Shown one piece after another: positions 1-64,000 of a DNA stretch of 64,000 nt (positions are counted from its first letter, which is position 1; the number at the start of each line of letters is the position of its first letter). Under the pieces are notes generated by a model. The model was not told the origin of the DNA. It worked only from the letters and a program-made list of their open reading frames with translations, and made no database searches. Source of the stretch: Pontiella agarivorans (lineage in GTDB: Bacteria > Verrucomicrobiota > Kiritimatiellia > Kiritimatiellales > Pontiellaceae); assembly GCF_034531395.1 (NCBI RefSeq), contig NZ_JARVCO010000012.1, positions 1,054,001 through 1,118,000 of the forward strand, written 5' to 3'. A program made the translations under genes and the position numbers.

Positions 1-1
1 T

Positions 2-901
2 GAGGTAGATGCGGCCGGCCATACCGACCAGTACGGCACAGGTGAGACTGACGACCACCCAGGCCATAGCGATCCGTCGTGCGGGTTTGATTTCGTCCGG
101 TGAGCGGATGGCCATAAACCGGGTCAGGATGTGCGGCTGGCCGAAATAGCCGATCCCCCAGGCCATGAGTGAGATGACAGAAATCGTTTTCAGCGTTTCT
201 CCATCGGCATGGGAAAACATATCAAGAAATCCGGGGGTGGCCGATTTCCAGGCATGGGATGCTTCGGTAAAGCCGCCGGCGGCATGAATGCCGAGCATGG
301 GAACCGTGATAATGGCGAAGAACATGATGACACCCTGGAAAAAATCGGTCCAGCTGACAGCCATGAAACCGCCAAGTGCGGTGTAGGAGATGATGACCAC
401 CACGCCGATGAGCAGGGCGGAGTGATAGGGCAGGCCGAAGACGGATTCAAACAGTTTGGCGCCGGCGACGAACCCCGATGCGGTGTAGATGAGGAAGAAG
501 ACGAGAATAAATACGGCGGACAGTACGCGCAGAGTCTTGTTGTGGTCGTTGAAACGGTTGGAGAAATAGTCGGGCAATGTGATGGAATCGCCGGCGAGTT
601 CCGTATAGCGCCGAAGTTTTTTAGCCACAAATTTCCAGTTGAGATAGGTTCCAATGCCGAGGCCAAGCGCAATCCATACGGCTTCCATTCCCTGGAGATA
701 GGCATAGCCCGGAAGGCCGAGCAGGAGCCATCCGCTCATATCTGAGGCTTGAGCGCTCATGGCGGCAACCCATTTGTTGAGCTGTCGGTCACCGATCAGA
801 TAATCGGAGAGGGATTCGTTTTTTTTGTAGAAGTGAGTACCGATCAGCAGCATGAAAATCAGGTAGCCGGCAAAGGTTAGAATAATGTGTAGGTTTTCCA
901 T
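2..901 (-). CDS. putP: Sodium/proline symporter, 3' end cut by the window edge
   Basis: Inner-membrane Na+-coupled proline uptake transporter of the solute:sodium symporter family. The reverse strand reads about 300 residues from an ATG at 901, beginning MENLHIILTFAGYL, with long hydrophobic segments. The PutP-like signatures SDYLIGDRQLNKWVAAMSAQ, SDMSGWLLLGLPG and GYFGQPHILTRFMAIRS are all readable. The family is about 490-500 residues, so roughly the last 200 lie outside the window. It is divergent from the M42 peptidase; the 83 bp between the two genes contains a perfect inverted repeat. The peptidase could supply amino acids for uptake, but that is inference. Proline specificity is by resemblance only. 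Confidence 0.88.
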   Translation of the reverse strand, partial: MENLHIILTFAGYLIFMLLIGTHFYKKNESLSDYLIGDRQLNKWVAAMSAQASDMSGWLLLGLPGYAYLQGMEAVWIALGLGIGTYLNWKFVAKKLRRYTELAGDSITLPDYFSNRFNDHNKTLRVLSAVFILVFFLIYTASGFVAGAKLFESVFGLPYHSALLIGVVVIISYTALGGFMAVSWTDFFQGVIMFFAIITVPMLGIHAAGGFTEASHAWKSATPGFLDMFSHADGETLKTISVISLMAWGIGYFGQPHILTRFMAIRSPDEIKPARRIAMAWVVVSLTCAVLVGMAGRIYL

Positions 902-922
902 AGCCTGAATGTCGTACTGTTT

Positions 923-947
923 ATTCCGTATTGATACAATACGGAAT
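923..947. promoter_or_regulatory. Perfect 11-bp inverted repeat, likely operator of the divergent pair
   Basis: ATTCCGTATTG, a 3-base ATA spacer, then CAATACGGAAT: a perfect dyad lying between the starts at 901 (symporter) and 985 (peptidase). There is no T-run, so a terminator is unlikely, and the size fits a dimeric regulator site. The regulator is not identifiable here. Confidence 0.55.
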
Positions 948-984
948 CTGCATTACCAATAGGGCCGTTAACTCAGGAGTGCTT

Positions 985-2052
985 ATGAAAAAAGAATCAA
1001 AACAGTTTCTCGCCAGTCTCATCAACAGCATCAGTCCTTCCGGTTATGAGGGACCGGTAGCGAATGTGTGGAAGAAGGAGGCGAAGGCTTTCGCTTCCCG
1101 CGTCTGGACCGATACGCACGGAAATTCGCACGCCATTGTAAATCCGGGCGGTTCACCGGTGGTGATGTTTGCAGGGCATTATGACGAGATCGGCTTTCAG
1201 ATTTCGCACATTGATGATCAGGGGTTCTGCTGGATTCAGGCATTGGGCGGCTGGGATCCGCAGATTGCGCAGGGCCAGCGGGTGCAGATTAATACGAAGA
1301 AGGGCATTATCCGCGGGGTGATCGGTAAAGTGGCCATTCACCTGCAGTCGCCGGAGGACCGTAAAAAAGTTTCAGAAGTGAAAGATCTGTGGGTGGATAT
1401 CGGGGCAAAGGATAAAGCGGATGCAGAAAAGATGGTTGAAATCGGCGACCCGCTGGTCGTGGCATATGGCTATGAGGAAATGGCCAACGGGCTGGCGGTC
1501 GGCCGGGCCTTTGACGATCGTGCCGGCGCCTTTGTGGTGCTGGAGGCGGCGCGGCAGCTTTCAGCCCTGAATCCGGCAGCGGAAATTCACTGTGTGGCGA
1601 CGGTACAGGAAGAGATCGGACTGCGCGGTGCGCAGACGGCGGCCTATGGAATTAATCCCGACATTGGAATTGCGGTGGATGTGACATTTGCAACGGATCA
1701 CCCGAATATGGCGGATGCGGTTAAACGTGAAAACCTGATTGAACTCGGCAAAGGGCCGGTGATTACGCGTGGGCCGAATATCAATGCCAAGCTGTTCGAT
1801 CTTCTGGTGAAAACGGCGAAAGCGGAAAAGATTCCGGTGCAGATCAATGCCGAGCCGCGGGGAACCGGAACCGATGCCAATGCATTGCAGCTCAATCGGG
1901 CCGGTGTCACGACGGCGCTGGTGAGTATTCCGCTTCGTTATATGCACAGCCCCTGTGAACTGATCAGCCTGAAGGATCTGGAAGCCTGTGCGAAGCTGAT
2001 TGCAAAAACAGTGGAGAACATTACACCGGAAACCGATTTTGTTCCTTTCTAG
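985..2052 (+). CDS. M42 family metallopeptidase (glutamyl/leucyl aminopeptidase type)
   Basis: Cytoplasmic two-metal aminopeptidase of the M42 family (tetrahedral aminopeptidase/FrvX/YsdC type) that trims peptides. The ATG at 985 is chosen because CAGGAG lies 5 bases upstream; an in-frame TTG at 931 overlaps the operator and is unlikely. Over 355 residues the metal-site motifs are visible: MFAGHYDEIGF (His, Asp), GRAFDDRAGA (bridging Asp), VQEEIGLRGA (catalytic and metal Glu), VDVTFATD and MHSPCE (last His). Length is normal for the family. The exact substrate preference cannot be read from sequence. Confidence 0.92.
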   Translation: MKKESKQFLASLINSISPSGYEGPVANVWKKEAKAFASRVWTDTHGNSHAIVNPGGSPVVMFAGHYDEIGFQISHIDDQGFCWIQALGGWDPQIAQGQRVQINTKKGIIRGVIGKVAIHLQSPEDRKKVSEVKDLWVDIGAKDKADAEKMVEIGDPLVVAYGYEEMANGLAVGRAFDDRAGAFVVLEAARQLSALNPAAEIHCVATVQEEIGLRGAQTAAYGINPDIGIAVDVTFATDHPNMADAVKRENLIELGKGPVITRGPNINAKLFDLLVKTAKAEKIPVQINAEPRGTGTDANALQLNRAGVTTALVSIPLRYMHSPCELISLKDLEACAKLIAKTVENITPETDFVPF

Positions 2053-2072
2053 CCGGTTGTTGAGGTTTCGTT

Positions 2073-2747
2073 TTATTGCCGGTGGATTTTCAGCGAGTTG
2101 ATGGCTCCGCTGAAGCCGTCGGTATTCAGTTTCTGGAATTCCCGGAACACACCCGGCAGTTCGCGGTGCGTCCCGATACGGATCCGCATGCCGTCGCCGT
2201 TGAGCGGCGGCTGGCCGGTAACCATGGCGGCATATTTCCGGTTGAGGCTGAGAAAGGCATGGCCGGCACTGATTCGTAATTCAATGGTTACCCATTTTTT
2301 GCGGAATTTGCTGATACCGCTGTTCGGTTTTTCCTGCAGGGTATAGGCAACATTTCCGGTGCGGACGCGCGCGAATACCTGATGGTCTTTTGTGTAAATG
2401 GCAAAACCGTGCCGGTCGTTGCCCTGCGAAAGAATCAGTCCGTCCGTCAGGAGAAAAACGCGGATCGAAACCACCCATTCGTCACCGGCCGGATCGAGCA
2501 GTGAACTGTGTGGAATATCCAGTCCGCGGCCTTCATCCACCACCAGCAGATTCCGATGCTTTATCCGATCCACAAACAGGTTTCCGGTCGGCACAAAAAG
2601 GGGATAAAGCGCTTTGTTCGGAATAAGCCCCTCTTTCACCCCCTCAAAATCAAGGTTCAGCATCAGCCCCTTGGGACGGAGTTCCGGTGTCTTGGCGCTG
2701 GAAATACATGCGGTGGATAATAAATATGCAAAAACTCGACGGTTCAT
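2073..2747 (-). CDS. Exported LamG/concanavalin-like protein of unknown role
   Basis: A 224-residue protein starting MNRRVFAYLLSTACISSA, a short signal peptide. The body has the alternating beta-strand character of a laminin-G/concanavalin-A fold: phrases such as EWVVSIRVFLLTDG, HGFAIYTKDHQVFARVRTG and KKWVTIELRISAGHAFLSLN resemble lectin/glucanase-like binding domains. No catalytic motif is recognised. It starts 2 bp after the upstream glycosyltransferase-like gene on the same strand, so the two are probably co-transcribed. A carbohydrate-binding envelope or periplasmic role is inference. Confidence 0.6.
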   Translation of the reverse strand: MNRRVFAYLLSTACISSAKTPELRPKGLMLNLDFEGVKEGLIPNKALYPLFVPTGNLFVDRIKHRNLLVVDEGRGLDIPHSSLLDPAGDEWVVSIRVFLLTDGLILSQGNDRHGFAIYTKDHQVFARVRTGNVAYTLQEKPNSGISKFRKKWVTIELRISAGHAFLSLNRKYAAMVTGQPPLNGDGMRIRIGTHRELPGVFREFQKLNTDGFSGAINSLKIHRQ

Positions 2748-2749
2748 AG

Positions 2750-3661
2750 TCAGATTTCTACCGGTTTGCCGATAAAGCCGGCAAGCTGTTTTCCGTCCCG
2801 GACGGCATCAAACAGTTCTGATAGGAACTGAGCCCGATCAGAAAAATAGTCTTTACGTCCTTTGGTCTGGCCGACATTCCCCAGATGGAGCCAAGTGTCG
2901 TCGAGTACTTCGAGCGGCATATGTTCATTGGCCGTCGGGTGGGCCACGTTTCGAATGACATGTGAGGCAAAGCGCATGTTCCGGACATCGAGCCGGCGGT
3001 ACAGCGGTTCCCAGTTCTGTCCTCCGGTATCCAGCAGGGCCGGACGGTCGTTGTTGAAATCGACGGCCTTATTTTTTGTGTGGCTGAAATCAAACATGCA
3101 GTAGCCGGCCCAGAGGAACCAGCTCCAGGGGGCGTCCTTTTTTCTTCCGAAGACCGGCTGATGGTTGAGCAGATCGACAAGCTTAACATCCCGGTAAGGA
3201 ATCAGGTCGTGGTCAATACAGGCAAATATACTCGGTTCCAAGGGGAGGAGAATGTTGTAATAGATCCAGTTCAGGGAAATGCCGTGTGAGCGGCAGGGAT
3301 GTTTTTCAGGATTGGGCGGGAGGGAGAAATAGGGGGTTTCCGCCGCCCGACAGGCGGCCTCAATTTCAGGACGGAGCTCCGGTTTATTCGAGTTGTCGCA
3401 GACGATGACCTCGGCATCCTTAACGTGCTCTTTCATATTCCGCAGCAGGATTTCGATGACCCACGGCGAATTGAAAGCCACCACGGCGATAATGTTTTTT
3501 CCGCGCAGGTGCTGGAGGCGCTGCAGGAATGGATCGAGGGTTGCGGGGCGACTGCGGACAAACCGGCGGCTGACGGCTTTATTCCGGATTTCCTTGAGAT
3601 ACCAAATGGGCGGGTCCAGCCGCAGCCACTCTGTTGGGGTGTAGTTTTGAATTCCGCGCAT
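2750..3661 (-). CDS. GT-A fold glycosyltransferase-like protein
   Basis: A 303-residue cytoplasmic protein. Residues about 55-85 (IIAVVAFNSPWVIEILLRNM, then DAEVIVCDNS) form the nucleotide-sugar binding half of a GT-A Rossmann-like fold. The phrase FACIDHDLIPY resembles the metal-binding DXD element, here D-H-D. The C-terminal part (FDFSHTKNKAVDFN, then DDTWLHLGNVG) is typical of small, poorly characterised glycosyltransferases. It opens the envelope-glycan block and faces away from the GT90 gene. Donor and acceptor are unknown. Confidence 0.65.
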   Translation of the reverse strand: MRGIQNYTPTEWLRLDPPIWYLKEIRNKAVSRRFVRSRPATLDPFLQRLQHLRGKNIIAVVAFNSPWVIEILLRNMKEHVKDAEVIVCDNSNKPELRPEIEAACRAAETPYFSLPPNPEKHPCRSHGISLNWIYYNILLPLEPSIFACIDHDLIPYRDVKLVDLLNHQPVFGRKKDAPWSWFLWAGYCMFDFSHTKNKAVDFNNDRPALLDTGGQNWEPLYRRLDVRNMRFASHVIRNVAHPTANEHMPLEVLDDTWLHLGNVGQTKGRKDYFSDRAQFLSELFDAVRDGKQLAGFIGKPVEI

Positions 3662-3789
3662 AATTGTTTCTTTTGTTGCCCTGTCTGTTTTTTCTGTTGT
3701 TTTATCCCGGTGCAGCTACTATCGGGAACTTCAATTTAAAGGGTATGTATTATTCGGGTGCAGCGCGAGATTAAACAGGTTTTGGAAAC

Positions 3790-4761
3790 GTGGGATTACT
3801 GACCGTTCAACGAGCAAACAAGTTGCGGTTCTATGCGCGTTCAGCGCTGGAACGCGCGCTGATTCCTGACGCCTTTTACCGTGTTCGGCTCGGGAAAAAG
3901 CTGGCGCGGCTTTCGGCTTATGATGCGGAAGCGATGTTGGACCGGGTGGGCTATTATAATCAATTGGACCGGCCCTTTTCGCTTAGTGATTCCGCTGTGG
4001 CCCTGAAGGAGCTGACAGGGGACGTCGCTTCGGCCTATTTTTATGATTACCGCGCGCTGATGCGCTATTTTCCGGTCGAGGTCCGGGCCGATGTGGAGTT
4101 CGGGGATATTTCGTTCAACCAGCCGCACCCGACGTTGGTGAAGAGCCGTCCGATCGGTTCCGGCAATGAAAATAATATTCTGCTCAAGCTCAATTCCGTG
4201 CGGCATTTTATCCCGATTCATGACCCGGTTGATTATGCCGAAAAGAAAGATATGCTGGTTTGGCGGGGCGCGGCATGGAAAAAGTGGCGTAAGGATTTTC
4301 TCAAACAATACTGGAATCATCCGCTCTGTGATGTGGGACAGGTGAATCCGCCATCAGAAACTGCTCCGGCGGAATGGGTGAAGCCGAAGATGAGCATTGC
4401 CGAGCAACTGCAGTATAAATTTATTCTGTCGATTGAAGGGAATGATGTGGCGACTAACCTGAAGTGGATCGCGCAGTCCAACTCGCTCTGTTTCATGACC
4501 CGGCCGAAGTTTGAAACCTGGATGATGGAGGGACGGCTGACCGGCGGAGAACATTATGTGGAGCTGCGGGATGACTACGCGGACTTGCCGGAAAAGGTGG
4601 AGCATTATACCGCGCATCCGCAGGAGGCCCGTGAGATTATCCGTAACTTGCAGCATTATTACCGGCTGTTCACCGATCACAGGGCGGATGAGCTGATTTC
4701 GTTGATGGTCGTGAAGAAATATCTGGAACTGAGCGGTCAGGCACTGCGGGGTGGACAATGA
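3790..4761 (+). CDS. Glycosyltransferase family 90-like (LpsA/CAP10 type)
   Basis: A 323-residue protein with a GTG start. It contains the GT90/LpsA-type core: VEFGDISFNQPHPTLVKSRP, LVWRGAAWKKWRKDF and, most diagnostic, LQYKFILSIEGNDVATNLKW followed by SNSLCFMTRP. Related enzymes add a single sugar to lipopolysaccharide core or capsule. It overlaps the next glycosyltransferase by 4 bp (ATGA), so the two are translationally coupled in an LPS-core operon running to 8279. The linkage formed is not predictable. Confidence 0.75.
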   Translation: MGLLTVQRANKLRFYARSALERALIPDAFYRVRLGKKLARLSAYDAEAMLDRVGYYNQLDRPFSLSDSAVALKELTGDVASAYFYDYRALMRYFPVEVRADVEFGDISFNQPHPTLVKSRPIGSGNENNILLKLNSVRHFIPIHDPVDYAEKKDMLVWRGAAWKKWRKDFLKQYWNHPLCDVGQVNPPSETAPAEWVKPKMSIAEQLQYKFILSIEGNDVATNLKWIAQSNSLCFMTRPKFETWMMEGRLTGGEHYVELRDDYADLPEKVEHYTAHPQEAREIIRNLQHYYRLFTDHRADELISLMVVKKYLELSGQALRGGQ

Positions 4762-5489
4762 ACAAACTTTCGGTGGCGATCATTACATACAACGAGGAGG
4801 CGGTGATTGCCGATGCGGTGAAGTCGGCTGCTTTTGCCGACGAGGTGGTGGTGCTGGACAGCGGGTCGAAAGACCGTACCTGTGCGGTGGCGCAGGAGCT
4901 GGGGGCCAAGGTGTTCAGTCAGGAGTGGCTGGGCTTCGGCCGGCAAAAACAGCGGGCAGTGGAGCTCTGTTCCAATGATTGGGTCTTTGTGCTCGATTCT
5001 GATGAACGGATTATGCCGGAGCTGGCGGAAGAAATCCAGGTCCTGCTGAAGAGCGCACCGGACCGGCCGGGATATCAGGTTGCGCGGTTGAACTGGTTTT
5101 TTGGAAAGCCGATCCGGTACTGCGGGCTGTATCCGGATTATACCGTGCGGCTCTTCAACCGCACGTCGGGGCGGTTTACGGAAGATGCGGTTCATGAAAA
5201 GGTGGTGCTGGATGGAGAGCCGGGAACGCTGAAAAACCACATGGAGCATCTGGCCTATGATTCCATCGAGCAGTTTGTGGATAAGCAGAACCGCTATTCT
5301 TCGCTCAATGTGAAACCCTCAGGTCTGCTCACCGCTACATTGAGGTCGATGTGGACGTTTGTGCGTCTTTTTGTATTCAAAAAGGGAATTCTGGGTGGGT
5401 CGCATGGATTTCTGATTGCTGTTCTGTACAGTCAGTACACCTTCTGGAAATACGTTAAAGGCCGCGAGATGGAGACCAGTTTAAAATGA
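4758..5489 (+). CDS. GT2 glycosyltransferase, WaaE/KdtX (LgtF) type
   Basis: A 243-residue family-2 glycosyltransferase. The N-terminus has the canonical start LSVAIITYNEEAVIADAV, the strand DEVVVLDSGSKDRT and the metal motif VFVLDSDERI. The phrase PDYTVRLFNRTSGRFTEDAVHEKV matches the WaaE/KdtX and LgtF subgroup, known for adding glucose to the inner LPS core. A hydrophobic C-terminal stretch (about residues 205-235) may anchor it to the membrane. It overlaps the upstream GT90 gene by 4 bp, supporting a joint role in LPS core assembly. Confidence 0.85.
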   Translation: MNKLSVAIITYNEEAVIADAVKSAAFADEVVVLDSGSKDRTCAVAQELGAKVFSQEWLGFGRQKQRAVELCSNDWVFVLDSDERIMPELAEEIQVLLKSAPDRPGYQVARLNWFFGKPIRYCGLYPDYTVRLFNRTSGRFTEDAVHEKVVLDGEPGTLKNHMEHLAYDSIEQFVDKQNRYSSLNVKPSGLLTATLRSMWTFVRLFVFKKGILGGSHGFLIAVLYSQYTFWKYVKGREMETSLK

Positions 5490-5546
5490 AAGATTTAATC
5501 TTTAAATCAGAAAAACGGCGGTTGCCAGAAGGTATGGTGTAACAGG

Positions 5547-6656
5547 GTGGATATTGCATTTATCAAACAGAAATTCGTTTCGTTCGGCGGGGGGGAAGGG
5601 TATCTGCAGCGGCTGATGGACCGCTGTGCGGAACAGGGGGCCCGGGTTCATTTGATCACAGCATCCTGGGAAGGAGATGTGGCGGATCAGGTTCGTATTC
5701 ACCGTATTCCTATGCAAACCTATTCCAGACGGGCTCGGTTGATGTCCTTTTCCCGAGGTGTCTCGGAATACCTGAGACAGAACCGGTTCGATGCGGTGAT
5801 GAGTCTGGAGCGGACTGTCGGGCAGGATATCTGGCGGGGAGGAGAAGGGGTTCATCGTGTCTGGCTGCAGATGAGGTCGATGTTTGAGCCGCCGCTCAAG
5901 AAAATGGCCGTTCGAGCCAGTGCCTTCCAACGTGAAGTGTTGAAAACAGAACGGGAATGCATTCATTCCACGCCATTTCTGATTGCAAATTCGAACATGG
6001 TGAAGCGGGATATCATACGCTCATTTCCCGAGCTCGACAGCTCCAGGATTTCAGTGATTCATAATGGAGTGAATCCGGATATGTTTTCTGTCGTGAATCG
6101 GAATGAAAATCGCATCCGGTTGCGCAATGAGCTGGGGCTGGGGGAAGGGCCGTTGCTGCTTCTTGCCGGTAGTGGGTTCCGGCGAAAAGGCGTGAAAGAA
6201 ACGATAGAGATGCTTCAGTTACAGCGGGAAGCCGGTTTGTTGGTGATGGGCCGGGACCGTCCTGAAGCCTGGGAAAAATACGCGCGAAAGAAAAGAGTGC
6301 ATGATCGTGTGCGTTTTCTGGCTCCGGATAAGATGCTTTGTTCTTATTTCCATGCCGCCGATATTGCCCTTGTGCCTTCTTGGTATGATCCTTTTCCAAA
6401 TGTCGGAATAGAGGCCCTGGCCAGCGGAACACCGGTTGTGACCACGAAATCCTGTGGAACATCTGACCTCATCTGTGAGGAACTAAACGGGGCCGTTTTT
6501 GAATATCCGGATCACATCGAATCATTTGCTGATGCGGTTGATCGCGCGTTGAGAATTTCAGATCCGCAAGCGGTATGTGGAACCGTGGAAGGTATGACGG
6601 ATCTCTGGAATGCGGAACAGACTATGGAACTGTTGATGAAGGCGGCAAGGCGGTAG
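5547..6656 (+). CDS. GT4 glycosyltransferase, WaaG-like
   Basis: A 369-residue GT-B fold glycosyltransferase. The N-terminal FVSFGGGEGYLQRLMDRCAE and the mid-protein LIANSNMVKRDII and SVIHNGVNPDMF resemble WaaG, which adds the first outer-core glucose of LPS. The C-terminal donor-binding half has LVPSWYDPFPNVGIEALASG, the usual GT4 E-x7-E region. The start is GTG at 5547; the Shine-Dalgarno sequence is weak. It lies in tandem with the neighbouring glycosyltransferases, 1 bp before the next ATG. Confidence 0.85.
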   Translation: MDIAFIKQKFVSFGGGEGYLQRLMDRCAEQGARVHLITASWEGDVADQVRIHRIPMQTYSRRARLMSFSRGVSEYLRQNRFDAVMSLERTVGQDIWRGGEGVHRVWLQMRSMFEPPLKKMAVRASAFQREVLKTERECIHSTPFLIANSNMVKRDIIRSFPELDSSRISVIHNGVNPDMFSVVNRNENRIRLRNELGLGEGPLLLLAGSGFRRKGVKETIEMLQLQREAGLLVMGRDRPEAWEKYARKKRVHDRVRFLAPDKMLCSYFHAADIALVPSWYDPFPNVGIEALASGTPVVTTKSCGTSDLICEELNGAVFEYPDHIESFADAVDRALRISDPQAVCGTVEGMTDLWNAEQTMELLMKAARR

Positions 6657-6657
6657 C

Positions 6658-7674
6658 ATGAACTGTTCAAAGAAGATATTGGTTATTATCCTGAATCCTG
6701 ATGCGGCAAGCAGCCGGATCCGTGTGCTGAACCTGCTTCCCGAATTAGATACGGCCGGGTTGGAGGTGGAGGTCGAAGTTTATCCGAAAACTTTCCGCGA
6801 TAAGTTGCGGCTATTTAGAAAATGCAGAGGTTTTAATCTGGTTGTTCTCCAAAAAAAAATGCCCAGCCCGTTTGATCTTTTTCTGCTGCGTAAAAACTGC
6901 AGAAAGCTGGGATACGATTTCGATGATGCGCAGCATCTTCCTCATGATTCAAAAGGGAGTAAAAGTCGCAGTCGGGAGGTCAAGTTCAGAAATGTCATTC
7001 AGGCATCGGACTTTGTGATTGCCGGAAACCGGATTCTGGAAGGCTGGGCCCGGGAGTTCGGCGCTATAAAAACGTATGTTATTCCGTCTGCAGTTGAGAC
7101 ACGCAATATTGCGGTTAAAACGGAATATACGCTCGGTAGACGGTTTGTTATTGGCTGGGTCGGCGGTCGGGTGAACCTGCCGCATTTGATGATGCTTGCT
7201 CCGGTGCTGCAGGCCTTGCAGTCGGCGGATATTCCTGTGGAACTGCGAATTGTTTCAGATGATACAGTGGAGATTCCCGGAGTTCAGGTTGACATGCGAA
7301 GGTGGGATATTGAAACGCAGGAAAAAGAGATTGCGCAGTTTGATGTCGGGGTGATGCCGCTTCCTGATACGCTGCATTCCGCCGGGAAATGTGCATATAA
7401 AGCGATCCAGTATATGGCATCTGCAGTTCCCGTGGTGGCTTCCGATGTCGGCGTGAATCGGGATGTTGTGAAGGACGGTCCGGGTTTTGCCGCTATAGAC
7501 AGCGGCGAATTTATAAACTATCTGGCAGAGCTATACGGATCGGAAATGCTGAGGAAAAAATGTGGCGGTGCCGGGAGACTGCGTGCCGAAAAAGAATTTT
7601 CCAACGAATCGGTAGGTGCTCTGTTGGCAGCATGCCTGAATGATCACCTGACAGAGAAAGGTATTAAATTATGA
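6658..7674 (+). CDS. GT4-like glycosyltransferase
   Basis: A 338-residue GT-B type protein. The N-terminal half is divergent (ILNPDAASSRIRVLNLLPEL, then DFDDAQHLP). The C-terminal half has the donor-site architecture of GT4 enzymes: FVIGWVGGRVNLPHLMMLAP, FDVGVMPLPDT and CAYKAIQYMASAVPVVASDVG. It begins 1 bp after the WaaG-like gene and overlaps the following methyltransferase by 4 bp. Its role in the surface-glycan operon is inferred from position; the sugar is unknown. Confidence 0.75.
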   Translation: MNCSKKILVIILNPDAASSRIRVLNLLPELDTAGLEVEVEVYPKTFRDKLRLFRKCRGFNLVVLQKKMPSPFDLFLLRKNCRKLGYDFDDAQHLPHDSKGSKSRSREVKFRNVIQASDFVIAGNRILEGWAREFGAIKTYVIPSAVETRNIAVKTEYTLGRRFVIGWVGGRVNLPHLMMLAPVLQALQSADIPVELRIVSDDTVEIPGVQVDMRRWDIETQEKEIAQFDVGVMPLPDTLHSAGKCAYKAIQYMASAVPVVASDVGVNRDVVKDGPGFAAIDSGEFINYLAELYGSEMLRKKCGGAGRLRAEKEFSNESVGALLAACLNDHLTEKGIKL

Positions 7675-8279
7675 AGATACTGAATAAAAAACTTCAGGAA
7701 GCTCTGGAGCAGGGCGGGAAGATCAAACTGGATCTCGGTTGTGGACAGGGTCCTGTGGAGGGATTTTTCGCCGTTGATCATCTGGAAATGGATGGGGTGG
7801 ACGTGGTTGCCGATCTGAATGAACCGCTGGATCTGCTGCCGGACAATAGTGTGGATGAAATATACAGTCGGCACTGCTTTGAGCATATCGACAATTTTCT
7901 CCCGCTGATGAAGGAGATTCATCGCGTGGTCAAGCCTGGCGGAAAAATTGAAATTATTGTGCCGCACTATTCCAATGTCCTTGCCTACTCCGATCCGACC
8001 CATGTTCGTTTTTTCGGACTCTATACCATGTATTATTTTGTTTCTCCCGAGCATCAGCCGAAAAAACGGAAGGTTCCCTCTTTTTACAGTGATATCCGTT
8101 TTCAAATTCACAGGATTAAAATCGAGTTCTATCGGTATACCTTTTTTGAGCGGCTGTCGGTTTCGCTCATCAAGCGATTGGTGAATCTCAGTTTCGGTAA
8201 CCAATTCCGGTATGAGCGCCGCTGGTCCTCTCTCTTTCATGCCTCGCAGATTCGCTATCTAATGACGCCGGATAAATAG
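7671..8279 (+). CDS. Class I SAM-dependent methyltransferase
   Basis: A 202-residue methyltransferase. The SAM-binding glycine motif is KLDLGCGQGP (about residues 18-27). An acidic strand end FAVDHLEMDG follows, and then the Methyltransf_11-like DEIYSRHCFEHIDNFLPLMK and VVKPGGKIEIIVPH. Its ATG overlaps the stop of the preceding glycosyltransferase, so it is the last gene of the LPS-core operon. Methylation of a sugar or lipid intermediate is plausible, but the substrate is not visible in sequence. Confidence 0.8.
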   Translation: MKILNKKLQEALEQGGKIKLDLGCGQGPVEGFFAVDHLEMDGVDVVADLNEPLDLLPDNSVDEIYSRHCFEHIDNFLPLMKEIHRVVKPGGKIEIIVPHYSNVLAYSDPTHVRFFGLYTMYYFVSPEHQPKKRKVPSFYSDIRFQIHRIKIEFYRYTFFERLSVSLIKRLVNLSFGNQFRYERRWSSLFHASQIRYLMTPDK

Positions 8280-8515
8280 TATATTGGAGCGGTTGCATAC
8301 GGTTTAGAGGTGTGATGTGCCGACATGAGCAGAGGACTAAAACGGAATCAGAGCGTAATGCTGTAACGGAGCAAGTGGTAAAGCGTCCGCTGGCAGTAAA
8401 AAAGGTTCCGCTGTCCGCGTTATCGTTTTTAAGGTTGATGTCGTTTATCTCATTCCGGTTCCGTCGTGTTTCGGGATTGGTCGGTAGTTTAATGCCGGGG
8501 GAATGGAGACACTAT

Positions 8516-9165
8516 TCAGAAAGCAGGAACGGGAGCGCGGTTTCCCATAGTGTTTCCATAGGCACGGCATTGCGCCGGATAGATGACCTCCTGAACATGG
8601 TCGTAGAGTTTCTGATCTTCGGTGGTTGCCTCGGTGAGTTGGCTGCTGCAGGCCGCCCCGCGGGTCATCGGCCCATTTTCTGAACGGCAGGTGGGATTCA
8701 TTGAAGCGTTCGAGCAGGCCTATGAACGGGATGCGGTCCTCGATCAGTTCAATGGTTTTTTTCCGCCGACTCTTTGCCGGAAAGATAGCGGCACTGATAA
8801 TTGCTGCGGGTGGGCAGCCAGGTGTTTCAGGATGCTTCAAGGTGTTCGTGCACGTTTTCGTCGTACGTACTGCGGCGCAGATAAAATTTAAATTCGGAGA
8901 TCAGCCGTTTGGCGGGATCCCGTAAAAAGGTGTAGTAGCGGACGGGGAGTTGTTGATGCAGGTTGGTGTGCGGCTGAATGGTGTGCCCGGCAATGCTGGC
9001 GAGGCCGCGGTCGACTTTCCGGATCTGCTTCAGATCGCGGGCCGTCAGCGGGCGGTAGAAGCCGGGGCGGTCGAAGTGCCGCCAGCTGTAGCTGCGCCGA
9101 AGAATGGAAACGAGGGTGATTCCGGCTGTTTTTGGAATATGGGCGAATGCAATTATCGGTCTCAT
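8516..9165 (-). pseudogene. Broken sulfotransferase (Sulfotransfer_2-like)
   Basis: The reading frame from 9165 begins MRPIIAFAHIPKTAGITL, with the KTAG loop that binds the PAPS 5'-phosphosulfate, and continues to TFLRDPAKRLISEF, the 3'-phosphate site. It then meets an in-frame TGA at 8827-8829. Beyond it the same frame goes on with SNYQCRYLSGKESAEK. A shift at an A7 run (8756-8762 on the reverse strand) leads to LIEDRIPFIGLLERFNES, and a second shift near 8655-8660 leads to a C-terminal TEDQKLYDHVQEVIYP. Three separate lesions make it a decayed gene. The two homopolymer shifts could be sequencing errors; the stop could not be an indel error. Confidence 0.75.
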
Positions 9166-9432
9166 GGCAAGCAGAAGCGTTATCGGTCATGCAACTGAAA
9201 AAACTATAGCGCAATGCCGGCGCGGGCAGGTTCCGTTTTTCCGGAGCGGGTGGCGGAGCAGGCTCCGGAGATTTAGGGTGGAGTCGTTGTTTTGGGAATG
9301 TTAGAACCTGCACCATGATTTTTCAGTACAGGGATCTGTCGCCGGAACGCCGGAGCGGGGTCGGACTGATTCATCAAACTCAGGCGGGCGGGGGATGACA
9401 GTTCAAACGCCGCGGCCGGAACATAGGTGTTT

Positions 9433-11196
9433 ATGGAAACTACGGAACAAAGCAATAAGTCGGGCATAGAAAAATTCAGACCGTATTTCGGGCTGCTCAA
9501 ACCGGTCAAAACCCAGTTTGCCGGGGGACTGTCCATGGGCATTCTCTATGGAGCGGCCAGCGGGTTCGGTCTGCCGTTTCTGCTTTATAAAATCATTCCG
9601 CTGGTGTCGGCCGATCCGCGGCCGGATATCTGGAAGATGGCAGCCTATATTGCGGTTTTTCCGGTGGCCATGCTGATCCGGTCGGCCAGCGGATTTATCA
9701 ATACCTATCTGATTTCCTTCTGCGGGATGCGGGTGCTGATTCAGCTGCAGTCCCGGGTCCTCAGAAAACTGCAGGCGCTGCCGCTGGGGTTCTTTCATGA
9801 GAACACGGTGGGCGATCTTATGGCGCGCGTGACCGGCGATACGCTGGCGCTGCAGCAGGTGCTGACCAAGGTGGCCAACGATCTGGTCAAACAGCCGGTC
9901 ACGATGATCGGCGCCGTTTCCGCTTTGATTTATCTGGCGGTGAAAGAGCAGGATGTCTGGTTTCTGATGCTGTTTCTGGCCACCATGCCGCTGATCATTC
10001 TGCCGCTGCGGGTTTTCGGAAAACGGATTCTGAAGCGGGCGAAGCAGGTGCAGGCGCAGAGCGGGGATATTTCAAAATATGTATCCGAAAACCTGAGTGC
10101 GGTGCGCGAGGTCCGGGCGTTCAACCTGCAGGAAAATGAGATCACCCGGTTTGATCAGGCGCTGGATAATTTCTGCCATCTATCGATGAAAGTGGTGAAA
10201 TACAGCAATATTGTGCGTCCCACGGTTGAGGTAGTCGGGGTGTTTTGTGTTTCCGGGGCCGTGGTCTACATGCTGGAAAAAAACATCATTGCTGCTGCGG
10301 CTTCCATGCTGGCTGCGCTTTATATGGCCTATGATCCGGTCAAAAAGTTCGGCGAAATTCATGTGGCGATGAAAAAAGGCGAAGCGGCGTTGGAGCGTAT
10401 TGAATATGTGCTGCATGCCGAAAACTATGTGCCGGAGCCGGGGCATCCGGTTCCGCTTGAAAACGTACGCGGACAGGTTGATTTTGAAAATGTCCATTTC
10501 CGCTATCTGGAAGAGTGGGTGCTCAAAGATGTGACGCTGAGTTTCAAGCCCGGATCGGTGGTGGCCCTGGTCGGACCGAGCGGTGCGGGTAAAACCACGA
10601 TTGCCGACCTCATTCCCCGCTTTTACGATGTACAGCAGGGAGAGGTTAAAATCGACGGCATCGACGTGAAGAGCGTTTCCAAAGAGGCGTTGCGCAGCGT
10701 CATTTCGGTGGTGTCCCAGGACACCTTCCTGTTTAATGACACCATTCTTGAAAATATACGGATCGGGCGGCCGGAAGCCACGGATGAACAGATTTTCGAG
10801 GCCGCGCGCCACGCTTTTGCTCATGACTTTATTCTGGAGCTGGAGGAGGGCTATGCCACTGTGGTGGGCGAACGCGGCACCCGGCTTTCCGGCGGACAGA
10901 AACAACGCATCGCCATCGCGCGCGCCTTTCTGAAACAGGCCCCGATCCTGATTTTGGACGAGGCCACCTCAGCCCTCGACTCGGAGAGCGAGAAAAAGAT
11001 TCAGGTCGCCCTCGAGCGACTCGTGTGCGAAAAAACAGTCTTCATGATTGCCCACCGTTTTGCCACCATCCGTATGGCGGATACGATCGTAGTGATGGAA
11101 GACGGTTACGTTCGCGGTGTCGGCAGTCATGACGAGCTCTACAATAGTGACGAGTTGTATACCAAACTCTATAACCGTCAGTTTTCAGGAGATTAG
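9433..11196 (+). CDS. msbA: Lipid A exporter, ABC transporter permease/ATP-binding protein
   Basis: A half-size ABC exporter of 587 residues that flips lipid A-core across the inner membrane. The N-terminal six-helix membrane domain spans about residues 20-320. The ATPase domain has Walker A GPSGAGKTT, signature LSGGQKQRIAIARA, Walker B ILILDEATSALD and a switch His in MIAHRFATI. ATG 9433 is preferred to an in-frame GTG two codons earlier. It is followed after 5 bp by an LptF/LptG permease, which places it in an LPS-export operon. Assignment to MsbA rather than another lipid exporter rests on context and overall similarity. Confidence 0.85.
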   Translation: METTEQSNKSGIEKFRPYFGLLKPVKTQFAGGLSMGILYGAASGFGLPFLLYKIIPLVSADPRPDIWKMAAYIAVFPVAMLIRSASGFINTYLISFCGMRVLIQLQSRVLRKLQALPLGFFHENTVGDLMARVTGDTLALQQVLTKVANDLVKQPVTMIGAVSALIYLAVKEQDVWFLMLFLATMPLIILPLRVFGKRILKRAKQVQAQSGDISKYVSENLSAVREVRAFNLQENEITRFDQALDNFCHLSMKVVKYSNIVRPTVEVVGVFCVSGAVVYMLEKNIIAAAASMLAALYMAYDPVKKFGEIHVAMKKGEAALERIEYVLHAENYVPEPGHPVPLENVRGQVDFENVHFRYLEEWVLKDVTLSFKPGSVVALVGPSGAGKTTIADLIPRFYDVQQGEVKIDGIDVKSVSKEALRSVISVVSQDTFLFNDTILENIRIGRPEATDEQIFEAARHAFAHDFILELEEGYATVVGERGTRLSGGQKQRIAIARAFLKQAPILILDEATSALDSESEKKIQVALERLVCEKTVFMIAHRFATIRMADTIVVMEDGYVRGVGSHDELYNSDELYTKLYNRQFSGD

Positions 11197-11201
11197 GCGG
11201 C

Positions 11202-12329
11202 GTGCGTAAACTGACCAAATATCTTTTATCTGATTTTTTGACCATTTTCGGGACGGCGCTGCTGCTGATCACGTTTGCATTCAGCATCGGGACCATGTAC
11301 AAGCTGATCGATTATATGGCCAAAGGACTGCCGTTGAGTGTGATCGGGCAGTTTGCCGTGTACACCTTGCCGTATTCGCTTTCGTTCACCATTCCGATCA
11401 GTGCGCTGTTTTCAACGCTGCTGCTGTTCGGGCGGCTGTCTTCCGACAGTGAGCTGGCGGCGATGCGGGGCGGAGGGCTCAGTCTGTTTCAGATTTCGTC
11501 ACCGATCATTCTGTTTTCCATGTTGCTCAGTATCATCTGTTTTTACAACAGTTTCACGATCTATCCGAAAACCACCTTCGCGGCGGAGCGTCTGAAAAAG
11601 AATGCACTGAGCATGGGGGTGGAGGATCCGATCAAGCTGCTGGAGGAAGGACGGTTTATTCGTGATTTTCCGGGCTACATGATTTATGTCGGCAAAAAAT
11701 ACCGCAATAAAGTGAGGGATCTCGTGGTGTATAAAACAGACCGGACCAGCGGTGAGATCACCGATACACTCCGGGCCGACAGCGGTATTCTGACCATTGA
11801 TGAAGAAAAAATGGTCCTGAAAATCGATCTTTTTGATGTGCGGATGGAAATTGCCGATGCTGAAGAGCCGGGTAAAATTCACTACATGAGCGCCAGAAAA
11901 CATCCGATTCGTGTGGATCTGAATGATCTGACGAAAAAGAGTTCGGTACGTAAAAAACGGAAATACCTGAACTTCAGAGAACTGGTGTATGTATTGCGAA
12001 ATCCGGAAGCGGATATGGGCTGGATGCGGAAATATGATATGCAGGTGGAGCACGGACGCGACCTGATTGAATTTCATCAGCGCATTTGTCTCGCCATTGC
12101 GCCGCTGATGTTTGTGCTGGTGGCCATTCCGTTGGGCATCACCTCGCATCGCAAGGAATCCTCGATCGGGATGCTCATGAGTCTGGCGGTGATGTTTATC
12201 TACTATATCTTTATTATTCTTTCGGACACGTTTGATAAAAAGCCGCAGTATTATCCCTGGCTGTTACCTTGGATTCCGATTGTGCTGGGTCAGATCTATG
12301 GACTCTTTATGATCCGCCGGGCGGACTGA
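11202..12329 (+). CDS. LptF/LptG family LPS export permease
   Basis: A 375-residue inner-membrane permease of the YjgP/YjgQ family. With LptB it extracts LPS from the inner membrane and feeds it to the Lpt bridge. The N-terminal helices (YLLSDFLTIFGTALLLITFAF, then LPYSLSFTIPISALFSTLLL) are followed by LAAMRGGGLSLFQI, a periplasmic beta-rich domain (about residues 130-270) and C-terminal helices with RICLAIAPLMFVLVAIPLGI. The start is GTG with AGGAG upstream. Only one of the usual LptF/LptG pair is here, and which one it is cannot be settled. Confidence 0.88.
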   Translation: MRKLTKYLLSDFLTIFGTALLLITFAFSIGTMYKLIDYMAKGLPLSVIGQFAVYTLPYSLSFTIPISALFSTLLLFGRLSSDSELAAMRGGGLSLFQISSPIILFSMLLSIICFYNSFTIYPKTTFAAERLKKNALSMGVEDPIKLLEEGRFIRDFPGYMIYVGKKYRNKVRDLVVYKTDRTSGEITDTLRADSGILTIDEEKMVLKIDLFDVRMEIADAEEPGKIHYMSARKHPIRVDLNDLTKKSSVRKKRKYLNFRELVYVLRNPEADMGWMRKYDMQVEHGRDLIEFHQRICLAIAPLMFVLVAIPLGITSHRKESSIGMLMSLAVMFIYYIFIILSDTFDKKPQYYPWLLPWIPIVLGQIYGLFMIRRAD

Positions 12330-12349
12330 TGCTTCCGTGCTTTGTAAAA

Positions 12350-12381
12350 TTCCGGAGATTGGAGGTTTCCAGTCCTTGGAA
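12350..12381. repeat. Tandem pair of TTCC-N7-GGAA palindromes
   Basis: TTCCGGAGATTGGAG (12350-12364, one mismatch) is followed 17 bp on by TTCCAGTCCTTGGAA (12367-12381). They lie between the permease stop and the SRP RNA. These are members of the family dispersed over the whole window. Confidence 0.7.
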
Positions 12382-12433
12382 CTTGCCATGCCCGGAGGCC
12401 CTTAGTATCTTCCCCGTTCTTCCCTGAAAAAGG

Positions 12434-12595
12434 GAAGGGAACGAGACGGTTCCCGGCAGCGTGTTGAGCGCAGGCATCCGGATGACGAGATCGGGTTAAC
12501 CCCGTCAGGGTCGGAAGGCAGCAGCGGTACACCATGTTTCTCGGGTGTCCGGACCCGCCGGCGGGAGCGCAGCCGGGAGCCCTTTCGTTCCCTTG
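12434..12595 (+). ncRNA. ffs: Signal recognition particle RNA (4.5S-like)
   Basis: The strictly conserved apical hairpin of SRP domain IV is present: GTCAGGGTCGGAAGGCAGCA at 12504-12523, containing the Ffh-binding asymmetric loop and GGAA tetraloop. The outer stem pairs AAGGGAACGA (12435-12444) with TCGTTCCCTT (12585-12594). It continues with GGTTCCCGGC (12448-12457) against GCCGGGAGCC (12572-12581), with one G-U pair. The predicted length is about 160 nt, longer than the 114 nt E. coli 4.5S RNA, with no recognisable Alu-domain motif. The ends are approximate. Confidence 0.9.
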
Positions 12596-12616
12596 CCTAT
12601 GAGGAAATTTTGTATT

Positions 12617-14260
12617 ATGGCCTATGAAGTTCTAGCACGAAAATGGCGCCCGCAGCAGTTCTCTGATGTTGTGGGGCAGGGGCATGTAACGCGTACGCTG
12701 ACCAACGCGATTGAAACCGACCGTGTGGCGCATGCTTATATGTTTGTCGGCTCGCGCGGTACCGGGAAAACCACCTCGGCCCGAATTCTTGCCAAAGCCC
12801 TCAACTGCGAAAAAGGACCGACTCCATATCCGTGCGATGTCTGCGACTCCTGCAAAGAAGTCATGGCCGGCAACAGTCTGGATGTCATTGAAATCGACGG
12901 GGCTTCCAACAACGGGGTCGATCAGGTGCGTGATCTGCGGGACAATGCCCGCTATGCACCGGCGCGCGGACCCTACAAAATTTACATTATTGACGAAGTG
13001 CACATGCTCTCCACGCAGGCGTTCAACGCGCTGTTGAAAACGCTGGAAGAGCCGCCGGAGCATGTGAAGTTTATTTTTGCCACAACCGATGTGCACAAAG
13101 TGCTGCCCACCATTCTTTCCCGCTGTCAGCGGTTTGATCTCCGCCGGATCTCCGTGCAGGACATTGTTGATCGCCTGCGCAAAGGCTGTGAAGAAGAGGG
13201 GATTAATATTACAGAAGATGCTCTGCTGGCCATCGCGCGCGGGGCCGAGGGCGGGCTGCGCGATGCTGAATCGGCTCTCGATCAGATTATTTCATTTCGC
13301 GGTAAGGATATCGGTGAAGACGATGTGCTTGCCGTGTTCGGGCTGGTTTCCCGCCATGTACTCGAAAATCTGACTATGGCCATTCTGAAATCCGATGTGC
13401 CGCAGATTATCCATATCGTTGCCGAAATGGATCAAGCCGGCAAGGATCTGCAGCGGGTGGTGATGGAACTGCTGGAAAGCTTCCGTAATCTGCTGGTGGT
13501 CATCTATGCCGAAAGTGGTGCCGCTGCTCTGGAGCTCCCGGAGGCGCAGCTTGCATATTACAAAAATATTGCACCGGATTTTGAGGCCGGACGGATTCTC
13601 AAAATTATTGATTTGCTGGTGGAGGCCGACGGGCGGATGCGCTACGCGCTCTCTAAAAAAACACTGCTCGAGACGGGGCTCATCCGCTGTTCGCGGGCCG
13701 CCGAAACCGCAACGATCAATGAGCTGCTTAAACAGGTGGCCGACCTAAAAAAAAACTTTAAATCCGGCGGAGCAGTAGCCGGAAGTCCCTCCGCAACCAC
13801 GGTTTCTTTCGGAACTTCCGGCCAAAAAAAAAAGATAGCCCCGGCGGGTGAAGTCGAAACGCTGCTTAAAACCTGGTACGAAATCATCGATCAGGTCGGC
13901 AAAGCCGACTTGCTGGCTAAAAGCAGCCTGCTGAATACCGCCCCGCTGAAAACTACCGAGACACAGCTGGTGGTAGGCTATGATCCCGAATTTACCAATG
14001 ATCGGAGCCGGTTGGAGGATAACCGGGCAAAGCTGGCTCTCAGTCGCGCAGTTGAACGGTATCTGGGGCGTCAGCTTTCCGTAGTTTACGAGCCGCTCAA
14101 AGCGGACGATCCGCGCCCGTTGCCGGCAGATAAACCGATGAACAGCTCCGGCGCCGGCAAGACTCAGATGCTCACTAAAGAACAGCAGTGGTATGCAAAT
14201 CCGGTTGTCAGGCTGGTCGTCGATGCATTCAATGGTGAAATTACCGATATCAGAGAGTAA
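12617..14260 (+). CDS. dnaX: DNA polymerase III subunits gamma and tau
   Basis: The clamp-loader ATPase, which loads the beta sliding clamp. The start is ATG 12617 (MAYEVLARKWRPQQFSDVVG) with GAGGAAAT 16 bases upstream; an open extension to 12545 would run into the SRP RNA and is rejected. Over 547 residues: Walker A GSRGTGKTT, the zinc-binding cysteines in NCEKGPTPYPCDVCDSCK, Walker B IIDEVHML and the SRC motif ILSRCQRFDLRR. A Lys/Ala-rich linker near residue 400 precedes a C-terminal tau-like region. It opens the dnaX-ybaB-recR cluster that is conserved in many bacteria. Confidence 0.96.
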   Translation: MAYEVLARKWRPQQFSDVVGQGHVTRTLTNAIETDRVAHAYMFVGSRGTGKTTSARILAKALNCEKGPTPYPCDVCDSCKEVMAGNSLDVIEIDGASNNGVDQVRDLRDNARYAPARGPYKIYIIDEVHMLSTQAFNALLKTLEEPPEHVKFIFATTDVHKVLPTILSRCQRFDLRRISVQDIVDRLRKGCEEEGINITEDALLAIARGAEGGLRDAESALDQIISFRGKDIGEDDVLAVFGLVSRHVLENLTMAILKSDVPQIIHIVAEMDQAGKDLQRVVMELLESFRNLLVVIYAESGAAALELPEAQLAYYKNIAPDFEAGRILKIIDLLVEADGRMRYALSKKTLLETGLIRCSRAAETATINELLKQVADLKKNFKSGGAVAGSPSATTVSFGTSGQKKKIAPAGEVETLLKTWYEIIDQVGKADLLAKSSLLNTAPLKTTETQLVVGYDPEFTNDRSRLEDNRAKLALSRAVERYLGRQLSVVYEPLKADDPRPLPADKPMNSSGAGKTQMLTKEQQWYANPVVRLVVDAFNGEITDIRE

Positions 14261-14341
14261 TGCGTGACGATGGGTGTGTGAAAATCAAAGCCCGCAATTT
14301 CGAACAAGGAACTAAGAACCAGGAACGAGGAACAAGATAGC

Positions 14342-14653
14342 ATGAACATGATGAAAATGATGAAGCAGGCGCAGGATCTGCAGAAAAATATGAAGAAAAA
14401 GCAGGATGAACTGGCTAAAACCGAAGTCCAGTTTACCTCCGGCGGCGGCATGGTTACCGTCACGGCAACCTGCGATATGAAAGTCCGCTCCGTCAAAATC
14501 AATCCCGATGCTGTTGATCCGGACGATGTTGAAATGCTGGAGGATCTTGTGATGGCCGCTGTTGATGGATGCATGAGTGCTGCACAGGAAACCATGTCCA
14601 AAGAAATGAGCAAGCTCACCGGCGGTATGAACATTCCAGGCATGGGATTTTAA
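14342..14653 (+). CDS. ebfC: YbaB/EbfC family nucleoid-associated protein
   Basis: A small 103-residue DNA-binding dimer. A Met/Lys-rich N-terminal helix (MNMMKMMKQAQDLQKNMKKK) precedes the YbaB core VQFTSGGGMVTVTATCDMK, INPDAVDPDDVEMLEDLV and a Gly/Met-rich tail. The length and the position between dnaX and recR are the classical arrangement. AGGAAC lies 11 bases before the ATG. In the family it is a nucleoid-associated protein with a possible role in recombination repair. Confidence 0.93.
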   Translation: MNMMKMMKQAQDLQKNMKKKQDELAKTEVQFTSGGGMVTVTATCDMKVRSVKINPDAVDPDDVEMLEDLVMAAVDGCMSAAQETMSKEMSKLTGGMNIPGMGF

Positions 14654-14755
14654 GGTCGTTTAAAAGTATAAAATCGGCATTCAAAATCAGGGGAAATGAT
14701 TCCTTTAAAAAATGGGTTTTGGATATCCGAACTTCGGATTTAGGATGTACTGCGC

Positions 14756-15361
14756 ATGCAGCATTTAGTTCCACTTGATAATCTCGTGGCAGCGCTCAGT
14801 CGGCTTCCGGGCATTGGAAGGCGTACGGCTGAGCGTATGGCGATGGCGTTGGTGCAGGACAGCAAAGGGTTGATGCGCATTCTGGCCAATGCGCTGCTGG
14901 AGGCTGACGACGAAATCGCCAGTTGCGAACGGTGTGGAAATGTAACGCTCTCGGCTGTTAATCCCTGCGAGCTCTGCACGCGGCACCGCAGGGATGCCCA
15001 TATTCTCTGTGTGGTTGAATCGCCCGCCGACATCATGAAAATTGAAGAGTCCGGCGGATTTCAGGGGCGTTACCATGCCCTCATGGGGCGGCTTTCGCCC
15101 ATGCACGGCACCGGCGCAGCCGACCTGCGGGTTGATCAGCTGCTTGCCCGTATTGCCGATGAAAAAATCACCGAAGTGCTGATTGCGCTCGGTACCGATG
15201 TGGAGAGCGATGCCACGGCCAGTTATCTCAAAGAAATTCTTTCGACCCGGGAAGTCCGTGTTTCGCGTATTGCCTTCGGTCTTCCATCTGGAAGTGCGAT
15301 TGAATATTCCGACGCTGCAACGCTGGCGAAAGCTATTTCAGGGCGTCAGAAATTCGATTAA
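14756..15361 (+). CDS. recR: Recombination protein RecR
   Basis: The RecFOR pathway component that helps load RecA on gapped DNA. Over 201 residues: the helix-hairpin-helix LSRLPGIGRRTAERMA, a four-cysteine zinc finger CERCGN...CELC (about residues 59-74), and a TOPRIM domain with ILCVVESPADIMKIEESGGF, GRYHALMG and the C-terminal SRIAFGLPSGSAIEYSDAATL. Length is normal. The gene follows ebfC by about 100 bp with a small hairpin between; no clear Shine-Dalgarno is seen. Confidence 0.96.
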   Translation: MQHLVPLDNLVAALSRLPGIGRRTAERMAMALVQDSKGLMRILANALLEADDEIASCERCGNVTLSAVNPCELCTRHRRDAHILCVVESPADIMKIEESGGFQGRYHALMGRLSPMHGTGAADLRVDQLLARIADEKITEVLIALGTDVESDATASYLKEILSTREVRVSRIAFGLPSGSAIEYSDAATLAKAISGRQKFD

Positions 15362-15449
15362 TTTCATCTTTTTTTATGGAATAAACGATGCAAGTTATTG
15401 GTTTCCAAGGCCTGAAAAAAATCAGGATAAAAAAGTTAATTTCGGGGTG

Positions 15450-15477
15450 TTGACAAGACGGAAGATTCCTGTACCTT
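15450..15477 (+). promoter_or_regulatory. Sigma-70-like promoter of tRNA-Asn
   Basis: TTGACA at 15450-15455 is a perfect -35 box. After 16 bases comes TACCTT (15472-15477) as a weak -10. This places a start near 15485, about a dozen bases before the mature tRNA. Confidence 0.55.
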
Positions 15478-15497
15478 ATGCGCCTCTTTACGAGAAA

Positions 15498-15572
15498 TCC
15501 GGCGTAGCTCAATGGTAGAGTAGGTGACTGTTAATCACTTGGTTGCTGGTTCGAGCCCAGCCGCCGGAGCCA
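15498..15572 (+). tRNA. tRNA-Asn (anticodon GTT)
   Basis: The acceptor stem TCCGGCG (15498-15504) pairs with CGCCGGA (15562-15568), followed by discriminator G and an encoded CCA (15570-15572). The D arm TAGCTCAATGGTAGAG and the T arm GGTTCGAGCC are canonical. The anticodon loop is CT-GTT-AA with GTT at 15530-15532. No intron. A strong terminator follows. Confidence 0.96.
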
Positions 15573-15576
15573 TTTT

Positions 15577-15615
15577 AAAAGCCCCGTTATCAGCAATGAT
15601 AACGGGGCTTTTTTT
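15577..15615 (+). terminator. Rho-independent terminator after tRNA-Asn
   Basis: AGCCCCGTTATCA, loop GCAA, TGATAACGGGGCT, then a run of seven or more T. A perfect 13-bp stem. Confidence 0.95.
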
Positions 15616-16148
15616 GTTTATATGCATATGTCGGTTTTGCTCCGGGGATCGGATGGCGGGCAGCAGAACGAGCAAGGGATTCCGGAAGATTTCAACATTT
15701 TACGCAGGATGCTCTTCCGTCGCACACAGTCGGTCCGTACGAGTGTGCAGCGAAAACGAAAGCGATCAATTTCTTTCTAAGGGTTCGGCTCGTTGAGCAG
15801 GCCCGGTTACGGAGATTATGAGTGCGAAATGTGTTCAGTGCCATAAACGTCGTCAGATGCCTTGGTCGGAATTTATGAGATGCAAGGTCTGGAGCAGGTG
15901 CGGGATTGGTTCCCGGGGGGATGCGGACGATGTTGCTGGAAAAGGGGCATTTTGTTTCCGGGGGGTGGAAATGTGCGGCGTTTGGCGTGGGGGCTTGAAT
16001 TCCCGGTATCGGGAGGGTAGATTGCGCGCTTCATTTTTGCCGGGTGATGCCCGGCGGTTAATCGTTATGGGTGATTTGAGATCAGGCTGTTACCTGGAAT
16101 ATCCTGCGGACGATTAGCGAATAACAATTAACAGATAACTGGTTTATT
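15616..16148. other. Gene-poor stretch between tRNA-Asn and proS
   Basis: No recognisable gene. One open frame at 15818-16117 (99 codons, MSAKCVQCHKRRQMPWSEFM at its start, with GGAG upstream) has a single CxxC but no coherent domain after residue 25, and I do not call it a gene. One copy of the dispersed palindrome (15956-15970) and a small GC hairpin near 16040 are present. The sequence has the look of decayed or non-coding DNA. Confidence 0.5.
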
Positions 16149-17669
16149 ATGGCTAAACAGAAGAGAACGGCGATTACCCCGACGCGGGGCGAGAATTATC
16201 CGGAGTGGTATCAGCAGGTGGTGCGTTCGGCGGAATTGGCGGAAAACAGCGACGTGCGCGGTTGTATGGTGATCCGTCCGTGGGGCTATGCGCTCTGGGA
16301 AAATATTCAGCGTTCGCTGGATAAAATGTTCAAGGATACGGGGCATGTGAATGCCTATTTCCCGATTTTTATTCCGAAGAGCTATCTGGAAAAAGAGGCT
16401 GAGCACGTTGACGGTTTTGCCAAGGAGTGCGCGGTGGTGACGCATCATCGTCTGGAAGAGGGCCCGGATGGCGGGCTGGTTCCGGCGGGCGAGCTGGAGG
16501 AGCCGCTGGTGGTGCGGCCGACGTCGGAGACGATTATCGGATCGACGTTTGCGAAATGGGTGGAGAGCTATCGCGATCTGCCGCTGCTGATTAATCAGTG
16601 GGCGAATGTGGTGCGCTGGGAAATGCGTACGCGCCTGTTTCTGCGTACGGCGGAATTTCTGTGGCAGGAAGGGCATACGGCCCATGAGACGGAAGCCGAA
16701 GCCTGGGAAGAAACCCGCAAAATGCTTGAGGTGTATAAAACCTTTGCCGAGGAGTATATGGCGATGCCGGTGCTGACGGGCGAAAAGACCGCCGGCGAGC
16801 GGTTCCCGGGGGCGGTGAGCACGTTGTGTATTGAGGCGATGATGCAGGACCGCAAGGCGCTGCAGGCGGGTACGAGCCATTTTCTGGGTCAGAATTTTGC
16901 GAAGGCGTCGAAGATTCAGTACAGCAGCCGCGAGGGCAATCTGGAATATGCGTGGACGACGTCGTGGGGCGTTTCGACGCGTTTGATCGGCGGCATGATT
17001 ATGACGCATGGCGATGACGACGGCATGATTATGCCGCCGCGCCTGGCGCCGAGTCATGTGGTGCTGCTGCCGATTATCCGCAAAGAGGAGGACCGCGAAG
17101 CGATTCTGGCGTATTGCGAGGAGATTGCTTCCAACCTTCGGAAACAGCGTTTCCACGAACGCGATGTGGAGGTGGTGATTGATTCCCGCGATATCAATGC
17201 CGGCGAAAAGGGCTGGAGCTGGGTGAAGAAGGGGATTCCGATTAAAGCGGAGGTGGGCCCGCGCGATATGGCGAATAATTCGGTCTTCATGGCGCGCCGC
17301 GATACGATGCAGAAGCAGGGCGTTGATAAAGATGAATTTGTGGCGAACATTGTGGAAACGCTGGATGATATTCAGAACAGTCTGCTGCAGCGGGCGCTGG
17401 ACCATCGGGCGGAACATACCCGGGAAATCGACGCTTATGATGAGTTTAAGGCGTTCTTTACGCCGGAGAATAAAAACCGCCCGGAAGCCCATGGCGGTTT
17501 TGCGTTGAGCCACTGGTGCGAAAGCGGTGAGTGCGAGGATAAAATCAACGATGAGCTGTCGGTGACGATTCGTTGTATTCCGTTCGATCGTGCTGAGAGC
17601 GGCGAAGGGGCCTGCATCTGCTGCGGCAAGCCGAGCCCCGGCCGCGTGGTTTTTGCAAAGAGTTATTAA
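16149..17669 (+). CDS. proS: Prolyl-tRNA synthetase, archaeal/eukaryal-like type
   Basis: Class II synthetase charging tRNA-Pro, 506 residues. It starts TPTRGENYPEWYQQVVRSAE, the hallmark of the ProS type-3 subgroup found in archaea, eukaryotes and some bacteria, without the editing INS domain. Motif 2 is WANVVRWEMRTRLFLRTAEF with LWQEGHTAH, and motif 3 is GVSTRLIGGMIMTHGD. An anticodon-binding domain (HVVLLPIIRKEED onward) and the C-terminal cysteine-containing zinc-like domain (CIPF...CICCGKPSPGRVVFAKSY) follow. The Shine-Dalgarno is weak. Confidence 0.95.
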   Translation: MAKQKRTAITPTRGENYPEWYQQVVRSAELAENSDVRGCMVIRPWGYALWENIQRSLDKMFKDTGHVNAYFPIFIPKSYLEKEAEHVDGFAKECAVVTHHRLEEGPDGGLVPAGELEEPLVVRPTSETIIGSTFAKWVESYRDLPLLINQWANVVRWEMRTRLFLRTAEFLWQEGHTAHETEAEAWEETRKMLEVYKTFAEEYMAMPVLTGEKTAGERFPGAVSTLCIEAMMQDRKALQAGTSHFLGQNFAKASKIQYSSREGNLEYAWTTSWGVSTRLIGGMIMTHGDDDGMIMPPRLAPSHVVLLPIIRKEEDREAILAYCEEIASNLRKQRFHERDVEVVIDSRDINAGEKGWSWVKKGIPIKAEVGPRDMANNSVFMARRDTMQKQGVDKDEFVANIVETLDDIQNSLLQRALDHRAEHTREIDAYDEFKAFFTPENKNRPEAHGGFALSHWCESGECEDKINDELSVTIRCIPFDRAESGEGACICCGKPSPGRVVFAKSY

Positions 17670-17702
17670 ATGTTGAACGTGATGCATGCGGTGTGATCAT
17701 TT

Positions 17703-17717
17703 TTCCAGTAATTGGAA
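17703..17717. repeat. Dispersed palindrome TTCC-N7-GGAA
   Basis: TTCCAGTAATTGGAA lies intergenically, 34 bp after the proS stop and 73 bp before the next gene. It is a member of the window-wide family. Confidence 0.65.
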
Positions 17718-17789
17718 GATTCGCCGCTGAATCACTTGTCACGTATTTCCATTGCCCGAAATTCAACCCTGATTTACATTATCCGGATT

Positions 17790-18926
17790 ATGCAATTTTC
17801 ACGTACAACTCTACTGGCTTCGCTTTTGTTTCTGATGACCGGCCCGCCGGCGCTTCATGCGCAGTCGGAGGCCAAAAAAATCGAGGCGTCGGAGGTCGGC
17901 GCCGACACGAAGGTGTCGGTGGCGGACATGACGGAGCAGTCGAAAGACGAAACGGTTTACTGGGTTGAGGATAAGGGCCAGTTTACGTGGCGTTCGGCGT
18001 TCGATAAAAAAATGGACAATCCGACTGCTCAGTGGCAGCTGGCGCAGGAAACCCGTGAAAAGGGCCGGCTGAAAGCGGCTGAGCGCCGGATGATGTATTT
18101 GTACCGCCGGTGGCCAAACAGCAAAGAAGCGCCCTGGGCTGCACGGGCGCGGGCGGATATGCTTTTTGAGCGCAAGGAGTGGAAGGCTGCATTTACGGCG
18201 TATCAGTATCTGATCGATAATTATTCGGGGCAGATGGAGCATTATGACTCGGCGCTGGAGGCGCAGTATGAGATTGCGGTGAAAATTATGAACCACCGTC
18301 GTCTGCGCTGGGTTTTCGGAGGATATCGGGCTCCGGAATATGCAGTGGAGTATTTTGAAAAAGTGGTGCGTAACGGTCCGCAATGGAGCCGTGCGCCGGA
18401 AGCTCAGTTTATGGTGGGCCAATGCAATCAGGGCGCGAGTGAGTATGAATTGGCGATCAGTGCCTACGAAGTGCTGGGCTATCGCTATCCTGACAGTGCG
18501 TTTGCGGAGGAGGCGGCGTGGCAGCAGATTGAGTGCTATCGGAAGCTGCGCAAGGAATATCCCGCGGCTCCGGAGATTCTGGACCGTATGCTGACGGCAT
18601 CCACCGTTTTTCTTTCAACGTATCCGAAATCGGAATACCGGACGGAAATCATCAGGCTGCGGAATTCGCTTTATGAAGTGAAGGCAAAGCAGGTTTTTGA
18701 TGAGGGGGCGTTTTATGCCAAGGTGCCGAAAGAGCCGGAAGCCGCGATTATCTATTATGAAAAGATGATCGAGGAATATCCGAAGAGTAAGCTGGTGCCG
18801 AAAGCGTATGAGCGCATTGAAGAACTGAAAAAAATTCTGGCGATGCCGACCCAGGCTCGCACCCCCGATGCCCCGCGGTCGCGTCCGATTCCCTTTACGA
18901 AAGGCGGACAGGATGTCGAGGGCTAG
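17790..18926 (+). CDS. BamD-like TPR protein, outer-membrane assembly
   Basis: Starts at ATG 17790, giving the signal peptide MQFSRTTLLASLLFLMTGPP up to ALHAQS; the longer open frame to 17712 adds an implausible leader. It has 378 residues of tetratricopeptide/Sel1-like helices. The repeated phrases YRRWPNSKEAPWAARARAD, LGYRYPDSAFAEEAAWQQI and IEEYPKSKLVPKAYERI are typical of BamD/YfiO. No lipobox cysteine is visible, unlike classical BamD lipoproteins. Its 3' end overlaps the lptD start by 14 bp, which supports an outer-membrane biogenesis function. Confidence 0.7.
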   Translation: MQFSRTTLLASLLFLMTGPPALHAQSEAKKIEASEVGADTKVSVADMTEQSKDETVYWVEDKGQFTWRSAFDKKMDNPTAQWQLAQETREKGRLKAAERRMMYLYRRWPNSKEAPWAARARADMLFERKEWKAAFTAYQYLIDNYSGQMEHYDSALEAQYEIAVKIMNHRRLRWVFGGYRAPEYAVEYFEKVVRNGPQWSRAPEAQFMVGQCNQGASEYELAISAYEVLGYRYPDSAFAEEAAWQQIECYRKLRKEYPAAPEILDRMLTASTVFLSTYPKSEYRTEIIRLRNSLYEVKAKQVFDEGAFYAKVPKEPEAAIIYYEKMIEEYPKSKLVPKAYERIEELKKILAMPTQARTPDAPRSRPIPFTKGGQDVEG

Positions 18927-20970
18927 ACCGGCACTGCTTTTCTGTTGTTTCGGGATTGCCGCCGCTGCAGTGGCAGCCGATCTTGATCTGCCGAAAGAGA
19001 TTCCGGATGAGCCGTTTGATTTGACGGCTGCCAGTCTTGAATTCACCAACGACACCCTCATTGCCAGCGGCGGAGTAACCGGTCGTTTTGAAAATGTGGT
19101 TGTTCGTGCGGACCGGGTTGAAGGCAATACCGCCAATGGCGATTTGAAAATGGAAGGCGGCATTTTTTTCAAACGCGGAAATATTGAATGGCGCGGTTCG
19201 GAGCTGGAATACAACTATATTACGCAAGTGGGGGATTTCGGTCCTTCGACTCTTAATTTTGATCCGGTGCTTATGAGTGTGGATCAGGTGGAGCGGGTTT
19301 CCACCAATGAATTCCGCCTGCAGGGAGCGGAGTTCACTACATGCCCCAAGGATCATCCTCACTTTCATGTGACGGCGAAAGAGGCTTACCTTGTTGATGA
19401 TGAGTATCTGAAAGCAAAAGGGGTTACGGTGTATGTCGGAAAGGTGCCGGTATTTTATGTGCCGTACTGGCGGCAGAAGCTGAGCAAACCGATTTTTTCA
19501 TTTCAGGGCGGGTTCGGTTCTGAATGGGGGCTGTTTCTGCTGACCAAAGCGACGATTCCTCTGACGGAGCATGTTGAATCGGAGACGGATCTGAATCTTT
19601 ACACGGAACGCGGCGTCGGTCTGGGGCAGGGATTAAACTGGAATTATCCCAACGCCAAAGGCACCTTCCATGGGTTCTATCTGAAGGATCAGGATAAATA
19701 TGCGCGGTATGATCCGGCCGACCCTGCACCGGACGGAGCCGTCGGCGATGAAATCAGCAATGACCGATACCGGCTGAAGCTGGAGCATCATCAGTATTTT
19801 GACGACACGTTTTATGCGAATACCAAGTGGAACTATCTCAGTGATCCGGCGGTGATCGAGGAGTTTTTTAAAGGGGAATACCGCTCGTATGCCCAGCCGG
19901 AAAACTATTTTTCGCTCGATTACGGCAATACTTATCTGGGCACCGAGGCCTTTGTGAATAAACGGCTGAACGATTTTTATAACAACACCGACCGGTATGA
20001 ATATTCGCTGGATGCCTACCGCACCCGGATCCCGGGTACGCCGTTTTATTTTCAGAGTGAAAATGCGGTGGCTCAGCTCGACCGGGTTTCGGGGACGCTC
20101 GACCCGGTGGCGGAATATGATGCAACCCGGCTGGATTCGCTGAACTCGGTTTATCTGCCGCAGCGCTGGGGCGTGCTGAGCGTGGTTCCGCGCGCGACGT
20201 ATCGGGGAACCTATTACAGCGATTCTGCGGCCGGCGGTGAAGAGATACGGCAGATTCCGGGAGCCGGAATGCAGGTTTCGTTCGAGGCGACGAAGGTGCT
20301 GTCGGAGCGCGAGCGCTGGTACGGCAAAGGGCTGCGCCATAAAATCCAGCCGTATGCGGATTATATTTATCAGGACAGCGACGTCGACAGCTCAGATCTT
20401 TATCAGTTCGATGATGTGGATATGCTGCAGGATGAAAATAAAGTGAAGGTCGGCCTTCGGAATATTCTGCAGACGAAGCGGGATAACCGGGTTTCGCGGT
20501 TTATTGATCTCGACCTGTATACGTACTACCTGATGGAGGATCATGGAAGCGGCAACGATTTTGATTCGCTCTTTATTGATGCACGGATGCCGCTGACAAA
20601 GCGTGCAATGGTGGATGTTGAAGGAGTGGTGGATTGGAATTCAGGAGAGGTTCCCTTTTTCAATACGCGCTATTCCTATGATTATGACGATCTGATTCTG
20701 AGTATTGAGCATCTCTACCGTGCGCAGCGTGAATCACTCTGGACGCCGCGGTTTGAACTGTTTCCAAAATCTGATCTTAGCTTCGAAGGTTATGCCCGCT
20801 ACAACGATAAAGAGGACGAGTTGGAAGAGATTGCCGGCATGGTTTATGCCAACTGGTGCTGCATGCGTTACGGACTGGGCTATCATTTCTACGATGAGAA
20901 TGAACACCAGATTATGTTCACCATCGGCCTTTCCGCTTTTCCGCAGGCGAGAATCGGAAGCGGCCTTTAA
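18913..20970 (+). CDS. lptD: LPS assembly outer-membrane protein LptD
   Basis: Outer-membrane translocon that inserts LPS into the outer leaflet. The start is ATG 18913 inside the upstream gene (MSRARPALLFCCFGIAAAAV, signal peptide). After the signal, an OstA/LptA-like jellyroll runs through about residue 200 (LTAASLEFTNDTLIASGGVT, VVRADRVEGNTANGDLKMEG, VYVGKVPVFYVPYWRQKLSK). A long aromatic beta-barrel region follows to the C-terminus (685 residues). Few cysteines are present, so the E. coli disulphide pattern is not conserved. It fits with msbA and lptF/lptG upstream. Confidence 0.9.
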   Translation: MSRARPALLFCCFGIAAAAVAADLDLPKEIPDEPFDLTAASLEFTNDTLIASGGVTGRFENVVVRADRVEGNTANGDLKMEGGIFFKRGNIEWRGSELEYNYITQVGDFGPSTLNFDPVLMSVDQVERVSTNEFRLQGAEFTTCPKDHPHFHVTAKEAYLVDDEYLKAKGVTVYVGKVPVFYVPYWRQKLSKPIFSFQGGFGSEWGLFLLTKATIPLTEHVESETDLNLYTERGVGLGQGLNWNYPNAKGTFHGFYLKDQDKYARYDPADPAPDGAVGDEISNDRYRLKLEHHQYFDDTFYANTKWNYLSDPAVIEEFFKGEYRSYAQPENYFSLDYGNTYLGTEAFVNKRLNDFYNNTDRYEYSLDAYRTRIPGTPFYFQSENAVAQLDRVSGTLDPVAEYDATRLDSLNSVYLPQRWGVLSVVPRATYRGTYYSDSAAGGEEIRQIPGAGMQVSFEATKVLSERERWYGKGLRHKIQPYADYIYQDSDVDSSDLYQFDDVDMLQDENKVKVGLRNILQTKRDNRVSRFIDLDLYTYYLMEDHGSGNDFDSLFIDARMPLTKRAMVDVEGVVDWNSGEVPFFNTRYSYDYDDLILSIEHLYRAQRESLWTPRFELFPKSDLSFEGYARYNDKEDELEEIAGMVYANWCCMRYGLGYHFYDENEHQIMFTIGLSAFPQARIGSGL

Positions 20971-20976
20971 TTGATC

Positions 20977-21002
20977 GGGGCGGTTTTGATGAAACCGCCC
21001 CC
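20977..21002. terminator. GC-rich hairpin after lptD
   Basis: GGGGCGGTTT, loop TGATG, AAACCGCCCC: a perfect 10-bp stem between the convergent lptD and sulfatase genes. It lacks a clear T-run, so it may act as a weak bidirectional terminator or RNA-stability stem. Confidence 0.55.
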
Positions 21003-21070
21003 GGTTTCCCGGAATGATTCCGGGCGCATTTTCCGGCTCTCTTTCGTCTCGCCGTTTCAGCTTCCGGAAC

Positions 21071-21085
21071 TTCCGATCATTGGAA
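21071..21085. repeat. Dispersed palindrome TTCC-N7-GGAA
   Basis: TTCCGATCATTGGAA spans the 3' end of the convergent sulfatase (its stop is at 21077). It is one of the window-wide family. Confidence 0.55.
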
Positions 21086-22594
21086 ATTATACGGGGCGGT
21101 GCGGACTCCGCTGGTGCGGATATCGAGATATTCCTGTTTCATCTTTTCGACCAGATCGTTGTATTCCGGATTTTTAATGAGATTCTTTTTGTGATTTTCG
21201 GTCGGATTTTCTTCCAGATTGTAAAGAGCTTTGGGTTTCCAGAAGGAGCAATGGTGGTCGGATTGGATAATGAGTTTCCAGGGATCTTTGCGATAGATCA
21301 CTTCGTTATTTGCTCCGGCCTGCAGCACGATGAAATCGCGCTGGACAAATTGATCCATCCGGTGGGTCAGCAGGGGCAGCAGGTTATTGGAGTCCTGTGC
21401 TTCATTTTTAGGAACCGGTGTGCCGACGAGTGCGGCAAACGTGGCAAGCATATCGGTGTTGGAAATAAATTCGCTGGAAACGCCGGGCTGGATATGTCCC
21501 GGCCACAGCGCAAAGAAGGGGACGCGGTGACCGCCTTCAAGCGGTGAATTTTTGCAACCGGCCCAGCCGCCGTTCGAGCGGTGCCGGGTAGCCATGGTTT
21601 CCGGATCGACCTGGAGGCCGCCGTTGTCCGAGGTGAATACCAGCAGGGTGTTTTTATACACCCCGTTTGCTTTCAGGGCATCGACGATGCGTTTGACCTG
21701 CAGGTCGAGTTCAACGATCATATCCATGTGGCGCGAAGGCGTGGCTCCGTTGACTTTCACTCCGTCAAATTCGTCCGGCGGGCAGTGGGGGACATGGACC
21801 ATGGGCGAGCAGTAATAGAGAAAAAACGGGGCGTCTTTTTTCGCCTTTTCATCGATGAAATCGACAGCTTTACGGGAGATGAGATCGCCGATGTTCCGTG
21901 TGTCCCAGTTTGAATCGCCGAAACCGAAGCCTTTGCTGGTCAGATCTTTGGGGTGAATCGCATTTTCGTTATTCATGAAAACGATTTCGGAGTCCTGTTT
22001 GATCGGATACCACTGTTCATTTTCGTAGGCGAGATAGATGGGGCCCTGAATCCCGCAGGGCAGCGTGAAGTCATAATCAAATCCGCAGAATTTCGGTCCA
22101 TGGCCGACGAAACGGGAAAGGTCGACCTGCGACTCCGGGTTGTCGCGGTCGGCTCCGCGGTAAAGCTCCCCGGTTTTCCGGTCGAGAAAATCGCCGCCGA
22201 GATGCCACTTTCCGATAAACCCGGTTTGATAGCCGGCCGTTTTGACTACGGAGCCCAGGGTGACCTCGCCGTCGCGGAAGGCTGTTTCGCGGAAGGTGCC
22301 CCAGACGCCCCACGGGGCGTAGGAACGGTAATTATTGTTGCCGCTCATGACGCAGTATCGGGTCGGCGAGCAAAGTGCCGTGGCGGAATGGCCGTCGGTA
22401 AACCAGAGGCCCTGCTGTGCCAGCGCGTCGATGTTGGGAGTTTCAACCACCGGTGTTTTGTTCTGAAACGTGCGTACATGGTGGCTGATATCGCCGAGGC
22501 CGAGATCGTCGGCCATAATCAATACGATATTCGGTTTGGGTGCCGCGGATACCGCAGACGTGATGAGAAGGGCACTGCAGAGGAATTTTTTCAT
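21077..22594 (-). CDS. Exported formylglycine-dependent sulfatase (S1 family)
   Basis: Hydrolyses sulfate esters, probably on algal polysaccharide. The signal peptide [17 protein letters not shown] precedes the metal-binding [15 protein letters not shown]. The active-site CSPTR (Cys75, converted to formylglycine by a maturase not in this window) is intact. GKWHLGGD and the metal site FTSDNGG are present. 505 residues, normal for arylsulfatase-A-like enzymes. Its start overlaps the stop of the GH28-like gene by 4 bp, so it is the last gene of a three-gene reverse operon. The sulfated sugar is unknown. Confidence 0.92.
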
Positions 22595-23931
22595 TGGATT
22601 TCATTTCTTAGGTTTTTGACATCAACAAACCGGGTCGCCGGACGTTGGTCCGGTTTGGCGGTTTTCATATTCACATTGCTGAGCACCAGACCGTCGACGT
22701 GGCGGGCATAGATTCCAAAGGCCGGAACGGTGGCGTCGAGGCGGCTGTATTCCGGCCACCAGCCGTCAAGTATGTCCGGGGTCAGTTCCTTCAGTTCATT
22801 GGCGGCATCTGCGGAAGTTCCGCCGCCGCCCGTGGTCATCTGGATATCGCTGAAAACCAGGTCTTTGATCGGATGTCCGGGCATGCCGGTGATGACGATG
22901 GCGGAATCTTTTCCGCAGGTGGAGGAATCGATCCGTATGCCGTCGAATACAAATCCTTTCATTTCTTTCATCGGCTGCAGTTCACCTTTCGGGGTGTCCA
23001 CACAGCAGCGCTGCTGGCCGAACGTCATAAAAACAGGACGGGGCACGTTGCTCATTACCAGGTTGGAGAACGTCATGTTTTTCATCGTCCCGCCTTCGCA
23101 CATCTGTATTTTCAGACCGGCATCCTCGATATCTCTGAAGATGCAGTTGTTCACCGTAACGTTTTCGAAATCGCCCAGGGAGAGCAGCCCGATGCGGATC
23201 CCCGCCCATTTGCTGACGAAGATACAATTGTTGATGACGATATCGCGACAGGCTTTGTCTTTGCGCGAAGCCTGAAGACAAATGGAATCGTCCGAAGTAT
23301 CGAATGTACAGTTGCTGACGCGGACTTTTTCGCAGCCGTCAAAGTCGAGTCCGTCGCCGTTGTTGTTCACCCGGCTGCGAATGGTGATACCATCGACCAC
23401 AATATCCTGACAGTACAGCCAGGCCGAGGTCCATGCGGCCGGATTTTTCAGGGTAAGGTCATGCATCCGGATGTTGGTGCAGTTCATCAGCCGGATCATC
23501 ATGGGCCGTCCGGTTTCCTGATTGAAATTATTCCAGGAGCCGTTGCCGTCGATGGCTCCGCTTCCCTTGAATGCAATGTTGTGGACGCCGCGCGCAAAAA
23601 TCAGGCAACGATCCATGTGCGGCTCGTTTTTGTACATGTTTTTATGCGTGTCAGCAGCAAAGTGCCGAATGTTCGGGCTGGCGATCAGCTTGGAGCCGCC
23701 GGTGATATGAAGGGTCACGTTGTCCTTCATATAGATGGTGCCGATCATATAGCTTCCGGCGGTCACCAGCACTTCGCCACCTCCGCTGGACGACGCTTTG
23801 TTGATGGCTTTCTGTACCGCGGCGGTACAGAGTGTTTTTCCATCACCGACCGCGCCATAGTCACGGATATCATGAACGTAGGCCGATGCGGTCACAGCGG
23901 TTCCCAGCAGAAGGGCGATCAGAAATTTCAT
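22591..23931 (-). CDS. Exported GH28-like right-handed beta-helix protein
   Basis: Starts at ATG 23931 ([20 protein letters not shown], signal peptide), 2 bp after the upstream sulfatase stop; the longer frame to 24039 lies inside that gene. [20 protein letters not shown] is the pectate-lyase/GH28 leader. The helix coils carry [10 protein letters not shown] and DTSDDSICL, equivalents of the polygalacturonase acidic residues. The GHG and RIK motifs of true polygalacturonases are replaced ([20 protein letters not shown]). It is therefore a GH28-related enzyme with a different substrate. It sits between two sulfatases in one operon, implying an attack on a sulfated glycan. Confidence 0.8.
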
Positions 23932-23933
23932 GG

Positions 23934-25589
23934 TTATTCCCATTTCCGGTAGTGTGTTTTCAAATCTTCGTGTGTAACGCGGACCGTGGCCGGCGGCGTG
24001 TTGATATCGCCTTTGGCTTCTGCAACCAGCTCTTTGCATTTTGCCCGCAGTTCTTTCAGCACATCGGCATAGGCCGGATCGTTGATCAGGTTGTTGGCTT
24101 CGTACGGATCTTCCGAGGTTTTGTAGAGTTCTTCGTACACTGCTTTCTCCCCTTTAATCGAGGCCGTGAGCCATTTTGCGTAGAGATCGGCCGATTCCTG
24201 TGAAACCCGATACCAGTCTTTCTGCGGAGTGTTTTCGCGACGCACACGGTTGTCGTTTTTAAAGTAGCGGATGTAGCGGAAATCCTTTGTCCGCACCGTT
24301 TCGCAACGTGGATTGCCGAAGATGGTTGACCAGAGGTTTTCGCCGAAGGCGGCATCGCGCCAGTCGGTTTTTTCGCCGGCGATCAGGGGGGTCATATCTT
24401 TTCCCTGCATGGTTTCCGGTGTTTCGACGCCGGCGATGGAGAGAATGGTCGGGGCAACATCGATGGACTGCACCAGTTCGTCGCAGCGGAATCCGCCTTT
24501 TTTGCGCGGGTCGTAAATCACCATGGGCACCTTCATACAGGTTTCATAGCAAAGTGATTTTCCGCCGAGACCGAATTCGCCGTTGAAGAGGCCGTGGTCG
24601 GAGGCATAAATGATGACGGTGTTTTCGGCGATGCCGAGTTTTTCGAGTGTCTCGCGCATATTACCGACGAGGCGGTCGATGCCGGTGACCGCCTGCATGA
24701 CCCGGATCATGCGTTCACGGGTCTGTGCTTCGTCTTCGACCCAGTTGTAGCCGGTCTGCCGCAGATCCTGCAGCAGCAGATCATTCGGAAGCTTGTTTTC
24801 TTTCAGATCACGTTTGGGAATGTAGTGAGGGGGCAGGGGCAGGGTATCCTGATATTCGCGATAGGCGGTACGGTAGAGCGCATCGTCGGTCGGCTTCATT
24901 TTCATGCTCTGCGTGCTGAAGCCGTGGGGCAGGTTCATGCAGATCGAGAGCATGAAGGGTTTGGATTGATCGCGTTTCTGCAGAAACTGAATGGCATTGC
25001 TCATGAAGGCTTCATTGGATTGCGGATCGAGGAAGGCATCGACGCCTTCGGTAAGGATTTCCGCCTGCGTATCGGATTGGGCGTTGTCGAAAATTTTGTG
25101 GTAGTCCTTCGGATAGAAACCGATGTGGTGATGGCCGGCATACCAGAAGTCGAAGCTGCGGTCCATCAGACCGGTGCGATAGCCTTTGTCGCCGATCGGC
25201 AGGTGATTTTTACCGATATAGCCGGTGAAATATCCGGCATTGCGCACCAGCACCGGATAGGATTTGGCCCAGGCTTCGGCCGACATGGATGTGCCGGAGT
25301 TAAAGTCGATGCCGTGTCTGCGTTCAAACTGGCCGAGCATGTAGCAGGCGCGGCTCGGTGTGCAGATGGCCGTGGTGACAAAGGCGTTGTCAAACACCAC
25401 GCCGTCGGATGCCAGTTGATCCAGATTCGGGGTTTTCCCGATTTTCTGGCCCATAAATCCGACGGAATCCCAGCGCTGGTCATCGGTCAGCAGGAAGATA
25501 ATGTTCGGTTTTTTTTCCGGCATCCGGGCCGCGCCGGCCAAGGCTATAGAACTTACGAGAAGAGCGGAAATAAGCAGTTTATTTTTCAT
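23934..25589 (-). CDS. Exported formylglycine-dependent sulfatase (S1 family)
   Basis: 551 residues with signal peptide MKNKLLISALLVSSIALAGA. Metal site PNIIFLLTDDQRWDS; active-site CTPSR with Cys76. Then GYIGKNHLPIG and the second metal cluster IIYASDHGLFNGEFGLGGKS. The C-terminal half (YELYKTSEDPYEANNL-like ending) is typical of iduronate/choline-type S1 subfamilies. First gene of the reverse operon sulfatase - GH28-like - sulfatase, divergent from another sulfatase at 25854. The substrate is not assignable without subfamily comparison. Confidence 0.92.
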   Translation of the reverse strand: MKNKLLISALLVSSIALAGAARMPEKKPNIIFLLTDDQRWDSVGFMGQKIGKTPNLDQLASDGVVFDNAFVTTAICTPSRACYMLGQFERRHGIDFNSGTSMSAEAWAKSYPVLVRNAGYFTGYIGKNHLPIGDKGYRTGLMDRSFDFWYAGHHHIGFYPKDYHKIFDNAQSDTQAEILTEGVDAFLDPQSNEAFMSNAIQFLQKRDQSKPFMLSICMNLPHGFSTQSMKMKPTDDALYRTAYREYQDTLPLPPHYIPKRDLKENKLPNDLLLQDLRQTGYNWVEDEAQTRERMIRVMQAVTGIDRLVGNMRETLEKLGIAENTVIIYASDHGLFNGEFGLGGKSLCYETCMKVPMVIYDPRKKGGFRCDELVQSIDVAPTILSIAGVETPETMQGKDMTPLIAGEKTDWRDAAFGENLWSTIFGNPRCETVRTKDFRYIRYFKNDNRVRRENTPQKDWYRVSQESADLYAKWLTASIKGEKAVYEELYKTSEDPYEANNLINDPAYADVLKELRAKCKELVAEAKGDINTPPATVRVTHEDLKTHYRKWE

Positions 25590-25715
25590 CGGTATTCCTT
25601 TGTTTGATCATGCAGGTCCGCCTGCGCATTGCAGGGACGATTTTTGTGCCCTGATTCCCTTTTTAATTCCATTGTTCTTTAGATATCTGTTTTTTCCGCC
25701 ATGCAGCCGAGAGCC

Positions 25716-25730
25716 TTCCGGACCTTGGAA
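25716..25730. repeat. Dispersed palindrome TTCC-N7-GGAA
   Basis: TTCCGGACCTTGGAA lies in the 264-bp divergent region between two sulfatase operons, where a regulator could act on both. Confidence 0.65.
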
Positions 25731-25810
25731 AAGCCTGTCCGTTAGTACAATTTACCTGATGGAGTAAAATGCATTAATTTCTTGTCTGCGTCTGTAAAAG
25801 TCAAATATAC

Positions 25811-25825
25811 ATGTTTACATTAACA
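25811..25825. promoter_or_regulatory. Candidate LacI-type operator, shared with 35869
   Basis: ATGTTTACATTAACA, an imperfect TGTT/AACA dyad 28 bp before the sulfatase start. The identical 15-mer lies upstream of the GH94 gene at 35869-35883. The shape resembles LacI-family operators. Assignment as an operator is inference. Confidence 0.4.
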
Positions 25826-25853
25826 GACGAATCAGAACCCGGGGATTGGACAC

Positions 25854-27464
25854 ATGATGAACAGAAGGATTTTCACTCGAACCGCCATCGTCAGCGGACT
25901 GCTGGCTTCGAAAGCTGTCGCCGTTTCCAGGGTTCGGAAAAAGCCCAATATTCTGTTTATCATGTCCGACGACCATACGACGCAGGGCTTCGGCTGCTAC
26001 GGATCGCGGCTGGCAAAGTTCAACCCGACGCCGAATATTGATCAGCTGGCCAAAGAGGGCGCGCGTTTTGATTCCGTTTTCTGCACCAACGCCATTTGCA
26101 CACCGAGCCGCGCGTGCATTATGACGGGGCAGTATTCGCAAACCAACGGAGTGCTCGATCTGTCCGGTGCACTTCCGCCGGAGCGACAGTATCTTTCGAT
26201 TGAAATGAAAAAGGCGGGCTATCAGACCGCTATGATCGGTAAGTGGCATCTCAAGGAAGAACCGGCAACGTTTGATTATTACAAAGTTCTGGTCGCGGCG
26301 GGTCAGCAGGGAACTTATTTTGATCCCGAATTCATTGAAACCGGAATGAAATTCGGCAAGCACGGGGCTCCGGGCATTAAGACCGTGAAACATAAAGGGC
26401 ACAGTTCCGATGTGATTACCGATATCTCGCTCGACTGGCTTTCCAACGGCTGGAATAAAGAGCAGCCGTTTTTTCTGATGCATCACTATAAAGCCCCGCA
26501 TGACCTGTTCGAAAATGCGCCGCGTTATGATTCCTGGCTGGAGGATGAACTGATACCCGAACCGGAAAGTCTCTACGATCCGGGCAATCATGGCTCGGAA
26601 GGAACGCGCGGCAAAGATGATGCGCTGATTCACGACATCGGCTCTTCGGTTTCCAAGCGGAATACGATCCGGAATATGGGCATGCACATGAAGATCGATC
26701 CGGATCTGCCGGACCGTGAATACACGCATCAGGCTTATCAGGCCTACCTTAAACGCTACCTTCGCTGTGTGAAAGGGGTGGACGACAACCTGAAGCGGCT
26801 GTTTGATTATCTAAAGAAAAACGATCTGTGGGATAACACCGTCATTTTCTACACCGGCGATCAGGGCTTTTTCCTGGGAGAGCACGATTATATCGATAAA
26901 CGCTGGATGTATGAAGAGGGCATGCGTATGCCGTTCATTATGCGTTATCCCGAAACCGTTAAGCCGGGAACCGTCGTTGATTCGCTGATCAATAATACCG
27001 ATTTTGCGCCGACGATGCTGGAGTATGCCGGTGTGAGAACTCCGGACTACATGCAGGGTCACTCCTTTAAATCGATTGTGGAAACCGGCGTCGAGCCCGA
27101 CGGCTGGCGCGAGGCGACCTATTACCGCTATTGGATGCATATGGCGCACAAACATGCGAATCCGGGACATTTCGGGGTACGCACCAAACGCTATAAACTG
27201 ATCTTTTTCTATGGGGCCGATGTGTATCCCAATGGACGGAAAGACTGGGGTACCCGATCGGAGTGGCGCACGCCGGCGGCGTGGGAACTCTATGATCTGA
27301 AGCAGGATCCGAAAGAGATGAATAACGTTTACGATAATCCGGAATATGCTGAGATTCGGAAAAAGCTGAAGGCAAAACTCAAAACGCTTCGGTCAGAACT
27401 GAACGAAACCGATGCCGACTACCCCCATATTCAGGAGATCATTGACGAACACTGGAACGATTAG
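25854..27464 (+). CDS. Exported formylglycine-dependent sulfatase with Tat-like signal
   Basis: 536 residues. The leader MMNRRIFTRTAIVSGLLASK has an RRxF pattern, suggesting export by the twin-arginine route (inference). Metal site PNILFIMSDDHTTQG; active-site CTPSR with Cys82; GKWHLKEEP; second metal site YTGDQGFFLGEHDYIDKRWM. The long middle insertion and C-terminal DLKQDPKEMNNVYDNPEY are characteristic of S1 sulfatases. It stands alone on the forward strand, ends in a shared terminator facing another sulfatase, and has a candidate operator upstream. Confidence 0.92.
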   Translation: MMNRRIFTRTAIVSGLLASKAVAVSRVRKKPNILFIMSDDHTTQGFGCYGSRLAKFNPTPNIDQLAKEGARFDSVFCTNAICTPSRACIMTGQYSQTNGVLDLSGALPPERQYLSIEMKKAGYQTAMIGKWHLKEEPATFDYYKVLVAAGQQGTYFDPEFIETGMKFGKHGAPGIKTVKHKGHSSDVITDISLDWLSNGWNKEQPFFLMHHYKAPHDLFENAPRYDSWLEDELIPEPESLYDPGNHGSEGTRGKDDALIHDIGSSVSKRNTIRNMGMHMKIDPDLPDREYTHQAYQAYLKRYLRCVKGVDDNLKRLFDYLKKNDLWDNTVIFYTGDQGFFLGEHDYIDKRWMYEEGMRMPFIMRYPETVKPGTVVDSLINNTDFAPTMLEYAGVRTPDYMQGHSFKSIVETGVEPDGWREATYYRYWMHMAHKHANPGHFGVRTKRYKLIFFYGADVYPNGRKDWGTRSEWRTPAAWELYDLKQDPKEMNNVYDNPEYAEIRKKLKAKLKTLRSELNETDADYPHIQEIIDEHWND

Positions 27465-27475
27465 TCGTCGGGACG

Positions 27476-27515
27476 AAATTACAGGATGGTCTGCATGGAT
27501 GATCCTGTAATTTTT
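27476..27515. terminator. Bidirectional terminator between convergent sulfatases
   Basis: AAATTACAGGAT pairs with ATCCTGTAATTT around a 14-base loop. T-rich on the 3' side and A-rich on the 5' side, so it can serve both the gene ending at 27464 and the reverse gene ending at 27524. Confidence 0.85.
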
Positions 27516-27523
27516 GCTGAAGT

Positions 27524-29149
27524 TTAAGGAACCAGTTCCTGCCACTTCTCTTTCTTCCAGACAACAGGAGGGGGAAAATCCGCGGCGCGTTTGAGGTATT
27601 CCGCTTTCAGGGTTTCCGCCAGTTCCGGGTTCTGGTCGATAATATTCCGGGTTTCGGCTGGATCCTGTCGGATGTTGAAAAGCTCGAGGCGGTCCGGGCA
27701 GCCGTCCGGTTGATCTTCATAGATACCGGCTTCGATGGTTCCGGTATAGCGCAGCACATGTTCGCCCTTTAAAACCGCCCAGCCGCCGGGGGCTTTTGTG
27801 CGTTCTGCATTTTTTCCGACGAGCGAACGGTGGCGGTTGAAGCCCCAGGCCCGGGCGTGAATTCCGGCCCAGATCAACTGGTCGTGAACTTCCGAAGGAT
27901 CTTTTCCGGAGAGTATATTCAACAGGCTTTTTGCATCAATCTGTTCCGGCGGGGTCAGGCCGGCGGCGGCGATAAAGGTTGGAATAATATCCATGCTGGA
28001 AGCGAGCTGCTCGAGCGCTCCCTGCGGTTTGATTCCTTTTTTCCAGTAAAACATCAGCGGAACACGAATACCGCCCTGGCGGAACATTCCTTTGTGGCCG
28101 GTATAGGGGGCGTTGCCCGGCAGTACGCTCGCTTCACCCGACATGGCGCCGTTGTCGGAAGTGAATGCAATCAAGGTGTTTTCCAATTGGCCGGTCGATT
28201 CCAGGTAATCGAGTATTCGTTTGATATTCTGGTCTGCCGCATTGAGGTGCGCATAAAAATTGGAAAGGTTGTAGGACGTAGACTGAAATCCTTTCCAGTA
28301 TTTTTTCGGGGCATTGGGTTCCAGATAGTCGTGTACGGCATGATAGTGGAGTTGGATGTAAAACGGTTTCCCGTTCTGTTTTCTGATGAAATTCAGTGCC
28401 TTGTCGGTGAAGACCTCGGTGTTGTATCCGCTTTGACGTCCGGCGTGTTCAGTGTTTTCCCAGACGAGCGTGGAATCATAAAACTGGCTGGCCCAGTTGT
28501 TGTAGCCGTAATAGTAGTCGAAGCCGTTATTCAGCGGATTCTGCTCGGGAACCACGGAGCCGTAGTAGCCGGCTTCCCAGGCTTCGTTCCAGATTCCCGG
28601 ATATTTCTTGCCCAGCTGTCCCCACCATACGGTTTCGGTGATGCCGTGTTTTGCCAGAGCATCCTGAATCACCTGCTGATCCCGTTTGCCCACATGCCAT
28701 TTTCCGATATGTGCCGTGGCGTATCCGGCATCGTGCAGTTTATGGGCGAGGTGCTCGCCCGGTTTAATGCCGCCGCTTTCCACATCCATATTGGTGTAGA
28801 CGCCGGCGGCGGGTGGAATTTTCCCGGTGGCAATAGCCAGCCGGGAGGGGGCACACAGGCTGCTGGCGGCATAAGCCCGTTGAAAATAGGCTCCGCCGCG
28901 GGCCAGTTTCGTCAGCGCCGGCATCGCTTTTTTTGAAAGCTCCAGTGCCTGTTCCGGGGTATATTCCTGGGTCCGGGCAACGCGCTCTTTAAAGTAAGGG
29001 TCAAATTGGTCGACGGTCAGGTTATCGTTGTAAAACTGGCAGTGGCCGGCCCCGAGATCGTCGAGCATGATAAACAGTAAGTTCGGCTGTTCGCCGGTGA
29101 ATGCGCTAATGGCGGTGGTCAGAAAAGTCAGGAGCAGGATCGGTTTCAT
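27524..29149 (-). CDS. Exported formylglycine-dependent sulfatase (divergent S1 subfamily)
   Basis: 541 residues from ATG 29149 (an in-frame TTG two codons earlier is ignored). Signal peptide MKPILLLTFLTTAISAFTG. Metal site PNLLFIMLDDLGAGHCQFYN, then an extra segment of about 40 residues before the active-site CAPSR (Cys99). GKWHVGKRDQQV and FTSDNGAMSGEA complete the sulfatase fold. The motif is CAPSR rather than CSPTR/CTPSR, and the early insertion marks a subfamily different from its three neighbours. Single gene with its own terminator. Confidence 0.9.
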   Translation of the reverse strand: MKPILLLTFLTTAISAFTGEQPNLLFIMLDDLGAGHCQFYNDNLTVDQFDPYFKERVARTQEYTPEQALELSKKAMPALTKLARGGAYFQRAYAASSLCAPSRLAIATGKIPPAAGVYTNMDVESGGIKPGEHLAHKLHDAGYATAHIGKWHVGKRDQQVIQDALAKHGITETVWWGQLGKKYPGIWNEAWEAGYYGSVVPEQNPLNNGFDYYYGYNNWASQFYDSTLVWENTEHAGRQSGYNTEVFTDKALNFIRKQNGKPFYIQLHYHAVHDYLEPNAPKKYWKGFQSTSYNLSNFYAHLNAADQNIKRILDYLESTGQLENTLIAFTSDNGAMSGEASVLPGNAPYTGHKGMFRQGGIRVPLMFYWKKGIKPQGALEQLASSMDIIPTFIAAAGLTPPEQIDAKSLLNILSGKDPSEVHDQLIWAGIHARAWGFNRHRSLVGKNAERTKAPGGWAVLKGEHVLRYTGTIEAGIYEDQPDGCPDRLELFNIRQDPAETRNIIDQNPELAETLKAEYLKRAADFPPPVVWKKEKWQELVP

Positions 29150-29170
29150 AATCAATTAGAATACGTATAC

Positions 29171-29206
29171 GCAAAAAAAAGGTCAACCGGCGTTCGGCTG
29201 ACCTTT
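29171..29206 (-). terminator. Terminator of the GH29 gene and its reverse operon
   Basis: On the reverse strand AAAAGGTCAGCCG, loop, CGGTTGACCTTTT followed by T8. It lies 25 bp after the stop of the fucosidase-like gene. Confidence 0.92.
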
Positions 29207-29230
29207 TGACTCATTTGATGATTGAGGAAA

Positions 29231-30256
29231 CTAATCGAGTCCGACGAGATCGATATTTTTGCGCAGGCGCATCAGCGCATCGATCCAGCGCTGCGGCATG
29301 CGGCCTCGTTTATCCGGCGGACAGTTCAGCAGGAAGTTGACGCCCCGGCCGGTGGTGCCCATATACATGCCAAGCAGATCCTTGTCGGAACGAACGGCAT
29401 CGTCTTCCGCGTAGAACCATTCGCGGCCGATGGTGTCGTTGGTTTCTCCCGGAATGTAATAGTTTTTACCGAGGATTTCCTTCCATTGAAAATAATCCTG
29501 TTTCGCGTGGCCGTTGTAGGCGTTCGGGAAATTGCGTTCCAGCGTCATGATGTCTGACGGCCAGGCAAAGGTGTGATCGAACGTCGTGCCGTTTTGGCAG
29601 GAGTGGTTGTAGGCAAAGAACATTTCCGGTTTTCGCTCGGTAACGCGGTCATAAAATTCAATCCGTTTATCGAGCGGAAGCACTTTGGGCATATCCACCC
29701 AGAAATAATCCGGATTGTAGGTGTCGATCAGTTCATCGCACTGGTTCCACATGAATTCGCGGAAGGCATCATTGGTGGTGGTCATGCCGAGTGCATATTC
29801 GTTCCAGTCTTTCGTCACCGGCATGCCGAACAGGTTGGTGTTATCCCATGCGCAGTAGTAGAAGCCGACTTTGATGCCTTTTTCGCGGCAGGCGTTGACA
29901 TATTCGCCGACGACATCGGTGGTGTTTTTGCTGTTTTTGACGGAGTAGTCGCCATAGGCGCTGGGCCAGAGCGCATGCCCGGCCACATGCTTGGTGGTGA
30001 GGACGGCATACTTCATTCCGGCATCGCGTGCCACGGAAATCCATTCGTCCACATTCAGGTCGGTGGGGTTGTAGGTTTCGATCGGTTCGCAGGCGCTGAG
30101 TTCGAGTCCGTCGAACGTCGACATGCCCCAGTGGATGAACATGCCGTATTTCCACTGCATGAACTCCTGCAGTTTTTCAATGCTCAGGCGCTGTTCGCCT
30201 TCGCCCTCGGCGGATACGGATTTAATATTATTCTGATCGGGAATCGGGTCAGCCAT
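29231..30256 (-). CDS. GH29 alpha-L-fucosidase-like enzyme, cytoplasmic
   Basis: About 341 residues with no signal peptide. ATG 30256 is preferred to 30259 for spacing to GGAG. The GH29 barrel is clear: [48 protein letters not shown], and YFWVDMP carrying the likely nucleophile Asp. The enzyme is shorter than classical fucosidases because it lacks the C-terminal beta-sandwich. In red-algal galactan loci such enzymes can act on L-galactose units; that activity is inference. Last gene of the reverse group GH2 - methyltransferase-like - GH16 - GH29. Confidence 0.88.
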
Positions 30257-30361
30257 CATCTCTCTCCAATGTTCTAAAGTGAGCTGAAATGATTGGAGAA
30301 AACGTAGGTTGAATCCACCGGAAAACGTTGATGTTTTTCAGGAATTTATACAATTCAACGG

Positions 30362-31426
30362 TCAGTTCGATGCCATGACTTTTTCGAGCAGTTCGCGATC
30401 TTCTTTACAAAGCAGTTTGACGGGGACCCGGATTTCTTTGCCGCCCTTTTTCCGGAGGTAGGCATAGCCGTGTTTGGCCTTAACCAGTTTTGCCTTTGTG
30501 GAGCTTTTCCCGTTGGCGGATTTCCATTCGCGCGGTTGCTCTTTCAGTTTTTTAAGTTGCCAGTCGGCCAGGGAGCCGTCGGTTGGAACCAGCACATAGG
30601 CGCGCACCCAATCGATATACGTGGTGTTGCGGGAGGGATCGTTGATTTCCTCCGGCGTCGGCGGCGTTTCCCAGTCGTAGGTTTCGGTCACCATATTGAT
30701 ATGCATCGGATGACGAAAGGGCTCCTCGGTGAGTGTGGTGTCGAATTCAACGGTGCCGACATGTTCGTTGTTCAGATAAAAATGGCACTTCGAGGCATCC
30801 TCCCACCAGCAGCCGTAGACATAAAACGCCTCGTCGGATTTAGTGGGCAGTTCGGCTTTGTTTCCAATGTGATCACTGTCGCCGCCGTGCCAGACATGGG
30901 TGTTGGAGTTCATATAGCGGGCAAATTTTTCGTTTCGCTTTGAACCGCCGACCGTTTCCTGAATATCGAGTTCCTGCGAAATCCTTCCAACCCCCGGATA
31001 ATGCTGGCCTGAATTGCTCATCCAGAACGTGGACGACATGGAAATGCTCGATGCGCGCAAACGGCATTCATAATAACCGAAATAGGCTTCTGTTTTTTTT
31101 GAAACGACGGCCGCGCCGCCCAGAGTGAACTCGCCATGCCTGCTGCTGATCGATTCATCCAGCGTTCCGTTGGTCAGCTGCAGCATACCGTCTTTGACCG
31201 AGACATTTTCCGGCATAAACCGGGCCGGCGGACGTCCCCGCCAGCGCGGATGGTGATCATACCACTTTTCCGAGTTCAGCGCATCGCCGTTGAATTCATC
31301 GGTAAAATCCTCATTGACCACCCACATGAATCCTTTGGGGGCCGGCGGCGGCTCCGCAAACGCTGTGCCGGTGAGAAAAACGCCCAGGGTGGGCAGTTTC
31401 CATAGATTGGAAAAAAGTTTAGTCAT
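30362..31426 (-). CDS. Exported GH16 galactanase-like enzyme with C-terminal SHD1 domain
   Basis: Starts at ATG 31426 (MTKLFSNLWKLPTLGVFLTG, signal peptide); the frame open to 31591 is rejected. The laminarinase-like jellyroll (about residues 25-270) has DEFNGDALNSEKWYDHHPRW and catalytic SQELDIQETVGG (E-x-D-x-x-E). GCWWEDASKCHFYLNNEHVG and INMVTETYDWETP...TYIDWVRAYV resemble beta-agarases and porphyranases. The C-terminal LVKAKHGYAYLRKKGGKEIR and VPVKLLCKEDRELLEKVM resemble the SHD1 (SLA1 homology) module. It would cleave the polymer outside the cell. The substrate among agar, porphyran and carrageenan is not settled. Confidence 0.85.
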   Translation of the reverse strand: MTKLFSNLWKLPTLGVFLTGTAFAEPPPAPKGFMWVVNEDFTDEFNGDALNSEKWYDHHPRWRGRPPARFMPENVSVKDGMLQLTNGTLDESISSRHGEFTLGGAAVVSKKTEAYFGYYECRLRASSISMSSTFWMSNSGQHYPGVGRISQELDIQETVGGSKRNEKFARYMNSNTHVWHGGDSDHIGNKAELPTKSDEAFYVYGCWWEDASKCHFYLNNEHVGTVEFDTTLTEEPFRHPMHINMVTETYDWETPPTPEEINDPSRNTTYIDWVRAYVLVPTDGSLADWQLKKLKEQPREWKSANGKSSTKAKLVKAKHGYAYLRKKGGKEIRVPVKLLCKEDRELLEKVMASN

Positions 31427-31952
31427 TGTGATCGGTCTCAAAGTTGTTTGCTTTGAAACGTTCCTGCGACGGCTTTGTTGGACAGGAAAGGATTCCAATA
31501 TTTTTCGGGCCCTTGAAATTAAAGGTGATCCGCTCGAAAGAAACCTGATGGCGGACATAGTAATCTTCAATGGCCTCCACCAGTTCGTCACGCCCCAGTT
31601 TTTCCTTTGACCAGAAATTGCAGCAGGGAATAACCAGTACGGGTCGGATCAGTGCCGATTCGGCCACGGGCCGCGTAGCTTCATCGCAGTGGAGGCCGAT
31701 AATCAGGTCATAATAATCGGCCATGGACGAAAGATATTCCGCCTCCCGGTTCGGCACGCCCTTCATGGTCCAACCGCGAGGGTCAATCACCTCGGCGTCG
31801 TAATTATAGTGTTTTCGCAATACGCGGCTGAGCATGCCCTGACCGCCGGCCACATCGGCAATATACTGAATGCCGCTGCCGAACCGGTCATAGACAAATT
31901 CCGCCAGCACATCAAACCGCGCAGGATCACCATGAAATTTCTTCCGGCCCAT
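31419..31952 (-). CDS. Methyltransferase-like protein of unknown function
   Basis: 177 residues. IQYIADVAGGQGMLSRVL resembles the SAM-binding loop of class I methyltransferases, followed by the strand AEVIDPRGWTMKGV and DLIIGLHCDEATRPVAE. The conserved-looking VIPCCNFWSKEKLGRDEL is unlike common families. The 3' end overlaps the GH16 start by 8 bp, so it is translationally coupled to a secreted polysaccharidase, an odd partner. Demethylation or methylation of an algal sugar would be speculation. Confidence 0.6.
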   Translation of the reverse strand: MGRKKFHGDPARFDVLAEFVYDRFGSGIQYIADVAGGQGMLSRVLRKHYNYDAEVIDPRGWTMKGVPNREAEYLSSMADYYDLIIGLHCDEATRPVAESALIRPVLVIPCCNFWSKEKLGRDELVEAIEDYYVRHQVSFERITFNFKGPKNIGILSCPTKPSQERFKANNFETDHND

Positions 31953-31999
31953 TTTAACCGTCTCCTTTACGTTTGCCAGGCAGCCCGCCTGGGTTGCGG

Positions 32000-34459
32000 T
32001 TACAGGATGCCATCTACCGGATTCCAGGCAATTTCAATGGGTTCCACTTTTTCGAGGATACCGGGCACATGCGGCGGCTTTTTCCAATGGCTGGAACGCA
32101 GTTCAACTTCTGCGGATTCGAGGCCGTCAGCTTCCGCCCGAAGCACGGCTTTTTCACCGGTCATCTGCACGATGGCCTGGCTCAGGCCGAAAAAGGCGGA
32201 ACTTTCCGTGCCTTTCGGCGGTTCGTGGCTGGTTGGATTGCCGTTGCCGGTTCCCAGAATTCCGGCATCGCCTTCAATCGTGTAGCGGATTTTGTTAGAG
32301 GCGGTGGGGACAAAGCGGCCTTCGGCATCCATGATTTCGGCTTTCACCACAAACGTGCCGTCGGCTTCGGCCGTCAGGCGGATGGCCGCCGGATCGCCGA
32401 CAGTTTCGTTGACCGTCCGTAAAATTTCTTTTCCGTCGGTGTCGTAGCCGATCGCTTCGAGTCTGCCGGGCTGATAGTCGGCCATCGTCTCAAAATAACC
32501 GTTGGTTTCCACGGGTTGGCGGGTGAGCGTTTTTCCGTTTAAAACCAGTTCCACTTCTGCACAGTTGGTGTAGGCGCGGACTTTAATGGGCAGTCCCTCT
32601 TTACCCGCCCAGTTCCAGTGCGGGAAGAGGTGGAGCAGCGGCTCCGTGTTCCACCAGGCTTTGTAGTAGAAATAGGCATCCTTAGGGAAGCCGCACAGAT
32701 CCATCAGGCCAAAGCGGGTGACCGTGGCCGGCCAGTCGAAGGGGTAGGTTTCGCCGCGATAGTCAAAGCCTGTCCAGAGGAAGGTGGCCGCCAGGAAATC
32801 GCGGTCGGCGCAGGCTTTCCAGGTTTGGTCGATGGTGGATCCCCATGGCGTTAGGCCGTTGTTATACGCGCTGGCCATCCCTTTGAGGTGTTCGTTTTCC
32901 CAGCAGATTCCGCCGTGGCCGAAGTCATTCAGTTCCATCGGCTTTCCATTGTAATATTCAGTATCGTACAGCCCACGGGTCGCAAACGATCCGCCGGTTT
33001 CGCTGCCGATGATGGGCCAGTCCGGATAGCGTTCATGGAATTTGTCGTATTGCCCGTCGTCCACGCCGTCGGGGGTGAGGGTATAGTTGGCGCCGAAGAC
33101 ATCGAGATGAAAATTTTCGCTGTCATGAAAACGGGCAATACTGAGCCAGTTGCAGTTCATGGAATATACCGCCGGCCGGGTGGGATCGAGCCGGTGAACC
33201 AGATGCTGCATTTTTTTCAGCTGTTTGATGCCGACGTTGGTGGACTGCACTTTCATTTCTTCATTGCCGAGCGACCACATGATGATTGACGCGTGATTCC
33301 GGTCGCGTTTTATCAGGTCTTCGAGCTGCTGGAGCAGCTCCGGCGAAGAACCCGTAAGCCGCGTTTCGTCCATTACCATGATGCCGAGTCGGTCGCAGAT
33401 GTCGAGCAGCGCCGGGGTGGGCGGATTATGCGCACAGCGCAGTGCGTTGACTCCCATGTTTTTCATCTGAATCATACGCCATTCCTGCAGGGCATCGGGA
33501 ATGGCGGTGCCGACGCCGGCGTGATCCTGATGGTTGCAGATGCCGCGGATTTTCAGGGGTTTTCCGTTGAGGAAAAAGCCTTTTTTTCCATCGAATCGAA
33601 CATCCTTTATTCCGAAGGGAGTGCGGACTTCGTCAACAATTTCACCCTCGATGCGGATGCTGGTGACCAGTGTGTAAAGATACGGATCGTCCGGGTGCCA
33701 GTTCCGGGGATTGGAAAGTTCCAGCGTCTGGAACCCCGTAGCGGTGTTTTCCGCTTCGATTTTCAGGTCGGTTTCGTTGACGATTTCGGCGTGGTCTTCG
33801 GCATTGATGATGGTGGACTGCAGGGAAATGTTCAGGTCGGTGTCGAGATCGTTGCGAACGGCGGTTTCAATCTTCACCATGTTGTTTTCGGTGTGCACAA
33901 AAATGCCGGAATAGGGGACATGTACGGGGTGGGTTTTCACCAGGCGGACATCGCGGTAAATGCCGCCGCCTTCGTAGGACCATAGTTCGGGCAGGTTGGC
34001 ATCGCAGCGAACGGCGATGACGTTGTGTTTTCCATAATTCAGCACGTCGGAGGCATCGATGGGAAAACTGGTGTATCCGCTGAGATGCCGGTGCAGAAAG
34101 TGGCCGTTAATCCAGACTTCGGAATCGCGGAAAATTCCGTCGAATTCAAGCCGGATACGGCGGCCTTCATCGGATGCCGGTACAACGAAGGTTTTACGGT
34201 ACCAGCCGATCCCTTTCTGAATGGAGCCGTGGCCGACTTCGGCGTCGGGCGTAAACGGATTTTCCTGAAGAAAGTCGTGGGGCAGATCGACCGGCTGCCA
34301 GTCGAGATCGTTATAGCCGACTTCGGAGAGGCCGTGGTTTCCGGATTTCATCCAGGCGGGATTGGCATACAGTGTTTCGTGAATGGACTGGAAACCCTGC
34401 TTCTTTACGTCCTGCTGGATAAAGCGCCAGCCGGGGTTCATGGATAAAATTTCTCTCAT
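32000..34459 (-). CDS. GH2 beta-galactosidase-like enzyme, cytoplasmic
   Basis: 819 residues, no signal peptide. N-terminal sugar-binding jellyroll (GIGWYRKTFVVP, IFRDSEVWINGHFL), an immunoglobulin-like domain, then the TIM barrel with GICNHQDHAG, MKNMGVNALRCAHNPPTPAL, acid/base in IMWSLGNEE and nucleophile in PIIGSETGGS. The C-terminal beta-sandwich domains contain VRAYTNCAEVELVLNGKTL. GGAGATAAG precedes ATG 34459. First gene of the reverse catabolic group. Release of beta-linked galactose from oligosaccharides is the likely job; linkage specificity is unknown. Confidence 0.9.
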   Translation of the reverse strand: MREILSMNPGWRFIQQDVKKQGFQSIHETLYANPAWMKSGNHGLSEVGYNDLDWQPVDLPHDFLQENPFTPDAEVGHGSIQKGIGWYRKTFVVPASDEGRRIRLEFDGIFRDSEVWINGHFLHRHLSGYTSFPIDASDVLNYGKHNVIAVRCDANLPELWSYEGGGIYRDVRLVKTHPVHVPYSGIFVHTENNMVKIETAVRNDLDTDLNISLQSTIINAEDHAEIVNETDLKIEAENTATGFQTLELSNPRNWHPDDPYLYTLVTSIRIEGEIVDEVRTPFGIKDVRFDGKKGFFLNGKPLKIRGICNHQDHAGVGTAIPDALQEWRMIQMKNMGVNALRCAHNPPTPALLDICDRLGIMVMDETRLTGSSPELLQQLEDLIKRDRNHASIIMWSLGNEEMKVQSTNVGIKQLKKMQHLVHRLDPTRPAVYSMNCNWLSIARFHDSENFHLDVFGANYTLTPDGVDDGQYDKFHERYPDWPIIGSETGGSFATRGLYDTEYYNGKPMELNDFGHGGICWENEHLKGMASAYNNGLTPWGSTIDQTWKACADRDFLAATFLWTGFDYRGETYPFDWPATVTRFGLMDLCGFPKDAYFYYKAWWNTEPLLHLFPHWNWAGKEGLPIKVRAYTNCAEVELVLNGKTLTRQPVETNGYFETMADYQPGRLEAIGYDTDGKEILRTVNETVGDPAAIRLTAEADGTFVVKAEIMDAEGRFVPTASNKIRYTIEGDAGILGTGNGNPTSHEPPKGTESSAFFGLSQAIVQMTGEKAVLRAEADGLESAEVELRSSHWKKPPHVPGILEKVEPIEIAWNPVDGIL

Positions 34460-34645
34460 ATACTTATCTCCAAAAAATCAGCGCGTTGTTTAACCACGAC
34501 CGAGTGAATAACGCGAAGTTAAAAATATGCACGAATCTCAGGTTTTGATCTGTTTTAAAACGTTTGTTTTCAATGCAAAGGGGCATTGCTTCCCGAAGTT
34601 AGCACTGCGTTGAGTGTTTTTTCATTCAGGTTTCCGGAAAAGCAC

Positions 34646-34682
34646 AAAAAGACCGGATAGGGTTGCCCCGTCCGGTCTTTTT
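34646..34682 (-). terminator. Strong hairpin terminator
   Basis: AAAAAGACCGGA pairs perfectly with TCCGGTCTTTTT around a GC-rich loop. It lies 26 bp beyond the stop of the reverse GH43/117-like gene and is nearly symmetric, so it may act in both directions. Confidence 0.9.
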
Positions 34683-34707
34683 GTTTTTCGGTATGGCCCG
34701 AATCCGT

Positions 34708-35733
34708 TTAGTCGATTTTGAGCACCGCACCGGAGGAGGTGTTGTATTTTCCGCCGACCATGGCGAAGAAGACATAATCCGGTTTTCCGTCTTTCAGCAG
34801 CACCTGGGTGCGCTCAAAACGGCCTTCGCGCTCGATGCCGTTCGGCGGTTCCGGGAGGTATTTGCGCCCTTCGTAAAAGGCCACGGTGGGTTCGCCCCAC
34901 TTGATGCCGTCGTCGGATTCAAACATTAGGCCGTATTCATGATTCCAGTAGCCCATGTCGCGCATGATCATCTTAAATTTACCATCCTCAATCCAGATGT
35001 AGGCATCTTCAGACTGTGCATTTTCACCGAGGTGGCTGAGGTCGATAATCGGTCCGTCGCCGACTTTTTCCCAGGGACCTTCGAGGGAAGTGGCTTTGGC
35101 CAGGCCGTATTGGCGGTTCGTGTGACGTCCGACATCGGCCGTCGCTACGCGCAGTCCGCCTTCGAGGTCTTTTTCCCAGTCGGTGGCGCGCCACGATTTA
35201 TAGTACAGCCAGAGTTCGCCGTTCGGATTCTGTACAAAGGCCGGGTTGGTGGTGCAGACCGAATTCCAGGCATTGGGATCCGGGTCGGGCTCAATCAGCG
35301 GTTTATCCGTGCGTTCCCACGGGCCGTACAGTGAATCCGATGTGGCCATGCCGACGCGTTTGGTGTAAACGGTGCCGTCCTGTGTGCCCATGTAAAAGAG
35401 TACATATTTGTCACCGACTTTATGAATGGTCGGGTTGTGGCAGGTCATGGCGTCCCACCAATCGCCGCCGCGGCCGGTGACGGCAACATCGACCGTTTCA
35501 AATTCGTCTTCCGGAGAATCGGCCACAGCGTGGGCTATTTCGCAGCAGGTGATCCAGCCCTGGTGGGCGGCTTCGTTTTTCCAGCGGCTGTAAAATACGT
35601 GTACTTTTCCGTCGTCGCCCCAGATGGGGGAGCAGCCCCAGATATTGTAGTCGGGATCTTCCAGAATTCGGCCGACAGGCTTCAGGTGTTTCTCAAAATC
35701 CGATGAAATCGGTTCGGTCTGATTCAGTTTCAT
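34708..35733 (-). CDS. GH43/GH117-like beta-propeller glycosidase, paralogue 1
   Basis: 341 residues from ATG 35733, preceded by GGAGAG. No signal peptide. The five-bladed propeller signatures are repeated D-P-x/W-D phrases: PVGRILEDPDYNIWGCSPIW, VHVFYSRWKNEA, CHNPTIHKVGDKYVLFYMGT, NAQSEDAYIWIEDGKFKMIM and EREGRFERTQVL. Acidic residues in DPDYN, EDAY and REGRFE are candidate catalytic groups. The GH117 N-terminal SxAxxR motif is absent, so membership of that family is uncertain. Two close paralogues lie at 38386 and 39528. It is divergent from the GH94 gene. Confidence 0.7.
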   Translation of the reverse strand: MKLNQTEPISSDFEKHLKPVGRILEDPDYNIWGCSPIWGDDGKVHVFYSRWKNEAAHQGWITCCEIAHAVADSPEDEFETVDVAVTGRGGDWWDAMTCHNPTIHKVGDKYVLFYMGTQDGTVYTKRVGMATSDSLYGPWERTDKPLIEPDPDPNAWNSVCTTNPAFVQNPNGELWLYYKSWRATDWEKDLEGGLRVATADVGRHTNRQYGLAKATSLEGPWEKVGDGPIIDLSHLGENAQSEDAYIWIEDGKFKMIMRDMGYWNHEYGLMFESDDGIKWGEPTVAFYEGRKYLPEPPNGIEREGRFERTQVLLKDGKPDYVFFAMVGGKYNTSSGAVLKID

Positions 35734-35868
35734 AATTATTCTCTCCATTGCGTAAATTGATCTCCAAGAGACTGCTCTGCCCCTCTTCCGTCATTTTTTA
35801 CTGTTATGCTTAACATAATCACTAAAAAACTATAGACAAGTTCCGGCATATCCTGCATAACCTCTAGG

Positions 35869-35884
35869 ATGTTTACATTAACAT
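35869..35884. promoter_or_regulatory. Candidate operator, dyad ATGTT-N6-AACAT
   Basis: ATGTTTACATTAACAT has 5-bp dyad arms and shares its first 15 bases exactly with 25811-25825. It lies 70 bp before the GH94 start, in a 220-bp divergent region that also holds the dyad TTATGCTTAACATAA (near 35810). A LacI-type repressor is a reasonable guess. Confidence 0.4.
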
Positions 35885-35953
35885 GAAGCGTCAATATGGG
35901 CAGGGGTTGCTCATGTTGTCCAGCGAATTTATAACGAATAATTGGGAATTTAT

Positions 35954-38383
35954 ATGAACGATAACAACGTATACGCATTTAATGATGAGGAGAAGTCAAT
36001 CCGCATAAACCGCAGCGATCTTCCGACGCCGTGGATTAACTATCTTTCAAACGGTCGTTTGCATGCTTTTGTGTCGCAGGCGGGGGGCGGTATGGCTTGG
36101 TGGAAAAGCCCGATCACCTATCGGATGACGCACTATCGCTATCAGAATGTGCCGATGGACGGTCCGGGTTTTTATACCTATGTGCGCGAAAAAGACGGCA
36201 CCACCTGGTCGCCGACCTTCCGTCCGTGTGAGACTCCGCTCGACGACTGGTATGCCGAGCATCACGCCGGCTGGTCAAAATTTGTCGGCACCAAAAACGG
36301 GGTAACCGCCACGCTGAAGCTGTTCTGCGCAATGGACACGGATGCACTTTGCTATGATCTGGAAATTAAAAACGATTCCGGGGAGGAAAAGGAACTCGAC
36401 CTCTTTGCCTATGCCGATCTCGCCCAGCTGGAGTGGACCACCGACCTGTTCTACGGCTACTACATTCAGTCGCAGGTGACCACGTTCTATGATGAAGATA
36501 TGGATGCCGTTATCTATCGCTATCAGCACACGCCGCAACCGTTTGTGGAGGATGTTCCGCTGATCTGGATGGCGGCCGACCGCAAAATGGACTCCTGGTC
36601 CGGCGATCGCGAAAAGTTCCTCGGCCCATACCGCTGGGAACAGAATCCGATCGGTGTCGAAAAGGGGCACTGCGGTAATGATACCATCGAGTGCGGACAT
36701 CCCTGCACGGCCGGACAGGTCAGCGTTACCGTCAAACCGGGCGAAACCGAACGGGTGGTATTCACACTCGGCGTGGCCCCGGGCGGCCTGATCAAACACA
36801 AAGAGACGATGGCCAATATTAAACAGGATTTGGAAACCTTCCGGTCTCTGGAAAAAATCGACGGCCAGTTCCAGGCCTTGGAAAACTGGTGGAGTAATCA
36901 CCTCAGTAAATTTGACTGTGAAATTCCGAACAAGGATATCCAGCGTCAGATCAATATCTGGAGCCCGATCCAAACCGTGCATAACGGTCGTTATTCGCGC
37001 TCCACCTCCTGGCATGCGCCGGGCTACCGCGGATTCGGTTATCGCGATACCGCCACTGATATGGTCGGCGTAGCCTACCGCGATCCGAAGTGGGCGACGG
37101 ATATGTGCCTCTATCTGCTTTCACAGCAGTTTGAAGACGGGCATGCCCTGCACACCTGCTATCCGGAGGACGGTCCGGCGATGTCGCGCGGGGCCTCCAA
37201 GCATGCCGATGACCATTTGTGGATGCCGATGGTGGTTTATGCGATTCTCTCGGAAACCGGCGATTACAGCCTGCTCGAAAAGGATGTGCCGTGGCTGTCG
37301 GAGGAGGACAACTGGACCACGTATGGTTCCGCAACCGTCTGGGAACATCTGATGCGCGGGGTGGATTTCACCGAAAACAACCTCGGGGAAAAAGGCTTCC
37401 CGCTGACGTTTGACGGCGACTGGAATGATATTATCCTGCGGTTCTCGCGTGCCGGTAAAGGCGAGTCGATTTTCTGCGGCCAGCAGTATGTGATTATTCT
37501 GCGCCAGATGATCGAAATCGGTAAAGCAGCCGGAAAGCCGCAGAAGGATCTGGACCGCTTGCAGGATTGTCTCAGCCGTATGGTGAAGAATCTTGAGGAT
37601 CATGCGTGGGACGGCGAATACTGGCGCCGGGGCTATACCGATGAGGGTGATATCGTCGGTACCAAAGAGGCGGAATACGGAAAAATTTTCATCAATCCGC
37701 AATCCTGGTCGGTCTGGGCCGGTGTGGGTACTGAAGAGCAAAACAACAGCGGTATGGATAATGCGATCAAATATACCGCAACCGACTTCGGCCTGCGCCT
37801 GGTTCATCCGGGCTTTAAAACCTACCCGCACGATCCCGATCCGTTTACCGGTTACAATCCGGGCTGTGCGGAAAACGGCGCGGTTTTCTGTCAGGCCAAC
37901 GGCTGGGTGATTATCGCGCTGTCGAAACTGGGCCGCGCGGAAGATGCCTGGAAGATTTTCGGCGATATGATTCCGCATACGGCGCTGAACAACATCGGTC
38001 TCGAACGCTATGAAGCGGAGCCGTATGCCTATGTTTCCAACATCATCGGACCGGAAAACAAACGTCATGGCTGGGCGAATGTTACGCAGGTGACCGGAAC
38101 AGCGGCGTGGATGGACCTGGTGGGTACTCAGTATCTGCTCGGTGTGCGCCCGGGACTCCGGGGACTGGAAATCGATCCGTGCATTCCGGCGGACTGGAAA
38201 AGCTATAGCGTCACCCGCGAATATCGCGGCCGTACCTACATAATTTCTGTTGCAAATCCGGACGGTGTCGTGAAGGGCGTGAAGTCCGTGACAGTGAACG
38301 GTGTGGAAATTGAAGGCAACATCATCGACCCGGCTACGGTAAGCGGCGGGGAAGTGGTTGTTGAGGTTGTAATGGGGGAATAG
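35954..38383 (+). CDS. GH94-type glycoside phosphorylase
   Basis: Cytoplasmic inverting phosphorylase of the cellobiose phosphorylase family, 809 residues (in-frame upstream start at 35942 not used). The N-terminal beta-sandwich has GRLHAFVSQAGGGMAWWKSP and YRYQNVPMDGPGFYTYVRE. The (alpha/alpha)6 barrel has SWHAPGYRGFGYRDTATDMV and the family-defining FDGDWNDI with the catalytic acid Asp. The C-terminal WANVTQVTGTAAWMDLVGTQ and LRGLEIDPCIPADW are typical of GH94. It is followed after 2 bp by a GH43/117-like gene, so oligosaccharides may be cleaved by phosphorolysis. Substrate unknown. Confidence 0.88.
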   Translation: MNDNNVYAFNDEEKSIRINRSDLPTPWINYLSNGRLHAFVSQAGGGMAWWKSPITYRMTHYRYQNVPMDGPGFYTYVREKDGTTWSPTFRPCETPLDDWYAEHHAGWSKFVGTKNGVTATLKLFCAMDTDALCYDLEIKNDSGEEKELDLFAYADLAQLEWTTDLFYGYYIQSQVTTFYDEDMDAVIYRYQHTPQPFVEDVPLIWMAADRKMDSWSGDREKFLGPYRWEQNPIGVEKGHCGNDTIECGHPCTAGQVSVTVKPGETERVVFTLGVAPGGLIKHKETMANIKQDLETFRSLEKIDGQFQALENWWSNHLSKFDCEIPNKDIQRQINIWSPIQTVHNGRYSRSTSWHAPGYRGFGYRDTATDMVGVAYRDPKWATDMCLYLLSQQFEDGHALHTCYPEDGPAMSRGASKHADDHLWMPMVVYAILSETGDYSLLEKDVPWLSEEDNWTTYGSATVWEHLMRGVDFTENNLGEKGFPLTFDGDWNDIILRFSRAGKGESIFCGQQYVIILRQMIEIGKAAGKPQKDLDRLQDCLSRMVKNLEDHAWDGEYWRRGYTDEGDIVGTKEAEYGKIFINPQSWSVWAGVGTEEQNNSGMDNAIKYTATDFGLRLVHPGFKTYPHDPDPFTGYNPGCAENGAVFCQANGWVIIALSKLGRAEDAWKIFGDMIPHTALNNIGLERYEAEPYAYVSNIIGPENKRHGWANVTQVTGTAAWMDLVGTQYLLGVRPGLRGLEIDPCIPADWKSYSVTREYRGRTYIISVANPDGVVKGVKSVTVNGVEIEGNIIDPATVSGGEVVVEVVMGE

Positions 38384-38385
38384 AT

Positions 38386-39429
38386 ATGACAAGTGCTACG
38401 GCAAACAAAATCAACGCTAAGCCGGAAGTGGAATCGGATTTCTGCAGAAATCTGACCGGTGTCGGCCGGATCCTTGAAAGTCCGGATTATAATATCTGGG
38501 GCTGTTCGCCGATCTACGGTCCGGACGGGAAAATCCATGTGTTCTATTCGCGCTGGCTCAATGAAGCCGATCATGACGGCTGGCTGACGTGCTGCGAGAT
38601 TGCGCATGCCGTCGCAGACGATCCGGCCGGACCGTATGAAACCGTCGGCGTGGCCGTGGCCCCGCGCGGCGGCGACTGGTGGGATTCCGGCAGTTGCCAC
38701 AATCCGACCATTCATAAAGTGGGCGATAAATATGTCCTGTTCTATCTGGGGGTCTCCGACGGCACCGTTTACACGAAGCGGGTCGGTATGGCGACGGCGG
38801 ATTCGCTGGATGGGCCGTGGGAAAGATCACCGGAGCCGATTATCAAACCGGATCCGGATCCCCGGGCCTGGAATTCAATGTGCACGACCAATCCGGCTTT
38901 TCTTAAAGTGTCCGATGATGAGCTGCGTCTTTATTACAAGACGTGGTGTATTGCCGACTGGGAGCAGGATATTGAGCTGGCGAATGAACTGGGCACCTGG
39001 ACCGGCGAGAATACCAACCGTCAATATGGACTCACGATTGCAAAATCGCTGGACGGACCCTGGGTGAAGCAGGGAGACGGACCGATGATCAACCTGAAAT
39101 ATGTTGGCGAAAATGCCCAGAGCGAAGATGCCTACATCTGGATGGAGGATGGTCTGATTAAAATGATTATGCGCGATATGGGCTACTGGAACCATGAATA
39201 CGGTCTCTATTTTGAGTCGGAGGATGGGGTGCGCTGGTCTGATCCTCAGATCGCCTACCGCAATTCGCATGAATATTTTGATGAGGATGCCAATGGACTT
39301 GATCGTGAAGGACGGTTTGAACGGCCGCAGCTTCTGATGGGTAAGGACGGTCATCCGGAATACCTGTTCTGTGCTTTTCGCGGTGGGAAATACAACACCT
39401 CTTCGGGGGTCGTTCTGAAGATCGGATAA
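38386..39429 (+). CDS. GH43/GH117-like beta-propeller glycosidase, paralogue 2
   Basis: 347 residues, ATG 2 bp after the GH94 stop with GGGGGAAT as ribosome site, so the two are co-translated. It shares the family frame TGVGRILESPDYNIWGCSPI, HVFYSRWLNEADHDGW, CHNPTIHKVGDKYVLFYLGV, NAQSEDAYIWMEDGLIKMIM and DREGRFERPQLL with paralogue 1. No signal peptide, so it acts on imported oligosaccharides. The family is related to GH43/GH117; reaction and substrate are inferred only. A terminator follows. Confidence 0.7.
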   Translation: MTSATANKINAKPEVESDFCRNLTGVGRILESPDYNIWGCSPIYGPDGKIHVFYSRWLNEADHDGWLTCCEIAHAVADDPAGPYETVGVAVAPRGGDWWDSGSCHNPTIHKVGDKYVLFYLGVSDGTVYTKRVGMATADSLDGPWERSPEPIIKPDPDPRAWNSMCTTNPAFLKVSDDELRLYYKTWCIADWEQDIELANELGTWTGENTNRQYGLTIAKSLDGPWVKQGDGPMINLKYVGENAQSEDAYIWMEDGLIKMIMRDMGYWNHEYGLYFESEDGVRWSDPQIAYRNSHEYFDEDANGLDREGRFERPQLLMGKDGHPEYLFCAFRGGKYNTSSGVVLKIG

Positions 39430-39474
39430 ACGTTTCAGTACAGCCGTTGATCGCTTTTAACGGATGAGTTTTTC

Positions 39475-39507
39475 CAGTCCCGCTTTTTCGGCGGGGCTGT
39501 TTTTTTA
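39475..39507 (+). terminator. Rho-independent terminator between paralogues 2 and 3
   Basis: CAGTCCCGC, loop TTTTTCG, GCGGGGCTG, then T7. It separates the GH94 unit from the next paralogue; read-through is possible. Confidence 0.85.
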
Positions 39508-39527
39508 GATGCAGGAGAGGTGTGGCG

Positions 39528-40586
39528 ATGTCAGAAAAAGAACTGTTTAACCGGGAAGAGAAAATTTCGGAGTTTGCGGGAAAGCTCAGCCCGGTGGGAA
39601 GAATTCTTGAGGATCCGGATTATAACGTCTGGTGCTGCTCACCCATCTATGATGATCAAGGCCGGGTGCATGTCTTTTATTCCAAATGGCTGAACGCGTA
39701 CGACCATCTTGGTTGGGTGGCGGCCTGCGAGGTCGGCCATGCGGTGGCGGATTCTCCGGAAGGACCGTACACCGATCTGGGAACGGTGCTGAAGGGGGAG
39801 CGTGACGATTCCTGGGACTCGTGGTCCATTCATAATCCGACCGTCTATAAAGTGGATGGTCGGTATGTCATGCTTTATATGGGATCCAGCGGAGCAGCCC
39901 TTGATGTCTCGCTGGATGAAATCATGGAAATGGACAGCGATGAATATGCACCGTATTTCCAGGCACTGGTTGAAACCAAACGCGTCGGTATGGCGGTGGC
40001 GAACAGCTTGGACGGCCCGTGGGAACGGGTGGGGGATCAGCCGATGGTTGATGTCGGGGCACCGGGGTCATGGGATGATATGGTGACCAGTAATCCGGCT
40101 TTTGTGCAGCACGAAGACGGGCGTTATTGGCTTTATTATAAAGGCTGGGATTATGCGACGCTTCCAACCGGAGGAAACCGGCGCTACGGTGTTGCCATGG
40201 CGGATAACCTCACTGGGCCCTATACCAAATTTGAGGGGAATCCGATTGTCGATTATTCCCTGATCGATATCCGTGTGCAGTGCGAGGACGGCTATGTCTG
40301 GCGGGAAGACGGGCAGTATCATATGATCCTGCGCGACATGGGCTTCTATAACCATGAATACGGACTGATTATTCATTCCGACGACGGAATCAGCTGGAGC
40401 GAGCCCGAGATCGCTTACAAAGAGGCGGTGCATTATTTTGATGAAGCTCCCAATGGACTTGATCGTGAAGGCCGCTTTGAACGCCCTCAGTTGCTGATTA
40501 AAGACGGGAAACCCGAATATCTTTTCTGTGCCTTCCGCGGCGGAAAATACAATACCTCCTCTGCGGTGGTGCTGAAAATCGATTGA
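39528..40586 (+). CDS. GH43/GH117-like beta-propeller glycosidase, paralogue 3
   Basis: 352 residues from ATG 39528 with AGGAGAGG upstream; a GTG two codons earlier is rejected. It carries the shared core SPVGRILEDPDYNVWCCSPI, HVFYSKWLNAYDHLGW and DREGRFERPQLLIKDGKPEY. It has an extra acidic insertion after the second blade (SLDEIMEMDSDEYAPYFQAL), absent from the other two paralogues, which may reshape the active site. Separated from paralogue 2 by a terminator, so it may be regulated independently. Confidence 0.7.
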   Translation: MSEKELFNREEKISEFAGKLSPVGRILEDPDYNVWCCSPIYDDQGRVHVFYSKWLNAYDHLGWVAACEVGHAVADSPEGPYTDLGTVLKGERDDSWDSWSIHNPTVYKVDGRYVMLYMGSSGAALDVSLDEIMEMDSDEYAPYFQALVETKRVGMAVANSLDGPWERVGDQPMVDVGAPGSWDDMVTSNPAFVQHEDGRYWLYYKGWDYATLPTGGNRRYGVAMADNLTGPYTKFEGNPIVDYSLIDIRVQCEDGYVWREDGQYHMILRDMGFYNHEYGLIIHSDDGISWSEPEIAYKEAVHYFDEAPNGLDREGRFERPQLLIKDGKPEYLFCAFRGGKYNTSSAVVLKID

Positions 40587-40686
40587 CAAGCTTCTGAAAA
40601 CGGTGTGCCGAAACAGGACTGTGAATCGAAGCCGCTGTCTCTTCAAATCTTGAAAAATGCGGAGTAAAAATACGGATTTTTGAAGT

Positions 40687-40701
40687 TTCCAAGCTTTGGA
40701 A
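40687..40701. repeat. Dispersed palindrome, AAGCTTT core
   Basis: TTCCAAGCTTTGGAA with T before and A after. The 17-mer TTTCCAAGCTTTGGAAA recurs identically at 46942-46958, both times just downstream of a gene. Confidence 0.75.
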
Positions 40702-40772
40702 AGATCTCGACATCCCCGCCGGTTTCCCTTAGACACTTCAGCTTATTTTTCACCATAAACGACGGAATATAA

Positions 40773-42974
<2,202 letters not shown>

Positions 42975-43000
42975 ATCCGCGGTCATGAACTGCCGCTGCA

Positions 43001-43026
43001 TGTAGGGCGGGGGCCGCGACCCCGCC
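43001..43026. repeat. REP-like GC palindrome
   Basis: A TGTA leader, then GGCGGGG and CCCCGCC arms around a G-CCGCGA centre, 37 bp after the icd stop-side terminus. It resembles intergenic REP-type elements. Only one copy was noticed in this window. Confidence 0.4.
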
Positions 43027-43062
43027 AGCGGACGACGGGAACGTCGTTTCATTCGTCATATC

Positions 43063-43095
43063 CGAGCCGCCCCGATCCCCGGGGTGGCTCGTTTC
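43063..43095 (+). terminator. Hairpin terminator after icd
   Basis: CGAGCCGCCCC pairs with GGGGTGGCTCG (one mismatch) around GATCCCC, followed by a short T-rich tail. Confidence 0.7.
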
Positions 43096-43210
43096 GTTTA
43101 AATTATTTTGTTCTGCTTTTGGAATCCCGATAAGGTCTCCATTCTACGTTGGTTGGGTTGACTGACGCGGAGAGTGAATGGCGGAATCGTGGCAGGGAGA
43201 GGTCAGCATT

Positions 43211-44605
43211 ATGGAAGCCGGAAAAATAAAATGCCCGCATTGCGGGAAGGAATTTGCGCTCGATGATGCGGGGTACGCGAATATTCTGAAGCAGGTTCGT
43301 GACAGTGAGTTCGAGCAGCAGCTGGATGAACGGCTGAAACTGGCAGAGACGGAAAAACGCAATGCGGTTGAGCTGGCGAAGGAAAAAGCCGGCAGCGAGA
43401 TGCAGAAGGCGGCCGCCGCCAAGGACGCTGAGATTCAACAGCTGAGGGCGAAACTGGATGCCGGTGCGGTGGAGACGCAGCTTGCAGTGACTCAGGCCCT
43501 GAGCACCGTTGAAAAGGAACGCGACGAATTGGCGAACGAACTGAAGCAGGCGAAGCAGCTGGCCGAGAGCAGGCTGTCGCAGCAGCTGCAGAAGACCGCG
43601 GCGAAAAAGGATGCTGAGATTCAGGAGCTGAAAGGGCAACTGGATGCAAATGCGGTAGCTCAGCAGTTGGCGATCACGGAGGCGGTCAGCGATGTCGAGA
43701 AGGAGCGCGATAAACTGAAGAGCGGTCTGCAGCAGGCCGCGCTTGAAAAGCAGCTCGCCGAGAAGTCGCTCAAAGACAAGTACGAGACGCAGATTAAAGA
43801 CCGCGATGATGCGATTGAGCGCCTTCGGGATATGAAGGCCCGTCTGTCGACCAAGATGGTGGGCGAAACGCTCGAGCAGCATTGTGAGACCGAATTCAAC
43901 CGGATTCGGGCAACGGCGTTTCCGCGGGCTTATTTTGAGAAGGACAATGACGCGAGTTCCGGCAGCAAGGGCGATTATATTTTCCGTGATCAGGATGAGG
44001 CCGGCACTGAAATCGTTTCGATCATGTTTGAGATGAAGAATGAGATCGACACCACGGCCACGAAGAAAAAGAACGAGGATTTTCTCAAGGAACTCGACAA
44101 GGATCGTAATGAAAAAGGGTGCGAGTATGCGGTGCTGGTCTCTTTGCTAGAGCCGGAAAGTGAGCTTTACAACACGGGCATTGTTGATGTATTTCACCGC
44201 TATCCAAAAATGTATGTGGTTCGTCCTCAGTTTTTTCTGCCGATGATTACCCTGTTGCGTAATGCGGCGATGAACTCGCTGGGATACAAGACCGAGCTTG
44301 AACTGGTCAAAGCGCAGAATGTCGACATCACCAGTTTTGAAAGCGATCTCGAAAAATTCAAAACGGCATTCGGGAAAAACTACGATCTGGCCTCCCGGAA
44401 ATTCCAAACCGCTATTGATGAGATCGATAAATCCATTACCCATCTTCAGAAAACGAAAGATGCGCTGTTGGGCACGGACCGGAATCTGCGTCTCGCCAAT
44501 GACAAGGCGCAGAAGGTGACGGTGAAAAAATTAACCCGGCGCAATCCGACGATGGCGGCGAAGTTTAACGAACTGAACAATCAGGAATCTGCCGATAAGG
44601 AATAA
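43211..44605 (+). CDS. DUF2130 domain protein, zinc finger plus coiled coil
   Basis: 464 residues from ATG 43211, preceded by GGGAGAGG; ATG 43178 is possible too. The N-terminal [15 protein letters not shown] is a half zinc ribbon. A long charged coiled coil runs from about residue 25 to 225. The DUF2130 domain follows, with [30 protein letters not shown] and [12 protein letters not shown], reminiscent of a PD-(D/E)xK nuclease core (GDY...E-x-K). Function is not established for the family. It is not linked to a restriction or defence cluster here. Confidence 0.8.
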
Positions 44606-44839
44606 AAGGGCACCTGCAGTATCCACTCTTCGGAGGTTTCGGAAGAAAAGAGTGAGGATTTTCCAAGGGCTGAAAAAACGATATGAGATATGTGGAGTGA
44701 ACAGGTGCAGTGCATAATCGGAGTTCTTCTGCAGTTTCTTTCTGCTTGAAAAAATCAGTCAAATAACGGCCAAAGAATGACTTGAACGCCTTTTCGGCAT
44801 CTCTATAATCCCCGGTTCGCTTAAACCAAGGTAATCATT

Positions 44840-46243
44840 ATGGGAAAAACACTGTTTGAAAAAATCTGGGATCGGCATGTCGTCAAGGAACTTCCGGGCG
44901 GCGAGGTGCTGCTTTATATTGACCGCCATCTCGTTCATGAAGTGACGAGCCCGCAGGCTTTCGAAGGGCTGCGTCTGCAGAACCGCAAGGTGCGCCATCC
45001 GGAACTGACGTTCGCAACGACCGATCATAACGTGCCGACGGACAGCCGCTCGGAAATCACGGATCCGATCGCTAAAGCGCAGGTGGATGCCTTGCAGAAC
45101 AACTGCGCGGACCACGGCATCACCTTCTACGGCATGGAGTCCGACAAACAGGGCGTTGTCCACATTATCGGTCCGGAGCAGGGCATCACGCTGCCGGGCA
45201 CCACGATTGTGTGCGGCGATTCACATACGGCAACGCATGGGGCTTTCGGGGCCATTGCTTTCGGCATCGGTACGTCGGAAGTCGAACACGTGTTGGCCAC
45301 ACAGACCCTGCGTCAGACGAAACCACTGCAGTATAAGGTGGAATATAAGGGCAAAATTCCGACCGGTGTTACGGCGAAGGATCTTGTGCTCGAACTTTGC
45401 GGTAAAATCGGCACGGCCGGCGGAACCGGCTGCGCGTTTGAGTTCTGCGGGGAAGCGATTGAATCGCTTTCGATGGAGGGGCGCCTGACGGTCTGCAACA
45501 TGGCGATTGAGGCCGGTGCGCGTTCGGGCCTGATTGCTCCGGACCAGACAACGATTGATTATGTTACGGCCGAAGACCGTCCGTTTGCTCCGAAAGACGA
45601 AGCGCTTGAAAAATCGATCGCTTACTGGAAAACGCTGTTTACCGATGACGATGCAACCTTTGATAAGGAGCTGGTGATCGACGTTACGAAAATTGAACCG
45701 CAGGTGACGTGGGGCACGAGTCCGGGCATGGTTACCGGTGTGAATCAGGAAGTTCCGCAATTGGATGCGGTTGCAGAATATGCTCCGGAAGATGTTCGTG
45801 CGGCGCTCGATTATATGGGACTTGAGCCGGGACAGAAAATGACCGATATCAAAGTGGATGCGGTATTCATCGGCAGCTGCACCAACGGCCGTATCGAAGA
45901 TTTACGTGAAGCGGCAAAAGTGATGGAGGGCAAAAGGGTTGCTGACGGTGTTCGGGTGCTGGTGGTTCCGGGCTCTGAAAAAGTCCGTTATCAGGCTGAA
46001 GCCGAAAAGCTCGACCGTATTTTTCACGAGGCGGGTGCACAGTGGCGCTATGCGGGCTGTTCGATGTGTCTGGCGATGAATCCGGATAAACTGGCGGAGC
46101 AGGAACGTTGCGCTTCCACTTCGAACCGAAACTTCGAGGGGCGTCAGGGGCGTGGCGGACGCACTCATCTGGTCAGTCCGGCGATGGCGGCCGCAGCGGC
46201 TATTAACGGCCGTTTTGTAGATGTCCGCGAACTGGAAGGTTAA
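44840..46243 (+). CDS. leuC: 3-isopropylmalate dehydratase, large subunit
   Basis: The [4Fe-4S] subunit of leucine-pathway isomerase. 467 residues: [17 protein letters not shown] start, [20 protein letters not shown] substrate loop, [18 protein letters not shown] with the first cluster Cys, and [10 protein letters not shown] with the other two. Length is normal. It is followed by leuD after 75 bp; leuA and leuB are not in the window. No attenuator-like leader peptide was recognised in the 234 bp upstream, which holds a near-match of the dispersed palindrome (44661). Confidence 0.96.
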
Positions 46244-46318
46244 CCACTAATCAGCACTAATCGGCACTGGTTGAGAAAATCAGTGGAGATTCGTGGTTCT
46301 GAAATCTGGAGTTTAGAA

Positions 46319-46939
46319 ATGGAAAAATTTGAAACATTCACAGGCGTGGTCTGCGCGGTAGACCGTGCTAATATTGATACCGATGCGCTGATACCGAAAG
46401 AACACCTGAAATCCATCAAACGGACGGGCTTTGGTCCGGCGCTGTTTTCGGACTGGCGCTATAATGCGGATGGGTCGGACAATCCGGACTTTATCCTGAA
46501 TCAGCCGAAAACGCAGGGGGCCTCGATTCTGATCGGCCGTAACAACTTCGGTTGCGGATCGAGCCGGGAGCATGCGGTGTGGGCCGTCGCGCAGCAGGGT
46601 TTTAAAGTGGTGATTGCACCGATTGAAGGCGATATCCCGGGCTTTGCGGATATTTTCCGCAATAACTGCTCGAAAAACGGAGTGCTGACCGTTCAGCTGA
46701 CCAGTGAAGAAGTTGATAGAATCTTCAGTCTTGCGGAAGCGGATGAACCGCTTGAAGCCACCGTGAATCTTGAAGAGCAAACGGTGACCTTCGGTGAAGA
46801 TGTATTCTCTTTCGATGTGGACCAGGCGGTGAAAAACAAACTGCTGCAAGGGCTCGATGATATCGGTGAATCGCTCATGTTTGTTGAGGATATCGAAGCG
46901 TTTGAAACGGATCATGATACCCAGTTGTGCTGTGCTTAG
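46319..46939 (+). CDS. leuD: 3-isopropylmalate dehydratase, small subunit
   Basis: 206 residues from ATG 46319 (MEKFETFTGVVCAVDRANID); an ATG at 46271 would add an unrelated leader. Swivel-domain motifs: NIDTDALIPKEHLKSI, ILIGRNNFGCGSSREHAVWA and FADIFRNNCSKNGVL. It completes the heterodimer with the upstream leuC. A short imperfect direct repeat (CACTAATCAG/CACTAATCGG) lies between the two genes. A strong terminator follows. Confidence 0.95.
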   Translation: MEKFETFTGVVCAVDRANIDTDALIPKEHLKSIKRTGFGPALFSDWRYNADGSDNPDFILNQPKTQGASILIGRNNFGCGSSREHAVWAVAQQGFKVVIAPIEGDIPGFADIFRNNCSKNGVLTVQLTSEEVDRIFSLAEADEPLEATVNLEEQTVTFGEDVFSFDVDQAVKNKLLQGLDDIGESLMFVEDIEAFETDHDTQLCCA

Positions 46940-46942
46940 TCT

Positions 46943-46957
46943 TTCCAAGCTTTGGAA
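46943..46957. repeat. Dispersed palindrome, AAGCTTT core
   Basis: TTCCAAGCTTTGGAA, 4 bp after the leuD stop and identical in its 17-bp extension to 40686-40702. Confidence 0.75.
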
Positions 46958-46970
46958 AAACGGCTACAAC

Positions 46971-47002
46971 AAAAAGCTTCCAGTTTCTGGAAGCTTTTTT
47001 TA
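46971..47002 (+). terminator. leuCD terminator whose stem is a dispersed-palindrome copy
   Basis: AAAAAGCTTCCAG, loop TTT, CTGGAAGCTTTTTT. Positions 46978-46992 read TTCC-AGTTTCT-GGAA, so the hairpin contains a family member. Confidence 0.93.
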
Positions 47003-47063
47003 TTTATTCGTGGGTTAAGCCCTCCGCGTGCCCCGCGTCTGCAAGAAAAAGGCAGGACGAATT

Positions 47064-47078
47064 TTCCTGCCATTGGAA
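47064..47078. repeat. Dispersed palindrome at the alr ribosome-binding position
   Basis: TTCCTGCCATTGGAA ends 3 bases before the alr ATG (47082), replacing a normal Shine-Dalgarno sequence. It could affect initiation. Confidence 0.6.
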
Positions 47079-47081
47079 ACG

Positions 47082-48191
47082 ATGAAAAACTATTTAACTG
47101 CTTCAATTTCTGAATCCGCCGTGCGGCACAATCTGGCTGCACTGCGGAGCTTGATTGGTGAACGTGTGAAACTTTGCCCGGTGGTGAAGGACGACTGTTT
47201 CGGCCATGGCATGGATGTGCTGTTTCCGGTGTTGACGGAGTGTGCCGACGGTTTTGCCGTTGCGGCACCGCAGGAAGCTCTGGAACTGCGGCGCAAGGGA
47301 TGTCACGGATTTATCCTGTGTTTTCTCTCCGCTTATTTTGATGATTTTGCGGTGCAGGATGAACTGGTGTGGCAGGAGATTACTCAGACTGTGATGTCGA
47401 AATCTGCGCTGGATTCAATTCGGGCGGCTGCCGTGCGGGTTGGAAAAACTGCGCGGGTGCATCTGAAAGTGGATACCGGAATGGGACGTCTGGGGGTTCC
47501 CTCAGAACAGGCCCCCCGGCTGATTGAGCTGATTTGTGAAACGCCGGAAGTGGAGCTGACCGGTATTTATACCCATTTTGCAACGGCGGATGAGGCGGAT
47601 CGTTCCGCGACATTCCGGCAATTGGAACGGTTCCGTGCCATTCTTCCGGTGGCTGGAAAGGGGATTAGAATTCATGCGGCAAATTCGGCGGCGACGCTGG
47701 ATCTTCCGGATACCCATTTCGATATGGTCCGCCCGGGGATTGCGGTATACGGGTGTAAGCCATCGGATGAAATTCAAAATTCGGTTGATCTCAGGCCGTG
47801 TATGTCGGTTAAGGCCAAATTGATTGCCGTGAAACGGATACCTGCAGGGGGTTGCAGCGGGTACGGTTTGACGCATGTCTACGATCGCGACAGCCGGGTG
47901 GGTGTGGTGCCCATCGGTTATGGGGACGGCTATTTCCGGAATCTTTCCAATAAGGCCGTGGTGCGCATTAACGGCATGGATGCCCCGGTGCGCGGGCGGG
48001 TTTCGATGGACCAGATGACGGTGGATGTGACGGATATTCCCAATGTGCAGGTGGGGGATGAGGTGGAAGTGATTTCATCTGATCCAGCCGCGCCCAACAG
48101 TGTGGAAAATCTGGCGAGATTGGCCGGCACCATTCCCTATGAAATCACCTGCCACATTGGGCACAGTATGCGTCACGAACTGGTGGAGTGA
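47082..48191 (+). CDS. alr: Alanine racemase
   Basis: PLP enzyme supplying D-alanine for peptidoglycan. 369 residues from ATG 47082. The PLP lysine is Lys36 in CPVVKDDCFGHG; the usual motif is VKANAYGHG, so Asn-Ala-Tyr is replaced by Asp-Cys-Phe. Other family marks are intact: HLKVDTGMGRLG, GIYTHFATAD, DMVRPGIAVYGC, GYGLTHVYD with the catalytic-tyrosine region, and VPIGYGDGYFRNLSNKA. Likely active but with an altered cofactor pocket. The 3' end overlaps the convergent gene at 48173 by 19 bp. Confidence 0.9.
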   Translation: MKNYLTASISESAVRHNLAALRSLIGERVKLCPVVKDDCFGHGMDVLFPVLTECADGFAVAAPQEALELRRKGCHGFILCFLSAYFDDFAVQDELVWQEITQTVMSKSALDSIRAAAVRVGKTARVHLKVDTGMGRLGVPSEQAPRLIELICETPEVELTGIYTHFATADEADRSATFRQLERFRAILPVAGKGIRIHAANSAATLDLPDTHFDMVRPGIAVYGCKPSDEIQNSVDLRPCMSVKAKLIAVKRIPAGGCSGYGLTHVYDRDSRVGVVPIGYGDGYFRNLSNKAVVRINGMDAPVRGRVSMDQMTVDVTDIPNVQVGDEVEVISSDPAAPNSVENLARLAGTIPYEITCHIGHSMRHELVE

Positions 48192-48730
48192 GGCGGGGAT
48201 CTGAACTTATCAGCACAGTCCGGGCACATACCGTGACTGAATTTCATCTTGGTTTTGGATTTCAGGAAACGGTCGATGGATTGCCAGACGCCGGAATCGT
48301 CCTGAATTTTTTTGCATCCGCTGCACAGATTGTGGACGCCACCGAGTTCCTGAACTTGGGAAAGCACATCCTGCAGGTGAGCATTGGACTCCAGAAGTTC
48401 TGTGGCGATTTTCTGCAAACGCATTTTTTCGCGCCGCATATGACCGATCCCGAGAGCCAGGGCCAGCTGGAGCCCCAGATAAGCCGGTGAGCTGGCAAAA
48501 TGCACATAGCTGGCCGAGACGGTGAATTGTTGATAAACGAGGTGCGTCAGGGGAATTAATGCTCCAAGTGCAATGATGCCGGGTATTGTGCCCAACAACC
48601 ATGTAATCAATGCCACCATGCCGATGCCCAGAATAAAGTAGGGCTGGTCTGGGGGGAGAATGAATCGTAAAGTTGCCAGATAGGCAATCAATGCGGCGAC
48701 TGCTGTCGCCAATCTAATTATCCGATTCAT
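48173..48730 (-). CDS. Membrane protein with C-terminal cysteine motif
   Basis: 185 residues. Three to four hydrophobic segments fill residues 5-95, followed by a short coiled coil (MRREKMRLQKIATELLESNA, SQVQEL). The C-terminal domain reads LCSGCKKIQDDSGVWQSIDR, then KMKFSHGMCPDCADKF. This CxxCKKI...HGxCPDC block is common at the end of sensor kinases and response regulators in delta-proteobacteria and PVC bacteria, and could bind a metal. Here it is attached to a membrane anchor without a kinase domain. Function unknown. Confidence 0.65.
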   Translation of the reverse strand: MNRIIRLATAVAALIAYLATLRFILPPDQPYFILGIGMVALITWLLGTIPGIIALGALIPLTHLVYQQFTVSASYVHFASSPAYLGLQLALALGIGHMRREKMRLQKIATELLESNAHLQDVLSQVQELGGVHNLCSGCKKIQDDSGVWQSIDRFLKSKTKMKFSHGMCPDCADKFRSPPHSTSS

Positions 48731-48756
48731 TCTTAAACCCCGTTAGCCGTATCTCT

Positions 48757-49806
48757 TTAAGGATACTGACCAGGATTCGCAAGTGTTGTGCCAGAATCAA
48801 AGCCAAACATAAGGTTCATGTTTTGCAGGGCATTGCCCGCCTGACCTTTCATCAGGTTGTCGATGTGCGAAATCACCCGCAGGCGGTTGTTGCGTTCGTC
48901 TGCATCCACCGTAAGGTTGCAGTAGTTTGTTCCCCGTACATCAGCGATACTTGCCGGCGTGCCGGCATCCTGAACCCGGACAAAACGGTTGTTTTTGTGG
49001 TATTCACGATAGATTTCGACGACCTCGTTTGCTTTTTGGCCGTGAAGGGAGGCGTAGAGGCTGGACATGATGCCGCGGCAGACCGGAACGACCTGGGCGG
49101 TAAAAGTCATCTGCACCTGTTCTTGGCTGAGCAGGCTCAGTTCCTGTTCGACCTCGACGGTATGCTGGTGTCCGGCAAGTCTGTAGGCATTCATGTTGTC
49201 GTAACGGTTGGGATAGTGAAATGCTGCATTTGGCTTTTTTCCTGCTCCGGAAACACCGGTTTTACAGTCGGCAATGATGCTCTTCGGATCGATAATTCCG
49301 GCCGCCACTGCAGGCGCCAGACCGAGAATACAGCTCACGGCAAAACAGCCGGGATTGCCTACCAGTCTGTGCGACTCGTCAATGGGATGAAGCTCCGGCA
49401 GTCCGTATTCGGTGTTCGGCAGAAGCTCCGGCGATTTGTGCACCGGATCGAGCCCGATGAAATTAGCATATTCTGCATAACGATCTGCTGTACCGAACCG
49501 GAAATCGCCACTGTAATCGATGACTTTGGCACCGCGCTCCAGTTCTGCGGCTGCACTCTTCATGCCGACTCCGTCGGGGGTCGAATAAAAAACCACATCA
49601 TACAATTCTCTGGTTTTCGGATCATCCGGGGAGACAATCACTTCATCGCAAAAACCGCGCAGGTGAGGAAACACATCGCTCATTTTTCGTCCGGTGTCCG
49701 ACAAGCTCACCAGACATCCGATTTCCACTTCCGGATGTTTCAGCAGCAGTTCGGTAATCCCGACTCCACCGTATCCTCCGGCACCAACGATTTTTGCTTT
49801 TATCAT
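48757..49806 (-). CDS. argC: N-acetyl-gamma-glutamyl-phosphate reductase
   Basis: NADPH-dependent third step of arginine synthesis. 349 residues with AGGAG 7 bases before ATG 49806. N-terminal IVGAGGYGGVGITELLLKHP nucleotide loop, and catalytic Cys in VGNPGCFAVSCILGLAPAV. KTGVSGAGKKPNAAFHYPNR and the C-terminal NLMKGQAGNALQNMNLMFGF are typical of argC. Length is normal. No other arg gene adjoins it; the gene on the 3' side is the membrane protein, and ald lies upstream on the same strand. Confidence 0.95.
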   Translation of the reverse strand: MIKAKIVGAGGYGGVGITELLLKHPEVEIGCLVSLSDTGRKMSDVFPHLRGFCDEVIVSPDDPKTRELYDVVFYSTPDGVGMKSAAAELERGAKVIDYSGDFRFGTADRYAEYANFIGLDPVHKSPELLPNTEYGLPELHPIDESHRLVGNPGCFAVSCILGLAPAVAAGIIDPKSIIADCKTGVSGAGKKPNAAFHYPNRYDNMNAYRLAGHQHTVEVEQELSLLSQEQVQMTFTAQVVPVCRGIMSSLYASLHGQKANEVVEIYREYHKNNRFVRVQDAGTPASIADVRGTNYCNLTVDADERNNRLRVISHIDNLMKGQAGNALQNMNLMFGFDSGTTLANPGQYP

Positions 49807-49870
49807 GATAGTTCTCCTGAAAATAAGTCGCAGAACTTAAACCACGACGCGCATTGAATCGATAGAAAAG

Positions 49871-50998
49871 TTATTCAACCCTGCCGGATGAAACAAACCG
49901 AACTTCGTTTTCAAGATCCGGAAATGCTTCAGCAACGGCTGTGCAGATGATTCGGCCGTTTTGCATATTCAGGGCCGCGGCCCTGCCCGGACTTTTGTCG
50001 AGAAATCCCTGGAGTCCGAGGCTGGCGAGTTCGCGGCAGTAGGCCAGCGTGGCATTACAAAGAGCCGAGCTGCTGGTGCGGCCAACCGCTCCGGGCATGT
50101 TGGTGACGCAGTAATGGACTACTTCATCCACCACATATACCGGATCTCCATGGGTAGTCGGTCTGCTGGTTTCACTGCATCCTCCTTGATCGATGCATAC
50201 ATCGACAATCACTGAACCCTTTTTCATGTTGGATACCAGTTCGCGCGATATCAGCTTGGGAGCCCGTGCACCGGGAATCAGGACCGAGCCCACCACCAGA
50301 TCGGCCTGAACGGCATAGCGTTCGATGGCATGCGGTTCACAGAAAACCGTGGTTACGTTCGGGGGCATCATCTCATCCAGTTGTCGCAGCCGGTCAAGAT
50401 TGATATCCATGATCGTGACGTTTGCGCCGAGCCCGGCAGCGACCCGAGCCGCATTGATACCCACCACGCCTCCGCCCAGCACCAGTACATTGGCCGGGGG
50501 AACGCCGGGGACGCCTCCGAGCAGGATACCGCGGCCCATCATCGGTTTTTCCAGGCACTTGGCGCCTTCCTGTATCGACAGTTTACCCGCCACTTCACTC
50601 ATGGGGGTCAGCAGGGGCAGGCGACCGTGTTCATCGGTCAGTGTTTCGTAGGCTACGGCGGAAATGTTCTTTTTCATGCACTGGAGGGTCAATTTATGTG
50701 AGCTGGCAAAGTGGAAATAGCAGAACAGCACCTGATTCGCCCTTAAGCGGCCGATTTCATCCGGTTGAGGTTCCTTGACTTTTACGATCATTTGCGCGCG
50801 GCGGAACAGATCTTCTGCGGACTCGATAATTTCGGCGCCGGCGTCCGCGTAATCGTCGTTCGAAAATCCACTTCCGAGACCGGCATTTTTTTCAATAATT
50901 ACCGTGTGACCGTCCTGCACCAGCAGCTGCGCCCCCACCGGCAGCATGGCAATTCGGTATTCGTCTGGTTTCACTTCTTTCGGCACACCGATAATCAT
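49871..50998 (-). CDS. ald: Alanine dehydrogenase
   Basis: NAD-dependent L-alanine/pyruvate interconversion. 375 residues. MIIGVPKEVKPDEYRIAMLP is the family start; then EKNAGLGSGFSNDDYADAGA, VKVKEPQPDE and the Rossmann loop VLVLGGGVVGINAARVAAGL. DVCIDQGGCSETSRPTTHGD and NMPGAVGRTSSSALCNATL complete it. Its ATG overlaps the glpK stop by 4 bp, so its translation depends on glpK. The pairing of glycerol phosphorylation with alanine turnover is unusual. Confidence 0.95.
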   Translation of the reverse strand: MIIGVPKEVKPDEYRIAMLPVGAQLLVQDGHTVIIEKNAGLGSGFSNDDYADAGAEIIESAEDLFRRAQMIVKVKEPQPDEIGRLRANQVLFCYFHFASSHKLTLQCMKKNISAVAYETLTDEHGRLPLLTPMSEVAGKLSIQEGAKCLEKPMMGRGILLGGVPGVPPANVLVLGGGVVGINAARVAAGLGANVTIMDINLDRLRQLDEMMPPNVTTVFCEPHAIERYAVQADLVVGSVLIPGARAPKLISRELVSNMKKGSVIVDVCIDQGGCSETSRPTTHGDPVYVVDEVVHYCVTNMPGAVGRTSSSALCNATLAYCRELASLGLQGFLDKSPGRAAALNMQNGRIICTAVAEAFPDLENEVRFVSSGRVE

Positions 50999-52488
50999 GT
51001 TCCGTTCTCCCAGTTTTTACAGCGCTCGACCGCCTGTTTCCATCTGGCGAAACGCGATTCCGCTTCATCTTTGCTGATAGACGGTTCAAAGATGCGGTCG
51101 GTTTTCCGGACATTGGAAATTTCGTCGGTCGATTCCCAGAATCCGACGGCCAGTCCGGCAAGGGCTGCGGCTCCAAAGGCGGTGGTTTCAACCATGGCGG
51201 GGCGTTCGACCGGAACCTGGAGCAGGTCGGCCTGAATCTGCAACAGCAGGTTATCGACAGAGGCACCGCCATCCACGCGTAAGGAAGGCAACGGTGTGCC
51301 GCAGTCTTTTTCCATGGCACGCAGCACTTCCAGAGACTGGAAACAGATGGCTTCCTGTGCCGCCCGGGCGATGTGCGCTTTTCCGGTGCCTCGGGTCAGG
51401 CCGATGAGGGTCCCGCGTGCGGCGGGATCCCAGTGGGGTGCGCCGAGTCCGGCAAAGGCGGGAACAAAATAGACGCCGCCGGTGTCGGGGACTTCAGCCG
51501 CGAGTTTTGAAATGTCGGATGCTTTTTGAATGAGGCCCATTTCATCGCGGAGCCATTGGACCACTGCGCCGCCGATGAAAATGCTGCCTTCGAGGGCATA
51601 GTTGATTTCTTTGCCGCGCTTCCAGGCCAGCGTGGTCAGGAGCTGGTTATTCGAGGTGACGGCTTCGGAGCCGGTGTTCATGAGCAGGAAGCATCCGGTA
51701 CCATAGGTGTTTTTGGAGGAGCCGGGTTCAAAACAGGCCTGGCCGAAAAGTGCAGCGTGCTGATCGCCGGCCATGCCGGAAATTCTGACGCCGCATTCGC
51801 AGAGGAATTTATTGACCGTTCCGTAGACCTCGCTGGAGGATCGGACTTTCGGCATCATTGAGGGGGGAATATCCAGCAGTTCCAGCAGTTCGCTGTCCCA
51901 TTGCAGGGTGTGGATATTGAAAAGCAGCGTACGCGAGGCATTGCTGACATCGGTTATGTGTGCGCCGCCCCGGGTCAGTTTCCAGATGAGCCAGGAATCG
52001 ATGGTGCCGAAGGCGAGTTCTCCGCGTTCCGCCTGTTTTCGGGCACCGTCGACATGGTCGAGAATCCAGCGGATTTTGGTGCCTGAAAAGTAGGGATCGA
52101 GAAAGAGTCCGGTTTTTTTGTGGAAGGTGTCGGCGAGTCCGTCGGTTTTGAGTTTTGCGCAGAAATCTGCAGTCCGGCGGTCCTGCCAGACGATGGCGTT
52201 ATAAACCGGCTCCCCGGTTTTCCGGTTCCAGACCACGACGGTTTCGCGCTGGTTGGTGATACCGAGAGCGACGGTGTCTTCGCAGTGTACGCCGGCCTCA
52301 TGCATGGCTTTTTTTGCGGTGAACTGCTGGGTTTGCCAAATCTGTTCGGGATCGTGTTCCACCCAGCCGGGCCGGGGATAGATCTGTTTGAACTCTTTCT
52401 GAGCAGCCGCACGGATATTCCCGGCATGGTCGAAAAGGATCGATCGGGATGAGGTGGTACCTTGATCAAGCGCAAGAACACATTTCAT
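50995..52488 (-). CDS. glpK: Glycerol kinase
   Basis: ATP-dependent phosphorylation of glycerol to sn-glycerol-3-phosphate. 497 residues, FGGY family: LALDQGTTSSRSILFD phosphate loop, VALGITNQRETVVVWNRKTG, IVWQDRRTADFC, SGMAGDQHAALFGQACFEPG and the C-terminal LRVDGGASVDNLLLQIQADL. Length is normal. No glpF or glpD adjoins; the partner is ald in the same transcript. The Shine-Dalgarno is weak. Confidence 0.96.
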   Translation of the reverse strand: MKCVLALDQGTTSSRSILFDHAGNIRAAAQKEFKQIYPRPGWVEHDPEQIWQTQQFTAKKAMHEAGVHCEDTVALGITNQRETVVVWNRKTGEPVYNAIVWQDRRTADFCAKLKTDGLADTFHKKTGLFLDPYFSGTKIRWILDHVDGARKQAERGELAFGTIDSWLIWKLTRGGAHITDVSNASRTLLFNIHTLQWDSELLELLDIPPSMMPKVRSSSEVYGTVNKFLCECGVRISGMAGDQHAALFGQACFEPGSSKNTYGTGCFLLMNTGSEAVTSNNQLLTTLAWKRGKEINYALEGSIFIGGAVVQWLRDEMGLIQKASDISKLAAEVPDTGGVYFVPAFAGLGAPHWDPAARGTLIGLTRGTGKAHIARAAQEAICFQSLEVLRAMEKDCGTPLPSLRVDGGASVDNLLLQIQADLLQVPVERPAMVETTAFGAAALAGLAVGFWESTDEISNVRKTDRIFEPSISKDEAESRFARWKQAVERCKNWENGT

Positions 52489-52525
52489 GCGCCGAGTATA
52501 AAAAACTGAATTGTGAAAAGAAGGA

Positions 52526-53278
52526 TTAATTCAGTTTGAGATATTTTTTATCCAGCAGATGGCCGGGCCGTAGATCTTTCATTGAGTGGAGCATACTTTT
52601 TCCAAGGCCTGGAAAATCGGTTTCTAGGGTTTTCAGCAGGCGCTCTAAGCGGGCGCGGTCGCCTGAAGTTTCGAGCTGTTCTGCATAATCGCAGTTTCCG
52701 AGGTCCGGAAAATCGAACGGTTCTGCGGCGGATTCGATGAGATCTTTCGGGGCATAGCACATGGGACGGATGACGCGCAGTTTCCCGCCGTCGCCAGACA
52801 CATTGGGGCCCATGGTTTTCAGGCCGGTTCCGCGGAAGAGCCCCATTAGAAGGCTGACGCACAGATCGTCGCGGTGATGGCCGAGTACCAGCTTATCCGC
52901 TTTGATCTCTTCCGCATAGCCATGAATAAAACCCCGCCGCAACCGCGAACAAAGCGCGCAGGGGCGTTCATCGGCTTTCTTTTCGAGAATCAGTTCAGCG
53001 ATCGGGGCCCGGACCACCTTGATCGGCCAGCCGTTGGCTTCGGCATAATGGACGAGGGGCTGAGGGTTGAGCCCCTTGAAACCTTCGTCAATATGGATGC
53101 CGAACAGCTCGAATTTTACGGGTGCGCGCTGCTGCAGCCGGGTGAGCAGATGCATGAGCATCATGGAGTCTACGCCGCCGCTGATGCCGACGAGGAGGCG
53201 GTCGCCATCTTCAATCATGCGGTAATCGGTAACGGCCTGTCCGGTGAGCCGGCAGAGTTGGGCAAAGTGATCGGCCAT
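52526..53278 (-). CDS. TtcA-like tRNA 2-thiocytidine synthetase
   Basis: 250 residues. N-type ATP pyrophosphatase with PP-loop LVGISGGVDSMMLMHLL. The CxxC in ERPCALCSRLRRGF could hold an Fe-S cluster as in TtcA, along with KLVLGHHRDDLCVSLLMGLF and FRGTGLKTMGP. TtcA thiolates C32 of some tRNAs. TilS is less likely because the C-terminal domains are missing. It starts 5 bp after murJ on the same strand. The C-terminal DFPGLGKS is encoded by a dispersed palindrome copy (52600-52614). Confidence 0.82.
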   Translation of the reverse strand: MADHFAQLCRLTGQAVTDYRMIEDGDRLLVGISGGVDSMMLMHLLTRLQQRAPVKFELFGIHIDEGFKGLNPQPLVHYAEANGWPIKVVRAPIAELILEKKADERPCALCSRLRRGFIHGYAEEIKADKLVLGHHRDDLCVSLLMGLFRGTGLKTMGPNVSGDGGKLRVIRPMCYAPKDLIESAAEPFDFPDLGNCDYAEQLETSGDRARLERLLKTLETDFPGLGKSMLHSMKDLRPGHLLDKKYLKLN

Positions 53279-53282
53279 GGGT

Positions 53283-54857
53283 TTACCTGCGCAGAAGAGC
53301 GGATTTCAGTTCGCGCAGTTCCGGAGCGCGAAGCGCGAGTGAGAGCAGGAAATAAGTCAGGGCTCCGATGGCCATAGCGGTGGTCAGCGAGGCCATGTTC
53401 GCCAGTTTCAGCGGCAGCATATTTCCAAAGACCGGAAGCAGAAGCCGGGCGGTCAACCAGGCGGCGGCGGCCATGAGGAGCGCGCTCAGCAGGTGCCGGA
53501 GCGAGCTGCGCAGAATAGACGGCCATTCGATATTTTTGACGCGGCGGGTCAGCAGTATGCCGAGTACGCTCATGCCGACGGCTTCGGCGAGCACCGTTGA
53601 GAAGGCCATGCCGGCGTGTTTCCAGTATTCGGGCAGGATCAGAATGAAAATAATGTTGAGTGCCAGATTAATGAGTACGATGTAAATGCCGATGCGTACA
53701 GGGGTCCGGGTGTCCTGCATGGCATAAAAGGCGGGAACAAACACTTTGGCGGCACTGAAGACCAGCAGGCCGGGCGCATAGAACATCAGGGCGCGGGCAC
53801 TCAGTAAGGTGGAATATTCGGAAAAACGGCCGCCCCATTCAAAGATGCAGGAGAGGATATCGGGCGCGAGGACGAGGAGTCCGAGCGCGGCGGGAAGCAT
53901 AATGAAGGAGAGGTGCCGCAGGGAGTGGGTGATGGTGGTGCTCATGGCGGCATGATTGTCTTCGGCGCGCTGGGTGGAAAAGGTCGGCAGCAGTACCGTG
54001 CCCATGGCGGTGGCAATGATGCCTAGGGGGAAATAGATCATACGTTCGCTGTAAAACAGGGCGGCCGGGGCCCAGTCGCCGATCCAGAGGGCGAGCAGCC
54101 GGTCGATCAGTACGTTGAACTGGGTGACTGCCATGCCGAGTGCCGCCGGGCCCATGAGCAACAGCATTTTCCGGATTTTGGGATCGTTCCAGCGGTTGGA
54201 AAATTTGAAGGGACAGCCGAAACGTTTCAGTGCCGGCAGCTGAATGGCGATCTGGGAAATTCCGGCCAGCAGGACGCCCCACGCCAGCGCCGTTGCACGG
54301 ATAGAGGGCTCTTTTCCCACCACGGGAAAAACGGCGAGCATGATGACGATGAGGATCAGGTTGAGCAGGCAGGGGGCAAAGGCGGACGTGGCGAAGTGCC
54401 GGTAGGAATTGAGCACCGCCATGGAGAGCGCGGCCAGGCAGATGAAAACCACATAGGGGAACATGATGCGTGACAGTTCGAAGGTGGTGATCCATTTATC
54501 GGAAAAACAGGGGAGCCGGGTCAGGACAGAAAAGAGCAGAACCCCGATGATGGCGATACTTGAAAGCAGGGCAGCGGTCATGGTGACCACTTTGGCAGCC
54601 ATGTTCCATGCGGACTGATCGCCTTCTTTTGTGCGCGTTTCAATGAAGATCGGGACAAACGCGGCGGAAAGTGCTCCTTCGCCGAAAAGCCGGCGGAACA
54701 GGTTGGGCAGGGTGAAGGCCACAAAAAATGCCGAAGCCCAGATGGAGGTGCCGAAGTGGTAGGCAATGATGATGTCGCGCAACATGCCCAGTCCGCGACT
54801 CAGTAATGTGAAACTTCCAACCACCCCGGCGGAACGTATGACTTTCCCGTCTTTCAA
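53283..54857 (-). CDS. murJ: Lipid II flippase MurJ (MviN)
   Basis: Integral inner-membrane flippase of peptidoglycan precursor, 524 residues with about 14 hydrophobic segments. AGVVGSFTLLSRGLGMLRDI and LPNLFRRLFGEGALSAAFVP are the family signature; FYSERMIYFPLGIIATAMGT and FVPAFYAMQDTRTPVRIGIY follow. The reading frame has no ATG: the best start is TTG 54857, with AGGGA about 9 bases upstream. It is grouped with the ttcA-like gene in a reverse pair. Confidence 0.93.
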   Translation of the reverse strand: MKDGKVIRSAGVVGSFTLLSRGLGMLRDIIIAYHFGTSIWASAFFVAFTLPNLFRRLFGEGALSAAFVPIFIETRTKEGDQSAWNMAAKVVTMTAALLSSIAIIGVLLFSVLTRLPCFSDKWITTFELSRIMFPYVVFICLAALSMAVLNSYRHFATSAFAPCLLNLILIVIMLAVFPVVGKEPSIRATALAWGVLLAGISQIAIQLPALKRFGCPFKFSNRWNDPKIRKMLLLMGPAALGMAVTQFNVLIDRLLALWIGDWAPAALFYSERMIYFPLGIIATAMGTVLLPTFSTQRAEDNHAAMSTTITHSLRHLSFIMLPAALGLLVLAPDILSCIFEWGGRFSEYSTLLSARALMFYAPGLLVFSAAKVFVPAFYAMQDTRTPVRIGIYIVLINLALNIIFILILPEYWKHAGMAFSTVLAEAVGMSVLGILLTRRVKNIEWPSILRSSLRHLLSALLMAAAAWLTARLLLPVFGNMLPLKLANMASLTTAMAIGALTYFLLSLALRAPELRELKSALLRR

Positions 54858-55078
54858 TTTGAATCCCTGCTTTGCGTATGCGTTCTGATCAACAGACGGA
54901 AAGATGTATCACAGGGGGGGCGGGGATGGCAACTCATCGGAATGCCTATGAAAAACGGGAAATGCTTTTGGGAATCTAAACAACGGTACCTGTTTGGTTT
55001 TGATTGCCTAGTTTGAACGAAAAATCTAAAAACGGGTCATTCATTTGATCAATTTATAACTATGGACGGAACCGTTTT

Positions 55079-56125
55079 ATGACAGAATCAGGCACCATTT
55101 TGATGGGCGATGAAGAGGCGATTAAGGCTTCGTATGCAGAGATGAACGCGATCCCGGTGGACTGGGATTTGAGCGATAAACCGGTTGAGCCGTTGCGTAA
55201 AACGCAGACTACTCTGGGCGGAGAAACAACGATTTCCGGTCCCGGAACGTTCATGGGTAAAGCGATGCGGACGATCACACTTGCGCCGTCCAATCTGGAG
55301 GGCTGGTGGCTCGACCGCGCCGATCTCCCGAATTCGCTGCCCATCCGGGTGGGCATTGCCAATGTCTGGACGACGGGCCAGATTGTCAGCAATATTGTGT
55401 TGCGTTCAGGTAATCCGCACAACTATGTGCGTATGGTGGAACATCTGATTTCGCTGCGTATGGGGATGGGCATCGATAATATGGTTATTAAATTCGATTC
55501 CGGGGATCCGCCGTTATTTGAGCAGGGCAGTCTGGATGTGGTGGAGGCCATTAAATCGTGCGGTGTGGAAAATTCGGAAAAACCGGTGAACTATTTTACC
55601 GTCAAAAAGCCGATTACCGTGGGCGGAACCTATGGGGACTTTGTTACGCTGGCTCCGCCGCTGAATCCGGATAATCCGCAATTGACCATTGATGCGGCAA
55701 TCAATTTCAATACGGCTTTGGGGCAGCAGCGCATTATTTTTCCGGTTTGCAAAGAGCTGACGGAAATGGCATCGGTTGCTCGGACAAACACATCAAATGC
55801 CAAAGTCTGGTACTGTCGGACCATCGGCAAGCTGTTCGCTGATGTGCGGAATCTGGGCTACAATAAGAAAAACGTATCGATCGCCGGTAAAAAACGCTAC
55901 ATCAATGAACCGCGTCTGGTTCACGAAGGTAAAGCGCTGGAAGCGGTCTGGCACCGTTCTGTGCTGGATCTGCTGGCCGCGATTGCCTTGATTCCGAATG
56001 GCCAGTTTGTCGGTCACATTAAATCCTACAAAGCCGGCCATCGCCTTGACTGTGAATTGATGAAGCAGTTGTATCTCAATGAAATGCTGGTGCCGCTCGA
56101 TGAATATCTCAAGGGAGTTGAATGA
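55079..56125 (+). CDS. Divergent LpxC-family deacetylase-like protein
   Basis: 348 residues aligning end to end with LpxC, the zinc deacetylase of lipid A synthesis: [47 protein letters not shown] with Glu121-His122 matching the catalytic Glu and first Zn His, [12 protein letters not shown], and [13 protein letters not shown] with the His of the last motif. The helix of the second and third Zn ligands is HRSVLD (292-297) instead of HKxLD: one residue is inserted, so either His or Asp is displaced. The LHSG motif is also lost. It is coupled to yjbQ by a 4-bp overlap. Probably not the housekeeping LpxC. Confidence 0.7.
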
Positions 56126-56538
56126 AATCGTACCGAAAAGAACTCTGGTTTAAAGCGCCGAAACGGCGGCAGATCGTTCATATTACGCCGGAAATTGAAG
56201 AATGTCTGCGCGAATCCGGGATCCGGGAAGGGCTGTGCCTGGTGAATGCCATGCACATTACAGCGTCGGTTTTTATTAATGACAATGAAAGCGGACTGCA
56301 TTCCGACTACGAACGCTGGTTGGAAAAACTGGCGCCGGAAAAACCTTATGACCAGTATGCACACAATGGGTATGAGGATAATGCCGATGCTCACCTGAAG
56401 CGCACCGTGATGGGCCGCGAAGTGGTGGTGGCCGTCACGGACGGAAAATTGGATTTCGGTCCGTGGGAATCGATTTTCTATTATGAGCTCGACGGGATGC
56501 GCGACAAGCGCGCCCTCGTCAAGATTATCGGAGAATAA
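56122..56538 (+). CDS. yjbQ: YjbQ/UPF0047 family protein
   Basis: 138 residues, the usual size. [20 protein letters not shown] and the C-terminal [20 protein letters not shown] are the conserved parts of the family, sometimes called secondary thiamine-phosphate synthase. A metal site of conserved His and Asp is expected. It overlaps the LpxC-like gene by 4 bp, so the two are co-translated; no functional link between these families is known to me. Convergent with the epimerase gene 4 bp away. Confidence 0.88.
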
Positions 56539-56542
56539 CCGT

Positions 56543-57496
56543 TTACTGCTTCAGCAGGCCGTCGAAATATTCGATGGTTTTGGCGAGGCCTTCACGCAGA
56601 GGTACATTCGGTTCCCAGCCGAGTTTTTCTTTGGCCAGTGTGATATCGGGTTTGCGCTGTTTCGGGTCGTCGGCAGGCAGGGGCTCATACACCAGTTTTG
56701 AGGATGAGCCGGTCAGCTCGATCACATTTTCCGCCAGTTCAATCATGGTGAATTCACCGGGATTTCCGATATTGATGGGGCCGGTGACATCGTCCGGAGA
56801 GTTCATCAGACGGATCCAGCCCTCAATCAGGTCGGAAACATAACAGAACGAGCGGGTCTGTGTTCCGTCGCCGTAAATCGTGATATCCTCACCACGCAGG
56901 GCCTGCATGATAAAGTTGGAAACCACCCGGCCGTCGTGCGGATGCATGCGCGGACCATAGGTGTTGAAGATGCGGACCACTTTAATGCGCAGGTTGTGTT
57001 GGCGCCAGTAATCAAAAAAGAGGGTTTCGGCGCAGCGTTTTCCTTCATCGTAGCAGGAGCGGATGCCGATAGGGTTGACGTGGCCCCAGTAGGATTCCGG
57101 CTGCGGGTGGACATCGGGGTCGCCGTAGACTTCTGAAGTTGATGCCTGAAACACCTTGGCTTTCAGACGTTTGGCCAGTCCGAGTACATTGATGGCCCCG
57201 TGAACGCTGGTTTTTGTGGTCTGTACGGGGTCAAACTGATAGTGAACCGGTGAGGCGGGGCAGGCGAGGTTGTAGATTTCGTCGACCTCAACATAAAAAG
57301 GAAACGTCACATCGTGACGCATCAGTTCAAAATACGGATTGCCCATCAGATGCGCAATGTTGGCTTTTCGTCCGGTGAAGAAATTATCCATACAGATGAC
57401 ATCGCACCCTTCGTCTAGCAGCCGTTCACAGAGAAAAGATCCCAGAAAGCCGGCTCCTCCGGTTACAAGTACCCGTTTCTTGATAATGTCTTTCAT
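56543..57496 (-). CDS. UDP-glucuronate decarboxylase/UDP-xylose synthase-like
   Basis: About 317 residues from ATG 57496; an in-frame start at 57511 is less likely. Short-chain dehydrogenase/epimerase with [20 protein letters not shown] (NAD loop). [56 protein letters not shown], catalytic YDEGKRCAE and [19 protein letters not shown] match the UXS group that makes UDP-xylose from UDP-glucuronate. It would supply xylose for surface glycans. Strong family match. Confidence 0.9.
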
Positions 57497-57613
57497 AACG
57501 AAAATCCCCATTTATTTTTATTTAGCACAATGTTCCCATTGGCGATGTTTGAAATTAATTCCAATTTGCAGCGATTTAAGCAATGATCATCTGTTTCAAA
57601 TTTAAGGAGCATC

Positions 57614-58588
57614 ATGTCAGAATCATTCGTAAAACCTGTCGTCAACCGCGAAGAATGGATTGCCCGTCTTCCGAAACGGGAGAAAAAACTCTATGCCATG
57701 TATTCTTCGGTCACCGACTGTATTGTGACGGATCCATCGATGATGACGGTTCCGGTGGATGATCATATGGTACATCGGGGCGACGGCGTATTTGAATCGT
57801 TCAAGTGTGTCGGCGGGCGTCTTTACAATTTGCAGGATCATCTGGAACGGCTGGAAAAATCGTGTGGAGTTCTCGGTATTGCGCTTCCGGTCAGCTTCGA
57901 TGAAATGGGGCAGATCATAGTGCAGACAGTACGCGCGGGCGGTCAGCCCAATGCGCTTGTGCGTTTATTACTCTCACGGGGAGTCGGTACGATGGGGGTC
58001 AATCCCTATTCCTGTGCCGGGCCGGAGCTTTACATTGTTGTATACGAAATGCAGGGCGCAAAAATTGACCGGCTTCCGGAGGGCGTCAGCGTTCGGCTGA
58101 GTAAGGTGCCGATCAAACCGGGGATCTTTGCGCAGGTTAAAACCTGCAACTATCTGCCCAATGTACTTATGAAAAAAGAAGCGGTGGATATGGGCGTTGA
58201 CTTCACGGTTGCGCTGGATGAAAACCGTTTTCTTGCGGAAGGCGCCACCGAAAACTTCGGGATCGTTACACGGGGCAAAGAGCTGTTTATGCCGCCGCCC
58301 GACCGGGTGCTGGCCGGCACTACTGCGCGCCGGGCCATGGAATTTGCACAGCAGCTGAAAGCCGAGCGCGTATTGACCACTGCCGAATTCCGGCCGATCA
58401 ATCTCGGGGCGGTTCGTTCCGCTGCAGAAATGCATGTCTATGGAACCACGCCGAATATTACGCCGGTCATTGATTTTGAAGGTAATCCCGTCGGCGACGG
58501 GAAACCCGGTCCGATTGCGCAGCGTTTGTTTGATATGCTGAAAGAAGAGATGATTCCGGACAGCACACGACTTACAAAGGTGTTTTAA
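57614..58588 (+). CDS. Class-IV PLP aminotransferase
   Basis: 324 residues of fold-type IV (branched-chain aminotransferase, D-amino-acid aminotransferase or aminodeoxychorismate lyase). Visible: VDDHMVHRGDGVFESFKCVG, DHLERLEKSCGVLGIALP, the PLP lysine in VKTCNYLPNVLMKKEAVDMG, FLAEGATENFGIV and VLAGTTARRAMEFAQQL. AAGGAGC lies 5 bases before the ATG. It precedes the CYTH gene by 2 bp. The residues that separate the three activities do not allow a firm choice. Confidence 0.85.
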   Translation: MSESFVKPVVNREEWIARLPKREKKLYAMYSSVTDCIVTDPSMMTVPVDDHMVHRGDGVFESFKCVGGRLYNLQDHLERLEKSCGVLGIALPVSFDEMGQIIVQTVRAGGQPNALVRLLLSRGVGTMGVNPYSCAGPELYIVVYEMQGAKIDRLPEGVSVRLSKVPIKPGIFAQVKTCNYLPNVLMKKEAVDMGVDFTVALDENRFLAEGATENFGIVTRGKELFMPPPDRVLAGTTARRAMEFAQQLKAERVLTTAEFRPINLGAVRSAAEMHVYGTTPNITPVIDFEGNPVGDGKPGPIAQRLFDMLKEEMIPDSTRLTKVF

Positions 58589-58590
58589 AA

Positions 58591-59055
58591 ATGGCCGTTG
58601 AAATTGAACGTAAGTTTCTGGTGGTTTCCGACGCTTGGAAAAGTTCCGTCGTTGAATCCAGCATCTGCCGGCAGGGTTATCTGGTTACGGATCCGAAAAA
58701 AACGGTCCGCGTCCGCGTGATGGGCGATCAGGGATTTCTGACGGTGAAGGGTGCAACGGATGGATTTTCGCGCATGGAATTTGAGTACGAAATCGATCTC
58801 GCCGACGCCAATTATATGCTGATGCTCTGCGAGCAGCTGGTGGAAAAGACGCGTCACTATATTGAGCATGACGGGCTTACCTGGGAACTCGACGTGTTCG
58901 AGGGATTGAATGCCGGGCTGGTGATGGCGGAGGTGGAGCTGGAATCTGAAACCCAGCACTTTGAAAAACCGGTCTGGGCCGGAGAAGAAGTTTCTGAAGA
59001 TGAGCGGTATTTTAACGGCTATCTTTCGAAGCATCCGTTCAGTCAATGGAAATAG
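58591..59055 (+). CDS. CYTH domain protein
   Basis: 154 residues. It starts with the defining EIERKFLV, followed by RVRVMGDQGFLTVKGATDGF and the acidic/basic strands MEFEYEIDL, EKTRHYIEHDGLTWELDVFE and GLVMAEVELES that line the tunnel of the fold. Bacterial members hydrolyse tripolyphosphate or similar triphosphates with divalent metal. Its ending overlaps the convergent glycosyltransferase by 17 bp. Physiological substrate unknown. Confidence 0.9.
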   Translation: MAVEIERKFLVVSDAWKSSVVESSICRQGYLVTDPKKTVRVRVMGDQGFLTVKGATDGFSRMEFEYEIDLADANYMLMLCEQLVEKTRHYIEHDGLTWELDVFEGLNAGLVMAEVELESETQHFEKPVWAGEEVSEDERYFNGYLSKHPFSQWK

Positions 59056-60139
59056 ACGTCTTTCCGGCAAATCTCAGAATATGGTCTGCGGCAGATTCGG
59101 CACCGCCGCCCGGCATTTTTTCCGGTGGTTCCGGAGCGCTTTCCGCATCGATGAGGGCGCGTTCGAGGTCGCCGGAATAAAGTTCGGCATTAGGGATAAA
59201 GGCGTGGCGGCAATACCGTTCGATGGCTTCGACCAGCACCGGATATTCGAGGAAGTTTTTTCGGTCGGAATAGATGATCGGTTTGTTGTTGGCAATGCAT
59301 TCCGAAACGATCCCGAAGCCGGGTTTGGTCACCACAACATCCACCGACGCCACAATATCGGCAAAGCGGACGAGATCTCGCGTCAGACAGTGTATGCCCG
59401 CCGGACTCCAGTCGAGCGGTTCAACAGTGAATATTTCACACCTTCGAAGGTGTGAAATTTTTTTCAGGGCCGGGAGGTCGAGGTTGAGGGAGGTGAAGGA
59501 GAGCAGGACCCAGGGCTTGGCGGGGTCGGCTCCGGCAGCCCGGGCGATCCGGTTGCGTTGCGGCGTTCCGGGTTTGGCGAGCAGTGGGAGGTCGATTTTC
59601 TTGGGAAAAGCGTCCATGGGTTCGGAGAACGGCTGTCTGAGCAGAAGATCGGTTCGGCTGTAGACTTGGGCAAACTTATCCACAAAGACCTGCCAGCGTT
59701 TGTCGATCTCCGCAAACTCGGAATAGATCCAGTTCCAGCCGAAGTTGCTGCATCCAATATTTGGAAGCTGTTCCTGTTGTGCCGCGGCAAGGGGAATGGC
59801 CGGGATATCGGCCACCACGGTGCTGATATTTTCATCGCGGAGAAAGCGTCGCTCCTGTTGAATCAGCTCCTCTTCACGGCTGTAAAGCTCAGTCAGGGCC
59901 TGAATGGAGGCCTCGAGATCGACCTGTATGGAATCGTTCTGAATCAGGCCGACATCAAAGGCGCCGGGACGCAGTTCGATGCCGGGAAGCAGGCGGCTTT
60001 TCATGAATTCCACGGGCAGGTCGGTTTTTACAAGGATTGGAACTTCCGGTGCGGCGCTTTTCAGGGCATTCAGAATGTCGCAGGAGCGGGCCCCGTGTCC
60101 GTAGCCATGGGCCGTGATGTAGTAAGCAATTTTTTTCAT
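59039..60139 (-). CDS. MurG/GT28-like glycosyltransferase
   Basis: 366 residues. The start AYYITAHGYGHGARSCDILN resembles the N-terminal domain shared by MurG-like transferases and plant-type L-arabinokinases. The C-terminal donor lobe is VVTKPGFGIVSECIANNKPI, YSDRKNFLEYPVLVEAIERY. An in-frame insertion encodes ISHLRRCEI from a perfect 26-bp palindrome between two strands of the second lobe. It overlaps the DUF456 gene by 4 bp. Donor and acceptor unknown. Confidence 0.7.
   Translation of the reverse strand: MKKIAYYITAHGYGHGARSCDILNALKSAAPEVPILVKTDLPVEFMKSRLLPGIELRPGAFDVGLIQNDSIQVDLEASIQALTELYSREEELIQQERRFLRDENISTVVADIPAIPLAAAQQEQLPNIGCSNFGWNWIYSEFAEIDKRWQVFVDKFAQVYSRTDLLLRQPFSEPMDAFPKKIDLPLLAKPGTPQRNRIARAAGADPAKPWVLLSFTSLNLDLPALKKISHLRRCEIFTVEPLDWSPAGIHCLTRDLVRFADIVASVDVVVTKPGFGIVSECIANNKPIIYSDRKNFLEYPVLVEAIERYCRHAFIPNAELYSGDLERALIDAESAPEPPEKMPGGGAESAADHILRFAGKTSISID
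59433..59458. repeat. Perfect 26-bp palindrome inside a coding sequence
   Basis: ATTTCACACCTTC followed by its exact reverse complement GAAGGTGTGAAAT, then six more T (59459-59464). It looks like an intrinsic terminator or mobile short palindrome on the forward strand, but it lies in frame within the reverse-strand glycosyltransferase. Confidence 0.85.
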
Positions 60140-60675
60140 TTTGTTGTCAGAGCGATGCCGAAGGCCAGAAAGAGGGTCATGAAAATGGTGATGCCGACTT
60201 TGAGAAAAATGACGCCCAGGCGGGCAAGTACAGCTCCGGTTGCCACGTGGGCGGCATGATTCGCTTTTTTGATGCGATTATGTTCAACAAGAAAGGCGAG
60301 CCCGAAACTTCCGGCAAACATCCCCATGAGATTTCCAAGGATTGGAAGCGGGATAAAGCCGCCGAGGATCATGCCCAGGAAACCGCCGCCGACCGCGGCC
60401 CATCCGGTGGCTTTGGAGCCGCCGCGTTTCTGCACCCCCCATGCACCGGCGAAGGCCTCGAGCACCTCAACACCGATGCAGAGCACGATAAAAAGAATCA
60501 GGGTTCCCGGGCCGGGAAACCCGGGCCAGCGCGACCAGGCTACCAGGCCTGTGGCCGTCAGCACCAACCAGGTTCCGGATAGAGAAAGGCAGGAAAGCAC
60601 AAATCCAAGAATGCATAACAGTGCGGCTGCTGAATAGCTGCCGAATGTGCTAAGTGTATGCCAGTCCAATTCCAT
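60136..60675 (-). CDS. DUF456 membrane protein
   Basis: 179 residues with three or more hydrophobic segments and the glycine-rich DUF456 core: GFVLSCLSLSGTWLVLTATG, then GWAAVGGGFLGMILGGFIPL, PILGNLMGMFAGSFGLAFLV and a basic loop. Family function is unknown. It is translationally coupled to the downstream glycosyltransferase. A dispersed palindrome (60333-60347) encodes its PILGN. Confidence 0.85.
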   Translation of the reverse strand: MELDWHTLSTFGSYSAAALLCILGFVLSCLSLSGTWLVLTATGLVAWSRWPGFPGPGTLILFIVLCIGVEVLEAFAGAWGVQKRGGSKATGWAAVGGGFLGMILGGFIPLPILGNLMGMFAGSFGLAFLVEHNRIKKANHAAHVATGAVLARLGVIFLKVGITIFMTLFLAFGIALTTK

Positions 60676-60720
60676 GGCACGAATGGTATTCGACCCAACG
60701 CGCGTGTCAACTGTGTGCGG

Positions 60721-61314
60721 CTATTTCTTGAGCGTGGTTATGCGATAGAAGCAGGCATTGGTTCCGGATGGATCGATGGCGTGTTCGGAGGAATCGCCTT
60801 TTCCTGTCAGATAAAACCAGGTGGTCCAGTCGGTCAGATTGGTGGAGGTTTCAACCTGATAGGTGATGCCCTCTTCGCCGGCGAGCACCAGGTTCACGTC
60901 ACCGGGGTTTTTGCCGGGGCTTATGGTTCCGGCGGGTTCTGCTTCGGACGGGGTGTTGTCGCCGCAGGGCAGGAAGGTGCCGTTTCCGGAAATGATTTCC
61001 ATGGTATACTCCACTCGGCTGTCCGTAAAGTCCGGGGCGATCACGAATCCGCCATTTCCAACGGCACACGTACCGGCCATGGTGCCGCCGTAGGCTTGCC
61101 CCGAATTGCCGCTGATCCATTTTCCTGCACTGGATGAGTTGCTAAGCAGGGTGTCGATGGCAATCATTGCCCCGTTCGTGACGGTGAAGGGGTATTCGAA
61201 GTCTGTCATCTGGGTTGTGTCTGAGCCCTGAGCGCTCCTGCTGAATGTTCCTGCATAACCCATCTTTATAATGAGGTATATAAGCCCATTGGTATTGAGG
61301 ACCAGATCTGGATG
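60721..61314 (-). pseudogene. 5'-truncated remnant of an exported surface protein
   Basis: From an internal ATG at 61263 it encodes 180 residues (MGYAGTFSRSAQGSDTTQMT onward), but the frame runs back without a stop through DLVLNTNGLIYLIIK to a G7 run near 61314. The C-terminal YQVETSTNLTDWTT...CFYRI is the terminal module often seen in exported proteins of Verrucomicrobia and Kiritimatiellota. There is no signal peptide and no plausible ribosome site, so the 5' part is probably lost. Confidence 0.55.
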
Positions 61315-61322
61315 GGGGGGGC

Positions 61323-61766
61323 GACCATGAGGAACGGATCGGTATTGCTTTTTCCAGAGATTCCGCTTACGCCGCCGCTGATGTTGCTATGGCGGCGTTG
61401 ATTACTCCGCATATTCAAATTGCATGGAAATGCTGGAAGCAGCTGCGCTGGGTCAAATTTCAGTGCGCTTTATCGGGTCAAAATAGAATGACGACTGAAG
61501 CGTCCTCAGAAAGAGGGGCGGTTTTGCAAAACATGCTCAGTCCATTAACCAGACGGCAATATCAGGTGGCCGAATTACTCACTACCGGAAAAAGCAATCG
61601 TGAAATTGCCGAGGTGCTACGTATTTCGCCCCGAACGGTTGGCAAATATTTGGAACAGATATATACGAACCTCGGGGTTCACTCACGCACTGCGTTGGCT
61701 GCGGTTTGGGGCCGGGGATTAGTCCAGAGCGACCAGCCATTGTGCCAGCAGCCGGGCGCCGAATAA
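61323..61766 (+). pseudogene. 5'-truncated LuxR-type regulator remnant
   Basis: The open frame (possible internal starts 61389 or 61488) reads HEERIGIAFSRDSAY...LITPHIQIAWKCWKQL, like the end of the sensory part of LuxR/GAF regulators. A complete GerE helix-turn-helix follows: LTRRQYQVAELLTTGKSNRE, IAEVLRISPRTVGKYLEQIY. Upstream it ends at the same G7 run as the preceding remnant. The HTH alone could still bind DNA if translated from 61488 (92 residues). Its tail overlaps pepA by 48 bp. Confidence 0.6.
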
Positions 61767-63176
61767 GGTGGCTCCCGGAGCTTGATAGGGCTTGGGCGAT
61801 TCCAGCCAGGCCGTACCGGCAATGTCGAGATGCGCCCACGGAATGTCGTCCGGAACGAATTCCTGCAGAAACGCTGCCGCTGTCGCCGTACCGGCTCCAC
61901 CGGATTTGCTGAGGTTGGATAAATCGGCAAAGTCGGATTTCATATCGTCCGTATATTCTTTATAGAGCGGCAGCTGCCAGAGACGTTCGCCCGCGAGTTC
62001 GCCGTTTTTAATCAGTGTGTCGACCAGTTTCTGATCGTTTCCGAGAATGGCCGAGGCGGATGAGCCGAGGGCTACGATGCAGGCCCCGGTGAGCGTGGCG
62101 AGATCGACAATGGCCTGTGGTTTATAATCCGCAGCCAAGCCGAGGGCATCCATGAGAACCAGCCGGCCTTCGGCATCGGTGTTGAGTACTTCAACGGTTT
62201 TTCCTTTGTAGGCGGTGAGAATATCCCCCGGACGGATGGCGTTGGAACCGGGCATGTTTTCGGCGGCACCCAGAATTCCGATGACGGGGGTTGCGGGTTT
62301 TATTTTTCCGATCATCTGCATGGCGGCCAGCACAGCCATGCCGCCGCATTTATCGTAACGCATCCAGCCCATGCCTTTTCCGGGTTTCAGTGAAATACCG
62401 CCGGAATCGAAGGTGAGCGTTTTGCCCACGAGCACGATGGGTTTGGCTTTCGTGTCCGTGCCCTTGTGTTCGAGTATGATCATGCGCGGTTCTTTGGCAC
62501 TGCCCTGGGAAACGCCGAGGATTCCGCCACACCCTTTTTTCTCCAGCGCGGCTGTGTTCATAATCCGGCAGCCGAGGCCGGTTTCTTTGGCCATTTTCTT
62601 CGCCCAGTCGGCAATGGATTCGGGGGTGGCTTGATTGCCCGGCATATTGGCGACATCTGCCGTGGAAACGAGCGCCTCGCCCTGTGCTTCAGCGGTTTTG
62701 ATGGCGTTGCGCGATTTTACTTTTCCGCAGAAAGCCAGGGAGCAGGCCGGGGCTTTTTTTGCATCGGATTTATTGATGTCATAGGAGTAGGTTCCCCAGG
62801 CGGCTCCGCGGCCGGCGAGAAGGTGGTAGTCGGATTCGGAAAGGCCCTTGAGCTTGATGGTGGATGCCATGGCAAAGGATTTCAGGCCGGCGGCTTTTCC
62901 GGTGCGTACGGCGGCAGCGGCCGCCTGTTCGAGCAGGGCGTGATGAAACCGTCCGGGCTCTCCGATGCCGGTAACAATGATCTGTTTTCCATTCATTGGA
63001 AAAACAGCGGTCTGGCCGGCTTTTCCTTTGAAGGGCGATGTTTTTACGAGGGCGTCAACCTGTTTAGCAAGCTTGGTGTTTCCGGCGGGAAGCAGGTTTT
63101 CCAATTCCTGGAAAAAAAGAATGACGGCATCTTTTTTGATGTCGGTCAGCGGGGCTGAGGATACGGAAATTTTCAT
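61719..63176 (-). CDS. pepA: Leucyl aminopeptidase (M17)
   Basis: Cytosolic di-zinc/manganese aminopeptidase, 485 residues. The catalytic domain has VLVGKTLTFDSGGISLKPGK, MRYDKCGGMAVLAAM and the signature NTDAEGRLVLMDAL, preceded by an N-terminal substrate-sensing domain. The C-terminal WAHLDIAGTAW is also typical. Two copies of the dispersed palindrome lie inside it (62987, 63099). It is followed upstream on the same strand by a small lipoprotein gene 2 bp away. Confidence 0.95.
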   Translation of the reverse strand: MKISVSSAPLTDIKKDAVILFFQELENLLPAGNTKLAKQVDALVKTSPFKGKAGQTAVFPMNGKQIIVTGIGEPGRFHHALLEQAAAAAVRTGKAAGLKSFAMASTIKLKGLSESDYHLLAGRGAAWGTYSYDINKSDAKKAPACSLAFCGKVKSRNAIKTAEAQGEALVSTADVANMPGNQATPESIADWAKKMAKETGLGCRIMNTAALEKKGCGGILGVSQGSAKEPRMIILEHKGTDTKAKPIVLVGKTLTFDSGGISLKPGKGMGWMRYDKCGGMAVLAAMQMIGKIKPATPVIGILGAAENMPGSNAIRPGDILTAYKGKTVEVLNTDAEGRLVLMDALGLAADYKPQAIVDLATLTGACIVALGSSASAILGNDQKLVDTLIKNGELAGERLWQLPLYKEYTDDMKSDFADLSNLSKSGGAGTATAAAFLQEFVPDDIPWAHLDIAGTAWLESPKPYQAPGATLFGARLLAQWLVALD

Positions 63177-63178
63177 GG

Positions 63179-63559
63179 TTATTTGACTCCTGCAGGGATT
63201 TTAGTGTGGGGATTGGCGGGGCGGTGGTTTACCGCGAAACCGGCTAGAGCAATGGCTTCTTCAAAATTCATTTTCCGGATGGTACTGCTTTGGTATCTGA
63301 TCGTCATAGTCTGGGTTGACAGGTCATATGTGCTTCCTTCGTAGCCGGGGATGGATTTGAGGCGGTTCTGAATGTAGGAGGCTTCCGCCGGTGTTTTCAT
63401 ATCGGGAATGTGATAAGCGGCGGAGACGATTTCCTTGCGGAAGCACCAGAACATAAAGGCCGGGTCGGCCTTTTTTCCGTTGGCTTTGCTTTCCGGGTCT
63501 TTACAGCCGGAGAGCATGAGAAGCGCCAGGGCTGAAAAAATGAATGCTTTCAATTTCAT
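63179..63559 (-). CDS. Small lipoprotein with HMA-like domain
   Basis: 126 residues with a type II signal peptide MKLKAFIFSALALLMLSGC (lipobox LSGC, lipidated Cys19). The rest, IPDMKTPAEASYIQNRLKSI, STYDLSTQTMTIRYQSSTI, NFEEAIALAGFAVN, has the beta-alpha-beta pattern of heavy-metal-associated ferredoxin folds. The metal-binding CxxC is absent. It lies 2 bp before pepA in the same operon. Role unknown. Confidence 0.7.
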   Translation of the reverse strand: MKLKAFIFSALALLMLSGCKDPESKANGKKADPAFMFWCFRKEIVSAAYHIPDMKTPAEASYIQNRLKSIPGYEGSTYDLSTQTMTIRYQSSTIRKMNFEEAIALAGFAVNHRPANPHTKIPAGVK

Positions 63560-63589
63560 GGTAGAACCTTTCTGAACAGATAATGCGCG

Positions 63590-64000
63590 TTACTCTAGTT
63601 CATGCATCAGCTGATATCCATAAATATCCCGCCATTTTGGAGGTGCCTTAAACCCCTCCGCCATCAGTTGGCGGAAGCTGTTGATCTGATCGACCAGTGA
63701 GGGGAATACTTCTTCGAAGATGTAGCAGAACTCATAATAATTCTGATCAGCTTCCTTAAAGCGGCCCTGCAGCTGATAGGCCAGGCCGAGGCCGATCATG
63801 GCTCCAGGACTGTCCGGATATTTTTTGCGGACCTTTTCGTAAAGTGCGGAGGCCTCGGTATATTGTTCCTGCAGGATGGATAGGTTGGCGGCAAGGAGCA
63901 TGGCATTGTCAGCATCATCGGGAAAATATTTTATGATGGCCATACAGCTGGACAGTGTGCCTTCAATGTCTCTTTCTACATAGGCACTGGTCATCTGGGC
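63590..64000 (-). CDS. TPR protein, 5' end beyond the window
   Basis: At least 136 residues, open to the window edge (an internal ATG at 63994 is probably not the start). Tetratricopeptide phrases: AMLLAANLSILQEQYTEASA, LYEKVRKKYPDSPGAMIGLG, LAYQLQGRFKEADQNYYEFC. Same strand as the lipoprotein and pepA. No function assigned. Confidence 0.7.
   Translation of the reverse strand, partial: AQMTSAYVERDIEGTLSSCMAIIKYFPDDADNAMLLAANLSILQEQYTEASALYEKVRKKYPDSPGAMIGLGLAYQLQGRFKEADQNYYEFCYIFEEVFPSLVDQINSFRQLMAEGFKAPPKWRDIYGYQLMHELE

Follow-up and report, generated by a model that had tools for sequence, protein, structure and literature searches.

What does a GH94-type phosphorylase do among genes for the degradation of a red-algal galactan? 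This question is raised by a locus of Pontiella agarivorans, which we analyzed within a stretch of 64,000 nucleotides (hereafter the window). Strain NLcol2 of this organism can use agar, agarose and dried Porphyra for growth, and D-cellobiose and lactose are also among the growth substrates of P. agarivorans (PMC10880615). A preliminary description of positions 29231–40586 had proposed a candidate red-algal galactan locus with closely packed genes for GH16, GH2, GH29 and GH94 enzymes, sulfatases and three paralogous GH43/117-like propellers. All of these genes were recovered at or very near the positions assigned to them, and the locus proved to be wider, spanning approximately 21.1–40.6 kb of the window. 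Its features are as follows.

21077–22594, minus strand: S1_a, exported S1 sulfatase (PF00884, 3e-45) with a signal-like N-terminus and a CSPTR motif
22591–23931, minus strand: exported GH28-type beta-helix enzyme (PF00295, 1.1e-23) with a signal-like N-terminus
23934–25589, minus strand: S1_b, exported S1 sulfatase (PF00884; PDB 6hr5, 1e-66, then 7lha, 1.2e-50)
25811–25826, minus strand: LacI-type palindrome, second copy, CTGTTAATGTAAACAT (1 mismatch); the first ATG of the S1_11-type gene follows 27 bp further on
25854–27464, plus strand: exo-L-galactose-6-sulfatase homologue of the S1_11 type (PDB 7lha, 1.1e-187; 7snj, 4e-185; PF00884)
27524–29155, minus strand: S1_c, exported S1 sulfatase (PF00884, 2e-56) with a CAPSR motif
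29231–30259, minus strand: GH29 enzyme without a signal-like N-terminus (PF01120, 4e-42)
30362–31591, minus strand: GH16 enzyme of the beta-porphyranase type with a signal, an ELDIQE motif and a C-terminal SHD1 domain (PDB 4awd, 1.2e-65)
32000–34459, minus strand: GH2 beta-galactosidase without a signal-like N-terminus (NF041462)
34708–35748, minus strand: propA, GH117-like five-bladed propeller (AF2 model and fold match)
35869–35884, minus strand: candidate LacI-type palindromic operator, ATGTTAATGTAAACAT, in the divergent promoter region of propA and the GH94 gene
35942–38383, plus strand: GH94 phosphorylase-type enzyme (PF17167, 6e-101; PF06165, 1.4e-57)
38386–39429, plus strand: propB, GH117-like propeller (67% identity to propA)
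39522–40586, plus strand: propC, GH117-like propeller (PDB 3r4y, 4e-12)

Beta-porphyranases were the best matches of the GH16 enzyme in the PDB search (4awd, followed by 3juu and 4ate), and a preference for laminarin, which had been considered as a possible objection, is thus unlikely by similarity. The only Pfam domain in this open reading frame was the C-terminal SHD1 domain; the ELDIQE segment is the catalytic motif, and the gene likely starts at 31426, with a signal peptide. The S1_11-type sulfatase gene falls outside the interval first described, and its product, as a homologue, would account for the porphyran desulfation step. It is divergent from the S1_b gene, with an operator-like site between the two. 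The GH29 protein is only distantly similar to the solved exo-alpha-L-galactosidase 7ljj (2.8e-8) and is a candidate cytoplasmic alpha-L-galactosidase, whereas the GH2 protein scored 934 bits against the NCBIfam model ‘beta-galactosidase GalA’ (cut-off 900). A GH16 beta-porphyranase, an exo-L-galactose-6-sulfatase, GH29 and GH2 are hence encoded together and, judged by sequence similarity, the locus is a porphyran (agar-type galactan) utilization locus. The galactan assignment was thereby supported and, owing to the GH16 type and the sulfatase homologue, narrowed to porphyran. The connection of the GH28-type gene to porphyran is uncertain. In keeping with the preliminary description, neither SusC/SusD nor TonB receptors were matched among the open reading frames scanned between 16.1 and 49.8 kb of the window. 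Since signal-like N-termini occur in GH16 and the sulfatases, but not in GH94, GH2, GH29 and the propellers, the latter set is probably cytoplasmic.

The three propellers were confirmed as paralogous and GH117-like. The AF2 model of PropA (pLDDT 83.6; likely start of the gene at 35733) had 4ak5 as its nearest fold (Z 29.7, rmsd 3.0, 285 aligned residues), and its nine best structural matches were all GH117 enzymes (Z 28.6–29.7, rmsd 2.8–3.5). Together with a profile comparison to 5ta7 (E 1.8e-12), the model assigns PropA to the GH117 five-bladed propeller fold. PropA and PropC share 48% identity; the ATG of propC is likely at 39528, and propB begins 2 bp past the GH94 stop. The propellers are ~20% identical to solved GH117 enzymes. 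At the NSGHE...W segment of neoagarobiose hydrolases, which carries the His-Glu pair H302-E303 of BpGH117, PropA and PropB contain QSEDAYIW and PropC contains QCEDGYVW; neither a recognizable NSGHE nor a clear His-Glu pair was seen in this region of uncertain alignment. The closest plasmid-borne relative of PropA (Catenovulum, 40%) has a GH2 gene as its neighbor and a GH16 gene in the vicinity, but this GH16 is not porphyranase-like and the case was therefore rejected as support for porphyran.

The packing of these genes exceeds chance. The unit of propA on the minus strand followed by GH94 and propB on the plus strand is conserved, with GH16 alongside, in all seven Pontiella genomes that have this GH94, whereas propC is next to the cassette in just two cases, the window and G141. 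GH94 was found in seven of nine GH16-positive Pontiella genomes and in none of 19 others (Fisher p = 3e-5, uncorrected for phylogeny). The palindrome ATGTTAMWGTAAACAT lies between propA and GH94 at the same place and with zero mismatches in 7/7 genomes, and in G141 a copy without mismatches also occupies the same place before the S1_11-type gene. Across the 4.4 Mb genome, this 16-bp palindrome occurs at just four sites if one mismatch at most is allowed, and the locus contains two of these; a further copy in G157 is located upstream of an MFS_2 sugar transporter gene. A LacI orthologue (78–100% identity) is encoded in each of the seven genomes, in four of them near propB; in genome G000 it lies at C12:957039–958055. 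Because the second palindrome copy precedes the L-galactose-6-sulfatase gene, GH94 appears to be a member of the porphyran regulon, presumably under LacI control. Both the synteny and the common operator-like site bear out the earlier claim that GH94 is part of the locus.

The GH94 protein (likely ATG at 35954) has the two-domain architecture of its family, with PF06165 at residues 28–277 and PF17167 at residues 316–734. Its catalytic core is retained, including the acid D496 (813-aa frame; D483 in CtCBP) and the motifs RSTSW, YRD, DWND, AEN and TGTAAW. Eight otherwise near-invariant GH94 positions are changed. Three of these changes, R64H, Q372T (the Gln of the RDxxQD motif) and H651Q (at the sulfate/phosphate site; 813-aa frame), are shared by all seven Pontiella orthologues and occurred in none of 23 compared GH94 enzymes, CtCBP among them, and in none of five further relatives with ~49% identity. 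The R, Q and H are kept in the ~49% outgroup GH94 proteins (genomes G026, G053, G314, G435, G472 and G495), beside whose genes no porphyranase or GH117-like gene was recognized. In cellobiose phosphorylase, an inserted catalytic loop (N495-E509) closes subsites +2/+3 (PMC7471185). Approximately 16 CtCBP residues after DWND have no counterpart in 7/7 orthologues, as in many aligned GH94 sequences, and the Pontiella enzyme thus lacks the catalytic loop of cellobiose phosphorylase (EC 2.4.1.20). The double exchange T508I/N667A converts cellobiose phosphorylase to a lactose phosphorylase that produces Gal-1-P (PMC4336185). The equivalent of N667 at the −1 site is Ala in the Pontiella enzyme, and the loop bearing T508 is missing; as Ala is common at this position in GH94, it was rejected as a galactose signature on its own. 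An AlphaFold model from five sequences reached a pLDDT of 44 and provides no pocket geometry in support of galactose.

From gene identities, conserved synteny, the common operator-like site, altered active-site residues and the distribution of signal-like N-termini, we infer a substrate, a phosphorolytic reaction, its product, a transporter and LacI control, and propose that GH94 is a cytoplasmic phosphorylase of desulfated porphyran or agaro-oligosaccharides that releases Gal-1-P. The chances of this proposal being right or wrong seem to us evenly balanced. Exported GH16 would cleave porphyran into oligosaccharides whose non-reducing end is L-galactose-6-sulfate, and the 6-sulfate would be removed by the exported S1_11-type sulfatase. 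The oligosaccharides would then enter the cytoplasm, possibly via a GPH/MFS_2 sugar symporter, where GH29 would remove L-galactose and the GH117-like propellers an alpha-linked anhydro-L-galactose or similar unit. At the exposed non-reducing beta-1,4-D-galactosyl bond, GH94 and phosphate would yield alpha-D-galactose-1-phosphate and a shortened chain, and GH2 could cut the same bond by hydrolysis. The more specific claim, that this Kiritimatiellota GH94 subfamily switched its donor from glucose to D-galactose and frees alpha-D-Gal-1-P from non-reducing beta-1,4-D-Gal-L-(anhydro)galactose, is tentative and falls just short of an even chance. For downstream use of Gal-1-P, the presence of GalK and a UDPGP-family gene was counted in favor; canonical GalT, looked for alongside GalK, was not found. 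The GH94 step would not be strictly needed, because the GH2 beta-galactosidase of the locus could already cleave the beta-D-galactosyl bond in question.

A glucosyl phosphorylase could also belong to the porphyran regulon, acting on cellobiose, cellodextrin or another red-algal beta-glucan fragment if wall glucans are used alongside the galactan. Among solved structures, cellobiose and chitobiose phosphorylases come nearest, and the known residues in contact with the −1 glucose (R, D, W, the acid D and E) are unchanged. Moreover, GH94 could serve the growth of P. agarivorans on cellobiose, because it is the sole GH94 above the cut-off in this genome and GH3, the one beta-glucosidase family that was searched for, was not found there. 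However, the positions that are invariant in the other 23 GH94 enzymes are altered, which makes an ordinary cellobiose phosphorylase, the objection raised in the preliminary description, less probable; no cellulase or glucanase was recognized in the section of the locus that is conserved, and the cassette-bearing genomes G114, G151, G157 and G177 contain further GH94 genes of a ~34% group (assigned by group, residues aside). We regard a glucosyl enzyme as unlikely. A different galactan-related donor, such as 6-O-methyl-D-galactose, which occurs in porphyran (PMC12316285), or another substituted hexose, would explain the retention of both GH2 and GH94 through division of labor, and several otherwise invariant positions have indeed changed together. 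In cellodextrin phosphorylase, however, the site is buried and main-chain atoms hold the 6-OH of the −1 sugar (PMC5667895), which would leave little space for a methyl group, and no sign of an enlarged pocket was seen; a substituted donor is quite improbable.

The phosphate site raises the question of whether the protein is a phosphorylase at all. The His that contacts sulfate or phosphate in several GH94 structures (H653 in CtCBP, H666 in CgCBP) is Gln in 7/7 orthologues and His in all 23 others and five more distant sequences, and the protein could have turned into a hydrolase or transglycosidase, or could have lost its activity and serve in binding or regulation. Nevertheless, GH94 has been described as exclusively comprising phosphorylases, and in the LpSOGP-Glc1P complex phosphate is bound by Tyr and Ser and the conserved His makes no contact (PMC5309861). 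Conservation extends to the acid Asp, the RSTSW Arg and the TGT motif, and identities of 82–96% between species indicate constraint. We regard loss of phosphorylase function as very improbable. This His is usual in GH94 rather than an established mark of the family. Given the LpSOGP structure, family membership stands because of the fold and core motifs, while the His-to-Gln exchange weakens the case for phosphorolysis and could mean that this activity is weaker.

If the proposal of a donor-switched GH94 is true, the enzyme would be the first of its family to use a galactosyl donor naturally, red-algal galactan catabolism would gain its first step by phosphorolysis, and the donor range of the family would widen from glucosyl and GlcNAc to galactosyl. 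All characterized natural GH94 enzymes covered by a review release Glc-1-P or GlcNAc-1-P (PMC8950772); we found neither a natural galactosyl GH94 nor a GH94 in an agar or porphyran locus in the open-licence literature, which does not prove their absence. For an anaerobic fermenter such as Pontiella, it would matter that a phosphorylase spares ATP for each galactose; such an enzyme could also serve in the synthesis of agaro- and porphyran-type oligosaccharides from Gal-1-P. Owing to the conserved operator-like site and the cassette found in seven genomes, the hypothesis can be tested directly in the cultured type strain.

Like the porphyran PUL of Bacteroides plebeius (GH16/GH86 porphyranases, S1_11, GH29, GH2C; PMC12316285), the Pontiella locus combines a GH16 of the BpGH16B (4awd) type, an S1_11-type sulfatase, GH29 and GH2. 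It differs in the missing SusC/SusD match between 16.1 and 49.8 kb, in a smaller GH29 that lacks a signal and is only distantly similar to BpGH29, in the GH117-like genes that form a conserved trio with GH94, and in the candidate LacI-type operator. The known porphyran exo-cycle proceeds through the S1_11 sulfatase, GH29 and then GH2 beta-galactosidase, and the B. plebeius paper does not mention a phosphorylase (PMC12316285). The cytoplasmic steps proposed for Pontiella were modeled on the agarose pathway of Bacteroides uniformis NP1 (GH16B/GH86, GH117B, GH2C; PMC5849685), in which GH117 and GH2 alternate in the exo-removal of the alpha-L unit and beta-D-Gal. Unlike in our proposal, the beta-D-Gal step of B. 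uniformis NP1 is hydrolytic only, and the beta-D-galactose step is hydrolytic in the described agar and porphyran pathways that we compared. The Pontiella GH94 shares with cellobiose and cellodextrin phosphorylases the full two-domain architecture and the catalytic Asp, Arg-Asp, Trp, Glu and TGT motifs, but differs from them in the changed R, Q and H, in its galactan rather than glucan context and in its predicted galactose donor; its catalytic loop is shorter than that of cellobiose phosphorylases. A functional analogue of the proposed reaction exists in GH112, where D-galactosyl-beta-1,4-L-rhamnose and galacto-N-biose phosphorylases cleave beta-D-galactosides to Gal-1-P (PMC8950772). Cytoplasmic phosphorolysis of beta-galactosides, once suggested to be new, is thus not new in general; the novelty would lie in its catalysis by GH94 on a red-algal galactan. 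GH112 is an unrelated (beta/alpha)8 family with other substrates.

The locus spans 21.1-40.6 kb and comprises four S1 sulfatases, a GH28-type protein, GH29, GH16 and GH2 enzymes, three GH117-like propellers (propA, propB and propC) and a GH94. Its main features and left flank are:

16149-17669, prolyl-tRNA synthetase
17712-18926 and 18868-20970, ORFs
22591-23931, GH28-type protein
25811-25826, palindrome
25854-27464, sulfatase
29231-30259 (-), GH29
30362-31591 (-), GH16
32000-34459 (-), GH2
34708-35748 (-), propA
35869-35884, palindrome
35942-38383 (+), GH94
38386-39429 (+), propB
39522-40586 (+), propC

In a PDB search, the nearest solved relatives of the GH16 were beta-porphyranases (4awd, 1.2e-65), a similarity that contradicts the laminarin preference named by the preliminary description as evidence against its red-algal galactan locus. 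The sulfatase at 25854-27464, beyond the interval covered there (29231-40586), matched the exo-L-galactose-6-sulfatase 7lha (1.1e-187), a member of the known porphyran exo-cycle (PMC12316285). According to a hydropathy measure, which is not a signal-peptide predictor, hydrophobic N-termini are present in GH16, GH28 and all four sulfatases (best 11-residue hydropathy 1.65-2.65) and absent from GH29, GH2, propA, GH94, propB and propC (0.15-0.80). This split is as expected if the endo-enzyme and the sulfatases are exported and GH29, GH2, the propellers and GH94 act in the cytoplasm. The predicted exported GH28-type protein lies between two sulfatases and is retained in the compared genome G141. 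The C-terminal part of GH16 (30362-30550) is an SHD1 domain, to our knowledge unusual in a porphyranase.

A class-wide search found GH94 orthologues in six more Pontiella genomes (82-96% identity), and the next relatives fall to 49%. Each of the seven GH94-bearing genomes has propA and GH94 in divergent orientation, propB next after GH94, and GH16 at a distance of up to about 7 kb; six of them also have GH2. Among 28 Pontiella genomes (named records include P. sulfatireligans F21), nine carry GH16 orthologues, and GH94 occurs in seven of these and in none of the remaining ones (Fisher 3e-5, not corrected for phylogeny). In G108 (locus L125), a genome without the GH94 cassette, the GH16 orthologue directly adjoins orthologues of the three left-flank genes. 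This arrangement points to a stable position in the chromosome at which gain or loss of the cassette took place.

The propA-GH94 gap contains a 16-bp palindrome, ATGTTAMWGTAAACAT, conserved in the gap alignment of all seven genomes. A second copy lies just 5' of the L-galactose-6-sulfatase gene in the window and recurs at this position in G141, and G157 has an additional copy 5' of an MFS_2 sugar transporter. Two matches at ≤3 mismatches in the window alone are unremarkable (equalled by 15 of 100 shuffles); at ≤1 mismatch the 4.4 Mb genome holds only four sites, two of them at the porphyran locus. We infer that the palindrome is bound by a LacI-family regulator with orthologues in all seven genomes, near propB in four. 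GH94 is tied to porphyran by this context and regulation. Two more near-copies (ATGTTAMAGAAAACAT; locus L102, C2:522847 and C2:523273) lie in the host genome 5' of a 1084-aa protein without a Pfam match.

The top structural matches of the propA model (pLDDT 83.6) were GH117 enzymes (4ak5, Z 29.7, rmsd 3.0, 285 residues); in sequence comparison, the His-Glu pair of neoagarobiose hydrolases was not recognisable in the propellers. Of two propA paralogues in the host genome (about 69%), one adjoins a GH16-like gene and GH2, the other a porphyranase-domain protein, GH2 and an MFS_2 transporter; the propA-type propeller therefore accompanies agar/porphyran-type genes in this genome. In G114, G151 and G157 the propA frame is open upstream into a lipoprotein-like signal (e.g. 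MNRIVSTIFLSFMCVLTSC); in the window (35733-35942) it is closed, and a ribosome-binding site, GGAGAGA, lies 5' of an internal ATG. The location of propA may thus differ between species.

P. agarivorans NLcol2T (Kiritimatiellota; 4,436,865 bases in 12 contigs, 1,265,434 in the contig analyzed here) is an anaerobe that uses agar, agarose, carrageenan and dried Porphyra among other substrates, ferments galactose and grows on cellobiose (PMC10880615). The main text of that paper mentions neither GH94 nor a phosphorylase. A profile search of the host genome found no canonical GalT (PF01087); it did yield a match to the GalK domain and a gene of the PF01704 (UDPGP) family. Since galactose is fermented and no canonical GalT was found, an alternative route must exist. 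The PF01704 gene, a 608-aa frame at C10:629106 (locus L145), encodes a candidate Gal-1-P uridylyltransferase; the family is absent from all 14 control genomes. If the route runs via Gal-1-P, any Gal-1-P released by GH94 would enter it past the kinase step.

Judged by genomic context and changed residues, the chances that GH94 is a galactosyl phosphorylase are evenly balanced. The chief counter-evidence is that no other GH94 and no GH3 were found in the host genome, though the strain grows on cellobiose; this keeps an ordinary cellobiose phosphorylase, the outcome that would undo the proposed phosphorolytic branch, in contention in weakened form. The catalytic residues of the family are all kept. 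Eight of 98 columns that are ≥95% invariant in 23 other GH94s are fixed to another residue in all seven Pontiella proteins, including R64H, Q372T (RDxxQD) and H651Q (FCH to FCQ). Five additional relatives at about 49% retain R, Q and H, which places the origin of these substitutions on the Pontiella branch. In VpChBP the residue equivalent to His 651 contacts sulfate; in LpSOGP it does not contact the Glc1P phosphate (PMC5309861).

Compared with C. uda cellobiose phosphorylase, the Pontiella GH94 has no counterpart of the T508-bearing loop, which blocks subsites +2/+3 (PMC7471185), and carries Ala at the N667 position. Both features are compatible with a galactose donor, which they permit rather than prove because this Ala is common among GH94s; the engineered lactose phosphorylase is the T508I/N667A variant (PMC4336185).
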